From assembly GCA_002900995.3 (NCBI GenBank), contig CM035305.1, positions 4,076,467 to 4,140,466 on the forward strand: DNA of 64,000 bases. The letters run 5' to 3'. The stretch comes from Ganoderma boninense (lineage: Eukaryota; Basidiomycota; Agaricomycetes; Polyporales; Polyporaceae). Within the stretch, counting starts at the first letter, position 1. Every line of letters begins with the position of its first letter. The position numbers and the translations under genes were made by a program. Positions 1 through 64,000 of this stretch are shown one piece after another. The notes beneath the pieces were generated by a model. The model was given only the letters and a program-made list of their open reading frames with translations, searched no databases and was not told the DNA's origin.

Positions 1-203
1 ACAGTAAGGGAGAACAATGGTGTAGGGAACAATAGCGACAGGAAACAACAGGGGAACAATGGGGAGACAGGAGCTATTGTACTTAGAAACAATGTGGAGG
101 GTTTACAATGCTATGGAGGATGACGAGGACGACATTGGGAGTAAACCAATTGAGAAAGGAAACCTGGGCACTAAGGCAGGTGCCAAATGGGGTGTTTGTA
201 ACA
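1..203 (-). repeat. Partial 3' LTR of a Ty3/gypsy element
   Basis: The stretch is related to the LTRs at 56614-57073 and 62689-63145: it has the same succession of degenerate GAACAATGG-like motifs and the same GGAGCTATTGTAC/GGAGTTATTGTAC core. It ends in TGTAACA at 203. Read on the minus strand, a purine tract (AGGAGGGAGG) immediately precedes the LTR, as expected of a polypurine tract. The other end lies outside the window. Confidence 0.7.
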
Positions 204-230
204 GTACCTCCCTCCTAAGGGTTGTGCCCT

Positions 231-1433
231 CATGACCGAGTCTTCTTGTTGAGAGGACCGGGGGCCTCTGGGTGTGTCAAATGGAATTTCTTTACTACCT
301 GTGGCATGTTGCTCAGGTCTGCTGCGTCTTTCCAGCTGTCCTGCTCGGGGCCCCACCCCTTCCAGTGTACAAGGTACTGCAACTTCTTCCACCGCTCATA
401 GCGGCGAGACTCTAGTACTGCTTCAACTTTGTACTCCTCCTCTCTTTCTACTTCGATGGGAGCCGGTTCAGGTGGGTGTCAACCAGGGAGTTTGCTCTCT
501 TTGTGTGGGAGTAGCAAGAATACATGGAATACCGGGTGCATTGTGAGGTCCTTTAGGAGTTTGAGTTCATATGCCAGGTTGCCTACTTTGCGTTTGACTG
601 GGTAAGGGCCTGCATAGCGGTCAACCAACTTCCTTGATACTCCAGGGACACAGAAGTTCCTTGTGTTGAGCCACACCTTCTGGCCCTCCTTGAACTCTGG
701 AGCATCTCGTACGTAACGGTCGTAGTACTCCTTCATCTGTTCAGCTGTTAGAGCCAGTGCTGCAGTCGCATCCTCTCGTGCACATTGTAGCTCCTCACAT
801 CGTTCATCTGCTGTGGGCACTGCCATAGACAACATGGGGATGTGGAACTGGGGTTCAAAGCCATACATGAGGTAGAAGGGTGAATATCCTGTTGACGAGT
901 GCGAGTGTGAGTTGAAGGCAAACTCTGCTATCGGCATCCACTTGACCCAATCATCGCGGTGTTGTGTGCAACACATGCGCAAGTACGCCTCAATCTCCTG
1001 GTTCCACCATTTGGATTGGCCATCTGTCTGGGGGTGATAGGCAGTAGACATGGCACTCTCGATGCCAAGTCTCTTGAGGATCGCACGGAAGAGCTTGCTC
1101 GAGAACTGTGGTCCTCGGTCAGAGACTATCTTGCATGGCAGGCCATGAAGACGGAAGTGCTCTTGGATGAAGTTGTCTGCAGCTCCTTCAGCGTTGATCT
1201 CCTCGGTGCAGGGGATAAGATAGATCATCTTCCCATGTCGATCGACAATAAGCTAGATTGCATTGAATCCATCTACCACTGGTAGTCCTGTGATGAAGTC
1301 GCAGGTTACTACTTGGCCAGGGCCGTCCGGGATCTCGTTGGGCTGTAGGGGACCATACGGTTTTGCATGCGAGTTTTTGCCACGGCAACAGGTGTCACAG
1401 GTCTCCACGTACCGCTTGACAAACTTGCCCATG
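231..1433 (-). pseudogene. Ty3/gypsy pol remnant: integrase C-terminal half plus chromodomain
   Basis: The minus-strand reading gives the integrase core (DRGPQFSSK, then AYHPQTDGQS with the third acidic region), the GYSPFYLMYG motif, the C-terminal KVWLNTRNF segment and a chromodomain ([15 protein letters not shown]) ending at 231-233. It is a close relative of the pol at 57099-59587. The frame is closed at 479-481 by TGA where the relative has CGA, and there is a frameshift near 1228. The N-terminal side stops abruptly at 1433, inside the segment just after the integrase HHCC finger, where a copia LTR begins. Confidence 0.85.
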
Positions 1434-1859
1434 TGTTGGCTGCAGTGGCCCTCAGGACGTCACAATGGCCTGTGTCAAGCTCTGTAAAGTCTTTATTGCA
1501 GGAAACTAAGATATGCTACTCACCTGTGTCAAGCTCTGTAAAGTCTAAGGACACAGAGCCTGACAGAGGCGTCGATACAGCTCATGGAGCACGTGCTAGG
1601 TAGAGTATGTAACACTGTGCTACTGGCGCCGTTATGGCACCCAGAGAACAAGAATTGCGGACTGTACAGTGTAAAGTAGAGCAGGATGCAGATCTAAGTT
1701 AGTTGGAGCCTCTAATGAAGACGATGTTGTATGTCTATGGGATGTGCTACTGTAATGAAGCGAAAAATAGGGTAAGTAGGGGACGATGCAATGTACGTAC
1801 GGTGCGATCGCGGACTTGGTGCGATCAAAACGGCGGGCGCTACAGCACCGACTTCAACA
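1434..1859 (-). repeat. Copia 3' LTR
   Basis: Starts TGTTGGCTGCAG and ends CTTCAACA on the plus strand, so the termini are short inverted repeats (TGTTG/CAACA). It is almost identical to 6188-6613. A directly repeated TGTGTCAAGCTCTGTAAAGTC motif lies near its left end. Confidence 0.9.
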
Positions 1860-1874
1860 CTCTCCCCTGATCGC

Positions 1875-4800
1875 TCAAGTCCCCAATCCCAGCATCTTCA
1901 CCATCTCAAGCACTTTGGGCTTGGGCAGCGACTTGGTCAGGATGTCAGCAGGCATGTGCGACGTGCGCAGGTGCACCACCTCAATGCGCCCCTTGGCCAC
2001 CTCATCCCGCAGCCAGTAGAAGCGCAGGTCCAAGTGCTTCATCCGCCCATGGTGCTCTGGGTTCTTCGCCACAGAGAGTGCAGAGAGGTTGTCGATGCGC
2101 ATGCGGGAGGCAGAGGAGAAGCTGTAGCCAAACTCAGTGAGCAGATTGCGCAGCCAGAGCATCTCCTGGCCACACGAGACTGCAGCAATGAACTCGGCCT
2201 CTGTGGTGGACAGGGCGACGAGGGACTGGAGGCGACTCGACCAGGAAATAGCCCCAGTGCCCATCTTGATCACATAGCCAGAGGTGGAGCGACCAGTGTC
2301 AGGGCAGCCAGCGTGGTCTGCGTCGGTGTAGGAGGTGAACAGCTCTGGCTCAGGCGACGGAGCATAGGTGAGCTTGTAGTCGAGGGTGCCCTTGATGTAG
2401 CGAAACAGGTGCTTGACTGCCTTCCAGTGCGCCATGCCAAGGTGCTGCGAGAAGTGTGCAAGGTTGCCAACAGTGCGAGCAATGTCTGGGCGCGTGGCCA
2501 CTGCAAGATAAAACAAAGAGCCGACTGCCTGGCTGTAGGGGATGTCCTGCATCGCACGAATGTCTGCTAGCGACATGGGAGCCATGTCTGCGCTGAGGCG
2601 GAGGCCAGGGTCCATGGGAGTGCTGACTGGGTCGCAATTGGAGAAGCTGTATCGCTCAAGGATGTCCAGGGAGTACTGGCGCTGTGAGATGGACAGGGAA
2701 CACTGCGAGCGGTCGCGCTCAATCTGCACACCCAGCAGCCACGACGTGGGGCCCAGATCTCGCAGCTTGAAGTGCTTGCGCAGGTCGTCCTTGACTTGCT
2801 GGATGGCTGCCTTGTCCTTGCCTGCAATGGTGATGTCATCGACAAAGACAGGGATGATGAGATGCACACCATCGCGCAGGTACACCCAGACACTGTGCTC
2901 GCAGGTGAGGCGTTCAAAGCCCAGCTTGCTGAGCACCTCGTCGAGCTTCTCGTGCCAGCAGCGGCCAGCCTGCTTGAGGCCATAGAGGGCCTTGCACAGG
3001 CGCCACACCCACTGCGGAGTCTTCTCCTCGAAACCATCTGGCTGGCGCATGTAGACCTCCTCCTTGAGCTCGCCGTTGAGGTAGGCAGAGGAGATGTCGA
3101 CCGACTCAAGCTCGAGGTCCTCGAGGGCTGCAAGGGCGAGGATAGCGCGGATGGAGGCCCACTTGGGCGTAGGAGCGAAGGTCTCGTTGTACTCGAAGCC
3201 AGGGCGCTGTGAGAAGCCCTTGGCGACCAGTCTGCCCTTGTAGTGTTCGATGGAGCCGTCTGCATTGCGCTTGACCCGGAATACCCAGCGGGAGCCAATG
3301 GCCTTGCGACCAGGAGGGAGAAGAACAAGCTCGAAGGTGCCGTTCTCAATGAGGGACTGCAGCTCTTCCTGAGCCACCTTGAGCCACTTGTTGCGCTCCT
3401 CAGGCTCAAGTGCCATCACCTCAGACATCGACGTGGGCTCCCCAAAGTGCTCCTGGCTCGCCTTCGACGCCTGCTCGACCACTGACTCGAATGCGACGTC
3501 TGGGGCATCGTCGTAGGACAGGTAGTCGACAAGGGGGTCAGAGTAGACGTCGTCGAGGCCTGCCAGCATTGCATGGAGTGCGTCCTCATCGCTGCTGTCC
3601 CCTCGACCTATGAGGTCCAGCTCGTCGTCTGAGGACGTAGGACTCGGCGGGGGAGAGCGTGGACGGTTGGGGAACCCTCGATTGAGGCCAGGAGCAGCTG
3701 GTGCATCGACTGGAGCCTCAATGAGTGGATCGGGCGACGAGGAGTGTTCTGGCTGAGGAGACGGAGCAGGAGCAGGAGCAGGAGCTGGAGCAGGGGACAC
3801 AGAGCGAATGCGAAGACGCTGAGGAACGAGGTTCTGGCATTCAAGAGCACGCTTGTTGAGGGAGCCTTGGGGGCGAGAGGCACACAAGGGGAGCTGCTTG
3901 CGAGCGACAGCTGGATAGGGCCTGAAACCTGGGTTTTGTGCTTGCTGGTGCGCAGATGGAGCGACAGGGCGAGCAACTGGTGCAGGAGGTGGCCGAGCAG
4001 GTGGAGGCGTTGGTGCGCGAGCAGGGGGTGATGGTGAGCGAGCAGGGAGTTGCGCAGGTTGTGCTGGACGCTGTGCAGGTGGTGGAGAGTCTGGTGGTGA
4101 AGGCGATCGAGCTGGAGATGGCTGGCAAGGTGGTAGAGGTGCAGGCTGTGGTGCAGGTGGCGCAGGAGGAGCTGGAGGTGCAAGAGGTACAGGATCATCA
4201 TAGTCATCATCTCTCCCCTGATCATGCAGCTCTGGCACTCCTGGCACACCCTCATCTGGTGGTGCTGCATCGTCAGGGCCCCCAGGGACGTCCACATCGT
4301 CGAGGGGCAGGCCAAAGACATTGATGAAGGGCGAGTTGCCAGGGAAGCACTGCTCGTCAAACACTGCATGCGACGAGACGATCACCTTCTTCGCTGCAGG
4401 GTCCCAGAACCGCCAGGCCTTGGTGCCATCCGGGTAGCCAATGAAGATGCACTTGCGCGTGTGGGGCTGCAGCGCCTTGCGGTCCTTCTTGCGGATGAGC
4501 ACGTACGCCAGGCAGCCAAAAACACGGAAATAGGACACATCAGGCTTGCGCCCATCGCCCTTCCAGGCCGTGTAGGGAATGCTGCCGTCGAGCGCAGAGG
4601 TGGGCATGCGGTTGTGCGTGTGGACGAAGGTGGAGACAGCGTGGCACCAGAACGAAGGAGGCAGCTTGGACTGGGCAAGCAGGGCAGTGGCGCCCTCAGA
4701 TGTTGTCCTATTGGCTCGCTCTGCTACGCCGTTCTGGTGGGGCTCGTCTGGCTCAGTGTGCTGCCTGTGGATGCCGTGCTCAGCGCAGAAGTCGATGAAC

Positions 4801-5519
4801 TCCTGGCCCATGTACTCGCCGCCCTTGTCGTCCCGTGTGGCCTTGATGCGCAGCCCCAGGCAGTTCTCAGCATACACCTTGTACGCCTTGAAGGCTGCAA
4901 ATGCGTCGCTCTTGCGCTTGAGGTAGGCCAGGGCCCAGAAACGTGTTGCATCGTCAACAAACACCATCCAGTACAGGTAGCCCTCGGGCGTGGGCACAGC
5001 GAGCTTGCCCTTGAGGTCTGTGTGCACCAGGGCAAGCCGCACGAACCGTCTGGAGGCGAAGCGAGGGATGGAGTGGCGGTTGAGCTTGCCAGCCAGGCAG
5101 GGCTCGCAGATGGCGCTGGGGGCACGCTTGGAGCGGATGGTGAGGCCCTTGACAAGCTCCTTGTTGACCACAGAGCGCAGGTCATCGAGGTTGACATGGG
5201 AGCAGCGCTGGTGCCACAGGGCGAGGTCCTCGTCGCAGGTGGTAGAGGCGGACATGGCAGACTTGGACTGGGACAGGGTGTGGCCGAGGAGGTAGCCAAC
5301 ATTGTGCTCGTTGACCTGGGCCTTGAAGCGCAGCTGCCCCTGGTGGTAGAACAGCACAGACAACGCAGAGAGCTCAACAGAGTAGCCCTTCTCCCGGGTG
5401 AGGTGGAAAATCGATAGGAGGTTGCTGGCCAGGGCAGGGACATGGAGGACGTCATGCAGGACGATGGCAGGGGGCAAAACTCCATCCATCTCAGCTGGCT
5501 GGAACACCACAGAGCCCAT
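1875..5519 (-). CDS. Copia Pol polyprotein (integrase, reverse transcriptase, RNase H)
   Basis: An uninterrupted 1214-residue frame. The GAG-pre-integrase finger (WHQRCSHVN ... CEPCLAGK) lies near residues 100-145. The integrase core follows with its three acidic residues in VHTDLKG, RDDKGGEYMG and NGVAERANR (about 165-270). A long proline-rich linker comes next (about 410-640). The copia-type reverse transcriptase has FVDD (residues about 865-880) and the KALYGLKQAGR motif. RNase H at the C-terminus has YTDADHAGC and STTEAEF. The frame continues upstream to about 6005 except for one TGA at 5553-5555 that separates it from the protease region. Such a polyprotein makes cDNA in the particle and integrates it; without gag this copy would need help in trans. 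Confidence 0.9.
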   Translation of the reverse strand: MGSVVFQPAEMDGVLPPAIVLHDVLHVPALASNLLSIFHLTREKGYSVELSALSVLFYHQGQLRFKAQVNEHNVGYLLGHTLSQSKSAMSASTTCDEDLALWHQRCSHVNLDDLRSVVNKELVKGLTIRSKRAPSAICEPCLAGKLNRHSIPRFASRRFVRLALVHTDLKGKLAVPTPEGYLYWMVFVDDATRFWALAYLKRKSDAFAAFKAYKVYAENCLGLRIKATRDDKGGEYMGQEFIDFCAEHGIHRQHTEPDEPHQNGVAERANRTTSEGATALLAQSKLPPSFWCHAVSTFVHTHNRMPTSALDGSIPYTAWKGDGRKPDVSYFRVFGCLAYVLIRKKDRKALQPHTRKCIFIGYPDGTKAWRFWDPAAKKVIVSSHAVFDEQCFPGNSPFINVFGLPLDDVDVPGGPDDAAPPDEGVPGVPELHDQGRDDDYDDPVPLAPPAPPAPPAPQPAPLPPCQPSPARSPSPPDSPPPAQRPAQPAQLPARSPSPPARAPTPPPARPPPAPVARPVAPSAHQQAQNPGFRPYPAVARKQLPLCASRPQGSLNKRALECQNLVPQRLRIRSVSPAPAPAPAPAPSPQPEHSSSPDPLIEAPVDAPAAPGLNRGFPNRPRSPPPSPTSSDDELDLIGRGDSSDEDALHAMLAGLDDVYSDPLVDYLSYDDAPDVAFESVVEQASKASQEHFGEPTSMSEVMALEPEERNKWLKVAQEELQSLIENGTFELVLLPPGRKAIGSRWVFRVKRNADGSIEHYKGRLVAKGFSQRPGFEYNETFAPTPKWASIRAILALAALEDLELESVDISSAYLNGELKEEVYMRQPDGFEEKTPQWVWRLCKALYGLKQAGRCWHEKLDEVLSKLGFERLTCEHSVWVYLRDGVHLIIPVFVDDITIAGKDKAAIQQVKDDLRKHFKLRDLGPTSWLLGVQIERDRSQCSLSISQRQYSLDILERYSFSNCDPVSTPMDPGLRLSADMAPMSLADIRAMQDIPYSQAVGSLFYLAVATRPDIARTVGNLAHFSQHLGMAHWKAVKHLFRYIKGTLDYKLTYAPSPEPELFTSYTDADHAGCPDTGRSTSGYVIKMGTGAISWSSRLQSLVALSTTEAEFIAAVSCGQEMLWLRNLLTEFGYSFSSASRMRIDNLSALSVAKNPEHHGRMKHLDLRFYWLRDEVAKGRIEVVHLRTSHMPADILTKSLPKPKVLEMVKMLGLGT

Positions 5520-5552
5520 ACCTGCAGAGTAGACGATGTGGGAGTTGGCGAG

Positions 5553-6005
5553 TCAGATGGGGATGCTGTGGGGTGAGTAGGAGCGAAACCAGTGCCTGTG
5601 GGGGGTCATGTGGGCTGAGGCACCCGTGTCTGTGTTCCACATGGTTGCAGCAGGGCTGGAGAGCGAAGAGGAGCGGTCTGGGGACACCTGGAGGGCAGAG
5701 GAACAGCGAGGGTCGACCATGGCCACCCCAGCAGTGTGCTGGGGGGTGTCATCTGGCCTCACGGCATGAGATGACAAGCAGGTGGGCCCAAAAGCCGTAT
5801 CCCTGCGTTGGCACATGTGGGAGAGCTGGGGGACGACCTGGGAGGCCTTGGGGGGTGCCCTCTTTCTGGCGGAGCACTGGGAGTGGATGGGGGTGGCACA
5901 AAAGGAGTAGGGAGGTATGAATGACATACTGGGATCCATGGGCACGACGTGGGGACGTGGCAACGAGGGGCCTGGGCGATGATGTGGCGCGCGACGCGCT
6001 GGCAA
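5553..6005 (-). pseudogene. Copia protease region, cut off from pol by one stop codon
   Basis: The frame holds the aspartic protease motif WNTDTGASAHM near its end, preceded by proline-rich sequence with no recognisable capsid or zinc knuckle. The TGA at 5553-5555 reads as CGA changed by one C-to-T step; after it the same frame continues for 11 codons into the 1214-residue pol frame. Gag is therefore largely missing from this copy. Confidence 0.75.
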
Positions 6006-6170
6006 AACGACGAGGTGAGGGGATGAAAACTGCGTCCTGGAGCGAAAAGAGGAGGAACCAGTCCCAGAGCGAGCAGATGCGTCAAGCAGAGGGAGCAGGA
6101 GAGGAGTGGGGGCTGGGTGAGGCCAGGGAGCGAATAGACAAGCGAAATTGGGAGTCCTGAGGTGCTGAGA

Positions 6171-6187
6171 GCGCAGGGCTCATAACT
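6171..6187 (-). promoter_or_regulatory. Copia primer binding site matching the anticodon region of initiator tRNA-Met
   Basis: Directly inside the 5' LTR, the plus strand reads GCGCAGGGCTCATAAC. This is the sequence of the anticodon stem and CAU loop of fungal initiator tRNA-Met, so the RNA (minus strand) is complementary to it. Copia of Drosophila and Ty5 of yeast are known to prime from a half tRNA cut in the anticodon loop; this element appears to do the same. Confidence 0.7.
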
Positions 6188-6613
6188 TGTTAGCTGCAGT
6201 GGCCCTCAGGACGTCACAATGGCCTGTGTCAAGCTCTGTAAAGTCTGTATTGCAGGAAACTAAGATATGCTACTCACCTGTGTCAAGCTCTGTAAAGTCT
6301 AAGGACACAGAGCCTGACAGAGGCGTCGATACAGCTCATGGAGCACGTGCTAGGTAGAGTACGTAACACTGTGCTACTGGCGCCGTTATGGCACCCAGAG
6401 AACAAGAATTGCGGACTGTACAGTGTAAAGTAGAGCAGGATGCAGATCTAAGTTAGTTGGAGCCTCTAATGAAGACGATGTTGTATGTCTATGGGATGTG
6501 CTACTGTAATGAAGCGAAAAATAGGGTAAGTAGGGGACGATGCAATGTACGTACGGTGCGATCGCGGACTTGGTGCGATCAAAACGGCGGGCGCTACAGC
6601 ACCGACTTCACCA
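6188..6613 (-). repeat. Copia 5' LTR
   Basis: Same 426 bp as 1434-1859. Differences seen: TTAGC for TTGGC at the outer end, GTCTG for GTCTT, GTACG for GTATG, and CTTCACCA for CTTCAACA at the terminus. The last one breaks the terminal CAACA inverted repeat. Confidence 0.9.
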
Positions 6614-7211
6614 GACTTCCACGTCCTATCTAGGACAAGACGCGCGCGCTGTTCGCGTCCGTTGGAGGTGGCGCTGCCAGTCGAAGAGACCCCGACAAGG
6701 ACGCCCTCGAGGCCTACCTCGAATCCAGTGTCTTGAAGACTATCAAGGATCCATTGGCGTACTGAAACAGCGCGCTTGAGTCAGAATCGGTCGATCCCGC
6801 CCTCGCGCGCATGGCGCTCAACTTTCTGTCGATACCGGGTGCGTAGTATCTGCTGTTGTTTAGGCAGAATGGCTGCGCTAACACAATGTGTGTTCCTCTG
6901 CTACAGCGACGTCCACAGATGTCGAGCGGGCCTTTTCCCGAGGCCGTCTTACCGTCTTGCGCCTCCGCCGTTCACTCAGTGACCGCTCTGTCCGAGCGAA
7001 CACCATCCTCGGGTCCTGGGCCCGCATCCCGCTCCTCATCCAGGAGCCGGACTTGGTAGCGCTCTTTGATCCCCGTGCGCGCAGGGCTCTGGCGCCACCG
7101 CCTGTGGCTCTACCTGCCGCTGAGGAGAATGAGGAGGATGAGGAGTCTTACGAGTACAATGGTAAACACCTCTCCGAGTACCACGGTACGTCTAGCGATG
7201 AAGATGTGTAA
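6614..7211 (+). pseudogene. hAT transposase, C-terminal fragment with dimerisation domain
   Basis: Two exons are joined by a 68-bp intron at 6839-6906 (GTGCGTAG ... CTACAG). Before it is KTIKDPLAY, then NFLSIPG; after it come TSTDVERAFSRGRL and NTILGSW, the conserved core of the hAT C-terminal dimerisation domain. The C-terminus is acidic and stops at 7209-7211. An in-frame TGA at 6763-6765 stands where the family has the Trp of DPLAYW, a one-base G-to-A change. The N-terminal two thirds are absent: the sequence starts at the copia LTR boundary. Confidence 0.85.
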
Positions 7212-7689
7212 GTTTGGGTAGGGTCAGAACGAAATAGCCTTGTATGTACTGGTAGTTTGCGATTTCGAGCACGTATGAGACACATGTAAACCTTGCATAT
7301 CACTATTATGAAGCAATCTTTCCCTTAGATACAACATGGAGTGCTTGCGGCTTGTGGACTTCGCACACCGAGTATTGGGACTTACATTATGTTTTGGATT
7401 GACTTTGTATCGCTGTCTTAGTGAAGGTAATGTCAGTATTAGTGTACGACTGCCCTCTTGTATTAAAAGTTCCATGACTTAGTGGTAAAGCTCTCTGAGC
7501 ATTGTTAACCACGGTTATGGAGGTCGTCGGTTCGAACCTGTGGTTTACACCGTGGTTTAATGAGCCGAGCCGTGGTTCTTAGAAGCACGAGGCTCACTTG
7601 AACCGTGGCTCCAAATCAATGATTTTTGCGGCTCAATAACCACGGCTATGGCTCCGGCTCAACCGCGGTTAGAGCCATGTTCAGCCTTA
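6614..7689 (+). mobile_element. 3' end of a plus-strand hAT DNA transposon
   Basis: Contains the C-terminal exons of a hAT transposase, about 260 bases of AT-rich 3' sequence, a tRNA-like stretch (about 7470-7550) and a subterminal run of CCACGGTT/CCGCGGTT motifs. It ends at 7689 in CCATGTTCAGCCTTA. This terminus matches those of the MITE at 33127-33811 and of the segment ending at 32094. The next eight bases (TAGTCGAG) are coding sequence of a second, minus-strand hAT gene, so this element inserted into that gene. The left end is missing; copia LTR sequence abuts it. Confidence 0.75.
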
Positions 7690-8508
7690 TAGTCGAGTTT
7701 GTGCGATGGGTGGAGCACTGGAAGAGAACATGTGAGCCAAGGTCTATGGGCAACAGTATGGAACGCTCACTCATCGCAATGCGGTATGTGTCTGACATAT
7801 CCGTGTATGAATAATACTTGTTGAGTGCCTTCTTGGCGAGGCTGCATATGACGCGGATCACCTTGACGTACTTCTCTGAGAGCGACGTGTTCGTCAAGAC
7901 TTTGTCGATATGATCCATGACCGGGATCACTTGCGCGAGGTTTGGTGTCGACCGGGAAAAAAAAACCATGGCATGCTTGAAAACCTGGGGGTAGGCGCAG
8001 ATGTGCACAGATGTGCGCGAGGCAGCAGAGATGCAGTGAGGAGAGTAAGAGTCCCCGAGAGGGTGCAGCACAGGCGGATCCGGATAAACATGAAGACGGC
8101 CAGTCGGAGGCCCCATGAGGGGAGGCCCGGGAGAGAGGGTCGTCGATGAGGGGTCCGGGGATGGTGGAGGTCAGAACGTCGCGGTGCCGTACAAGTGCAT
8201 AGATAGAAATGGGTTAACAAGGTTTCAAACCTTGAGTTAAGGTTTTGGGTGGTGCACGAACCTTCAGCACCTTTTCCAACTGCATCACTACCTGCCACTC
8301 CTCCTTCGACAACTCATACGCCCGCAGTCCATTGTCTGTTCTCTTACACATACTCTTGTATGGCTTCCAGTACTCGAGTACTATCTCGAGCATGTCGTAA
8401 GTGGAATTCCATCACGTATGCACATCGCGAGGAATCAGACGCTCCGGCAGGTCATGCGCAGCCACAGTCTCCTTCCAAGCAGGCAGAAGAATCGTACTGG
8501 AGTTGGCG
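7690..8508 (-). pseudogene. Minus-strand hAT transposase, catalytic-region fragment
   Basis: Third and most distal piece of a hAT gene whose earlier parts are at 11313-11835 and 32095-34242. Read on the minus strand from 8508 it gives TILLPAWKE, NSTYDMLEIVLEYWKPY and, after a likely intron of about 250 bp (roughly 8249-7989), FFSRSTPNLAQVIPVMDHID and the KYYSYTDMSDTYRIAM helix. A second intron ends in TTCCAG and the last codons read LHPSHKLDY before the TIR of the plus-strand hAT element. TGA at 8412-8414 replaces the Arg of the conserved TRWNST motif. The dimerisation domain that should follow is not in the window on this strand. Confidence 0.8.
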
Positions 8509-9487
8509 CACCTCGGCGTCACCATTCCCCCAGCTAACTTAGCTACATGGGAAGGTCGGCAACACGTAGCTAACTAGCTAGGCTTACCCCCGGTTTTACC
8601 ACCCAGCGGTTCACCCAGCACCCAGCAAGTAACTTCGGGCAACACCCAAGTACTCCCCGAACGCCCCCGATAGGCTTCCGGCCTGCTCCCGAGCCCGACA
8701 GTCGCGGTGTTCCCGCCATCATCTCATATGATCGCGCGCCCGCACTCCCACGCGTCCATCATCTCCCGCCGTCGCTTCCCACCGCTTGCCGCCCTGTTAC
8801 CGCCATCGCCTACCTATGCCTGCTCGTCGTCGCCCACAGCGAGCACGCATACCTCCCCCTCCCGTGCATCCTTTGGTGTCATTCTTTTGTATTCCCACTA
8901 ATATATGTATTTCTAGTCTATTAGTAAGAATAATATGACCTTTTGCCCGGCTACTTAGTTGCTGAACTGAGTAGATCAACAAGGCTATAGCGAGCTCAAA
9001 TTGTGGCTAAATGCCATGGAGCAACGTGCGCATGGTGCACGTCATTGAGACCTTTCTAACGAGCCCTCAAGCATGAAAATCCGTCCAGTGGATGTGGAAG
9101 GGTTCACAAGCCTCTATGGGGGGTAAGTGGTCTGTCTATCTTGGCGAGTTTCTATCGGTTTCCCTTCGTTGTTTTTGCGTGTCGTAGGTTGACATAACTC
9201 ACACAAGGATAATGTATTTGCGAAACACATGTATCATATGCATTGGTACAGTGGTGCCATTGATGGCCAGCCACTGAAACTTCGCCCCCCTCGTAGTGTA
9301 TGTATACCTTACTGTATGTGCATCGAGTACCATTAGTTGAAATGCGCTCAAATATAGCTTTTTAACGATGTATTGATCATAATTTTGTGCCTGCTGGAAC
9401 CCTCGCACCAACCACCCTCTCCTCATACCCCCATTCACCAACGAGCGCCCAATATCTTTTTTAATCGGATGGCGCATCGAGGCGGTC
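8509..9487 (+). repeat. Left arm of the long inverted repeat
   Basis: Pairs, with scattered mismatches and small indels, with 10332-11312. Landmarks are the outer AGCTAACTTAGCTAC, the middle CCGCCATCATCTC block near 8710 and the inner GGATGGCGCATCGAGGCGGTC at about 9467-9487. Short open frames occur in both arms but are copies of each other and not convincing genes. Confidence 0.8.
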
Positions 9488-9985
9488 ATATTGAATGATA
9501 GTCTAGTATATATATATATAATATGAATCTACCTATTTAAACCTCATCTGAGAGCACCTTGCAACAAGATAGCTTTATTGACAAACCCAATATATCAGCC
9601 AGTATGTTCACTACATTCAGCCTTACCGTGTCACCTGGATGCTTTAAATAACAGAATACTCAGAGCGATATGGTACACCTCAACAATGGCTTTTCAACAA
9701 GCCCACAATCATGGAAATCCGTGGAGGTAATCCCACGTTATACACTGAACAGTATGGATGACTAGGTTGGAGCAGCCAGTTGGTCGGATTTTCGACTACA
9801 ATCTTAAGCCATACCTGTGCAAATGGTAGCCATCATGCCGTTTCAAGCATATCTCATCACAAACTTGGCCGTTCTCTATGATTCTAGATGCGTTTGAAAG
9901 CTACAAATCACCTCTATTATATTCTCGAATACAATTTATTATCACAGCTAACATTGTATGGATATACTTGATAAAGGTGGAAAAG

Positions 9986-10057
9986 TGACCAGACCGGGGA
10001 TTGAACCCAGGACCTGCTGGTTTGCACCCAGACGCTCTACCACTGAGCTATCCGGCC
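9986..10057 (-). tRNA. tRNA-Cys (GCA)-like gene inside the foldback spacer
   Basis: The minus strand folds into a complete cloverleaf: a 7-bp acceptor (GGCCGGA with TCTGGTC, two wobbles), D arm GCTC-AGTGGTA-GAGC, anticodon arm with loop GTGCAAA (anticodon GCA, U33 present, one stem mismatch), variable AGGTC, and T arm CTGGG-TTCAATC-CCCGG. A TTTT pol III terminator follows within two bases. The discriminator base is A, whereas Cys tRNAs normally have U73, so function is doubtful. It may be a tRNA captured by, or the source of, the surrounding element. Confidence 0.65.
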
Positions 10058-10331
10058 TTGGGTTCAGTAGAGACACCAGTTTATTAGTGTGGCTTAGTGT
10101 AACTGTAGCTCCCTGTCTATATGGCATTCATGCTATGCACTGGACATTAGGAGGCTTATGGCAGTTCAGGGACTAATACCTGCTGGATGAGTAAGCATGG
10201 TTACCACATCCTAACAATACTGCAAACAGCTGGTGCGGACTGATAACCACCCTACGCACTATTATATGCAGCGATAAGAATACCAATGGCATAATATGAT
10301 AGCACTTCTATATACAAATAAGAAACAGAAG

Positions 10332-11312
10332 GACCGCCTCGACGCGCCATCTGATTAAAAAAGATATTGGGCACTCACTGGTGGGTGGGGGTACGAGGAG
10401 AGGGTAGTTGGTGCGAGGGTTCCAGCAGGCACAAAGTCATGATTAATACACCGTTAGAAAGCTACATTTGAGCACATTTTAACTAATAGTACTCAATGCA
10501 CATACAGTAAGGTATACGTACACTATGAGGGGGGCGAAGTTTCAGTGGCTGGCCATCAATGGCACCACTGTACCAATGCATATGATGCATGTGTTTCGCA
10601 AATACATTATCCTTGTTTGAGTTATGGAAAGCTACGATGTACAAAAACAATGAAGGGAAACAGATAGAAACTCGCCAAGATAGATAGACCTGCCACTGAC
10701 CATAATGGGTTGTGCACCCTACCACATCCGCTGGACAGATTTTTATGCTTGAGGGCTTGTTAGAAAGTTCTCCATAATGCGCACTAGGTGCACTTTATTT
10801 CATGGCATTTAGCCAAGTTTTGAGCTCACTATAGCCTCGTTGATCTGCGTGGTTCAGCACATAAGTAGCCGGGAAAGGGGTCGTATTATTGTTACTAATA
10901 GACTATGAATACAAATATCAGTGGAAATGGAAAAAGAACGACATCAAACGGTGGGCGGGAGGGGGAGATATGGGTGCTCGCCACGGGCAACAGCGAGCAG
11001 AGATGGGTAGGCGACGGCGGCAACAAGGCCGCAAGCGGTGGGAAGTGATGGCGGGAGATGATGGACACGTGGGAGCACGGGCGTGCGTTCGTACGAGACG
11101 ATGGCGGGAACACTGCGACTGTCGGGCTCAGGAGCAGGCCGGAAGCCTATCGGAGGTGTTCGGGAGGGTACTTGGGTGTTGCCCGAAGGTTACTGCTGGG
11201 TGCTGGGTGAACCGCTGGGTGGCAAAACCGGGGGTAAGCCTAGCTAGTTAGCTACGTGTTGCCGACCTTCCCACGTAGCTAAGTTAGCTGGGGGAATGGT
11301 GATGCTCAGGTG
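10332..11312 (-). repeat. Right arm of the long inverted repeat
   Basis: Inverse of 8509-9487. Its outer end reads AGCTAAGTTAGCTGGGGGAATGGTG followed by ATGCTCAGGTG; the inner end starts GACCGCCTCGACGCGCCAT. The two arms have diverged by substitutions and short gaps, so the element is not a fresh insertion. Confidence 0.8.
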
Positions 11313-11835
11313 AGTTGGCGACCTTTGATGTGAAGGTGCGGACCTTTGCAACATTTTTGTAAGTCATCTGTAACCTGGCACACGGCGATGAAACTAACCT
11401 TAGTGAGAAGCAACTTCACAGGCCATATGGCCTCTGTGAACTCGGCCTTTTCACCAACAGTCATCTCCCCCATCGCGTCGACCTCCTCCTCTTCATCCAT
11501 GTCATACTCCTTGACCTCTGAACTATGCTCTGCGGCGTTGTCCTCCTCTTGGTCCCCAACAGTGTTCTCGTCCTTGTCCGTGTCTGGCTCGTCGTCAGCT
11601 CCAGCTTCCCCGACCAGCTCGGTGATCTCGGGGTCATCACCCTCGTCCCCCTCGGCTTTCTTTTTCTGTGCGCGAGTGTCGAAATGACTCACAAGGTTAG
11701 TGCCCCTGACGATGTTCAAGATATGCAAGAAACAGCGGACACGGGCGGCGACCCCCTCAAAAGCTGGAAGGTTCGCGTCCTTCGTGAGCTCGTCAATCAT
11801 CGTATTATTGTTCGACGTGTTATCGCATGTGACAG
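11313..11835 (-). pseudogene. Minus-strand hAT transposase, middle fragment
   Basis: Starts at 11835 in the middle of the conserved V-T-C-D-N motif (GTC ACA TGC GAT AAC) and continues NNNTMIDEL, RVRCFLHILNIV (the HxxNL zone), an acidic linker of about 80 residues typical of fungal hAT transposases, and PVKLLLTK. A GTTAGT donor then opens a short intron ending in GCAAAG, after which VRTFTSKVANS leads into the foldback insertion. The upstream half of the motif lies 20 kb away at 32095-32109. Confidence 0.8.
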
Positions 11836-11885
11836 TAAGGCTGAACATAGGTCAACCTATAGTTGATTGGGATCTGAACCTGTGA

Positions 11886-13089
11886 GTTTGGCCACTTTCA
11901 GAGGCTTGATTGGGATCCGCACAAATCCAATCAACTTTTTACCTACAACCCACAGGTGGCAAACCTATAAGTTATAGGCCAAATCATTGATTTGATTTGA
12001 ATACCAAATATAGTATTTTTAAGCTATCATTGAAGATTTTGACTTGGTATTGAGTGTTACTAGTGTTTTTCATACTAGAAATATGCTTATATATGCAGTA
12101 TTAAGCTATACAAGGACAATTCATGAACTAAAACCTTCAATTTATGTTATTTTGGCCATTAAAGTGTGAGTCAACCTGCAAGTGACCCATACCCAAACTT
12201 ACAGACTTGGTTGGAAGTGGGCCATTGCTGGCAGGTGACGATTGATGAGGAACTGAGTTGTATACGTATGATTGCTACATGTTTAAATGTTTATGCTGCT
12301 CAAATAGATAAAACTTTGCTTGTGTTTAAACTTATATATATTGCAGATACTGTTTTAAACATTCTAGTATACAAGATTTATCATAAGTATATTAGGATAT
12401 AGAGACTATAAGTACATATAGTAGTGGAAAGGCCACTTCTATATGCTTGTACTCAGGCAGAAGTTCTGAAAGGAAGTATTATATAGTATAATTATTGCTT
12501 AGCTAACAAGGGTGTTTGGTGTAGTGGTTTTTAGCACTGCGTTGACCACTTCAGTTTGAGCCCCGGGTTCGACTCCTGCTCGAGCCAACTGACAATTAAT
12601 TTTTTATTGACATAAGTAAGTTTGAAGATGAGATAAGAACAGTGCAGCAATGCTGCAATTAATGTTTTGTAATGCTGATTAGCCCCCATGACGCAAAGGC
12701 AAACTTGCACACAGAGTCAGCTCTAACCGTGGTCGGGGGCACCAGCAGCTGTCGACTTAGTCCTGGGTGCCTCGGGCGCTAAGATGCATCAAGGCCGAAA
12801 AGAGTTAAGCTCCTCAGAGATTTGCCGATGGACTTTGTTTCCATCTCAGTGGTTAACTTTGGCGTCTCCATTACCCAATCGGCTTGCTAAGGTTGCCAGG
12901 AACTCACCCTCTCATCCACTCCATCACAGTATTTACTAGCAGTGATGTTACCAGTTGGTCCCTTTGGCCACTATATGCCTGACATCCAGCCTTGAGTCTG
13001 CCATAGCAATGCAAGGGCTTACATTGTGTATGATACAAAAGAGCATGCGATAGAATAGAGCGACGATTGCGATGCACTGAAAACCTCTG
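11886..13089. other. AT-rich stretch without a recognisable gene
   Basis: Apart from the tRNA-like sequence, this stretch has only short chance frames. Near the TIR it carries repeats of AACCTAT/ATAGGTT-like words. 12700-13000 is less AT-rich, but no frame there has supporting motifs or splice structure. Confidence 0.5.
12514..12594 (+). other. tRNA-like sequence with A and B boxes
   Basis: GGTGTAGTGG resembles a D arm with A box, and GGGTTCGACTCC resembles a T loop with B box, at tRNA spacing. The acceptor ends do not pair, so this is a degenerate tRNA or the head of a SINE rather than a working gene. Confidence 0.4.
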
Positions 13090-13572
13090 TCAAGCCTTTA
13101 GATCGACAATTACCCCGTGCGCCTTGTGCAGCCTTGCCTTTCTAATCTGAATCTCCTGGTTCTTCGGCATGGTGCGCTCAGCTGCTTGTGAGCACGGGTG
13201 AGAGGGGTGGTCTAGAGGTCCCTGCTGGGTAAGGGATCCATAAGGAAAGGAGGTTCTTGAGACCCCCAGTACACCCCATGATTGATTACAGTGACAACTG
13301 TAATTAAACAAATGTATTAGCTCCCACGTGATAAACGATATGAAGATTATTAATCTCAGACACTTACGCTCGTCCATCGCATCCTTTGCAATCGTGGCGA
13401 GGCCCAGTGTGATCCATTGTTGATTGTTAAACTCCTCTTCTGCAAGCTGGAGAGCGTCGACGGTGCTCTCGGTCTCGCTATGTTCGACCTGTGCTGTGCT
13501 TCGCGGGAGTGCGCGCTGTGCATCATCCAATTGGTAAAGAGCGGCACTGTGGCGATCGACACTATAGCGCAT
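13090..13572 (-). CDS. Unrecognised small protein, probably two exons
   Basis: A possible gene inside the element attached to the 11836 terminus. The first exon (from ATG at 13572) encodes a hydrophilic peptide ending GLATIAKDAMDE. A GTAAGT donor follows, and the best acceptor (CAAGCAG) leads into a basic tail, PERTMPKNQEIQIRKARLHK, ending at 13090-13092. The spliced product would be about 100 residues with no family I recognise. The pyrimidine-rich strand towards the gap at 13880 could be its promoter. The whole frame also stays open through the intron. Confidence 0.4.
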   Translation of the reverse strand: MRYSVDRHSAALYQLDDAQRALPRSTAQVEHSETESTVDALQLAEEEFNNQQWITLGLATIAKDAMDERKCLRLIIFISFITWELIHLFNYSCHCNQSWGVLGVSRTSFPYGSLTQQGPLDHPSHPCSQAAERTMPKNQEIQIRKARLHKAHGVIVDLKA

Positions 13573-13879
13573 TGCCTCAGGCGCGAGTCATGTTCGAGTA
13601 GTCGACGTCGAAGGAATGGAGTCGTTCGGGGGGTGAGGTACACATCTCGGCCACATGGTGAGGATGTGGCGAGAAACGGATGAAGAGGTTCGGGTACGCA
13701 GGAGGGGAGGCGCGCGGAGTACGAAGGTGGGAGGCGCGCGAGTGTACGAAGGTGGGGCGGCACACGAGTATACGCGGAGGTAGGGCGCGCGGGCGATGCG
13801 GAGGGGTGAGCGTGCGCTGGAAGTAGAAGGTCGAGGGCGTCGAGTACGTAAGGTGGCAGGGCTGCGGAGTGTACGAAGC

Positions 13880-13979
13880 NNNNNNNNNNNNNNNNNNNNN
13901 NNNNNNNNNNNNNNNNNNNNNNNNNNNNNNNNNNNNNNNNNNNNNNNNNNNNNNNNNNNNNNNNNNNNNNNNNNNNNNN
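13880..13979. other. Assembly gap, 100 N
   Basis: Exactly 100 N, the usual placeholder for a scaffold gap of unknown size. The sequence changes from transposon-rich to GC-rich unique sequence across it. Confidence 1.
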
Positions 13980-16259
13980 GGCCCCGTGGCGCAGCAGCCC
14001 CTCCTTTGGTATGAGCTCATTGAGGACTTGGAGGACTTTGATTCAGACTTTAGGCTACGGTTCCCGCCTGTCGATCGCCCAACCCGAGCGAAGGTGCGAG
14101 CGCGGCACACAGCTATGTCACTGTGTGTCATCGGTGCTGGGATACGCATGCCTTTTTACGCGCCTTTCCGTGTCTGTGCTACAGCCATACTTTATGTTGT
14201 GCTTTACATACGAGTAGCTACACATGTTCGCCGTTCAACGTAACGTTCCCCCACCACGCGTGCATCACGTCCCGCCGCTTGTTTGGTGGGGATTGTTCCT
14301 TATACGACACTAATCCCACAACCTGGATTCAGGTTCAGCCCACCGTGGCTATTAAAATTGGATGATTCCGGCCGTTTGCGATGCATCCGCGGCGACGCGG
14401 GTCCGATTCGATCACGTCCACTGCCAGTACTTAGCTGGAGCTCATCTGGCTCAGGGCTCGCTCGGTTGCTTGAAAAGTGCTAACGGGTAACGTTGCGCGG
14501 AAGCAAACGCATAAAATTGTGGCGCCTGCCCATAAGCCAGCCCTGCGACTGGGTTGAATGGTGTTTCCGGGACTTGTATGTGGTTCCGTTCAACGTCACC
14601 GCGTCCGCCATCGGGCATAGACGGGGCCCGGACGAGTAGAGAATTCTCTCTGCATGCGCAAATTCCGAATGTTGTGCGATTAGGCTTCCTAACTGAACTG
14701 ACGAGAGGCTCGGAGAGCGCTGCTTACGGCTGGTGTTGGCCGGTTGGTTGTCCCTATGGTAGCGGCGTTCGACGGAACATCTAGGGCGCAGCCCATCGTG
14801 GATCGTCCGAGATCAAGATGCGTTTGGGCACCAGGGACCGAGGAATAGGGACTTATATACGCGTGCAGGAGGCGGACCGTGGCTCGGAGTTGGCTCGGAG
14901 AGCTCGGACGCGCCGCCACACGCTGGCGGCGGCAGCAGGTGTGGGGCGTGGCCGGGCCCCGGCGAAGTGCTGGCTCGGGGAGGCAATATTCGACGGTGTT
15001 TTGCATCTCGCATCTGGGGCTTCCCGCGCCAGCGTCTGACTGAATCTTCACGCGGCTGCGTGGGCCTCACGTATCACACCGGATGTTCGCGAAGTGGGAA
15101 GGACTTCCACTAGTGGCCACGGAGGACCCGTGGGCCGCGCGCCAGGCCAACGAACGGTTTGGATGCAATGCTGAAAATTGCGCTGGGCGTCGCGAGTTTG
15201 ACTGGCGAAAATAAGGAGGGTCTGCAAAAAGGTGAACGGTGCCCAGAGCAGACTGCATGGGGATCTTGTGTGGGCGCATGAGAATGGCCGTTGGTCCCGG
15301 TCAGTAATACTAATAATCCGCTAGCAGATGTACACCATTGCCAACGCGGCAGCCGGGCATCCCAACGTGTCCACAAGCGGATTGCCATCTCTGTCCGTGT
15401 CCTGCGAAGTGCTCGGCCGACAAAGCTCAATATTTAGCAATCTCAGCTGAAGCTTTGCTCCTTATGAAAGTGTGCGACATCGCGTAGGTTGAGCCCGGGG
15501 AGAATGGGTGCGAGGCGGAGAATGGCGGAGAAGCGATTATGTGTAAACGCAGCGGCGTGCGCTAGACTGCAATCGGGAATATCTTTTTCGGGTTTGCTGG
15601 CGCCTGTGGGGCGTGCGTGGACCCTTGGGGCGAGACGGAGATCTGGAGAAGATGAGGAGAGGAAGGTTGGGAATAATGACGGCTGGAGAGAAGAAGACCG
15701 GTTATGAAAGGACGGGGGTAAGAGAGAGTTTTGGCGAGGCGGAAAGGCAAAGGAGACGGCAAACAGTGGAGGCTGATGGGGGTTTCAAGGGGCGTTAAGC
15801 AAGGGCTCGGCCGTTGGTAGTCGGAGGTTTAAAATCGGGGGTCAGTCCGGCGAGCGTTGCATTTAGAGTTGCTTGCTCTTCCCCAGTAAGGACGCTCCTG
15901 TACACCGCTAATAGTCCTTGTCACCTCCCTCCCCATCCTCTGCTGTCAAAATTCCCCCCAGCGTGCGTCTCTCACTCCCCTCTCCACCGCCAGCTCACAC
16001 TCACCCCCCACCAGTACTCCCTATACATTGTACCAACATAGTCGTTATAGACGGGCTAAAAATCGGCTGGCAGGTCAGTCCCATCATCCCCTTCCTCAAC
16101 CACCTCTCCGATGTCTCTGACTCATCCCTCTGCTCGCCACGCATACCAGGATTACCCTTGTGCAATTAGGCTTATCTCACTCACTACTCTAACCGTTCTG
16201 CTCAATCTGTTCTCTGTCGACCAACTTGGAGCAAAAGTATTCCCTCTTCTTCATTCGCT
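13980..16259. other. Intergenic sequence upstream of the PUF gene
   Basis: No frame here has family motifs or a consistent exon series. Immediately after the gap about 110 bases could be the tail of a plus-strand exon (YELIEDLEDFDSDFRLRFPP), which I cannot assign. The last 350 bases (about 15890-16259) are strongly pyrimidine-rich on the plus strand, typical of fungal promoters, and precede the PUF start codon. Confidence 0.55.
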
Positions 16260-19200
16260 ATGAATACTACTTTGGACGCCTCTACTTCCCCCATCGAGTC
16301 TCGCCAAAACCCCGACGACAGGATTCAGAGCCCCCCTGCCTTCTTGGACCTCGCTGACTCGGTGCGTTCTTTCCTTCCCCGCCATCCCCCACACAGCAGC
16401 GGCCCACTCACATATGCCCGTCCCCGCTGCCGCTTCTGCAGGCCGCGAGGCTCGGTGCTAATGTTCCGGACGTCTCTGCTGTGGGTTCTTCACCGCGTGC
16501 CCAAGCCTCTCACGTTCGCGTAAGCTGACCAGTTGTCTCTCGGCAAACATCAGCGCATGCTCAAGCGCATGGAACACGAGCGTCAACGCGCCCTCCAGCG
16601 CAAGATGTTCGAGGATCAGATGCGCGCCCTCGAACAGCAGCAGGCCCGAGAGCTGCTCAGCATCCCCATCGAGGCAACCCAGCATCTCGCCGTCTCGGCG
16701 CCTACAACTCCTCCCCGCGTCAACGCCGTATTGAGCGACGACCATTCTCCGACCTACCCGTCCAGCCTTGCTCGCTCGGTCATGGATCCTGACGCGTTGT
16801 CGCAGGCCGTTGGCAAGGCGGACAAGCGTAAGTCGGTCACCTACGCCCCCTCTGTCAACCATTCCCCGGAGATGCCGTCCAGCAACCAGTCTTTCGCCCG
16901 ACCCGGAGGTGCCAAGAGCATGCCTGCTAGCCGTCGCACGTCTGCGAGTGAGCACGACGAGGACCTTGCTTCGCATTTGCAAGGTCTTTCCCTTGCAGGG
17001 GAGCGCGCTGATCGCGAACGCGAACGCGGTGTCACGCCATCTGGTATGATTCCTCAGTCCATTCTCCGCTCGAACAGCGGGCGGTTCGCCAACGACTATG
17101 CGGGAGTGGGAGTATACAACGCGGGCATGATGCTCGACGAGCAGTTGGATCAGGAGATGCATAGTACGTACGCGTTGTTTCATTCGAATCAACCGCGTCT
17201 CACGCGCTTTAGATGCGATGCGTCATTTGCCTACTTCAGATGAGGATAAGTTCTCGAACGGCTTCACGAACAAGGTCCGTTTATTCCCCGCTCTCTGCTC
17301 CAACGCGACTTGCATGCTGAGTCGACAACCCCTGCACTTCCCGGTTCCCATCCGATTGCCCCGCCCAGCAGAAGTCCTCCGAATGGCCGCAGTTTAACGG
17401 TAGCGGACGTATCCCCGAGAGCTTGAGCCGCTCTGATCGCCGGAACGTGACTAACCCCGCCATGAGCCTGTCTCCTGCGTTGGGTGACCTCTCGGGGCCC
17501 AAGGGCAACGGCGCGGTGTCAGGCACTACGACGCCTCTCTTGCAGCAGGTGTCTCAGGGTCTTGCACAAGGCCTTTCGTCACGCCGTGGATCTCCGCTGA
17601 GTCTCGGTGACAATCGTTCGTCAATCCCCTCTGCCCGCTCTGTGCCCGCTACCCCGCTCCCTGGCATGCCCAGCTCTGCTGGGTCGCTTGCGAAGGCCCC
17701 TGGTACGCCGCTCTCTGGCGACCCGCACAACATCAACGGCATCTTGAGCGCGCAGATCTCGCGCCAGCTCAGCGAGGAGAGTGAACTCAATCCCTCATTG
17801 TCGCGCATGCCGTCGGGCCAATTCGACGGGAGCCCTTTGAGCTTCAACTCCATTCAGTCAGGGATCGACGAGGTGTGTGGCGTTCGGTCGGCGCCCCGTT
17901 CCGGATCGCGATGTCTGACATGTATAATGGTTTCCAGCAGTATGGCGGCGATGGCGTGTATGGGCTCTCCGGCGGTATCGACGGGGGGCGTTTCAACTCG
18001 TACGGGTTCGAGGCGGCAGGCCGTGGCAGCGCTGCTGTCGGGTCGACGGGCTCGACGGCGCTGTACCATCACAACGGGGCGAAGTACGGCTTCAATATGA
18101 ATGGACGTCCCAACGGGGGAGCGGATGGGAAGATGAATGGTCTGCATGGGCCTAAGCACAAGCGCGGTGACATCGACCGTGAGTGTACGTCCCTGACAAC
18201 ACCGCTGTGCGGGACTGCGGGGTTGATGTCATATTGACCGAATGTGTGCAGTCAACAGGTTCGCGGGAACGCGTCTAGAGGACCTCGTGGGGGAGATCCC
18301 GCAGCTGTGCAAGGACCAGCACGGTTGCCGCTACCTCCAGAAGAAGCTCGAGGAGGGCCTTCCGGAACATCGCGACATGATTTTCCGCGAGACGTTCGGT
18401 CATTTTGCGGATCTCATGACGGGTGAGTTTAGTGCATCATCTTCGGAGCGGCGTTGTTTGGGTTGCTAACGGAGTGTGCCTTACCTCTTAGATCCTTTCG
18501 GCAACTACCTCTGCCAGAAGCTACTGGAGTACTCTACGGACGAGCAGCGGAACGTCATCTGCGAGTCCGTCGCCCAGGACCTCGTGAACATTTCGCTCAA
18601 TATGCATGGCACGCGTGCGGTTCAGAAGATGATCGACTTCCTTTCCACCCGGAGGCAGGCGAGTGTCACACCAGTCAATATGATCTCACTATCTTCACGG
18701 TTAGCGTGAACTGACGGCGTGCCTCGTCTAGATCCACTCTATCATCCTTGCTTTGAGCCTGCACGTTGTGGTGCTCATCAAGGATCTCAACGGCAACCAC
18801 GTCATTCAGAAGTGTCTCAACAAGCTTGCACCGGAGGACAACCAGGTAAGAGCGTCAGCATCCTGATTTGACGAAGGTCGTCTCCTGATCTTCATGCGGG
18901 TCGCGCAGTTTATCTACAATGCCGTTGCTGCGAACTGCGTTGAGGTCGCCACGCATCGCCATGGGTGCTGCGTGCTGCAGCGCTGCATTGACCATGCTTC
19001 GGAGCACCAACGTGTTCAGCTCGTGAACGAGATCACGTACAACGCGCTCACGCTTGTCCAGGACCCTTACGGCAACTATGTAAGTTTTCTTTGCGTGACG
19101 CCACGCACAAACTCCGTACGTTCTGTTCTGATACTGATGTGGGTAAACGCGGCAGGTGGTGCAATACATTCTCGATTTGAATGACAACCGCTTCAGCGAC

Positions 19201-20047
19201 GCGGTTATCCGCCAGTTCACGGGCAACGTGTGCGCCTTGTCCGTGCAGAAGTTCAGCTCAAACGTCATCGAGAAGGTGCGAGGATACCTTTTGTGGGAGC
19301 GTCCTCCCTGGGCTCATCAGATGGCTTGTCGTTTTTGAAGTGCGTTCGGGTTGCCGAGCACTCCACGCGCAAGATGCTGATTGGAGAACTTTTGAACCGG
19401 ACTCGCCTGGAGAAACTGTTGCGAGATTCCTACGGCAATTATTGTGTGCAGGTCCGTCCTTCCATCATGCCCCTTGCGCTGACGTGCAGGGTATGCTGAC
19501 CGTGGGTACTGTATTGCAGACTGCGCTCGATTACGCTGAGCCGGGGCAGCGTGCCCTCCTCGTTGAGGGCATCCGCCCTGTTCTCCCGCTTATCCGCAAC
19601 ACGCCGTACGGTAAGCGGATCCAGAACAAGCTGCAGCGCGAGCACAACGATGTGTACGGCGGCGGCGGCGGAGGCTACCATCACAACCCGCAAGCGCTTG
19701 CGAACATGGCTCTCGGCAACCAAGGGATGGGAATGGCCCACGGCCACAACGCGGGCCGTCATATGTCCCACCTCCAGGCCGGTGCCTTGGCGGACGCGTA
19801 CGCTGCGCAGAACAGTCTTTACGCGTTGCAGGGTGGTCCAGCCCTCCACGCAGCGCCGCTGCACGCTGGCCTCCAGACACACTCGATCGACAGCTACGTG
19901 ATGCAGGGCTCGAACAACCACAGCCCTGGCCTTACCCCTCCCCAGTCGCACGCTGGAGCGTTCTCTGGAATGTCTTCCTACGGCAATGCGTTCCCGGTGG
20001 CCGTCGCGGATCCTTACCAACGCCAGTCGTTCCCGTATGGCATGTGA
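16260..20047 (+). CDS. Pumilio/PUF-family RNA-binding protein
   Basis: A cytoplasmic post-transcriptional regulator that binds 3'UTRs carrying a UGUA core. The gene has twelve exons; introns I can place are 16362-16441, 16520-16553, 17164-17212, 17275-17371, 17873-17937, 18179-18251, 18423-18491, 18659-18731 (GC-AG), 18846-18908, 19080-19155, 19276-19340 and 19452-19519. A long low-complexity N-terminal region (with a basic/coiled segment KRMEHERQRALQRKMFEDQ) precedes eight PUF repeats from LCKDQHGCRYLQKKL to DSYGNYCVQTALDYA. RNA-contact residues are readable: NYxxQ in repeats 2, 6 and 8, NHxxQ in 4 and SNxxE in 7, which by the known code reads U-G-U for repeats 8-7-6. The tail is Gly/His-rich. 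It resembles yeast Puf4/Puf3-type proteins; the exact orthologue is uncertain. Confidence 0.92.
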
Positions 20048-20839
20048 GGCCGCCGTCCTGGATCCTAGGTCCTGGTCGGCCTCGTGAGACTGCCGCAAGC
20101 GGTCGTCTCGCTGGTTCATCGAAAACAAGACCATATGCATATCTCGTCATTCGTTTGGCCTCGTACTGCTCTCCTAATCGCTCCCGCATGCCCTCCCGAC
20201 GCATGCGGGATTATACCTATGCCAGCTCGTTATGGACCCTGTTTAGTATCCCCCCGGGCTCAGCGGCCCGCGTCCGCGGACCCTCATGCATCCGGGCTGC
20301 TCGCTCTCCTCGAATATATTACCAGCATTGCGCAATTGTATTTTGCCACATCCGCATCCAACAGGTGTTTCGTCACATACAACTCTCTCGCTCTTCTCGC
20401 TTTCCGCTCCTTGCACTATACAACCCCAACAAGAAGAAACCCGCCATTAAACATCTACTCGTCCTTTTATATCGCTTGCTGCTTGCCTTGCACTCTCTGC
20501 TGCTCCGCGTCCCCGCACCTACGTGACACTTGTACTGCGTACTCCTTCACACTTGTACAGCGTACCAGCCCTTGTTCGCTCCCTCATCCCCCCGCCCATT
20601 CCTAGGCCCCGTAATTTGTTTTTATAGTATATCGAGAGCATTAGTTGTTTGTCATCCTGTACTTATTCTGCAATCTACAAGTCGTTTGATTAGGTCCAGG
20701 AACTGGTTCTTCGGTGTGCTTGTTCGACCTTTAAACCGTCTGACACAGCCACGTGATCTGGCAAGAACGACCGCAGCACAGGAATTGCACTCGTTTCCGA
20801 TCATTCATCGGACGTCCACGCTGGGCTCTGCTACTCGAG
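20048..20839 (+). other. 3'UTR and promoter region between PUF and methyltransferase genes
   Basis: Pyrimidine-rich throughout, with no coding signal. The two genes are in the same direction and 0.8 kb apart. Short frames here are chance openings in CT-rich sequence. Confidence 0.6.
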
Positions 20840-23102
20840 ATGTCTGACCGTGAATACTCTCCGTCTCCTTCGCCGGAGGAAGACTGGGGCGAGAGCGACA
20901 AAGAATGGATCGTTGACGGAATCGTCGGAGAGAGCGTCGATGCTTTCGGTCAGAAGAGGTAGAGGTCCTTGTTTCAACTTGACTGAAGGAGGACATGGTC
21001 GCTCACACTCCTATTCAGATATGAGGTTCCGGTGTCTTCTCTATTCCGCCTCCCATGGAACGCTCATCCTCCGACAGGTGAAATGGGGGGAAGGATGGAA
21101 GCGCAAGGACGGCACGAATACGACCTGGGAGCACCCTCGCGAAGACCTCGAAGAGCTCATCAAAGAGTGGGACGAGAAACAGACTGCAAAGCGGATGGCC
21201 AAGGCCAAGGCGAGCCCTGCCATCGAGATAGGTGTCGAGGATTGGCACATGCTCCACGAAGACCGGACAATCGAGCTCGCCCGGGGCTACGAGGAGCTCA
21301 AGCAGTTGTACCTAGACGACGGCCCCAACTCGGACGATCCGCGGCGACCAATCGACTTTGATGGGCAGCTCAAACGGTTGAAGCCTCTCTCGACCGCCGC
21401 AAATGCCACAATGCGCCACGCTTCGGCCTCATCCAAGACGCTGTCGTCCAGGAACACTTCTGCGGCGCGAGCATCAACGTCGACGCTGACGTCCAGGGAG
21501 GTGTCCAGGGAAAAGTCGGGGTCGAACACCCCGGGCTCGTCGAGCCCTGCTCCGGGGCCGTCGCACAGGCCGGTGAAGCCACTTCCCAAGCGCGCCAGCC
21601 GCAGGTTTATCTCCTCTCCGGCGCCGGACTCGGAGGAGGAGAAGGAGCGTTCGGCGGGTTCGCGTGTGTCGCCATTGCCAGCGCCAGGGGTTCGTAAACG
21701 CAAGGAACTACAGAGGAAATGGGCGGAGGGCATGGACGGCGCTGCACCTGTCACCATTGTGAACGATGTCACTAGCCAGCCGACTCCGAACCTTGTTCCA
21801 GATTTTCAGTACCTCGAGCGACACTACGTATAGTGAGTGCGATATCTGATACCAAAGACTTCAGGTGAACAAGAATCAGCTGACCAGACGTCTCTTCTAG
21901 CGCGGATGGCACGCAAATGTCAGAGGACCACAAGGCATTCCTGGTGGGCTGTGAATGCGAAGAGCTCTGCCTAGAGGCCGGCAAGTGCGATTGTCAGATG
22001 GAATCGGGATTGCGAAATGGCAGCGGTCATCACATGTTTGCGTACACGAGGAAGGTTCGCAGGTCTACGAGTCCCTTTCCAGCTAGACAATGGTGCTCAC
22101 ATCCGACTGTAGCAAAAGTTGTTCGGCTTCAAGTTACCCCCTGGGATGGAAGTAATCGAATGCAATGAGGTACGAACATGAATCTCAACGTTCACAACCC
22201 CAGCCTTTTGATATCTGTAGAATTGCATATGCGAAGCTGCGTGCCCCAATCGGGTCGCGCAGCTACCTAGGGACGTTCCTATCGAGATCTTCCTCACACG
22301 AACACACGGTTGGGGGGCAAGGGCGACCATTCCTCTCAGAAAGGGCAAAGTTCTTGGAATCTACACTGGGTAGGGCTTCGAATTTATAGTATGAGTTTGA
22401 GGATCACAACTAATGGTCTTGAAGGGAGTTGATGTTAGTTTATTCAATCCTATGTTTTCGAAAGAGCATATCCAGGCTAAGCGAAGACATAGACCTCGTG
22501 CAGTCGCAGAGGAGCGTCAAGAGTCAGGTCACGAACGCAAATCTTACATCTTCGACCTGGACGTGCGGGAAGGCGGCGACGATGCAAACGACGACGACTC
22601 GACCGGGAAATACTCGGTGGACGGGTATGCACACGGTATGCCTTCCTCCCGTTACATGCCCGCCATTGCATGAGCTGAAAATTGAATAATCAACCGTGCA
22701 GGAAACTGGACCAGATTCGTGAAGTAGTTCTAATCGGCTTACCTTCTCAGAATCCCCCGTTGACCAACTTCCTTGCAGCCATTCCTGCGAGCCCAATATG
22801 CAAGTCGTCCCTGTAGTCTGGGACACCATCCCAGAAGTGAGTGCATCCACCCCCTCACACACACACACACACACTTGCATTCTGACATCTTTGCCGTCAT
22901 CGGACTCTAGCTCAAGCAGCCCTACTTGGCATTCGTCGCGGTCCAAGACATCCCTGCTCGTACAGAATTGACTATCGACTATGACCCGCTGGGCGCACTG
23001 GAAAGTCCAGAAGAGAAGGGTAAACATCTCCAGACGAGGCCTGAAGGCGCCAGGAGGTGCATGTGCGGGACTAGGAGTTGTCGGGGATGGGTGAAGGTAT
23101 AA
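20840..23102 (+). CDS. SUV39/Clr4-type histone H3K9 methyltransferase (chromodomain plus SET)
   Basis: Predicted nuclear heterochromatin enzyme that methylates histone H3 lysine 9. The start [12 protein letters not shown] leads into a chromodomain (YEV ... [15 protein letters not shown]) and a Ser-rich linker with RSAGS/KRASRR patches. A pre-SET cysteine cluster ([15 protein letters not shown], later CICEAACPN) follows, then SET motifs HGWGARA, SYIFDLD, FVNHSCEPN and ELTIDYDP, and post-[11 protein letters not shown]. Introns I can place: 20959-21018, a second within 21026-21081 (exact donor uncertain), 21833-21900, 22055-22112, 22170 to about 22220, 22370-22438, 22636-22701, 22724-22778 and about 22837-22910. 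All junctions keep frame. The usual YxGE motif reads YTGLF here if the 22370 intron is right. Catalytic NHSCEPN and post-SET Cys are present, so it looks functional. Confidence 0.9.
22856..22874. repeat. (CA)n microsatellite in a methyltransferase intron
   Basis: About nine CA units lie between the GTGAGT donor near 22837 and the acceptor CTCTAG near 22910. Confidence 0.9.
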
Positions 23103-23593
23103 TCATGCTCGGCAACGTGTTACGGTAGGACTATCCATCCCGTGGAGACACATGTAAACGTTGTGTTGGACTGGGTGAAGAATTCTGCTGAGCGGGGAGG
23201 TCTAGTAAGCCGCCAGGCTCAGAGTCAAGCTTTGTGGATCTTCGTTAGCGTTTCACAACGGATCGACTGACACCCAATCTATCGCGACCGAGTGTGCAGA
23301 AACAAAGGGGTATCGACATATAATACAATGTGTACTAGGACGGCGGTCATACACGAAAGCACGGCTCTACGTATAAAAAACGACGACAGTCCGAGACGAG
23401 ACAACCATCCAAACAAACCCTCCTCTATCTGTCCGGCCCACCCGCTAGTATCACCGCACCGACCACAGCACCACTAGGCACGCTTAACTTCAGAGCCGCA
23501 ACCCGCAACCCGCAGGGCACAGACCGTAGACAACAAGTTGCGTAGCCCGGAGGCACCACGGCGGTCTACACCAGACAACACACAACACGCGTG
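23103..23593. other. Convergent intergenic region
   Basis: The methyltransferase (plus) and the kinase (minus) run towards each other, so this 0.5 kb must hold both 3'UTRs. I see no gene or strong hairpin in it. Confidence 0.6.
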
Positions 23594-25876
23594 TCAAAAC
23601 AGATAGGCAGATAGGACCATCATGGCCGGATGTGCATCTTTTTGAATAGCCCCATGAACCCGCCCTCCCGGATGATTGTGAAATTGGTTGTACAGCTCTT
23701 CAGGAGCCTCGAACGACCCCGGCATCTTCAGCTCAGGCGTCGCCCGCCCGCTCGCAGGGCGGGACTCTGCCGAATGCGCTGGGTGCTCCGGGGCCGGGGC
23801 CGGGGCCTCCTGTGCTTCAGGCTGCGCCTGCGCAGGGGCAGGGCTTGGTTGCGGTGGCGTCGATACGGGCTCCTGTGGAGGCTCGGGTGCGCTGGGCTCG
23901 GGTGCATGCTTGGGCTCCCCATGCTCGTGCTCGTCCTCCTCGGGCGCGGTGACCTTGACGTACTCGCTCTCGCTGTGGGTCTCCTCGTGGGCAGAGCCCG
24001 CCGCGTCATGGGCTCGCCCCTGTGCTGAGAGTACAGCGCGCATCGGGTGCGGGTGGTCGTCATCGTCGTCGTCGCTGTCAACGAAGGACCCGGTGCGCCA
24101 GCCTCCGCTGCTCACGCTCCCGGTTGAGGTGCGCGAGGACACGCCGAAACGGTGGAGGGCACGCGCGCCGGCGATGGCCGCGCGCCATCGTGCGCGCGGG
24201 TCGAAGTGCTCGCGCAGCCCGGCAAGGTCGTGCTCAGTGGACGGCTTGTGGGACGTCAGCCACTGCGGTGCAGAATTGGGATGAGCAGGGACAACAGGAG
24301 ACGATGGAAGAGCGGGCGCACGTGGTGGTTCAAGGCTTCCTCCGCCGTGAGACGCTTGCTCGGGTCGGGGTTGAGCAGCGCTTTGACAAAGTCCTTGGCA
24401 GCATCGGAGACGTTGCTCCAATACCGCTCGTGGAACTCAATTTTGGCTTCTGTCGTCTCCCGGATGAGTTCTTTCACGTCGTCGGACCGGAATGGCGAAT
24501 AGCCGCAGAGCATGACGTATGTGATAATTCTTCGGGGCCGAAGCCATTCAGCATTCCAGTATCCTTGGCAGCTGCGAAGCAAGATGCCGTCACTCACCCT
24601 GTTGACCACATATCGACCGCCTTGCCATGACCCTTTTTGTTGAGCACTTCGGGAGCGACGTAACCGAAGCTGCCGGCAAGCGAATGAAGTTGCTCCTCGG
24701 GTGTATGCAGATGTTTTGCACTAGAGCACGTATATGTTGAGGGCCTATAGATGGACGATATAGTGCAAGACTCACATGCCGAAATCTGCTATGACAATAT
24801 CGGAATGCTCCTCCTGTGTTCTATACAAAATGTTCTCTGGCCTAGTACGAACGTAGTGAGCAAAGTATCTAACTGCATTACAGACAAATATATGCTTACT
24901 TGAGGTCTCGGTGCACGATATCGTGGTCATGAAGATACTTGACACCGGAAAGGATTGAGCTGCACAACCGTTCTTGTGGTCAGTATTCAAGGATCTGCAC
25001 TCCAGGGTCCACAGCACCATGACATCTGCACAGCCGACAGCCCACCGCAGATGCAACAGGAAAAGAAGACGCACTGAAGGACCTCGACTGCATCCGACTC
25101 CGTGAACTTCCCCTTCTTGGTGATCCGTTCGAAGAGCTCCCCGCCCTGCGCGAGCTCGAACGAGAGGTAGTACTTGGTGCGCGACTCGAACCACTCGTAG
25201 AACTTGACCTGTGCAGACAGCCGACGTTCAGTACAAGGACAACAGCCACCAGAATGACCATGACCCATGACGTATTTGATTGTGGAGATCACGCCCAAAA
25301 ATAACGAGACTGACAATGTTCGGGTGATCGAGCCCGCGGAGGACCTCCATCTCGCCCCAGACGCTGCTCTCGTTGCCTTTGACCTTCTTCTTCGGGATGA
25401 CCTTGAGCGCAACCTCGATACTGAGGCCCTCATCGTTACCGCCATGGGAGCTCTTAGCTGCCTTGGTGAAGGATGGGAGGTGCAATGAAGGACTGAGGGA
25501 GCCTCCGCTCGAATTAGTACGAGAAGGGACAGGCTTGGTCGGCGGGGGCGCGCTCGTCTCGCCGGACGCAAAAGCCCCGCGGAGGGCGACGTTCGTTAGG
25601 CCAGAGGGGACGTGCCATGTTGCACGCTATCAGGCATATGAGAAGCACCAGGTGCGATCACGATGTCAGGTCGTGCGAGCGAAAGCAGCAGGGAAGACAG
25701 TTTTTGAACGCAGGACGAGCGGTCAGCTCGCTGGTCTCGATGCAACAAGTCAGCTGCGTACCATGACCTTGCCGAAGCTTCCAGCACCGAGCACCTGATG
25801 GATTCTCATAGGTCTTCTCTTCTTCTGGAACGATGCGCAGCTGTGGGAAGCAGCGATTCTCGAGCGAAATAGGCAT
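23594..25876 (-). CDS. Ca2+/calmodulin-dependent protein kinase (CaMK type)
   Basis: Ser/Thr kinase of calcium signalling. The minus strand shows the Gly loop GAGSFGKVM, the Lys of [18 protein letters not shown], the DFG, the SFGYVAPEV activation-segment end and MLCGYSPF, all split by seven short introns. After the catalytic domain [22 protein letters not shown] matches the autoinhibitory/calmodulin-binding helix of CaMKs. A 170-residue acidic, proline-rich tail follows. Unusual is a Ser/Pro-rich insert of about 60 residues between the Gly loop and the catalytic Lys. The conserved N-terminus ([24 protein letters not shown] at 25876) is one base out of frame with [12 protein letters not shown] near 25803-25810. 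Either translation starts at ATG 25809 or there is a 1-bp error. Confidence 0.88.
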
Positions 25877-27051
25877 AGCGATTTGTGTAGGCTCGTTCCG
25901 CAAAGCTTTGGACGAGAGAGGTGGCGCAGATAAGATAGTGCGTCGGGCGGAGTTCTGTAGCCTAAAGGACTAGGGCTGTACTGTGTTCCGGGACGGGCTG
26001 GAATAGCCTATTAAGCGGCTTGAGTAGCACGAGGAGCTTTGAGGATCCGAGGAAGGTGTCGCCGGTGTATAGAAAACTGCTTCAGACGTTTGCAGAGAGG
26101 AAGAGAGCGACGGAGCGGCGTTGAGGACGAAGGTGAGCAGAGACCGATGGGGGTCGACAGAATAGACCGCTGTAGCCATTCTCAAGGAATGATGTCTTCC
26201 GTTGGAGTGCACGAGTCCTCTGGGTCCCTCGCACCTCTCCACGCACCGCGCCTTCAGGACTCCGGACACTCCCAATCTGCCACCGTCCGCAACGCCGCAA
26301 TGCCGAAGAGAGCCTCGCAACCGCACCGTTGGCAAACCGAAAAAGTCAGCCAGCTCAAAGTCCTGCAGGCCTGCAGCCTGCGCCGCGCGCGCCGTACGTC
26401 GGACATCGGTATCCAAGGCGCAATCAATCTTCGCGTAGGGTCACGACGGCGTTGAGGCTCATAACCGGCATAACCCCTCGCGTACAGGCGCCGCCGAGTG
26501 GCACAAGGACTACACCTGGCCTGACGTTCAGAATATCCCCTGGCGCAATAAAGGCCAACCTGTGGGACTCTGGATCGAATGAAGAGGAGGTACAGAAGTA
26601 ATTTCATCATGTATTCATTTGCTACAAGGTCACTTAAAGTTTACAGTTCCATCTGTGCGCATATGGTATGTTAGAAACCTGGGCACCTGGAGGATGACAG
26701 AACCGCTTGACCTGGTGCGCCCTCCTAGTGCTTGTAAGATAGATCTTGGGACGGCGCATGTCAGGCCTGGAAGGGGGCGACGGTCATACAACTTACAAGC
26801 TTGAGATGGGCTCTGTTACATGTCGACACTGGGGTTCTGGGCCGGGGCAGGAGCGCGGGCGTTGCCATTGTGATGGTGATTTCCAGGATAGGCACCGAAG
26901 ATGTTATTGCCTGTCAGAGGTCGTTGACGTCAGCGTACCAGGCAATGTGCCTCACTGGCAACTGCCCTTGTCTCCCGAGGCAGACGATAAATGACCTTAT
27001 TGCGTGGAGGGAGGACGGTCATATAACGCAGTGTTGTTCGGAGTCAAGTCA
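25877..27051. other. Kinase upstream region, no gene seen
   Basis: The first few hundred bases should hold the kinase promoter. Open frames of 60-150 codons occur on both strands but lack motifs, splice structure or consistent composition. Confidence 0.5.
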
Positions 27052-27109
27052 AGGTCATGACCGATCAGTCACGTCATGACTGGTCAACGCGTGACTGGGG
27101 GTCATGACC
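27052..27109 (+). repeat. GTCATGAC-rich repeat, copy 1
   Basis: A cluster of CATGACC/GGTCATG words ending in TGACTGGGGGTCATGACC (27092-27109). The same order of words recurs at 27881-27946 in the same orientation. Confidence 0.6.
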
Positions 27110-27880
27110 TTCGGTCAAGAGTCAGCGCTAGTCGGCGTGCAGTGGGTCCGATATTCCCGCATTTCGATGCATCCCGAACGTGCCAGGATGGTCGCTCTTT
27201 TCAAGGCCAGATGGGTTTTCTACTTATACCACACTGCGTGTAGCATTCGCCTGGATATTTAGGACGACAAGATAGATGAGCACCATGCCGTGGAAGGTTT
27301 GCCAGAGTCCGTGACTCGGATGGCAGGAGACTCATTCACGAGGCTAGCTTTCGAGCTTGTAGCGTCTGCCACACTGTCCTTCATTTTCTCCCCACTTCCA
27401 ACCTTGAAACACTTAACCCCTGCGGACGCACCCAGATGCCCTTGCCTTCACAGCCCCATCATGCACCTCGCTCCCGCCAGTCGCCGCTGGCACTGACAAT
27501 CCCCGCCCGGCTGCTCGAGGCTCTACCTCTACGCTCCTTGAGAAATTTTAGTTAGACATAAAACCATAGCGATTTGGTGCTCGATGTCGCCACGATGACT
27601 ACGTCGCTCTGAGATGGCAGGGGAGAGATGGAGAACCGAGCTGAGAACCTCCTTGGCGCCAGAACGTAGACACGGCCGGGGCAGAGGAGCAGTGTACATT
27701 AACTGCAACACGTACCAACTTCTAGCATCACTTAACATTCCTCTCCGTAGACATTATTTCAAGCTATTGTATCAATGTTCTATAGCCTGTATCAGTCTCA
27801 ATACTCCGGAGTACGAATTCGTCGTCAACCCCCTCCCCCGTATGCACTGGCAGCCCCCCCCCCGCCGACATCCAAGCGTG

Positions 27881-27946
27881 ACCCATGACCAATCAGTCAT
27901 GACCGGATAGCGGAGACGTCAACCGTCATGACTGGGGGTCATGACC
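27881..27946 (+). repeat. GTCATGAC-rich repeat, copy 2
   Basis: Direct repeat of 27052-27109, sharing ATGACCxATCAGTCA and the 18-base TGACTGGGGGTCATGACC (27929-27946). The 0.77 kb between the copies has no gene. This could be a solo/paired repeat of a small element or a binding-site cluster. Confidence 0.6.
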
Positions 27947-28438
27947 GGGGTCATAACAACACTGATATTATAACGTCTGCTTTCAACCGGCCCTCTTACC
28001 GTTAAGGTTCCACAAACACCCAGTCGACGATGCCGAAAGATCCGGTTGCCCATATAAGGGCAAAAAGCCTTTTTTGGAGAGCTTGCCAAGCGGGTGTTCC
28101 TGATTCTGTCGTAGCGCGCGCTCATCCTGTTCAAGGCGCTTTGCTGCCACTTCGCTGCTCGTCTACCTCTCGAGCTCGTGTTGCCCCTTGGTCTTGCTTG
28201 CAACTGTCTCAATGGCGACGTTCACTACGCTAGAATTTCCCTAAGAATTACGTTTTATAGCGCCACTGCAGATGCTTGGTCCCTAAACTTATGTACAAGG
28301 CCATGCCAGCTACAAGCCCTCGGGCTACCGACTCGTGGGCACTACACATATCTCAGCCGCAAGCGGACCTGTTCACGTCGCCCAACGGTCGGTTTCTATG
28401 ACCTATTCCAGTCCTCGCATTCTATCAGTATGTCTACG
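27947..28438. other. No recognisable gene
   Basis: GC-balanced sequence with a TATA-like CATATAAGG near 28053. No convincing frame. Confidence 0.4.
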
Positions 28439-28561
28439 AGAAGCTCACAATGTACACGACTGTAGACGACGCGCGCAAGCATGAGGAGAACCAGCCTGAG
28501 CACTTGTACGAGCAGAAAAGCCACGGCAGGCAAGTTGGAGTCGAATGGAGGAGAGATACAG
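28439..28561 (+). other. Possible isolated coding exon
   Basis: A 123-base open stretch with an acceptor (TCTATCAG) and a donor (ACAG/GTATGT), encoding a hydrophilic peptide (YVYEKLTMYTTVDDARKHEE ... VEWRRDT). I do not recognise the family and cannot find partner exons, so it may be a gene relic. Confidence 0.3.
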
Positions 28562-30449
28562 GTATGTCTCATCGTCTATTGTCGGATATAAGGGGGTCAA
28601 GGACATGGGCGAAGAGATGCAGATCGCGGTTGGTCACCATTACGGCTGTGGTCCGAGTCGCGTCTGCAGGTGGGCTTCATTTGATTTGATGGTCTAGATA
28701 TGTGTGCAATGCGTATTGGGCTTGTCCATCTGCGAAATAGTATGGTGTAACATTGTCTGGAAAGCGTGCTACGGCCTGACAAACACAGGAAGATGGGTGT
28801 AGGGAAGCGCGACGCGTCAACGCGCGTTCGTGTATAGATCTGACGCGTCGTCGGAGATCAAACTGATGCTTACAAACTCAGAGACGGGACCCTACGGTTC
28901 GAGGGGGTCAAATGAAAGCAGACTACAACTGCCCAACTGCTTGCCCATCGGCGCGTAAGCAGGTAAGTAACGTTGTGATCTATGTTCGCGAATCTTGTTC
29001 AAGATGACCTTTTTGAAGCTGCGCGTCTTGGTCGTGGCCATTGACCGCGATGCATCACACTTACCTGCAAAGAGCAGAGTCGCTGTACTCACAGGCCACG
29101 GTCACCACATGGAAGCGGCGAAAGCCTCCGACGTCCGCTGAATCCGATTGCTGCAGTGAACTTGATTACAGCAGTTACCGCATGATCCAATGCATATCGT
29201 CGTGAGTCATTCGTCGTATCTGGGCCCGCTGACGAACGAGACTCAACAAGTGGTCGATCGGGCGAAGTTGTTCCGCCCGCCCGGCGCGTGAAGGGTCAGA
29301 TTTAACAGTTTGGCATCGGCAGGACCGTCGGGTACCGTTTTGTGGTAACACTTGGTTAATCAAGTCGTGCAGCAGGTCCGCGGCGCATCCGATGCATGCG
29401 GAGGAACCGGCTTTAGTCCCGCAAGCCTCCAAGTCTCGGGCAGCGCTAGGCTCTTCCACCTTTACCAGGGACCTCAAAGCAAAAATAAATAAACCTACGC
29501 TTTGAACTTGAAGAGATGCTAGTAATGTACTCACCACCTCACTTGATCTTCAAAACGGGGCTAGGCCGACATGAGCTGATGGGGCAGCGGGAGGACGCCA
29601 CTCGACCTGACTTGAGTCTAGGGAATGCTGAGCTGCATGTTGATTATACGGAGGGGTGTCTACCATGCACGTGTCCTCGGCCTGTCCAGGCCTGTCCTCG
29701 CATTCGTCCGCGCTGAGTCGCTCGCACGCTGTTGATGGGTCGATAAAGATCATATGCTTCGATTCGGTGTCCCAACAGAAGAGCGGGTCCTGCAAATTTG
29801 CCTTATCTGGAACTGCACTCTGCCCTCCGCAACCTTGTCCGTGTGAGCCGATGTCGACGTCGCCCTGCAGTCTGCCTTTGTGTGCCACTCAAGAATCCTC
29901 GGCTGTTCTCTCATCATCCTCTATTCGATGGGTCCTCTCCACTCCGACGTACGCCCGTGCCGACCCCCGATCGTAAGCATCTCCTTGGGATACAGCCTTC
30001 ATACATCGTTGACCTCATTCGTTCCAGCCCTTGGCCCGCTGCTTGCTATAGCGCTTTCTCGAACCACGCACCTGCGACGGCCATCTAATAAGGTCGCACC
30101 TTCAGGCAGTCCGCTCGCTGCTGTGTGGCCTTGCAGAGCTTTCAAACAACTCAACCAACTGATTCGTCGTGCAGGCTAGGGACCAGCGTCCATGCGTCGC
30201 AAGTCCGAAGCTCTGAGGGGACAATGCCACAATAGCAGCGTCGTCCTATTCATGGCCAAACGGGAACGCAGGCCTGGGATGCACGTGATGAAATGCCCCG
30301 ATAGTCTGCGATGCGGACACGACGCCTGCCTCAACGTGATTAATACGGGGGGTACGCCTATTGCGCGTCTACCTCCAGGGGCGCTCATTTACTTTGTCGT
30401 CACACCAGCAGTTCCTCCTCGTCCCCTCCTTGCCCTATAAAAAACACCC
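28562..30449. other. No recognisable gene up to the gap
   Basis: Both strands were read for transposon, RNA and protein motifs and none found. The last bases before the gap are a CCCTATAAAAAACACCC tract with a TATA-like core. Confidence 0.4.
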
Positions 30450-30549
30450 NNNNNNNNNNNNNNNNNNNNNNNNNNNNNNNNNNNNNNNNNNNNNNNNNNN
30501 NNNNNNNNNNNNNNNNNNNNNNNNNNNNNNNNNNNNNNNNNNNNNNNNN
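30450..30549. other. Assembly gap, 100 N
   Basis: Second run of exactly 100 N. It separates the gene-bearing contig from the right-hand transposon-rich contig. Confidence 1.
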
Positions 30550-31094
30550 GCACGAGACCTCCCCAGTCCAGAGCCGAAGAGACGCAAGGTCGAGTCTCCC
30601 CACTCCGCACTTGCTAGAGCACACAGCACCGGAACCACAACAGCAAAAAGGTTCTACTAAGGTAAGACCGACTGTAAATGATCGAGTATTACTCGACACA
30701 AGCTAAACAACAGAGTGGACAGGACATGTATCGGGCACTCAAAAGCCTAACGGAGCAAACGGCGCACTTCAAGGACCAGATCGACTGTGTCAATGACATC
30801 GACGTCGAAGTCGACTCCTTGCGTCAAAGTGTCAACCACCTCGACGATGATGTCCAAGTGATCAACACAAAGATAGACGAGCTTCGAAAGGACATCGCTA
30901 TCGCAACCAAGGAGATTCTCAACACGCGCAGTGAGAACTTCAAGGTGAAACAAATGGTCGAACATATGGACGCGCAACTAGAGCAGGAGAGGGAGCTGAG
31001 GCATAAGCGCGAGGCCGATGAACAGCAACGCTTCAAGAGCACAATGAAGACCCTCAATGCCCTCATCGCCTGCTTTGCCAAAGAAGAGCCATAG
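30550..31094 (+). CDS. Unrecognised coiled-coil protein, 5' end in the gap
   Basis: From about 30678 to the stop at 31092-31094 runs a charged helical frame with heptad-like spacing (LRQSVNHLDDDVQVINTKID, ELRKDIAIATKEIL, AQLEQERELRHKREADEQQ). A short upstream segment after the gap encodes a putative nuclear signal (EPKRRKVE) and ends near a GTAAGA donor at 30661, so an intron probably links the two. No family is recognised. It lies on the piece attached to the 32094 terminus and so probably belongs to the hAT-type element. Confidence 0.5.
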
Positions 31095-32094
31095 GCACAG
31101 TAAGCCTGCAGGTGAAACAAAACACAATTGAATGTATTAATATAAATACTAAATATTTACACAGTCAAATTCAGATAAAAGCAAATGTCATGAACAGGCA
31201 TTACGAGCTACATATATAGTACCAGCCAAGTGTCAAGCCAAGCTTGACATTGCGCCCTTTTGGCGTAGCTGGTTCAGCGGCTGGTCTGTTCCTAACAGCA
31301 AAGCCTACATTGGCTAAGCTGAACGTCGAACCGCTCTGAGCTATTGTCGCGAACATGTACTAGTAGTAACAGAGACCATTAAAGCATCGTCAGTCCTACC
31401 AAAAGTATTGTTTGATGTCTGTACGACTAGCGAAGTTGGGAATTACTAGCTTGAGAAAGTGTGCGAAACGCCTGGCATGGGATCAGCACAGAAAGCGACA
31501 TGGCAGGCTGGAGAGTAAAATGTGTGTGGTAAGAGAACAGCAAAGGACAGACGGGAACAATAAATTAAGCTGGAGGGCAGTCAGTATGCCCTGCCATTGT
31601 ACCTCAAAGAGAACAGATAAAGTAGCCAAATGATCGTGCATATGAGGCGAGGCCTAAGCCCCAAGAACAGAGCGCTTATGCATGTATTATAATGTATAAC
31701 AATAGAGTAACCATAGAGATAACAAAAAACAACACAGCCACCATTCAAATCCTGACCCTAACCCTAAAGCTGTGCTGGCAAAGTAACAAAATTTGTAGTT
31801 GAGCGTCTAAAATTTTGTAGTCACAGCATTTCTGAGTCTGAAAATATTTTCCCACGTCAACGATAAGCGTTACGCTCGAATGGCGCAAAGTCCACCTCAT
31901 TATAAACGATTGATTTCGTTCCTCATCAATCGTAATCTAGGTCACCTCTTTCCAGATGCCTGATTCAGATTTGGGGCTGATTCATAGTACAAGTACTTAC
32001 AACCTAGTTAAACCTATAGATCACAACCTATGGGTGAATATCCAGGTTCAAGCCAGGTTGAACTGTGCAAAACTCAGACCTATGTTCAGCCTTA
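31095..32094. other. AT-rich 1-kb stretch ending in the right hAT-type terminus
   Basis: No gene. Near the end it carries AACCTA and CAGGTTCAA/GGTTGAAC words and finishes CCTATGTTCAGCCTTA at 32094, the inverse of the left terminus at 11836. Confidence 0.55.
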
Positions 32095-33126
32095 TGTGAC
32101 GGCCTTGATCTAGTGGTCTCAATGGTGAGCATTGACTTTCGCTTTGACTTCGACAGTGGGCTAACCTTATGCTCAATCCTGAACTCCTTCAGGACTTTGG
32201 CGAATGCGGCAGCGAGGTTGACCCTGGTGTGAGAGCAAGCAACCTCCACAAGGTAGAGGAGGAAACAGACTGGTTCTCCATTTTGCTCAAAGTGCACCAT
32301 GATCGCGACAAATGCACGATGGTTCGGAGATGTCCACGCGTCCGTAGCAAAGTGGAGCGCGCCTTCATGGTCCTATGGTATGTGTCAATCCGTGATCGGC
32401 GTTTGGACGTGTTTGATGACAAGTACTGACCTGCAATAACTTGGCAATCCGGCTCCTAGTGCGCTGGAACACCTCCGTCATGTCGCGCGCCACAGTCAAT
32501 GGGGATGGAAGGTAGTAACCCGGATGCCCGGTCTTCATCAGCACCTTGAAGCCGGGGTCGTTGACGATCCGGAAAGCCCTCAACAACTCACAGACCCACT
32601 TGACGATCTCAACCTGGGTCTCGGTGCGATTGTGCTGATGCGCACTGTATGTGATCTGACCTGCTTTGCATTCGAAGTGAGCGGTGATGGAACCTGTCTT
32701 TAGGATGCTTCTGATGACATCCTTGCGGGCGATCTAGACAGATGCAGCCTCCGCTGCCGCAGCAACTGTCTCGTTCCCCCAGCATTTGTTCACGTGCGCC
32801 CGCAGGTTCGACGTTGAGGACTGATCCTTCGTGTCCAAAAATCGCCGCACCGTCACGTTGCATCCCTGGTTGGTGCATTTGAAGACATGCGAGCAGCGAC
32901 TCCCTTCGTACCTGATCTCGGGTGTCAGTTCATAGAACACATAGATGGTGCTTGTCCACCACTCCTTCATTGCATCTGCGCATGGCATGCTGATCATCAG
33001 ATCCCGCAGGTCACTTGAATGGCGACAGACATGGCGACTCACTGAGCTGAGCTTCGGCGGTCATCTCTGGCTCATCCACACCCGACCTGGATGAGTCGTC
33101 ATCCCCCTCCAACTCAGAGTCCGCAC
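32095..33126 (-). pseudogene. Minus-strand hAT transposase, BED-finger and N-terminal catalytic fragment
   Basis: Reads from the acidic stretch SELEGDDDSSRSG through a probable intron into DAMKEWWTS, a BED zinc finger (CSHVFKCTNQGCN ... LRAHVNKCW), the helical IVKWVCELLRAFRIVNDPGF region, DAWTSPNHRAFVAIMVHFE (the first catalytic Asp region) and NLAAAFAKVLKEFRIEHK. A 56-bp intron (32110-32165) precedes IKAVT, whose codons are completed at 11835. The gene is stopped here only by the element ending at 32094. This is a BED-type hAT transposase common in basidiomycetes. Confidence 0.82.
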
Positions 33127-33339
33127 TAAGGCTGAACACGGTTACAGTTAACACTGCGGTTAACAGTTAACCGAGCCGCACTTTGAGCCGCAGTTATACG
33201 AGCCACGGTTTAATGTTAACCGTGGTGCAGTTAACTGCGGCTCCGGATCAAGGGTACAATAGAACACTTTAAACCGCAGTTTAACCGTGGTTTACAACAC
33301 TATATTAAATACATAATATTTACATATTTAATGCTATTG

Positions 33340-33412
33340 TACCAGCCGGGAATTGAACCAGAGACCCGGTTTATTCAAACAGCCGTGCTAACCACTGCAC
33401 CATGAGCTCTTA
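33340..33412 (-). other. tRNA-like sequence in the MITE (minus)
   Basis: Read on the minus strand: GTGCAGTGGTTAGCACG as the D arm/A box and CTGGTTCAATTCCCGG as the T arm/B box. The acceptor halves do not pair, so it is a degenerate tRNA. Confidence 0.5.
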
Positions 33413-33454
33413 ACTACCTTATATGCAACTATATCCATATACCAACGACCTTAT

Positions 33455-33497
33455 TGAGTGTTATCTTATCTTATCTATCTTATCTTATCTTATCTCA
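33455..33497. repeat. (TTATC)n pentanucleotide run in the MITE
   Basis: About eight imperfect TTATC/CTTAT units, equivalent to tandem GATAAG on the minus strand. Confidence 0.85.
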
Positions 33498-33539
33498 GTA
33501 ACAATAGTACTTATTATATTAGTTACCTATGGCTGTAAT

Positions 33540-33622
33540 GGTCCGTTGGTGTAATGGTTAGTACGCCTAATCGAATGAATGCAGAGCCTTGAGGTCTCCG
33601 GTTCAATTCCCGGTTGGAACAC
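33540..33622 (+). other. tRNA-like sequence in the MITE (plus)
   Basis: GGTGTAATGGTTAGTACG resembles a D arm with A box. CCGGTTCAATTCCCGG is a perfect T arm with B box. The acceptor ends pair poorly and the anticodon arm is unclear, so this is not a functional tRNA. Confidence 0.5.
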
Positions 33623-33811
33623 TATTATATTAACAACTATTAAGCATCCCTGCGGTTTATAAATTGAGCCGCGGTTTACACATTAACTGAACCGCAGTTA
33701 ATAATAAACTGCGGTGCGGTTAAGCCGCGGCTCTGGATCAAGCCTTACGGAGGGCTGTTAACTGCGGTCACGGCTCCAGCTCAACCGCGGTTTGAGCCGT
33801 GTTCAGCCTTA

Positions 33812-34242
33812 GTCCGCACCATGCACAAGCGCGAACCCATCTTCCTCCAACCCATCATCTTCCGCGGCTACCCCCTTCTTTGTCCCTCTACTGCCCTTCT
33901 TCGAACCTTGACCCCCTTCGGAGCTGGGCTGTGACCCTTTCCACGCTGCTCTTTGGCCCCTTGTGTGCTCACTGACGCACCACTGCCAGCCACGCTGGCA
34001 CCACTCTTCGTGCGTGTCTCAGCGCCCACCGCTGTCGAATCTGCGGCACGTGCCTTCCCAGAGGCACCTGCTTCTCCACGATCAAGGTTCGAAGGCTCAG
34101 TAAGTGTCTGCTTCAAGTGTGATGTGTGCCGAGAGAACTTCATACCTCCACCGCGACTCCCGCCGCCACGGGCACAGGTCTTCTTTGAAGGGGGGGATCT
34201 TGTCGCGGTTGTGGTTTCCGTGCATTTCCGGCTCTTGGACAT
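33812..34242 (-). pseudogene. Minus-strand hAT transposase, N-terminal exon
   Basis: Begins MSKSRKCTE at 34242 and encodes a basic, Ser/Ala-rich leader. A frameshift near 33930 is needed to connect with the acidic frame ending AEDDGLEEDGFALVHGAD at the MITE border. The start is the first ATG in an open stretch; no TIR of the parent element was found upstream. Confidence 0.55.
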
Positions 34243-34695
34243 AGTCGATGGTGCTCGTGGGGTAGGATGGGATATGTAATGTTAAAGTTCTCAGACTTGG
34301 GGTTCTTAGATCCTGATTCCTCTTCGTCTCAGGAGGTTGGCAGTGGCTCTCAGTGCCGGGTGGCTTAAAACTATATAGTACCTGAATAATCTGTCCCCAA
34401 TAGTATATACACAGTATGTTGTACAACATAAGCTTACATATGCAGCAACACGAGGCTTTTCCGTCTGATAATCAGCTCGCGGAGCTCCCGTATGGTGAGT
34501 CTCGACTCCGGTGCCAATGCTTCTGACTTGGATGAGATATTTCGAAGGCCGCAGGCACTTGTTACGGCGCCTATACCCGTACCCTTGTCCATGGGTATCG
34601 GGTTGCCTATAGGGTCTGAAAATCTATACCCCCACCCTCACCCTTGGCACACACCCTTGTTAACCCTCGAGGGTGGCTGACACCCTTGATACAGC
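34243..34695. other. Boundary region between hAT and DUF6589 relics
   Basis: No gene. Between about 34570 and 34695 the word ACCCTTG occurs four times together with CCATGGGTATCGGG. The DUF6589 frame is lost exactly at the right edge of this stretch, so it may be the end of another inserted element. Confidence 0.4.
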
Positions 34696-36314
34696 CTACC
34701 GATAACAGATAAGCCCCCGGATGCGCTCAACTGTGAGTTGGTCGCTGACCCACACAAGAATCTCAGTGGTCCTTCCCTCAACAAGGCCCCTCAAGTTGTC
34801 CTCTGAGATGCCCATCTGCTGGAGCCAGATGTTGTTGCACAGATGGTCTGTCCCATCGTAAGTGCTTTTGTCGACCTCGACCATCTGGAGAATGTGTTGC
34901 TTAGTCACGTGCTCTGAACCACATGGAAGCAAATCGGTGGGTGGTAGAGCAGCAAGGAGGGGATCATTGCAATGAAGGTAATGCGTGAAGGCTGGTGACT
35001 CGAGGAGGAAGTGAAGGATCTGGTATCGCTGTTGAGCTATGACCCGACTGCAGGCAGCGTCACCCTCGGGGTATTCAGGATCTTCAGCAGCATAAAGAGA
35101 CTCTCACGGGAAATGAGCCTTACTTCCTTCACGCCGCTGTTCTTTGACCTTCTGTGCAATATCTGGGGGAAGAGTCACATGATCTGGGAGGATATAAATA
35201 GTGGCTGCAGAAGCATTGATAAAGTGGTTCATGTTTGCAATCTGCTGCGAGAAAACCCGCATTGGAATATTGAGGTTGTTGTAGGAGCCGAAGTGTAGAA
35301 ACTCACGGATAGCCTTGTGAGGAGTGTCTTGAGAGGTGTTGCGTGAGATGGATGCAAAGGCATTGGCTGTCCACTTGTGGCTCATGACAAAGCTGAGTGC
35401 ATGGAGGACATCAAATGCTCACGCTGAAACACCACATGCTTTGAGATAGACAGACCAGAAGACCGGTAACTGAGCATTGTTGTGTGAGCGGGAATAGAAG
35501 AGCATTGATATAATGATGAGAATCACCTATCCTGATGCTTGAATATGTAGAACACACAAACGATAAATATACAACATACGTAGAAGGGGTTTTTCGATGT
35601 ATTCTTTTGCTGTTGCCATTTTGTCCATGCCAATTGTTGCAAAAGGCACCAAAGAATTGGAGTGCCAGTGGACTAAAGCTGGGTTCCAAAGGCCTGGAAG
35701 TTTATACGTGTGAGATTTTCATGTGAAAGGGGGTCGGTGTCCTGGGGGAGTTGGAGCAGCAGGGTTGCTGCCTTTACCTCCTTCTCTAACATCTCCCCTG
35801 CCCAGTCCATCACAAACTCCCGCAGCCTCTCCTGCCCTCTGCCCTCATGGTGATAGGTAGGAGGGTTCCACCACCGATGTAACACAGCAGAGAAAGACGT
35901 GCTGTTCATAAACACAGTCCGCTCATGGCGGATCTTGCTGTTGGTCATGCAGCGGGAGTCGCCCCAGAAGATGGCATTGAGAAAAAGCTCTAGATGAATG
36001 CCGACCGAGTTCATGTGGGTGATACAACTAAGTACCTGGTCTTCAAGTGTGCCTCCTCCAAGTTCTATGTTTTCCTGCAGCGCGCTCATATAGCTTTCGT
36101 AAAGTTTGGTGTGGGCCTTTGCTGGAGGAGGAGGATTTACCAAGGGAGGAGGTGGTAAAGGTTGATCTTGATGAAAGCCAAGGTAATCAAAGTCGAGATC
36201 AATATCTCCAGGGTCATTGTCAAAAGCAAAGTAATCATCCTCAGAAAACATGGAGGTTTGTGTGTCAAAGGTTTGTGCACAACGTCTACAACCTCCTGGA
36301 CACTGTTCCGCCAT
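34696..36314 (-). pseudogene. DUF6589 domain gene, truncated and with a stop
   Basis: The minus strand gives an acidic start (MAEQCPGGCRRC, ATG at 36314), VLSCITHMNSVGIHLELFLN and HRWWNPP. Then, across introns, come SMLFYSRSHNNAQLPVFWSV, VMSHKWTANAFASISRN, FGSYNNLNIPMRVFSQQI, LLPCGSEHVTKQHIL, YDGTDHLCNNIWLQQMG and VWVSDQLTVERIRGL. These are hallmarks of the DUF6589 proteins that are multicopy in agaricomycete genomes and thought to come from mobile elements. An in-frame TGA lies at 35419-35421. The downstream part after RIRGLICYR is missing, replaced by unrelated sequence. Confidence 0.75.
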
Positions 36315-37658
36315 CCTGATCTTAATAGGTGCCTTAAGCCTCAGGCACCACTGTATACTAGATATTGTCATGCACATGCCATTGTCATAGTGTACAATAT
36401 GAGCTTAAAAACCAGTCTCTCACCACCAATTTTCACAGTAATTTATGCCCTGTTCTCCAGAGGCCAAACCGTCTGCCAACAACCGTCGAAGCAACTGGCG
36501 AGTGGCTAACCTGCACAGAAGTCCTGCCCTCTGATGTGCCACTTGGGCCATGTCACATTTGTAATGCCGGAACCCGGGTACAGTAACCTGGAGGTCACAA
36601 TGCCTCCATCTGAGCACCAAATACACCAGACATTCTTCAGCCCTCTCTCCCCGGCACTCGTTTCTGCCCTCTCCAGATCTATTTACGATCCATTCCATCA
36701 ATTCCCCCTTCCTGATTTGGTTCACTTCCTCCTAAGGCTGCGGAGCATAGTGAAGCTGGGAGCGCCGGGAGGAGAGGGCTGAAGAACAAGTCTGGAGCCG
36801 AGACTACTGCCAACCATGAATACTAGATGGAGAGGACCAAGCCACATTGCGCACCTCTCTCAAGTACCAAAGTGACAGTAGCCTCTTCATCTGCTTGCTC
36901 CCCTTCTTAATATCTGTTGTTAACCTTCTCTATTGGGCCTTGAGGAAACATGTGACAAACTCCACGGCTGCATCGAGGATGTCATTGGTATTGAGTTCTT
37001 TATACGACTTGTTGAATGTGAGCTCCATATAGAACAGCTCTGCATTGAGCATCGTGCTGATCATCGTGGAGACCATATCTGCAGTGATGGGTGGGAAGTG
37101 TGATGTGCGCTGGACATCGAGAGGGAGGATGTGAGGGAAAACAATTGAGACATTTGATTATTAGGACTTGCTGTTTTGCAACGCACCTTTGTTTTCCTTC
37201 CAGCACTGAGCACTGCTTCACCCGACTCTGCTTGGTTTGAGGGAAGGGCGGCAGTGACCGACGATCGATAAGCAGACTAGAGGACTCCGACTCTCCGATA
37301 GTCAACACCAGAGAAGAGGGCAGCAGCAGAGCAGGAGGGTGCAAATAGCAGAGGTCAGATGCCACGGTCAACACCACAACGTCTAGCGAGGAGGAGGAGG
37401 GAGGAAGGAGGAAGGAACAATACTTCACCAGAGGGGATGAGATGATGGAAGACAAGGTGGGGGGTTCAGTAGAAAAGTGCTTGTTGCTTTGACAGACAAA
37501 CTCCCATAAGGCACAGCCTTGTGGGGGGGGGTGTCAAGCCAATGATCAATCCTACCCACTCTCGCACATCCCAGTGTGTGTTGTGGTGTAGACCTGACAC
37601 ACTATCTCACTCTCCTTCCACCTACCCAGTGTATCATGGTGTAGACCCGGTACACTTC
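36315..37658. other. Unassigned sequence left of the Ty3 insertion
   Basis: Around 36940-37100 a minus-strand stretch reads as protein (MVSTMISTMLNAELFYMELT, then DILDAAVEFVTCFLKAQ stop) and may be an exon of an unknown transposon gene. 37110-37450 is low-complexity. The rest shows nothing. The last five bases, ACTTC (37654-37658), are the target duplication of the following element. Confidence 0.4.
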
Positions 37659-38094
37659 TGTCACAGCCTATTGACTGCGCCACCAAACAAACAAACAAAG
37701 GGGCTCACTGATGGGGCACACAGGGGGTGGCAACAGAAGGGAAGAGGATTGATTGCCTAGACTAGAAGGCACAGAGGGGCAGGGGCTGTTAGGCTGCCTA
37801 CAGTGGAAGGGAGGGAAGAACAGAAGACAGAATCTGAGGTTCTTGATCCCACATCACAGCCCTTTATATATTACATGGGAACGGTGCACAGACCATCAGT
37901 TCAGGGCAGGTCCCGGGACCTGTCGCAGGTGAGAGAATGATCTAAGAAGCAGATAAGATAGGGAAAGAGATAAGATAAAAGGAAGAGATGAGATAAAGAA
38001 AAGGGAGATAAGATAAAGGAAAAGATAAGATGAACCGAGAGATAACTTGTCCTGATAAGATGCCAGACTAAGTGTGGCGTGAAAAACTGTGACA
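37659..38094 (-). repeat. 3' LTR of the 37659-53483 element
   Basis: TGTCACAGCC ... AACTGTGACA. It contains CAAACAAACAAA near its left end and a run of five GATAAG words at about 37951-38060, a possible GATA-factor site cluster. Confidence 0.9.
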
Positions 38095-39156
38095 CTACCC
38101 CCTCTTCAAAACTTGAGCTCCAGCGAAACGTTCAAGCCAAACATACCGGTTAAACTGCCTCTGGACTGGGCGCGGGTTTGTGAGCGAGATGGGCTGTGCG
38201 GCCTCCGGGTGTGCGATATGGAACTCGTCCAACAGGTCCTTGCAGTGTTTGACGTTCCGTACTGGCTCCCAGGTGGCTTCGCTAACATCGTATCCTACCC
38301 ACTTCACCAAGTACTGGACATATCCATAGTAGGTCTTCGAGTCGAGTATCTTTTCAACTTCAAACTCGTCATGGCCTTCGACTTCGATAGGATCGGGTTT
38401 GGTTGGGTTTCGGTCACCGATCTCGTCCTCGTGGTAGGGAATAAGCTTTGAGGCATGGAAAACTGGATGAACCTTGTTCTGTGGAGGCAGCTGGAGTTTG
38501 AAGTCCGCAGGTCCTACTTGCTCGACAATCTCGTAGGGGCCAAAGTTCTTGGCTGACAACTTGGCGGCTGACTGTTTGATCTTGAGGTCCTTTCCTTTGA
38601 GCAGTACTTTGTCCCCAACCTTGAACGGCACCTGGCTCTTGTACTGATCATAGTACCACTTCATCCGTTCAGCGGCCAGAGTCAGAGAGGCTTGTGCTTG
38701 TTCTCGGGCTTCCGTGCGGTTTTGGAAGATTTCTTCAAGAGTTGGGAAGCCCAGCTCTCCTTGTACGTCCGGAGCCATCTTGGGGTTGTAGCCATACTCG
38801 ATGAAGAAGGGGGACAGGCCAGTAGACTCATGTGCCATGTTGTTGTATGAAAACTCTGCTGAGGCGAGGAGGGTGGCCCAGTCATTGGGTCGGTGTCCGG
38901 TGAATATCCGCAAGTATTGTTCCAATGACTGGTTGACCCGTTCTGTCTGTCCATCTGTCTGAGGGTGGTATGCCGTCGACATTGATGCCCGGATTCCCAG
39001 CTTCTTGCAAAACTCCTTGAAGAGCGTGCTCGCGAACTGTGTTCCCCTATCTGAGATGACTTGCCGTGGAAGGCCATGTAGCTTCAGGATGTGTTCATAT
39101 ACGAGCTCAGCAGCATCCGATGCTGAGAAGTGGTCATCACATGCAAAGAAGTGAGA
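38095..39156 (-). pseudogene. Ty3 integrase C-terminal part and chromodomain
   Basis: After the TGA at 39157-39159 the frame continues SHFFACDDH, then VISDRGTQF, AYHPQTDGQTERVNQ (integrase acidic residues), GLSPFFIEYG and KVHPVFHASKL. It ends in a chromodomain (EVEKILDSKTYYGYVQYLVK ... TWEPVRNVK). Such chromodomains direct chromoviruses to heterochromatin by binding methylated histone H3. The stop codon at 38095-38097 touches the LTR. Confidence 0.88.
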
Positions 39157-40866
39157 TCATTTTGTTAGCCCATCTACTACCACGGCAATTGCTGTGTATG
39201 TGTTGCCATTCTTGTCATAGGACTCGGGAAGTTGGGTGATGAGGTCTATGCTCCACACTTCCCATGGACCTGCTGGGACTTCGTTTGGCTGCAAGAGACC
39301 ATATGGGGGAACCCGTGATGCTTTGTTCCGTTGGCATGTGTCACAGCCTTTGACATACTTCTTGACATCGATTGTGATTCCTGGCCACCAGTAGTTGCGA
39401 GTGATGAGTTCCTGAGTCTTCCATCGGCCTGGGTGTCTGGCGAGTAGTGTGTCGTGGTGGAGCTTTAGCAGGTCAAGCCGCAGTTGTCTATCCTTTGGCA
39501 CGTAAACTTTGCCTCTACGGAGGAGCAGGCCATTCTCGAAGTTCCATTCCTGTAGTGCCTTTCCAAACTCCCGGGGGCCGCTGTTGAGCAGTGACCTATA
39601 ATCCTTGGTCATTGTGTCGTCTTCCAGTGCCTTTTTGATCCTTTCCAACAGTTGTTCATCGTCAACTTCTGAGGCATGCCCTGGCTGTATTGCTTTGATT
39701 GCAAAAAACTCCGGTTTCAAAAGGGTTTGGCCAGCATTGTCACTGCTTACCCCCTCTTCATGATCTGGCCTCCTGGACAGAGGGTCCGCACGAAGCATGG
39801 TTTTTCCGGGGCGGTGTTGCAGGTTGAAGTTGAATCGTGAAAGGAAAAGACTCCAGCGAGCTTGTCGTCGGGTGAGCTTCTGAGCCTGTTGGAAGTAGGT
39901 AAGGTTGAGGTGATCGGACCAGATTTCAACAGGGATTGGGTGTCCTTCCAAGTAGTGACGGTATTCCTCTAATGCTCGTATGATTGCCAGTAGCTCCTTG
40001 TCATAGATCTCATAGTTGCGTTCATGTTCATTAAATGACTTAGAGTAGAACGCAACAGGGTGCCAGAGGTTGTCTTCTCCGAGCTGTTCTAACACTGCTC
40101 CAGTTGCAAAGTCAGACGAGTCAGTCTCTAGCCGGAATGGTGCAGTGTTGCTAGGAATTCTCAAGATTGGAGCTGTTGTAAACGCGGTCTTGAGGGCCTG
40201 GAATGCTTGTTCTTGTGCTTCTTCCCATTGCCACAGAGAGTCTTTGCACGTTAGAACGGTTAAGGGATGGGCAATCTTGGAGAAGTCCTTGACGAACCGC
40301 TGGTAGAAGTTGGCCAGACCTAAAAATGCCTGGACATGCTTGACCTTGGTTGGAGTTGGCCAGTTCTTAACACCTTCGACCTTTGTGGGATCCATTGTGA
40401 TCGAATCCTTGGAGATAATCAGGCCTAGGAACTCGACTGATGGCTGCTCAAACTTGCACTTTTCTGGCTTGACAAAGAGGTCGTTAGCTCGTAGCTTTTG
40501 TAGTACTCGTTCTGTGAGCTGCCGGTGTAGTGTGAGGTCATCTGTAAAGATGAGGATGTCGTCGATGTAGACTACAACGTGTCTTGTGGCAATTTCCTCC
40601 TTGAGTACTTCGTTCATCATTGCCTGGAAGGTGCTTGGTGCATTACAGAGGCCGAATGTCATTACCGTTGGCTCGTACAGTCCTCGGTGGGTGATGAAGG
40701 CTGCTTTCTCTTCATCACCCTCCCGTATGCGGACATTGTTGTATCCCCATCTCAGGTCTAAGGAGGTGAAAATTGATGACTGAGAGAGTCGGTCGATCAA
40801 GTCCGGTATCCATGGTATGGGAAACTTGTCCTTCTTGGTAGCAGCATTGAGGGCACAATAGTCCTA
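39157..40866 (-). pseudogene. Ty3 reverse transcriptase, RNase H and integrase N-terminus
   Basis: Open from just after TAG 40864-40866 to TGA 39157-39159. It carries the reverse transcriptase catalytic YIDD (VVVYIDDILIF), QAFLGLANFYQRFVKDF, RNase H (DSSDFATGAVL, RNYEIYDKELLAII, SDHLNLTYF) and the integrase HHCC finger (HHDTLLARHPG ... CDTCQRNK). The TAG and two neighbouring Arg-to-Trp and Arg-to-Cys replacements spoil the conserved LRLVQDYRALN block: three C-to-T changes within seven codons. Confidence 0.88.
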
Positions 40867-41765
40867 GACTAGCCATAAACTCCCATCCTTCTTCTTGACA
40901 AAGAAAACTGGTGCTGCAGCAGGGCTCTTGGAACGTCGGATGTATCCCTTGCTTTCCTGCTCATTGATCCAACCATCCAGCGAGTTTTGTTCCTGGGGGT
41001 TTAACGGGTAAAGCTTGGCTGGCTTAGGCAATGTTGCACCTTCTGCTAACTCGATTGGATGGTCGTAGGGCTTGTGTGTTGGCATCCATTCTGACGCTGT
41101 CTTAGAGAAGATGTCACCATACTGGTGGTAATGTGTGGGGACATGACTAGACCAGTATCCCTTGTCTTGTTGTCCCAGTGTTTCTTCCTTCTTCTCTTCG
41201 ACGCGTGCTTGCAGTATCCTGGCATCAGGGTCATCCGAAAACTTCATCCAGTGCACAAACTGGTCAGTATTGTCCCAGGGCTCTGGTTCGAGCTGACCGT
41301 AGCTGTCTCGTACAAACTCCTCTAACCGGGGCTCGTCTATGGCTTGGACCTCCTCTTCCTGTGTCAGTAGTTCCTTGGGGTGGCATGCGGCTGGGCATTG
41401 TGTGAAGTTGACTTGTCCATTCTTCCAATCGATTTCGGGGTTGTGTTCCCTCAAGAAGGTCATCTCAATAATGAGGTCTCGATTCCCAATGTCGGTAACC
41501 AAGAATGACTGCCAACTGGTGTGCTTTCCAATGGTGACCATGAATCGTGTGTAGTGAGTGATGAGGCCCTTCTTGTTTTCCGTTGCGTCTGCGTTGAAAA
41601 CTCGTATGTCCCTGGAAAGCCGCCGCAATTCTAAACCATGTTCCTGAACGAACCGATAGTATGCAAAACTAGAGTAGGCTCCACAGTCTACTAGGGCTTC
41701 TGTCTGGATTTCACGTTTGCCTTGCTTGAGGGTAAGTCCTAGATCTAACGATTGCTTTTGCCTGT
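40867..41765 (-). pseudogene. Ty3 protease and start of reverse transcriptase
   Basis: Retropepsin-like frame with VDCGAYSSFAYYRF (the usual DSG reads DCG, probably inactive), DLIIEMTFLREHNPEIDW and the linker into the reverse transcriptase N-terminus (YIRRSKSPAAAPVFFVKKKD). It is separated from the main reverse transcriptase by the TAG at 40864-40866. Confidence 0.8.
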
Positions 41766-41867
41766 GAGATGAGGCAAGGTATATATAATGTGATCTAGGT
41801 ACAAAAGATTCCTCTAAGTGGCTAACGCTACTACTACATATAGACCGGATGTTACGACCAGACTTCG

Positions 41868-42308
41868 TTACATCCGCTGGAGAAAATCCTGCTCGTCAAC
41901 CTCGACGATCCGCGTGGTAGTCTCCTGCTCCGGGGCCTTGTTCTTCTTCTTGAACGCCTTGAGCGCATTGATGACAAACTCCATTCGGTCTTGATCTTGA
42001 CTGTCTTCGCCCATAGCGCGTACTCGAGTGCCTTTTGCCTTTGTCGTGTCCGGGAGCTCGTAGTACCCTTTGTATACCGGGTTTTGACACTTGACACCAG
42101 TCTTGAAGGGATGCCGACCACAGCGGAAACAGAGCTTCTTGGCGAGCCATTCCTCCTGCTCCTTGGAGAGCTTTTCCGGTTTGTGTACAGTGTCGATGTC
42201 CATAGCATTTGGGTCTCGGGCAGGCTTTGACGATGTTGGCTGATGGACTCCTTGGTAGTTCATCTCGATCCCTAGTGCCCAGTCTAAGAAGTCTTCCCAT
42301 CGGTCCGG
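41868..42308 (-). pseudogene. Ty3 gag, C-terminal part with zinc knuckle-like motif
   Basis: Reads PDRWEDFLDWALGIEMNYQ directly after the nested element, then AMDIDTVHKPEKLSKEQEEW and a CFRCGRHPFKTGVKC finger (non-canonical zinc knuckle spacing). It ends at 41868-41870. The N-terminal part of the same gag is at 51172-52309. Confidence 0.8.
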
Positions 42309-42938
42309 TGTGGTAGTGTCGAGTATGACACTCGTATACCCACCGTACTGACCGTCCCCGGGCCGGCGCCTTATGCGATCCGGTCGCCCGCCTCGTCCGT
42401 CGCGCTCGCTCACTTCACTGTCCTGTTTACGTCCACCTGCTTCCCCGCTCCGATTTGTGCCGTTTGTTATCTCGTCTCATCTCTTTCGTACCATTCCGCT
42501 CTTTGTTCCAGACCGTCTCCCCTCATGTCCTCGACCAAGTTCCGCTGTCATCTTACTCAAGGCTGTGCTGACAGCCTCAGTCCTTCCTTATCTAGGTATT
42601 ATCCGTAGCCTCGCTTTAGATACCCGCTGGGTTTGCCGTTTTGGCCCCAGCTTCCACTCATTCTCCCTCCTTCTTGCACACACTCTCTCTGTATCCCGAA
42701 CCCGAATCTATTGTCCCGTATTCGACTCGACGATCTCTCCGCAAGCGCGACACGCAACCAACCGCAAGCGCGGCACCCTGCTGACCTCCGCAAGCGCGGA
42801 CAGTCCCCATCCGTCCTAACTCCGTACCTCTCACGCCACCCGTCTGAGTACGCTCGGACGCCCGCACCTCAGCTTCAAGTTCGACATCCGCCCCACGTTC
42901 TCGACGAGGAGACGAAGGAAGCTCTCTCTCCTTCGACA
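42309..42938 (+). repeat. 5' LTR of the nested element
   Basis: A 630-bp direct repeat of 50536-51171. It contains repeated CGCAAGCGCGG words (about 42735-42800), also present in the other copy. Confidence 0.9.
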
Positions 42939-42939
42939 G

Positions 42940-42956
42940 TGGAGCCCACCGCGAGG
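42940..42956 (+). promoter_or_regulatory. Primer binding site of the nested element
   Basis: One base after the LTR the sequence reads TGGAGCCCACCGCGAGG. The leading TGG is complementary to a tRNA CCA end, so this is a conventional tRNA 3'-end primer site. I cannot name the tRNA. Confidence 0.65.
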
Positions 42957-43101
42957 GGTGGTGTTCGAATTATAGCTGAGTGTTCCTAATCGAATCTGAA
43001 CGTATTTTCCCCTACCCCCTTTCGCGGCCTGACTGCCGCGCTCTACCATCAAGCTGTCCTATCCTCCTGCCCCATATCCCCCGGCATCTATCGCACCCAC
43101 T

Positions 43102-44586
43102 ATGGCCGCCTTGTATTCCATGCCGATCCCCAACACGACCGAAGCTCCGAAGTTCGATGGGCACTACATCACCGACTTCCTCGACGACGTCAGTATGCAC
43201 CTCACGCGCGTCAGGATTACAGACGAGGATACCCAAGACGGGTGGATCCTACGATATTGCACTTCTGCGGTCCGCGATCGAATCCGATTCCTGCCCGAGA
43301 TAGACCGCGACATCAAAGGCAAAACCTGGGACCAGGCGAAGACAGCTCTTATCGAGCTCTACGGCGATATCGACAAGCCCAAGCCGTTGCCGCTGGCTGA
43401 GTTCCTCAAACGTGTTCAAGAGTTAGCGGACAGGCCCGCGTACACGACGAAGGCTCAGGTGAACGCCTTCTACACAGAATATACGTCCCTCGCCCAACCG
43501 CTGCTCAAATCGAGCATGATATCAGATAGTGATTTCAAGTTTCATTTTATCCAGGCCATCCCTTCCGCCATGAAGCCAGCCATTCGTGTGCTGATCCCGA
43601 AGACGAACCTTTCTCGTGCAAACGCGCCTGAGGCGAAGGACGTGTTGGTCCATCTGCGGAGTCTCGCGGATAAGGACGATCCGACCTACGAGTCGTGGCG
43701 ATACGACGAAGGAAGGGCTGAAGAAATCTTGCTCTCTGAGACGCAGACAAGCCCCCCGCATCCGGTGCCAAGCGGCACACCCGCAGCTAAGTCGTCATCC
43801 ATTGACGACCGCATGGACGAGCTCATCAAGCAAATGGAGAATCTGACGCTGATGTTTGCGCAGGGACAGCGACCTGCGGCGCCGCAAGCGAACCCCACGC
43901 CCGGACAGCCTCAGCAACAGCGTCCGTCCCGGTGTGCCATGTGCGGACAGGCTCCGCCAACACACGTGCTGGGATTCCGCAGCTGCCCAGAGCTCTCCAA
44001 CCTCGTCAATGAGGGGCGCATTCGCCTCGATCCCATTTCCAACCGATACGTTATGGCCGCAGATGGATCTGAGCTCCCGCGTGCGCCATACAACTACGCC
44101 GGCGGCATGGCTGCGTACATCCGGTTCCTAACGCCAACTCCTCCTGCCACACGAGTTGCCGGCGCAGCTCCTGCCGCGGTGATCTTCCCAGACGGCTCGA
44201 CATTCGCGATGCTGACAAGCTCTCATATCGCAGGCTCCGACCCCAAGCTTCGCTCGGGGAAGGAGTATGACGCGTCCGGCCACTACGATCCCAGGCGGCG
44301 TCCAGACGTCAAGCCATCTGCTCCCTCGACCGGACCAGCCGGGCCGTCAACGCCGATGCAAACTCCTGCTGCGCCGCCAGCGCCTACTACCGAACCACCA
44401 CAGCCGTTGTCTGCCGCTCCACCAGTCCCTCCTATCAATCGGGAAGAGGGCTGGAAGCAATCTCTCCCCAAGAATAAAGGAAAGGAACGCGAGTCCGATC
44501 CTGACGTCATCATGAAGGACACGGCTTCTAAGCCGCGAGATAAAGATAAGTCCACGCCGTCGTCTGGCTTACCGCAACATGTCTGA
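43102..44586 (+). CDS. Gag-like protein of the nested element
   Basis: Intact 494-residue frame. A helical capsid-like half (ITDFLDDVSMHLTRVRI, WDQAKTALIELYGD, PLAEFLKRVQELAD) is followed by a Gln/Pro-rich linker, one Cys motif (RCAMCGQAPPTHVLGFRSCP) that is not a canonical CCHC knuckle, and a proline-rich tail. It overlaps the next frame by eight bases (ATGTCTGA), suggesting coupled or frameshifted translation. Gag is free of stops, unlike pol. Confidence 0.85.
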   Translation: MAALYSMPIPNTTEAPKFDGHYITDFLDDVSMHLTRVRITDEDTQDGWILRYCTSAVRDRIRFLPEIDRDIKGKTWDQAKTALIELYGDIDKPKPLPLAEFLKRVQELADRPAYTTKAQVNAFYTEYTSLAQPLLKSSMISDSDFKFHFIQAIPSAMKPAIRVLIPKTNLSRANAPEAKDVLVHLRSLADKDDPTYESWRYDEGRAEEILLSETQTSPPHPVPSGTPAAKSSSIDDRMDELIKQMENLTLMFAQGQRPAAPQANPTPGQPQQQRPSRCAMCGQAPPTHVLGFRSCPELSNLVNEGRIRLDPISNRYVMAADGSELPRAPYNYAGGMAAYIRFLTPTPPATRVAGAAPAAVIFPDGSTFAMLTSSHIAGSDPKLRSGKEYDASGHYDPRRRPDVKPSAPSTGPAGPSTPMQTPAAPPAPTTEPPQPLSAAPPVPPINREEGWKQSLPKNKGKERESDPDVIMKDTASKPRDKDKSTPSSGLPQHV

Positions 44587-45508
44587 GCTAGAGGGTAGCG
44601 TCGACCTTCAGTCTATTTATGAGACGAGTATGAGCCAGACAGCAGTCTCGCTACTGCTCCGTGATCTTTTCGGCATAGCGCCAGCTCTTCTGGACCGTAT
44701 CCACGAATCGACCCGCCGCAAGCGCGTTCCAAAAGAGGCACGGACGCAGGCTGTAGAGGCCTTGTTTGTAGACAGCGACAGCATCCCCATCGTCGTCGCT
44801 GTGCCTGCAACGGCATCCCCTCTCCGTAGCGCGACACTCGTTAGCACCGACAACAACAACGACCGCGATCAACAGATCGCCGAAGCATTCTTCGCTGGTC
44901 AAGGTTCCCCCTCTGTATGAGACCGCTTCCTCGCCATGTCCGTTGGTGTGCTCTCGGGCACAATCAACGGGGTTCCCTTCCATCTCATGATCGACTCCGG
45001 CTCCGAACTCAACCTCGGCGACAACTCAGTGCCAGACCGTGCTCGCCTTCCTCTCGACTACCTTGGGTCTTCGTGGTCCCTGCGTGGCATTCACGGCGGC
45101 CCGGAGCAACTCTTAGGATACCTCAGCAGTGCACCGATCCTCATTGGCGACCACGAGTTCCCAGACCATCTTTTCATCTCGCCAAACGAGTCTATCGGTG
45201 AGACCTTCAGCATCATCCTCGGCCAGCCATTCCTCACTCACTACTCTGCCCGCCTCGACTATTCACCGTCGGGACGTGCAATGCTCTACCTTTGGACCCG
45301 ACAGGACAAGGAACGCAGCGCGCGCCCAACAATTGGCATAGCAATCACGTTGCCCAATGACCCCCGCAATCGCGAGGTCCCCTCACGCTCAACGAGCTAC
45401 GTATCCCCTTACATCGAGGAGGAAACTGACGAGGACGCTGTTGCTCAGGTTTTTCCTGTTCGGGCCCTGGTCGCGAGCGAGCCGGCGAGCCCGCCATCCG
45501 CACTCTAG
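44579..45508 (+). pseudogene. Protease-bearing frame of the nested element
   Basis: Begins at the ATG overlapping gag. The first 110 codons are a charged helical segment (LFGIAPALLDRIHESTRRKR), then TGA 44918-44920 (probably from CGA), then the aspartic protease core INGVPFHLMIDSGSELN and the second-half motif FSIILGQPFL. Its stop at 45508 lies 21 bases before the main pol frame, which is in another phase. Confidence 0.75.
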
Positions 45509-45528
45509 GTCGCTCGTTCGAGTGTCTC

Positions 45529-48500
45529 ATGGGCAACCCGGAGTTCGCGGACTTCGACGCCCTTCTCGGCACTGAACCTCCCCCACAGTACGACTCCCTC
45601 ATACACGAATACATCGGACTCTCTGGCTCCTCCACTTCGTCTATCCCTGTCTCATCTTGGGCTAATCGCGCCATCTTCGACTACAACGCCTTCATACACG
45701 CCACGTCGACTATACCCCGCCCGACCAAGTCTCCTCGCAAGTACAAACCTGTCCATCATCGTCACCGTCCTGTTCCAACATATATGCCTGACCCTCGCGC
45801 TCAACAATTCTCCGAGATACCCGAGCTGTCTCCTCTCGTGCTTCCGACGCACCCTCCGCCTCGTTCCGACCTTTTGCTCGATTCCCGCATGACTCGTGAC
45901 CGGCTTGACGGTCTCCTCACAACCGTCGAGCCGGGCTTTCTCTCTGAACAAGAAGTCGACCTCCTCGCCTTCGTGGTCGTCTCGTATTCCTGCGCGTTTG
46001 CATGGGAGTACGAGGAGAAAGGCTTTTTCGATCCAAAGTACTTCCCAGACTACAAGATTCCATACATCGAGCATACCCCCTGGCAAGTACCGCCAATTCC
46101 TCTTCCTCATGCAATCAGGCAAGCTGTCCGCGACGAAGTGCGTCGCTTCGAGTCGCTCAGTCGCTTCGAGCCATCTACATCAAGTTATCGCTCTCCTCTC
46201 TGGGCAGTCGAGAAGAAGCCTGGTTCCAAGCCACCGGTGCGTCTAGTCATTGCCGTCGAGATGCTTAATTCAGTTACAATCCGGGACGCCTCGCTCCCTC
46301 CGAACATCAATGACTTCGCTGAATCTTTTGTAGGTTATGCCATCTACATGGCGGCCGACATGTTTTCGGGCTTCGACGCTCGCATCCTCGACGTCTCCTC
46401 TCGTCCGCTTGGCACCTTCCATTCTCCAGATGGTCCGAAGCAGCAAACTACGCTCATCCAAGGATACACGAACTCCATTCAAGAATTTGGCCGCTGTACC
46501 GACCACGTTCTCAAGCGTCTCAAGGCGCGCGACTGGGCTGACAATTTTGTCGACGACAGCAGTGTGAAGGGGCCGCAGTCCAGATATGACGACGAGCCCA
46601 TTGCTGAGAACCCATTCATCCGCAGGTTTGTGTTTGAGTTCGCTGAACGAGTGGCTGCCTTCCTTGCCGCTCTTGTCGCAGGTGGCATCACCATCTCTGC
46701 CCTCAAGACTGTGCTAGCATGTTCGCGCCTCAAGATTGTAGGCTCCATTGTCAGCCTCCTGGGGTGGCAGCTTGGTCCTGGCCTCGTAGAGAAGGTTCTC
46801 CGTTGGCCAGTGCCTGAGTCCATCTCCGAAGTGCGCATCTTCCTTGGTCTCGCTGGTGGCGCACGCCGCTGGATCAAGAATTATGCCCGGATCGCTTGGC
46901 CTCTCACAGCCCTCCTCTCTCGTCCTGCGGACGAGTTCGCGATCACTCCAGAAGTTGAGGAGGCCGTGCTCGAGCTCAAGCGCCTCCTCACATCAGCACC
47001 TGTCCTTGTGCGGGTAGATTATGAAAAAGCTACGTTAATCACTCACCCTCCGCGTGTATCTGACGAAGGTATGCTCGTCGTAGGAGTTGATTCGAGCTGG
47101 ATGGGGGCTGGCTGGGTCCTTTATCAGATCGTCGACGGCACCAAGCGTGTTGCCCTGTACGGTTCAAGCACCTTCACCAAGCCGCAGCAGAATTACGGTC
47201 AACCCAAGTCCGAGGTCTTTGGGACCTTCGTCGCACTCAAATCCCTTCGACACCGCGTCTGGGGTGTCCATTTCCACCTTGAGAACGATGCGAGCTCCCT
47301 TGCGACAATGCTTAGGAAGCCCGACGACGTGCCTAATGCGCCCATGCTTCGCTGGGTCTCCTGGCTCTTGCTCTTCGACTTCGAAATCAAACACGTCCCC
47401 GCAACTGCCACCAAGATGGAGGATGCCCTCTCGCGTGCTCCTCCGATCGACACCGGCCTTCCAGACCCTTCAGACGACGTCGACGACTTCCTCGAGGCGT
47501 ACGACTTGTATGCGGCTGCCCCCTGCACGGGCTTACGCCCAGCTACGTTTTCTTCTGCTCGCGCGACCCTCCGATCTCTGCAACTGACGCACGCCAACCC
47601 CTTCACAGTATCGTCGCAATACGACGCCGGTTTGCAGCCATACGAAGTGTCCTCAGCCCTTGTTTTCAACTCGGACGAACGCTTCGACCCAGCGGCGCCG
47701 TCCAGTCTGTTCTCCTCCGCTCCCGCTTCCCTCCTCGCCGTCGCGTCTCTGGCCCACGTGCACGGTCTCAATTCTCGCCAGTCTGAAGAGTTCTTCGTCC
47801 GCACAGTTGTTTCCTATCGGCCTATGTAGTTTTCGCTTGCAGGAGAGATGTCTGAGGTCGATGTGCCAGAGATATCAGCGTTCTCCACGCCTCTCACGCC
47901 TGACCTTCTCACTGCGTCCGCGGGCCATCGATTTGGGACAAAAGACAAGGACGATGCGTCCTACTGGGATGAGCTACGTGTCTTTCTCATGTCTGGTGCT
48001 TTCCCGTCCCGTCTTCTCACTGACAGTGACCGGTTAGCGTTCCAACGTCACGCATGACGCTTCTTACTCCGCGACGATCGTCTCTGGCTCGCGCCGAAGC
48101 GCAATTCACCTGCACCACCACGCCTCGTCATCGAGGATCGCGATCGCCGCCGCCCTCTCATGCTCGAAGCGCATCTCGTGGCTGGTCATCGCGGCCGCGA
48201 TGCGACGCACAAGCTCCTGCTTGACCGCTTCTATTGGCCAAACATGTCGGATGATGTTACGTTCTTTGTCCGCTCGTGTATCGAGTGCCAGCGGGCAATG
48301 CAAGCTAAGCCCATCCTCCCATACAACGAATCTTGGCTGTCCCCCCTCCTCAGACATTTCGATCTCGACACCATACACATGCCCATGGGCGTTGGCAAGA
48401 AAAAGTATGTGATTCAAGCCCTCGATCGTACCATACTGTGGCCAGAAGCTCGCGCAGTCAAGAGCGCGAACACGCGCACTGTCGCCAAGTTCATCTATGA

Positions 48501-49344
48501 AGATATCATCTGCCGATTCAGCTGTGTACCTGTCATTACAGTCGACCTGGGCTCTGAATTCCTCGGTGAAGTCCAGCATCTCCTCCGTACACTGTACAGG
48601 TGTACAGTAATTTTTTCTACAGCCTACCACCCCGAGGGCAACGCCCCCGTGGAGCGATCGCACAACACGCTCACGACGAGCCTCTTCAAGGTTACAGGCG
48701 ATGCAAAGGGCCACTGGCCACTGTACCTTGCGCCGGTCCTCTTCGCGATGCGCACAACCGTCTCGCGTGCGACGGGCTACTCGCCATACTACCTTCTCTA
48801 CAGCCAGCAACCTGTATTCTCGTACGACGTCGAAGAAGTCACTTGGCAGACCCTCGATTGGGACCAGGTCCACTCGCACAAGGACCTCGTTGCAATGCGC
48901 GCGTGACAGATTCAACGCTGCGACATCAACCTAGAGAAGGCCCATGACCGTCTTCGTGCCTCGCAAAGGAAAGCAATCGACGACTATGCCCGCCGTCACC
49001 ACTACAAGTTCGACTTCGATGCCTACGAAGTGGGCATGTACGTCTGGCTACGGGAATCCAAGCTCGACGAGATCAAGGGCGGCAAGGGCGAATGGACCTA
49101 TGCTGGGCCCTACGTGATCCACGAGAAGCGTGGACACGACTCTTTCATCTTGCGCGAGCTCTCCGGAGCCGTGCTAAAAGGTCACGTTAATATTCGTCGC
49201 CTCCGCCTGTTCTTCTTCCGCCCTGACAATCAGACTCTGCGCGCACGCATCAGGACTCCCCCGGAGCACGACGCTCGTCGCGTCAACCCTCTTTCGACAC
49301 TGGCTGCCGTGTATGCTTATCGCGCGGTCCATGGTCCAACTTAG
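45529..49344 (+). pseudogene. Pol of the nested element: reverse transcriptase, RNase H, integrase
   Basis: One frame over 3.8 kb, interrupted only at 47827-47829 (TAG), 48055-48057 (TGA) and 48904-48906 (TGA). The reverse transcriptase has ADMFSGFDAR, FVDDSSVKGP and VRIFLGLAGGARRWI. RNase H has GVDSSWMGAGWVLYQ and PKSEVFGTFVALKS. Integrase has the HHCC finger (GHRGRDATHKLL ... CIECQR), DLDTIHM, TVDLGSEFLG and NAPVERSHNTL, then SRATGYSPYYLLY. A C-terminal segment (KSYVW-like GMYVWLRESKLD ... HVNIRRLRLFFF) follows. No chromodomain is seen. All three stops can arise by a single C-to-T change from CAG or CGA. Confidence 0.85.
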
Positions 49345-49475
49345 AGCATGTCTGCCGTGCCTGGTTCGGACTAGGATGTCCCCGCGCACCTATACCCGCC
49401 GTGTTTGTCTTCCTCCCCACACTTCCCACTCTCTGCCTCCACACAGCTCTGCGCACCTCGCCCGTCCATCGTGTT

Positions 49476-50423
49476 ATGCCCCCCGTCGCTCCTTTGCCCT
49501 TCTGGCCCATCGACGGACTCGAGTTCGACCCTGCTCTTCACCTCGACCGCGTCCTTTCCGTCTTCGGATGCAACACCTCTTGCTCCTTCTTCGCGTCCGA
49601 ACAGGATCGCGCCTACGCCTCCACCGTCTTCAGCAATGCACGCGAACCCCGCACTGGTCTCCAACGCTGTCATGGATTCCTTGAGGTCCGCCCCATATTC
49701 GCGAGGATGGATGATTGGCTACACCGTGAGCATGATCACCCTGTCGACCCCGATCTCGTCTTCCAGCATCCCCGCTATTACTCCTTCCCTTCTCTCTTCA
49801 CTCGACCCGTCTCCATCGCTGGTCTCTCAGAGGGCCACGAGTTCATCGACAATGATGTCTACATCATTGCGCGTGTCCACGTTGCAGACATCCATCTCCG
49901 CTGGTCAGAAATCACCCGAGGCACCCTTGACCCCTCATATTCCCCTTCGCGCTACCCTCAAGATGCATACCCCTTCAACCGTTCCTATTTCCGCGACGCT
50001 TGCGCCCTCTTCAGACCATTTTCTCATGCCTTACCACCTGGCCTTCCTCTGCAGCATGCTGCTACCAGCCTACCCGTTGCACGGGGCTCTTACCGCGACC
50101 TCATGCAACATGTCATCAACCTCGATCTCGACCATCCCCCGCAGCACCCCTCCGAACCAGAGTGGTACCTCATGCGAGTGCCAACATCGACGTTCATCCA
50201 CGAGCTCAAGCGTAACACCGGTCGTTGGTGGCCTGATCTAGAGCTCATTGTGCGGCACCTCCATCTGATTGCGATGGGGAGCTGGCTTGATGAACAGCGC
50301 AGCTTGTATGAACACTCGCCCTTGGAGCTTCGCGAGGCGATCCTCGGTTCAGGTGTCGTCCTAACCGATTGGAGGTATGATGCCGATGACAACGGGTGGG
50401 GTTGGCTCATGGCTGGGTTTTGA
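49476..50423 (+). CDS. Accessory ORF between integrase and 3' LTR of the nested element
   Basis: An intact frame of 315 codons in the position where some LTR elements carry env. The chosen start is MPPVAPLPFWP; the frame is open further 5'. Notable segments are DPALHLDRVLSVFGC, HPRYYSFPSLFTRP, EFIDNDVYIIARVHVADIHL and WWPDLELIVRHLHLIAMGSW. I see no signal peptide or clear membrane anchor, so it is unlike an envelope glycoprotein. No family is recognised. It has remained free of stops while pol of the same copy has three. Confidence 0.6.
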   Translation: MPPVAPLPFWPIDGLEFDPALHLDRVLSVFGCNTSCSFFASEQDRAYASTVFSNAREPRTGLQRCHGFLEVRPIFARMDDWLHREHDHPVDPDLVFQHPRYYSFPSLFTRPVSIAGLSEGHEFIDNDVYIIARVHVADIHLRWSEITRGTLDPSYSPSRYPQDAYPFNRSYFRDACALFRPFSHALPPGLPLQHAATSLPVARGSYRDLMQHVINLDLDHPPQHPSEPEWYLMRVPTSTFIHELKRNTGRWWPDLELIVRHLHLIAMGSWLDEQRSLYEHSPLELREAILGSGVVLTDWRYDADDNGWGWLMAGF

Positions 50424-50535
50424 CTCGCATATACCGTTCTTTGCTCTTACTACGCTGACATTTTACTACTTATAGATTCGTGATTCCTACGATGTACTTC
50501 GACGTCGAGGTCGACGTCTCTTTTGTTTGGGCCTC

Positions 50536-51171
50536 TGTGGTAGTGTCGAGTATGACACTCGTATACCCACCGTACTGACCGTCCCCAGGCCGGCGCCTTA
50601 TGCGATCCGGTCGCCCGCCTCGTCTGTCGTGCTCGCTCACTTCACTGTCCTGTTTACGTCCACCTGCTTCCCCGCTCCGATTTGTGCCGTTTGTTATCTC
50701 GTCTCGTCTCTTTCGTACCATTCCGCTCTTTGTTCCAGACCGTCTCCCCTCGTATGTCCTTGACCAATTTCCGCCGTCATCTTACTCAAGGCTGTGCTGA
50801 CAGCCTCAGTCCTTCCTTATCTAGGTATTATCCGTAGCCTCGCCTTAGATACCCGCTGGGTTCGCCATGTTGGCCCCAGCTTCCGCTCATTCTCCCCTCT
50901 TCTTACACGCACGCTCCCTGTATCCCGAACCCGAAATCTATTGCTCTGTATTCGACTCGCAGACCCCCGCAAGCGCGGCACGCATCCATCCTACCGCAAG
51001 CGCGGCCTCCAGCTGACCTCTGCAAGCGCGGACGGTTCCCATCCGGTTTATCTCCGTCTCTCACACGCCACCCATCCGAGTACGCTCGGACGCCCGCCAG
51101 CTCAGCTGTGAGTTCGACGTCTGCCCCACATTCTCGACGAGGAGACGAGGGAAGTGCTCTCTCCTTCGACA
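50536..51171 (+). repeat. 3' LTR of the nested element
   Basis: A 636-bp copy of 42309-42938 with scattered substitutions and short indels. The divergence is visibly larger than between the LTRs of the host Ty3 element, which is unexpected for the younger insertion. Confidence 0.9.
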
Positions 51172-52309
51172 CCGGAACCGTGAGTGGTGACAAGGAGTGA
51201 TGGGTGGTCATGGTTGTAAACAGGTCTCCCTTGCACTGAGACTCGATCCGTCAGATAAGTTCCACATCGGAGTAGCCAGACTTGATAGCAAAACGGCAGA
51301 AGTTTTCTGCAAACAAGGCCAGTGATGCATGTGACTTCCTGCAATGGTCCTCTAGTGACTGTTGGGCTGACTTTTTGGGGGCCAGCTCTCGGTATCCACT
51401 CCGGAGTCGGTTCGCAAAGTTGTTCCATGTGCCGAGTGGGACTCCTTCGGCTGCTCTCTGGGTGTAGTCATCCATGTAGGACTGAGCTCCTCCTTCTAAG
51501 AACAGTAGAGCCGTAGTGATCTTGTCGTCCTCCGACATGATGTTCTGGTACCTAAACCAAATACCGAGCTTTTGGAACCATTGTTCGACTGTCAGGTCCG
51601 GCATCTTGCTTTTAAACTTTGGTGGGTCCACGATCTTGGGTCAACTGGGGACATGTGTGGGTGTACCTTGAGAGCGTGTACCAGTGGGGTAAGAGGCCAG
51701 CAAGTTAACTTGTGCTTGGAGCTGCTTGATAGCATTGACGAGAGTTCTGTGGTTTTGGTTAAGAACATCTCCATCCGCCTTGAGCGCAACCAGTTCTGCC
51801 TTGAGCTTCTCGTTTTCATCTTTCAGGTCCCTGCATCAAGAGCAGAGGTCGTCCATGTCATCCGTGTACATCACATTGATAACCTTTTTGTTCAGGAGGA
51901 CCCTGAGCCTGTGGAGTTCAGCGGCTTCCTGGTTGCAGTGTTCGTACATTTTGTTGCCAAGCTGGTTGTATGCTTCCGTGACCATTTTCCATGTCATGTC
52001 GTTAACGACTGCCATGATGTAGTTAATATAGTGATCCTGGATGCCAAAGTGTGCGCCTGCCGCTTGTACAGCGTCCTCAAGTGTTGCGTACTCCACGCCC
52101 TGAAACTGCCATGCTGCCGGGTTTTGTAAGGCCCCAAGAGTGGGGGTGGGTGAAGACGGATGGGTTGGTAACTGGGATGGCGGACGGGGGGTTTCTTCCT
52201 CCTCAGCTGTGGATGCATTGGAGGGCGTGCTAGGCCTATCGCCTAAATCGTGTGGGTTTAACACCGAAAAACGGGAACCCGTTGCCATTATTTCTAAACT
52301 ACTACCCAA
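51172..52309 (-). pseudogene. Ty3 gag, N-terminal part
   Basis: Starts at 52309 (MGSSLEIMATGSRF), overlapping the end of ORF1. It reads LEDAVQAAGAHFGIQDHYIN, then the capsid-like FKSKMPDLTVEQWFQKLGIW, GTWNNFANRLRSGYRELAP and SLALFAENFCRFAIKSG. A TGA at 51251-51253 (from CGA) and at least one break near 51830 disturb it. It continues after the nested element at 42308. Confidence 0.78.
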
Positions 52310-53013
52310 TCTAAGTACCCAAACATATCTAGCTTTCCAACAGCGTTCACTACTTTAGGGAAGTTCTTCTTCAACTCCTTAAAACTAATGTTCCCAACCT
52401 CCTTGCAGAACCACTCTATCTGTTGTCGCTGAGGGCGGGTCCACTCCAAGCCGTGTGCGTCGAGGTTTGTGGCAATCCACTCTAGTTGGTCAGCGATGTG
52501 CTGAATGGCCAGAACGTCGATGGCTGGGAGGTTGATGAGGAAGTCTTTGTGGTCAAAGATCGCTTGGAGGCGGGTAAGGACAGCGTTGACCTTGGACTCG
52601 ATGATAGCGAGGCTGTCCTTTGGGTTGATGCAGCTGAAACCGGGTAGTGGAGGTGCTGAGATTCGGCACTGTAGGGGTAGGCGTGGGATGTGGGGAGTGG
52701 CAGTCTGGACAGGTGTGGGGGCCTGGGCACGAACCGGCCTGGGCAACGGCTGGGACAGGGGGATGGATGGGGGCAGGGCTTTACGCCGAGGGACAAGAGG
52801 TGCGTGCTCCTTGTGACGGTAGCGAAGGCGATCCTCTGCACAATCCTCAAGTACACAGGAAATCTGTTCCTGGACTGGGAGGTGACCGTGCCTCTTGGTG
52901 TGGCAACGGGTAAACTCCTGGAGGCCAAACTCCTCGGAGGGGAAGGGGATGGGGGATGATAAATGTTTATAAAACTCCTGGGGAGAGGAAAAACGGCTGG
53001 CTAGTGGGGGCAC
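52294..53013 (-). CDS. ORF1 upstream of gag in the chromodomain Ty3 element
   Basis: Intact 239-residue frame, first in the element. The N-terminal half is Pro/Arg-rich with CHTKRHGHLPVQEQIS and VLEDCAEDRLRYRH. The C-terminal half is helical (SLAIIESKVNAVLTRLQAIF, LAIQHIADQLEWIATNLDAH). It overlaps the gag start by 16 bases. The role is unknown; the other Ty3 element in the window also has a frame in this position. Confidence 0.6.
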   Translation of the reverse strand: MPPLASRFSSPQEFYKHLSSPIPFPSEEFGLQEFTRCHTKRHGHLPVQEQISCVLEDCAEDRLRYRHKEHAPLVPRRKALPPSIPLSQPLPRPVRAQAPTPVQTATPHIPRLPLQCRISAPPLPGFSCINPKDSLAIIESKVNAVLTRLQAIFDHKDFLINLPAIDVLAIQHIADQLEWIATNLDAHGLEWTRPQRQQIEWFCKEVGNISFKELKKNFPKVVNAVGKLDMFGYLDWVVV

Positions 53014-53047
53014 TAAGCCAGGGGCCTGTGGGTTAGATTCTGTCTAA

Positions 53048-53483
53048 TGTCACAGCCTATTGACTGCGCCACCAAACAAACAAACAAAGGGGCTCACTGA
53101 TGGGGCACACAGGGGGTGGCAACAGAAGGGAAGAGGATTGATTGCCTAGACTAGAAGGCGCAGAGGGGCAGGGGCTGTTAGGCTGCCTACAGTGGAAGAG
53201 AGGGAAGAACAGAAGACAGAATCTGAGGTTCTTGATCCCACATCACAGCCCTTTATATATTACATGGGAACGGTGCACAGACCATCAGTTCAGGGCAGGT
53301 CCCGGGACCTGTCGCAGGTGAGAGAATGATCTAAGAAGCAGATAAGATAGGGAAAGAGATAAGATAAAAGGAAGAGATGAGATAAAGGAAAGGGAGATAA
53401 GATAAAGGAAAAGATAAGATGAACCGAGAGATAACTTGTCCTGATAAGATGCCAGACTAAGTGTGGCGCGAAAAACCGTGACA
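53048..53483 (-). repeat. 5' LTR of the 37659-53483 element
   Basis: A 436-bp copy of 37659-38094 with the same GATAAG cluster (about 53340-53450). Confidence 0.9.
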
Positions 53484-53488
53484 ACTTC

Positions 53489-55410
53489 CCAATTTGTTTC
53501 CCCCATGTCTCAAGTGTCATAGTTGAGCTGATGCCTGGTGTCAGCTGACTCTTGGATTTCTAAGTACTTTGCGCTCAAAATGTACACAGTACTAGTTCTC
53601 ATCAAGTCACCACCATGGTGGTAAGCACTCATCACGCCAAGATCCATCATCTGCCTGGAAACTAATCCCAATGCATAGAATCTCTCAACTATTTCTGCAG
53701 GCTGGGAAACTGCCTTTGTCTCCCTGCTGCATTTCTGAGAGCTCCACACGCAGACCCACTAGGCTGTTCCATCATGTCCACCTTGGGCAAGGCGAACACG
53801 GTTAGCGGCACATTCATGTTCAGGTCAGCTGCCCCCGCATGGTGCTTGTATTCGCAATAGAGGTAGGAGCAAATGCGAACTCATGTGTCTGAAGGAAGGG
53901 GAGTGCCATGCCCGCAAACACTGTCCTCTCACCCAGAGATCTGGAGCACCCTATCTGAGGACTTATAGGGATGAGCCAGACTGCTGCGCTGTCTTGATTG
54001 GCATTGCATGCATGTGTCACTATGGAAAAATAGATTTGCATCAGCTCAACAAAGGGCCCATCGAGATCCACCTGCTAAGTTCACCACTCAACATCCTTGG
54101 AGGCCTCCAGGAGGACCCTCAATCCATGACTTCACTGCCTCACTCTCGACCCAGCACCCCCTCATCCCTCAGCCTCGTTGCCCAGCTCGGCTTTCTCAGC
54201 CAGCTCTGCTCCAGCACGACCATAAGGGCCCATGCAGAACTAGGGGGTTGGCAAGGAGGGGAGTAGCATTAATGCAGGTGCTGGGGTAGACAGGAATGTG
54301 GGGAGGATGAGAGGGAGCATCACACTAACGTGTTTGTGTAACGCTCCCACTGTGGTAGCTTGTGCTTCGGCAATGTACATTCACTGTCTTGTCCTTTTGT
54401 AATGTCACCTTCCAAGCAGGCAAATAGAGGTGTGACACTCCATTGGATGTATAGACCACTGTCTTTGCCAGCCTATGGTGCACTTTAAATGTTGTTTTTG
54501 ACATATCAAAACATATATATATGTCCATACTTTCTCAGGATCACACCACCCAGTCCTGAGCCCCAACTTTCTCACACAAAAGAAGATTTCAACAAGGGCA
54601 CCCTCCTTCTCCTCCTTCCTTTCATCTACCACCATCTCCTCACTCCAGCTTCTCCCCCTCATTCACAACAACTTCACAATACTTCTAATTGTCATTCAGA
54701 CCATCATCAAGTACATGGTATGTTGCCACCTCTCTCTGTGGCTCAATACTGACCTATTATAGCCTATTATGGCCTTCCAGAGCCTGCAGGCTGGGCGCAA
54801 CCAGGCACGTCGCTCCTCCACTCCCCCTGGGTGTATTAATACATTCTGGAGCTGCTATTTGCGCCTGTACTAACTCGCCTACAGCCTGGTGAAGTGTTCA
54901 GCTCACGTGTCGCCACACCAGAACACGGCGATCTAGGTGAAGAACGCAGCCAACACAAACAAGGGTGGTGCTGCATGAGGCATCCAGCAGGCACTCAGCA
55001 GGTGGTTGGCATGTCGAGAGCGGGCATAGTGTTTCTTGAAACATTTATCAAGTTGTAGAGCCAGGATGTCGAGATTGTAATGGGTCAAAAATGTTGATGC
55101 AAATGTTGTCATCCTTCTGACATTTTCCCAGCTGTAAAAATCAATATCATATTGAATGGTAAGCTTTTTTTAGAACTTCAAGGTCCCGATGACGTCGGGT
55201 GTATCGTAAAACGGGACACCTTGCATTACATTGTAATGGTGGTGAGCAGCCCAATGAGCGGGAGACGAAGGGCCGATAAGCAGCCAATGAGCGGGAGACG
55301 AGTGGCCAATGAGTGGGAGATGAGCGGGAGTTTACAGGTGAATCGACATTTCATATGTTGATTTACATTATGAAATCTCGATTTACATTTGGGCCCAGAT
55401 AATCTTTCAG
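53489..55410. other. Unassigned sequence between Ty3 and Harbinger elements
   Basis: On the minus strand 53820-54071 reads as a possible exon (PISPQIGCSRSLGERTVFAG, LPFLQTHEFAFAPTSI). With 36940-37100 on the other side of the Ty3 insertion it may belong to one unknown transposon gene. 54512-54525 is an ATATATAT palindrome followed by pyrimidine-rich, promoter-like sequence. No complete gene is visible. Confidence 0.35.
55244..55335 (+). repeat. Short tandem repeat, unit about CCAATGAGCGGGAGACGA
   Basis: Three to four imperfect copies in a row, just upstream of the presumed Harbinger terminus. Confidence 0.7.
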
Positions 55411-55633
55411 GCTCCGTTCAGATACGCGTTTCTGGGCGAGAAACCAGTTTCTGCCCCGGATCTTCGGAGCTGTCAGCAAGGGCGCTAAATGTCACCATGC
55501 CATTTATAGTAGTCACGGCACCTCCTTGGGCACCATTGGGCAGCAATGAATATATCTTGTTGCCTCATCTTCCCCCATACCTCCCATCCATAACTCGCAC
55601 CGTACGAGGCGTGTCATCATTGCATACGTTGCA
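55411..55633 (+). other. Presumed left end of the Harbinger element
   Basis: GGCTCCGTTCAGATACGCG after TCA resembles the GGCYCTGTTTGG-type termini of Harbinger elements. The opposite end would be beyond 64000, so this cannot be confirmed here. A further GGGCGAGAAACCAGTTTCTG hairpin follows. Confidence 0.35.
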
Positions 55634-56613
55634 GTGAAGGCACTAATCACAGTTCAGAAGGCTATAGGCACCTATAAACAGGTGTACTATCATAAAACTC
55701 CATACCATACCTCGGCCCTTTCGGGTGCAGAGTGGGTTGCGGAGCTTCAAACTGGGCACGATGACCATATCAAGACAGAGCTCGGAGTGAGCAAAGATGT
55801 CTTCTCCGCTCTCATTGGAGTTCTACAAGAGCTTGGTCATACCGATGCTCGCTATGTCCCCCTCGAGGAGCAGGTCGCCATCCTTTCTCCACATGTGCGT
55901 TGTTGGCACCTCTGTACGCCACATTGGAGAGCGTTTTCAGTGGTCTAATGACACCATTGCAAAGTTAGTAAAGAAAGCTCCTTTCCACCATTCCTCCTAA
56001 TATATTTTCACAGGTACTTCAAACAGGTCTTGCTCATGTTTAGCAGTCCATCATTCTACAACCGCTATATTACACTGCCTGCTGCCGATAATCTAGTATC
56101 CAGTAAGATTGCAAATGACCCAAAGTTTTATCTATTCTTTCAGGATGTGATTGGAGCTATTGATGGTACACATATCAGTTGTGCACCTTCTGCAGAGGAC
56201 CATGAGGCATGTCGAAACAGGAAGGGGGGAGTCTCGCAAAACTGTTTGGCATCATGTTCACTTCACCTTCGCTTCCAGCATGTATTAAGCGGCTGGGAAG
56301 GTTCTGTGAATGATGCTACACTGTTTTCCGATGCATGCTGAACCTGCTTTCTAGTCCCTAGTGGTAAAATTTACCTTGGAGACGCAGGATTTCCCAGCTG
56401 TGATGTATGCATTGTCCCATATCGTGGGGTGCGGTATCATCTTGCAGAATGGGGTCAGGCTGGACTAAGGTTGGTTGAATTGTTTGACAGATATACTGTT
56501 AAACTTATTTGCTTGGTTGCTTTTAGACCCACCAATGCCAAAGGGTTATTCAATCTCCGGCATGCTCAACTTCGCAATGCTGTTGAACAGATTTTTGGAA
56601 TATTGAAAAAGCA
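55634..56613 (+). pseudogene. Harbinger-type transposase, N-terminal and catalytic part
   Basis: DDE transposase of the PIF/Harbinger (DDE_Tnp_4) family. It shows LEEQVAI then, after a 1-bp frameshift near 55881, FLHMCVVGTSVRHIGERF. An intron with acceptor TTTTCACAG precedes YFKQVLLMFSSPSFYNRYI, DVIGAIDGTHI (first Asp), RNRKGGVSQN, LSGWEGSVNDATLFSDA, and IYLGDAGFPSC (second Asp) with VPYRGVRYHLAEWG. A second intron ends CTTTTAG before LRHAQLRNAVEQIFGILKK (catalytic Glu region). TGA 56339-56341 stands where relatives have Arg. The gene is cut at 56613 by a Ty3 LTR and resumes at 63151. Confidence 0.88.
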
Positions 56614-57073
56614 TGTTACGACTGGCTGTCGAGTAAGATCAGGGAGGAGGCTTACGAGACGAGCAAGGGCGTCGACGAGCACTTGTGCAGCGAGAGCGGA
56701 GCGGGGCTCGACAGTCAGGCTGGAGACAAGATGTATTGAGCGAGTAAGTAACGAGCGAGAATACAGCAAGGCTTACCTGGAGACAAGAGGTCGAAACTGA
56801 GGTCTCCAGGTAGCGAAGTACAGGCCTTATATACATGTAACGGACAATGGGAACCGGGGACAATAGGTAACTATGGACACGGGAACCAGTGGAAGAACAA
56901 TGGTATGTAGTACAATGACGACGGGAACAATGGGTAACAGGAGTTATTGTACTGCGAGAACAAGGGACGGGTTTGCTAAACAACGGAGGACAATAAGGAC
57001 GACGCGGGAGGCAAACAGTCCAAAAAGGGAAAGAGAGACGCCGGGGTAGGCGCCGAGCGTGCCGTTCATGACA
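56614..57073 (-). repeat. 3' LTR of the 56614-63145 element
   Basis: TGTTACGACTGG ... GTTCATGACA. It contains degenerate GGAACAATGG repeats. A polypurine tract (AGGAGGGGGTAT on the minus strand) precedes it. Confidence 0.92.
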
Positions 57074-57098
57074 ATACCCCCTCCTAAGGATCGTGTCC

Positions 57099-59587
57099 TC
57101 ACGATCGAGTCTTCTTGTTGAGAGGGCCAGGAGCGTCGGGATGTGTCGAATGAAACTTTTGCAGCACTTTTGGCGCATTTGCTAGATCCAACACGTCTTC
57201 CCAGCTATCGTGTTCAGGGCCCCAGCCCTTCCAGTGAACAAGATACTGCAGTTTCTTCCACCGCCCATACCGACGCGAGTCCAACACTTCCTCCACTTCA
57301 TACTCCTCCTCTCCTTCCACTTCGAGAGCTGCGGGTTCAGGGGGGTGTCGACCGGGAAGTTGGCTTTCTTTGTGCGGGTGTAGGAGTGTCACATGGAACA
57401 CCGGGTGGAGCCCCATGTCTTTGGGAGCTTGAGCTCGTAAGCCAAGTTGCCCACCTTGCGCTTGACAGGGTACGGGCCAGCGTACCGATCCACCAGCTTC
57501 CGAGAGACTCCTGGGACACGGAAGTTCCTCGTGTCGAGCCACACCTTCTGACCCTCCTTGAACTCTGGAGCAGCGGAGACATAGCGATCGTAGTACTCCT
57601 TCATCCGCTCTGCTGCCAGGGTTAAGGCTGAGGTCGCATCCTCCCTTGCCTGCCGCAACTCCTCTCTTCGTTCATCCGCCGTAGGCACCGTGGTGGATAG
57701 CATTGGAACGTGGAACTGAGGTTCATAGCCGTACATGAGGTAAAACGGCGAGTACCCTGTGGATGAATGTACGCGTGAGTTGAAGCAGTACTCTGCTGTT
57801 GGTAGCCACTTGACCCAATCGTCGCGGCGCCTTGAGCAGTACATCCGCAGGTACGCCTCTATCTCCTGGTTCCATCGCTCCGACTGCCCATCCGTCTGCG
57901 GGTGGTAAGCTGTGGACAATGCGCTTTCTATATCGAGGCCTTTAAGGATTGCACGGAAGAGCTTGCTAGAGAACTGGGGCCCCCGATCAGAGATGATCTT
58001 TCGCGGGAGTCCATGTAGACGGAACCATTCTCTAATGAAGTTGTCTGCAGTCCCTTCCGTGTCGATCTCCTCGGTGCATGGAATAAGGTGAATCATCTTT
58101 CCATGCCGATCAGCAATAAGCTGGAGCGCATTGTATCCGTCCACCTCCGGCAGTCCAGTGATGAAGTCACAGGTAACTACTTGGCCTGGGCCGTCTAGGA
58201 TCTCGTTGGGTTGAAGAGGACCGTGTGGCTTCGCATGTGAAGTCTTGCCACGGCGACAAGTGTCGCAGGTCTCAACGTAATCCTTAATGAACTTTGCCAT
58301 GCCCGGCCACCAGTAGTTCCGTGTAACCAACTCCACCGTCTTTGCCTGGCCAGGGTGTCCAGCAGGCGGGAGGTCGTGGTGAATGCGCACTATCTCTGCT
58401 CGGAGCGCGTCGTCTTTGGGGACATAAACTCGGCCGCGGTAGAGCAGCAGGCCTTGTTCTGTGTTCCAGTCCACCAAATCGTTCTGTAGACGTGCTGGCC
58501 CTAGCTTATCGAGCTTGCTGAGTGCCTCTGCGACCTCCTGCTCACGCTCTTCACATTCTCGAATGCGGCGGAGCAGTGCCTTTTCTGGTACCACTGACAT
58601 GTGCCCTCTCTTGGCTGCCAGTACTCGGAAGCGATCGGTTTGCAACATGACTCGGTTCAGGTTGTCATCGGCATCGTCCTTCTGGTGATCAGGCCTGCGC
58701 GACAGCGCGTCTGCCCTACCATTGGAGGTGCCTGGCTTGTGTGCAATGACAAAGTCGAACCGTGACAGATAGAGAGCCCATCGTGCCTGCCTGCGTGTGA
58801 GGTTTTGCGCGGCTTTCCAGTACTCGAGGTTCTTGTGGTCCGACTGGATCTCGAACACACTGGGAAGACCCTCGAGGTAGTGGCGCCAGGCCTGCAGGGC
58901 ACGGATGATGGCGAGCATCTCCTTGTCATAGATCTCGTAGTTGCGTTCCGCATCGCTCATTGACTCAGAGTGGAAAGCCACAGGGTGCCATTTGCCGTCC
59001 TCCCCCTCCTGAGACAGAACCGCACCAGTAGCATACCCGGATGCATCGACTTCAATGCGGGTTTTGCGGTCTGGGTCATACATGCTCAGGACAGGGCTTT
59101 CAGTGAAACGACGTTTGAGCTCGTCGAATGCTGATTGCTCTTCGGCACCCCATTGCCAGGGAGCGCTACCCGTGAGACGGTCGAGGGGTTTGCATACTGC
59201 GCTGAAGTCCTTAATGAACCGCCTGTAGAAATTCGCGAAACCGCGGAACTTCCGTACATCTGAGGCGTTCTGAGGGACAGGCCATTCTGCGATACCCCTG
59301 ACCTTCACTGGGTCCATCTCCACACGGTTCTCCGAGACGAGCACACCTAGGTACTCAACCTTCGGCTGTTCGAATTCGCACTTCTCTGGCTTGCAGAACA
59401 GGTCGTGCTCCACCAGACGCTTCAGGACCTCACACACCAGTGTGCGGTGTTCCTCGATGTCGTTGGTGAATATGAGGATGTCATCGAGGTAGATAGTGAT
59501 TTTGCCGAGTATGATGAGGTCCTTGAAGATGTCGTTCATGAGCGCAGAGAATGTACTGGGCGAGTTAGCCAGTCCGAAGTACATCAC
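57099..59587 (-). pseudogene. Ty3 reverse transcriptase, RNase H, integrase and chromodomain
   Basis: The main frame (57389-59587, 732 codons) has TIYLDDILIF (catalytic Asp pair), FRGFANFYRRFIKDFS, RNase H (VDASGYATGAVL, RNYEIYDKEMLAI, SDHKNLEYW), the integrase finger (HHDLPPAGHPG ... CDTCRRGK), ISDRGPQFSSK, AYHPQTDGQSERWNQ and GYSPFYLMYG. After a 1-bp shift near 57410 it continues to the chromodomain ([33 protein letters not shown]) and the stop at 57099. Upstream it joins the protease frame across TAG 59630-59632. Confidence 0.9.
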
Positions 59588-59629
59588 GTTCGGTTTGAAC
59601 AGTCCGCGATTGGTAACAAAGGCAGCCTT

Positions 59630-60712
59630 CTATTCATCACCAGTCTTAATCAGCACATTGTTGTACCCCCAACGGATGTCAAGCTTTGTAAAGTATTTGG
59701 CCCTCTTGAGTCGATCCATCAAATCCGACACCAATGGCAGTGGGTATCGGTTCTTAATGGTGATGTTGTTCAATCGCCGGTAGTCCTGTACAGGACGTAG
59801 GCTGCCATCCTTCTTTTTAACGAAGAAGAATGGTGACGACATCGGTGACTTCGACTCTTGAATATATCCTTTGGCCAAGTTCTCACTAAGGAACTTGTCA
59901 AGCTCGACCTGCTTGCTGGGCGACAGGGGGTACACCTTGGAATGGAACATCCTAGCATCTGGTACGAGTTCTATAGCGTGGTCGTAGGGTCCGTGCTCGG
60001 GTAGGCGTTCGGATGCCTCTTTCGAGAACACACGCAGATACTCGTGGTACTGGGGAGGTACAATCTCTTCGACAGGACGGACTTCCTTCTTCTGATACTC
60101 TTGTTCAGCGAGCAGTTGAGAGTAGGTGTAGCTTGCCGACACAAAGATCTTAGGGGTACCTCGAAGTCGTCGTCCATCTTCTAGTGCATTGAGAAGAGAC
60201 TCCTCAGTGCCATCCCATTCCGGCAGAAAACCTGGTGGTGGAGGCCTATCTTCCTCCTCCTCCTCGACCATTACGGCCGTGCATATCCTACCCATCGTCT
60301 TTGCCTTCCGCACCCGTCGAGAACCATTGCGCGCCGTAAGCCGTACCTCCGTATCACGCGCTTTGGTTTCAACAGGTTTGGATGCCTTCCGATGAGCCGG
60401 ACATGCCTCTGGACATCTCGATAGGCGCAGCGAGCCACGTTCCCAATCTACTTCAGGGTTGTGTTCGCGCAGCCAGTCCAGGCCAATGATCACATCCTCT
60501 TCTCCTATGTCTGTCACCACAAACACCACCTTCTCCTGGTGGTCTCCAATCGCCATATCCAACACGGCGACCTCCGTGATCGTTCCATCACGGTTCTCGG
60601 TACCATCTATGTTGTACAGGGGAATTGGCCTTGCCAACTTCCTCGTCGTAACCTGGTTCTTCTCTACGAACCGTCTATGTAAAAACTTAGTAGTAGCTCC
60701 GCTATCTACCAT
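59630..60712 (-). pseudogene. Ty3 protease and reverse transcriptase N-terminus
   Basis: A 360-codon frame. Retropepsin MVDSGATTKFLHRRFVEKN with the second-half DVIIGLDWLREHNPEVDW is followed by a linker (LPEHGPYDHAIELVPDA) and reverse transcriptase motifs YIQESKSPMSSPFFFVKKKD, SLRPVQDYRRLN and KLDIRWGYNNV. It ends in TAG 59630-59632, a one-base G-to-A change from the Trp of the conserved GDEWKAAF block. Confidence 0.88.
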
Positions 60713-60870
60713 GGCTACTATGTCCTTGTGTCGCTGCTTGCCGATTAACCGTACTGGTATATGAAAGTGTTGGCCACTATGATTTACTTCATATACAAAC
60801 GCAGAACTCAGTACAGAAAATCGACTATTACTACAAGAGCCGGCACGCGCAGCGTCCAGTGCGGCTCTAA

Positions 60871-61707
60871 TCAGAAACCCTCCTTCTTCTCAGCGGTCGT
60901 AAGGGCCGCGATCTTCTCCTCCATCGCCTTGACCTGGGCCTGAAGAGCCGCTACTTCCGTAGTTGCAGTGGACGAGGAAGCGGCTTGCTGACTCTTCAAC
61001 CGCGGGCAGTCATACTTACGATGTCCGGGCTGGCCACAGATGTAGCAGTTTCCTGGGAACGGCTTCTTCCCAGTAGCAGCCGCCTTCTCCCCCTTCTTCT
61101 TCCATCCAAACGACTTCGGCCGTTCTTCCTCTCTGGTGACGAGGGCCTGGTCGAGCGACAGCGCCACCTTCTGGATTTTGGTGAGGTCCGAGATGTCGTG
61201 GGCACTGGTGGCGAGGACGTCCCGGAGCCTGGAGGCAGGCCCGAGCGGTAGCGTTCGCGTTTGTCCTCGTCGCCAAAGCCGGTTCGAGCCGCGGCTGCGT
61301 TAAACTGCGCGGGTATACTCCTGGACGGTGCCGACCTTGCAGTATGCCTTGCAAAGCTTGACCAGTTCAGCGATGGCAGCCTCCTTGTCGTCGGCTGCGC
61401 AGAAGTGGTCCTTGAAGGCTGTGCTGAACGCAGCGTAGTTTGCCCAAGGACTAGTTCCACCAGCGAGCGTCACGATGTGGGGGCCAGCCCAGGCTGCTGC
61501 TCCTTCCGTGAGCCTACTGAGGATGGTCATCCATACCACATCAGGTGGTGTGCCGACAGCCACCGCTGTGAGGGTGTTGAAGTAGATCTGGGCTGCAGAC
61601 ACAAAGCGGAGGCCATCCTGGGGGGATTTTCCATCATAGTCGCGTGGGGCGATTTGGGAAAGGAGCTTGGAGGTGTCGAACGGTGGAGCAGGGGCAGGGG
61701 TAGTCAT
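60871..61707 (-). pseudogene. Ty3 gag with CCHC zinc knuckle, frameshifted
   Basis: MTTPAPAPPFDTSKLLSQIA at 61707 leads into capsid-like helices (YFNTLTAVAVGTPPDVVWMT, STAFKDHFCAADDKEAAI, KVGTVQEYTRA). Two 1-bp shifts (about 61300 and 61225) are needed to follow FNAAAARTGFGDEDKRERYR and VALSLDQALVTREEERP. The canonical knuckle CYICGQPGHRKYDC and a C-terminal coiled coil (VAALQAQVKAMEEKIAALTT) end at 60871. The start codon overlaps the ORF1 stop as ATGA. Confidence 0.82.
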
Positions 61708-62300
61708 GGCGGGTGTGGACGCTCGACTGGGTGCAGCTGATGAAGAGGATGAGGGTTGTGGAGTGTTGAGGCTGATGGTCTCTTGCTTGGGTTCTTCTTT
61801 ACTTCTGGCTTTTTCTCTGCCTTTGGGAGTTTAGAAGTTGAAGCAATGGGGGTTGCGGGAGTCGAGGTTCGTCGCTGTCCAAGACGCTCTGTGACGAGTT
61901 CAAGAGTCTTGTCGAGGATGGGAGACCCTGTCGATCGTGCAGGACTGGGGATTCGACTCTGGACACGACTCTGGGGTTGTGAGGTAGGGCGTGAGGCAGG
62001 GCGGGATGAGGGGTTCCTGGATGCGATGAGGGCGGCTTGGCGAGCTGGGGGTCGGCTTGGATCTCGAGGTGCAGGTGCTGGTGGGTTTGCGATCTTCGCG
62101 CGGATTAGGACTTCCTGTTCTTTGGTGGTGAGGAGTCTAGGGGCGATGCCTTCGCGAGTTTCAAGAGTATCGTCGAATGTGTGTGATCGGTGGGGGCACG
62201 GTTGCTCCTCGCAGTAGTACCAGGCTTGCTTATCTTCGTCCCAGTACTCGTCCTGTACTGCAGTGGGGTGAAATATGTGTCCCCAGGCTTGGCAAGCCAC
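61704..62300 (-). CDS. ORF1 upstream of gag in the 56614-63145 element
   Basis: Intact 198-codon frame. It has an N-terminal Trp/Cys-rich segment (WDEDKQAWYYCEEQPCPHRS), a helical stretch (LTTKEQEVLIRAK) and a long basic Ser/Pro-rich tail. Its stop overlaps the gag start in the sequence ATGA, the usual arrangement for termination-reinitiation. It has no recognised family, and I see no sequence similarity to the ORF1 of the other Ty3 element. Confidence 0.55.
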   Translation of the reverse strand: MACQAWGHIFHPTAVQDEYWDEDKQAWYYCEEQPCPHRSHTFDDTLETREGIAPRLLTTKEQEVLIRAKIANPPAPAPRDPSRPPARQAALIASRNPSSRPASRPTSQPQSRVQSRIPSPARSTGSPILDKTLELVTERLGQRRTSTPATPIASTSKLPKAEKKPEVKKNPSKRPSASTLHNPHPLHQLHPVERPHPP

Positions 62301-62688
62301 GTTGAATCTCGCTTCCTTATCCTAGGAATGCAACGGCCGGTGCACGATCCAACACTGTCTGCTCAGCCTCCTCGGCCTATTGCTGTGTCTTAGCCCAAGG
62401 GACACGGGCCCAAGGGTGTTCTGCCTTGGCTTTGTTTCGCCGCCTTTCTCTAGCCTCCCACGCCGTGAGGCGGACCACTTCTGTCAGTACCGGGTCTCGT
62501 GTTAGGAGCTTTCCGCGTACTGTACCACTAAGAGTGGCAAGCCTCAGGTTGCGCCGAGACCCACGTCCGATGGTGTGACTAGAGCGCGCACTACGCTAGG
62601 CCAACACAGAGGATCTAAGTGCGTACCGTACGAGAGGGAAAGAGTGTGGGTGGGGTACGCCGGTGCTCGTGTAGAAGTTTTGACCTAA
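62301..62688 (-). other. Ty3 leader between 5' LTR and ORF1
   Basis: Untranslated leader. No tRNA-type TGG primer site lies next to the LTR; the first bases on the minus strand are TTAGGTCAAAAC. The other Ty3 element also begins its leader with TTAG. Confidence 0.5.
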
Positions 62689-63145
62689 TGTTACGACTGG
62701 CTGTCGAGTAAGATCAGGGAGGAGGCTTACGAGACGAGCAAGGGCGTCGACGAGCACTTGTGCAGCGAGAGCGGAGCGGGGCTCGACAGTCAGGCTGGAG
62801 ACAAGATGTATTGAGCGAGTAAGTAACGAGCGAGAATACAGCAAGGCTTACCTGGAGACAAGAGTCGAACTGAGGTCTCCAGGTAGCGAAGTACAGGCTT
62901 ATATACATGTAACGGACAATGGGAACCGGGGACAATAGGTAACTATGGACACGGGAACCAGTGGAAGAACAATGGTATGTAGTACAATGACGACGGGAAC
63001 AATGGGTAACAGGAGTTATTGTACTGCGAGAACAAGGGACGGGTTTGCTAAACAACGGAGGACAATAAGGACGACGCGGGAGGCAAACAGTCCAAAAAGG
63101 GAAAGAGAGACGCCGGGGTAGGCGCCGAGCGTGCCGTTCATGACA
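62689..63145 (-). repeat. 5' LTR of the 56614-63145 element
   Basis: A 457-bp copy of 56614-57073. The three differences are single-base losses in GAGGTCG, CGAAACTG and CAGGCC. Confidence 0.92.
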
Positions 63146-63150
63146 AAGCA

Positions 63151-63435
63151 CTTCTGCATCCTTGTTATACCTTGTGAGTTCAGAATGGCTGTTCAAGCTC
63201 ACATTTTCCCTGGACTATGTGCAATCCACAACTTTATTCGACTGCACGATAAAGGTGAAATCAACGACTTTCTGCTCGACCTTGTCGATCCATCACCTGG
63301 AGTGTGGAACAGGAGACTGGCAGTTGGATCTATCAGCGACACAAAACAGCGTGGGCCACAGTGTATTGGAATAGGTTGGCAGAGGAGATGTGGGTTGATT
63401 ATCAGCAAGAATTACAAGAACACAGCCTTTTGTAA
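63151..63435 (+). pseudogene. Harbinger-type transposase, C-terminal part
   Basis: The frame resumes after the AAGCA duplication with FCILVIPCEFRMAVQAHI, then FPGLCAIHNFIRLHDKGEIN, typical of the end of Harbinger transposases. A 1-bp shift near 63370 leads to RLAEEMWVDYQQELQEHSLL and a TAA at 63433-63435. Confidence 0.82.
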
Positions 63436-63449
63436 TACCAAAGGACTAT

Positions 63450-64000
63450 CTAACCATCCAATTTTTTCTCTACCCATGCCTTGCGCAACCCATCCCGTTC
63501 AATTACCAAGTATGCGTCTGCAGCACTCCCATTCTTCTCAAACACATTCAAAAGAGAAACAAGCTTGTTATTGTTGAGATGAGTTTCAAGCTGTTGAGCA
63601 TGGCGCATAGCCTGCTGCTTGCATTGTGGAGTGAGCGGGACAGCATGCCCTGCTGCTCCTGAGCCAGCTGCCTCTGCCATGAGGAATGCATGCAGCATGG
63701 TGTTCATTTCACCAAGTTGCCCTTCAACACCTTGGAGCGCTGCAGCATCTTGGGAAACACAAGGTTTCTTAACAGTGCTCTCAGAGACAGGGGGGGATTT
63801 GTGCTTTTGAGGGGCCACTGGAGTGGCCTGCACCACATTGAATGCATGAGATATAGAAAGAGAAAAAATAAACTCACTAGGTGCTTTGCCGGCACAGGCC
63901 CTATGTCCAACAAGTCCGTATCCGAGCTGCTGGCATCGCCATCCTCCAAGTCACTGCCTTCCTCCCCAGACCCCACAACATCATCAGATCCATCTAACTG
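63450..64000 (-). CDS. Harbinger partner protein (second ORF), 5' end outside the window
   Basis: The frame is open to the window edge (QLDGSDDVVGSGEEGSDLED), acidic, and ends its first exon PVPAKHL at 63878. A 50-bp intron 63828-63877 (GTGAGT ... GTGCAG) keeps phase. The second exon has a basic segment, a helical region (LGEMNTMLHAFLMAEAAG, AMRHAQQLETHLNNNKLVSL) and ends at 63450. PIF/Harbinger elements carry a second, SANT/Myb-like gene whose product helps the transposase; this is the expected position, and its C-terminal helices fit. The DNA-binding part would be upstream of the window. Confidence 0.65.

Follow-up and report, generated by a model that had tools for sequence, protein, structure and literature searches.

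An apparent 20.3-kb gene-carrying hAT element in Ganoderma boninense is very probably an assembly artefact laid over nested transposons

The 20.3-kb segment that lies between hAT-type termini in the window (the whole 64-kb stretch of Ganoderma boninense DNA analyzed here) is, judging from sequence comparisons, very probably an assembly artefact built on nested transposons, in which a second allele of another locus has most likely been placed, during scaffolding, where the interior of a Helitron had not assembled. Three layers are seen at the locus, namely a MITE in a hAT-like gene, a Helitron2-type element in that MITE, and a contig lying between two assembly gaps (Table 1). The first-pass annotation of this DNA had offered two readings of the segment, either a giant hAT element carrying three host genes as cargo or a middle contig that had been wrongly scaffolded into a smaller element.

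Table 1. Coordinates of the features discussed (positions in the 64-kb window)
Feature	Position	Strand	Remarks
hAT-like transposase gene hosting the MITE, downstream part	11306-11835	-	Ends in the target duplication copy TGTGACAG (11828-11835)
MITE, left part	11836-12205	no strand	370 bp; the A at 12205 belongs to the MITE or to the Helitron
Helitron2-type element, 3' part	12206-13879	-	3' terminus at 12206, with the 3' asymmetric inverted repeat lying inside 12233-12253
G+C-rich tandem array, short, in the Helitron 3' part	13694-13768
100-N gap	13880-13979	no strand	Probable false join
Middle contig	13980-30449	no strand	Second version (probable haplotig) of C2:3881250-3899557; probably misplaced
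PUF-repeat gene region	16524-20047	+	Pfam PUF repeats
SET-like gene region	20757-22971	+	Weak Pre-SET match below cut-off; SET-type methyltransferase not firm
Protein kinase gene region	23594-26007	-	Kinase domain only; CaMK type is the label of the first-pass annotation
Private insertion of the window version	26968-28925		1958 bp; target duplication of 9 bp (CAACTGCCC); uninterrupted site in the C2:3.898-Mb version
100-N gap	30450-30549	no strand	Probable false join
Helitron2-type element, 5' part	30550-31935	-	5' repeat and hairpin occupy 31906-31933, with the 5' terminus at 31935 or 31934
MITE, right part	31936-32094	no strand	159 bp
Second target duplication copy of the MITE, TGTGACGG	32095-32102	no strand
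Interrupted hAT-like gene, upstream part	32103-33060	-	hAT-like by eye

The description of the outer boundaries given in the first pass was accurate. The terminal sequence TAAGGCTGAACATAGGTC has a single occurrence in the window, at 11836, and its exact reverse complement is likewise found once, at 32077-32094, the two forming a perfect inverted pair of 18 bp. The 8-mers flanking these termini (Table 1) are identical at 7/8 bases, the one difference having already been reported, and a match of at least 7/8 would arise by chance with a probability of about 4e-4 at equal base frequencies. Both gaps were also correctly described as runs of 100 N. When the insert is deleted, the joined flanks restore the frame IKAVTCDN across the duplication, and three genomic relatives (C14:69839-70134, C11:259721-260018, and C3:1667669-1667975) span the join as single alignments with 71-73% identity; the contigs ending at 13879 and starting at 30550 therefore flank one insertion. 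To this extent the earlier statement that deletion rejoins an interrupted hAT reading frame stands, but the frame of the upstream hAT exon differs from that of IKAVTCDN, and the gene would be continuous only with an intervening intron. The host gene is hAT-like by eye, and Pfam searches of its ORFs, those in the upstream part (32103-33060) included, gave no match. This gene is also the site of another hAT-type MITE, which belongs to a different family and lies at 33127-33811, some 1 kb away from the first one, with ends TAAGGCTGAACACGG... and a perfect 8-bp duplication, GTCCGCAC.

The hAT-type element itself is only about 530 bp long, and the sequence from about 12206 to about 31935 is a separate nested insertion, which the first-pass annotation had missed. 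Once closed up, the two MITE parts of the window make 529 bp, and 507 of the 529 aligned bases match another locus of the family (L004). Among seven other loci measured, six are exactly 531 bp long and combine this short length with hAT-type inverted ends and perfect 8-bp target duplications, as is proper to hAT MITEs, while the seventh (L003) gave only a 182-bp match. The family is abundant, being found in at least 40 places (40 of 79 candidate places scored). Because its halves close to 529 bp and its relatives measure 531 bp, the window copy is a MITE and not a 20-kb element. A giant hAT, autonomous or cargo-bearing, that had moved as a 20.3-kb unit would account for the perfect inverted ends, the 7/8 target duplication and the rejoined hAT-like frame; nonetheless it is extremely improbable, since the other family members are of 531 bp in 6/7 cases and truncated in the seventh, the space between the ends is not one continuous element and holds both termini of an unrelated element, copies of which occur elsewhere, and the contig with the host genes is a second copy of another locus. 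A non-autonomous hAT element of about 3.6 kb was considered as well and is out, as copies of 12206-13879 and of 30550-31935 occur next to other flanking sequences: the sequence reaching from the MITE halves to the gaps, which had been attributed to a non-autonomous hAT of 3.6 kb or larger, consists of the two ends of a Helitron2-type element.

By its terminal anatomy the inner element is of Helitron2 type. The published ends of this group have asymmetric terminal inverted repeats and a 5' hairpin (PMC3627910), and similar fungal elements, FoHeli, are described in PMC5148889. Intact MITEs read ...TTACAGATCTAGG..., whereas the left junction of the window reads ...TTACAGA/CTTGGTTGGAAG... and the right one ...CAATCGTAA/TCTAGG..., from which it follows that the inner element entered between A and T, at ACAGA^TCTAGG; as expected of Helitron2, it did so without a target duplication, or with at most one duplicated A. 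On the minus strand the sequence of the element starts with TTACGATTGATGAGGAAC..., and its 5' inverted repeat falls within the 0-2 bp from the 5' end and inside the hairpin that characterize Helitron2 (5'-TT-ACGATTGATGAGGAAC..., with a 9-bp stem ACGATTGAT/ATCAATCGT). The inverted repeat recurs near the 3' end, about 30 bp short of it, where GTTCCTCATCAATCGTC is followed by 31 bp, in keeping with the Helitron2 arrangement in which a hairpin follows a repeat located about 20-30 bp from the 3' end; the hairpin at this end is weak (a 4-bp stem, GCCA-GCAA-TGGC), and the resemblance of the 3' end is correspondingly weak. A diverged copy (L073) retains the 5' stem through a change on both of its sides. 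Eight distinct left-end rows and seven distinct right-end places, the window being included in both and the counts referring to matches that passed a filter requiring them to reach the element end, have common terminal bases and different flanks, and three further diverged right ends have the same form, again with different flanks. The two end modules occur together on C5, in the same orientation and 12.0 kb apart, with a 100-N gap 3 bases past the left-module match. Within the 5' part of the window element, a repeat of about 114 bp (31184-31297), which elsewhere occurs mostly in pairs about 383 bp apart, is solo-LTR-like, and the pairs resemble the LTRs of a very short TRIM-type element.

The interior of this Helitron family is hard to assemble. 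At the seven closest 5'-end places (93-100% identity) the assembly breaks in or at Helitron sequence in six cases: gaps lie in or directly at the Helitron on C2 (two gaps), C5, C11, and C1 (at 3395474 and at 3554198), and the C51 copy runs off the contig end. The remaining copy, on C4, is gap-free in the stretches seen. Three diverged 5' ends (79-82%) are gap-free in the 3.2 kb examined for each, a fourth, on C43, being outside the count, and the breaks are therefore not universal in the wider family. The position of the C5 break corresponds to the start of the G+C-rich tandem array of the window copy, the window gap starts 112 bp past that array, and on contig C63 a longer array built from similar units follows about 0.9 kb further on. 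The recurrence of misplaced contigs at Helitron gaps was looked at for one gap on C1, where the sequence on the far side is part of a local gene family and speaks neither for nor against such recurrence: this contig (L061, C1:3395600-3399100) carries a local repeat family of about 1.3 kb, present in ten places including itself within C1:3.27-3.42 Mb at 72-100% identity.

Regarding the coding content of these elements, a helicase-like ORF of 664 aa on contig C63 is a candidate component of the Helitron2-type element on the basis of its position and relatives. Its strand is the matching one and its distance from the 3' module 4-6 kb, C63 ending before any 5' end, and among the best 120 of its 494 relatives many have PIF1 helicase domains (PF05970); a Pfam search of the ORF itself gave no match. 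The Rep domain (PF14214) had 37 matches in the genome, none of them inside any Helitron copy read, and one of them, at C4:3635282-3635920, just outside the C4 copy. The C4 and C5 copies have about 8.6 kb of common interior with 98% identity, and the C4 copy contains an open frame of 835 aa (L060, C4:3623501-3633000, 5568-8075 on the plus strand), of 508 aa from the first ATG on C5, for which a Pfam search of the C4 frame found no match. An ORF of these C4 and C5 relatives may have an HFDTHD-like motif. Its identity as a TET/JBP dioxygenase was considered and dropped after Pfam and PDB sequence searches had given nothing relevant; a link between TET genes and fungal transposons is described in PMC12730594.

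The middle contig is, in its entirety, a second version of one other locus. BLAST aligned 13980-30445 with the N-free block C2:3881250-3899557, situated on the same scaffold as the window about 190 kb upstream, in three blocks with 95-96% identity, and the match extends by eye to the last contig base, 30449. Used as a query, the first kilobase had one strong second place (C2:3881250-3882253, 97%), as had the last kilobase (C2:3898498-3899557, 95%), which in addition matched C4 over 45 bp. On either side of the C2 block, a 2.1-kb stretch whose end lies 50 bp ahead of it and a 1.9-kb stretch whose start lies 43 bp beyond it had a single place each in the genome, and since the block has single-copy flanks, the duplicated segment begins and ends at the two N gaps. 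Besides the private insertion of the window version (Table 1), the C2 version has a private one of its own, of 3729 bp with the 5-bp duplication TGGAG, whose empty site is found in the window version. A whole contig that constitutes the second version of one other locus with single-copy flanks is what is expected of a haplotig, and the end-to-end match supports the second of the two original readings, that of a mis-scaffolded middle contig. We infer that the two copies are alleles and not the product of a real duplication, and that a scaffolding event brought the second one to its present position. This pair is the only retained second allele demonstrated, its allelic status being probable, and a 4-kb test at 43000-47000 for another retained allele found no second copy of the 95% type. 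The same stretch has relatives with 82-84% identity at C14:60878-64394 and C13:209075-209706; at C13:227173-227462, 290 bp match it exactly.

The host genes on the middle contig had been annotated as a PUF regulator, an H3K9 methyltransferase and a CaMK. PUF repeats were recovered by Pfam in three ORFs (49, 53, and 70 bits), as was a protein kinase domain (43 bits), in agreement with the PUF gene and with the kinase part of the CaMK label. The H3K9 methyltransferase was not confirmed by the same searches: the one match there is to Pre-SET, with 19.7 bits vs. a Pfam cut-off of 29.1, the 358-aa ORF before the Pre-SET ORF and the two ORFs after it gave no Pfam match, and a PDB sequence search with one ORF of the region found no match either. 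If the haplotig is misplaced, the PUF, SET-like and kinase genes would consequently be no transposon's cargo.

In the SET and kinase coding segments (2398 sites, in segments hand-picked from open frames and not annotated exons) the two versions differ at 17, 9, and 53 sites at codon positions 1, 2, and 3, respectively, with gap columns of 3 and 6 only, and as the differences concentrate at third codon positions both versions appear constrained in these segments. This count left out the kinase overlap at 24256-24436, the trimmed end of the kinase ORF, together with its two gaps of 2 and 1 bp at 23669 and 23687, and six PUF segments. The latter (2206 sites) showed 9, 14, and 19 differences at positions 1, 2, and 3, without a strong third-position bias, and many frame-breaking single-base gaps. 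Opposite 16.5-19.7 kb of the window, C2:3887500-3890700 carries 48 additional single bases, 15 others being absent from it, and the PUF frame is broken in the C2:3.88-Mb version, the open frames of the window being longer. This cluster of one-base differences looks like a poorly polished long-read patch in the primary copy, which is why the PUF segments were excluded from the codon count. Divergence is uneven along the contig, with 1/649 sites (0.2%) at 20050-20700, 42/940 at 26010-26960, and 112/890 (12.6%) at 22680-23590. Both this unevenness and the PUF pattern count against the reading as a misplaced second allele.

These patterns bear on two further explanations. The Helitron2-type element could have captured the 16.5-kb three-gene host segment at the locus about 190 kb upstream and brought it along when entering the MITE: the capture of host genes by Helitrons is known, Pleurotus ostreatus included (PMC4289320), the segment is bounded by genuine Helitron ends on both sides, and the scaffold that carries it also carries the donor-like locus. 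The duplicated block nevertheless coincides at both its ends with assembly gaps, no Helitron sequence was found on the middle contig (13980-30449), and the third-position bias in the SET and kinase segments, together with one private insertion in each version, favors two long-separated functional alleles over a captured copy. We therefore regard such a capture as unlikely, and little probability attaches to the corresponding idea that the PUF, SET-like and kinase genes were moved by the Helitron2-type element and stayed under constraint. Constraint on both versions in the SET and kinase segments would also suit a genuine old segmental duplication, with two functional paralogous loci and a middle contig correctly placed with no transposition, but this duplication would have needed to land inside the Helitron with its breakpoints at both gaps, and we regard it as highly improbable.

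According to the preferred reading, a misplaced second allele within nested transposons, a MITE of the 531-bp class with hAT ends inserted into the hAT-like gene, generating the 8-bp duplication, and a Helitron2-type element in minus orientation later inserted in this MITE between ACAGA and TCTAGG. The Helitron interior would have failed to assemble, leaving contig ends at 13879 and 30550, and scaffolding would then have put 13980-30449, the haplotig of C2:3881250-3899557, into the Helitron break.

Left uncorrected, the locus could lead to a giant gene-carrying hAT element being reported, or to the PUF, SET and kinase genes being counted twice. An unassembled transposon interior can take in a stray second allele and imitate the capture of genes by a transposon, and a cheap check for false cargo of this kind is whether the cargo contig matches another place from end to end, with its breaks at gaps. 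The nested series of hAT-like gene, MITE and Helitron2-type element, moreover, gives a precise empty site for the Helitron2-type family of the window.

In heterokaryotic fungal strains, two nuclear versions that are left unresolved inflate the assembly (PMC10995626). The present case is like the haplotig errors of dikaryotic fungal assemblies described there in that an extra second version has apparently been retained, and unlike them in that the extra contig has apparently been scaffolded inside a transposon, where it mimics gene capture. The MITE family of the window has no notable difference from hAT-type MITEs, likewise having 18-bp perfect inverted ends, 8-bp duplications, a length of about 530 bp and many copies. 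The inner element resembles Helitron2 (PMC3627910) in its 5' inverted repeat, which lies 1-2 bp inside the 5' end and contributes to a hairpin whose stem is 9 bp long, and in the copy of this repeat about 30 bp before the 3' end with a small, weak (4-bp) hairpin after it; like Helitron2 it also has a 5' end starting with T and no target duplication beyond possibly one base. Its termini, TTACGATTG... and ...CCAACCAAGT, are unlike those given for the FoHeli elements in PMC5148889.
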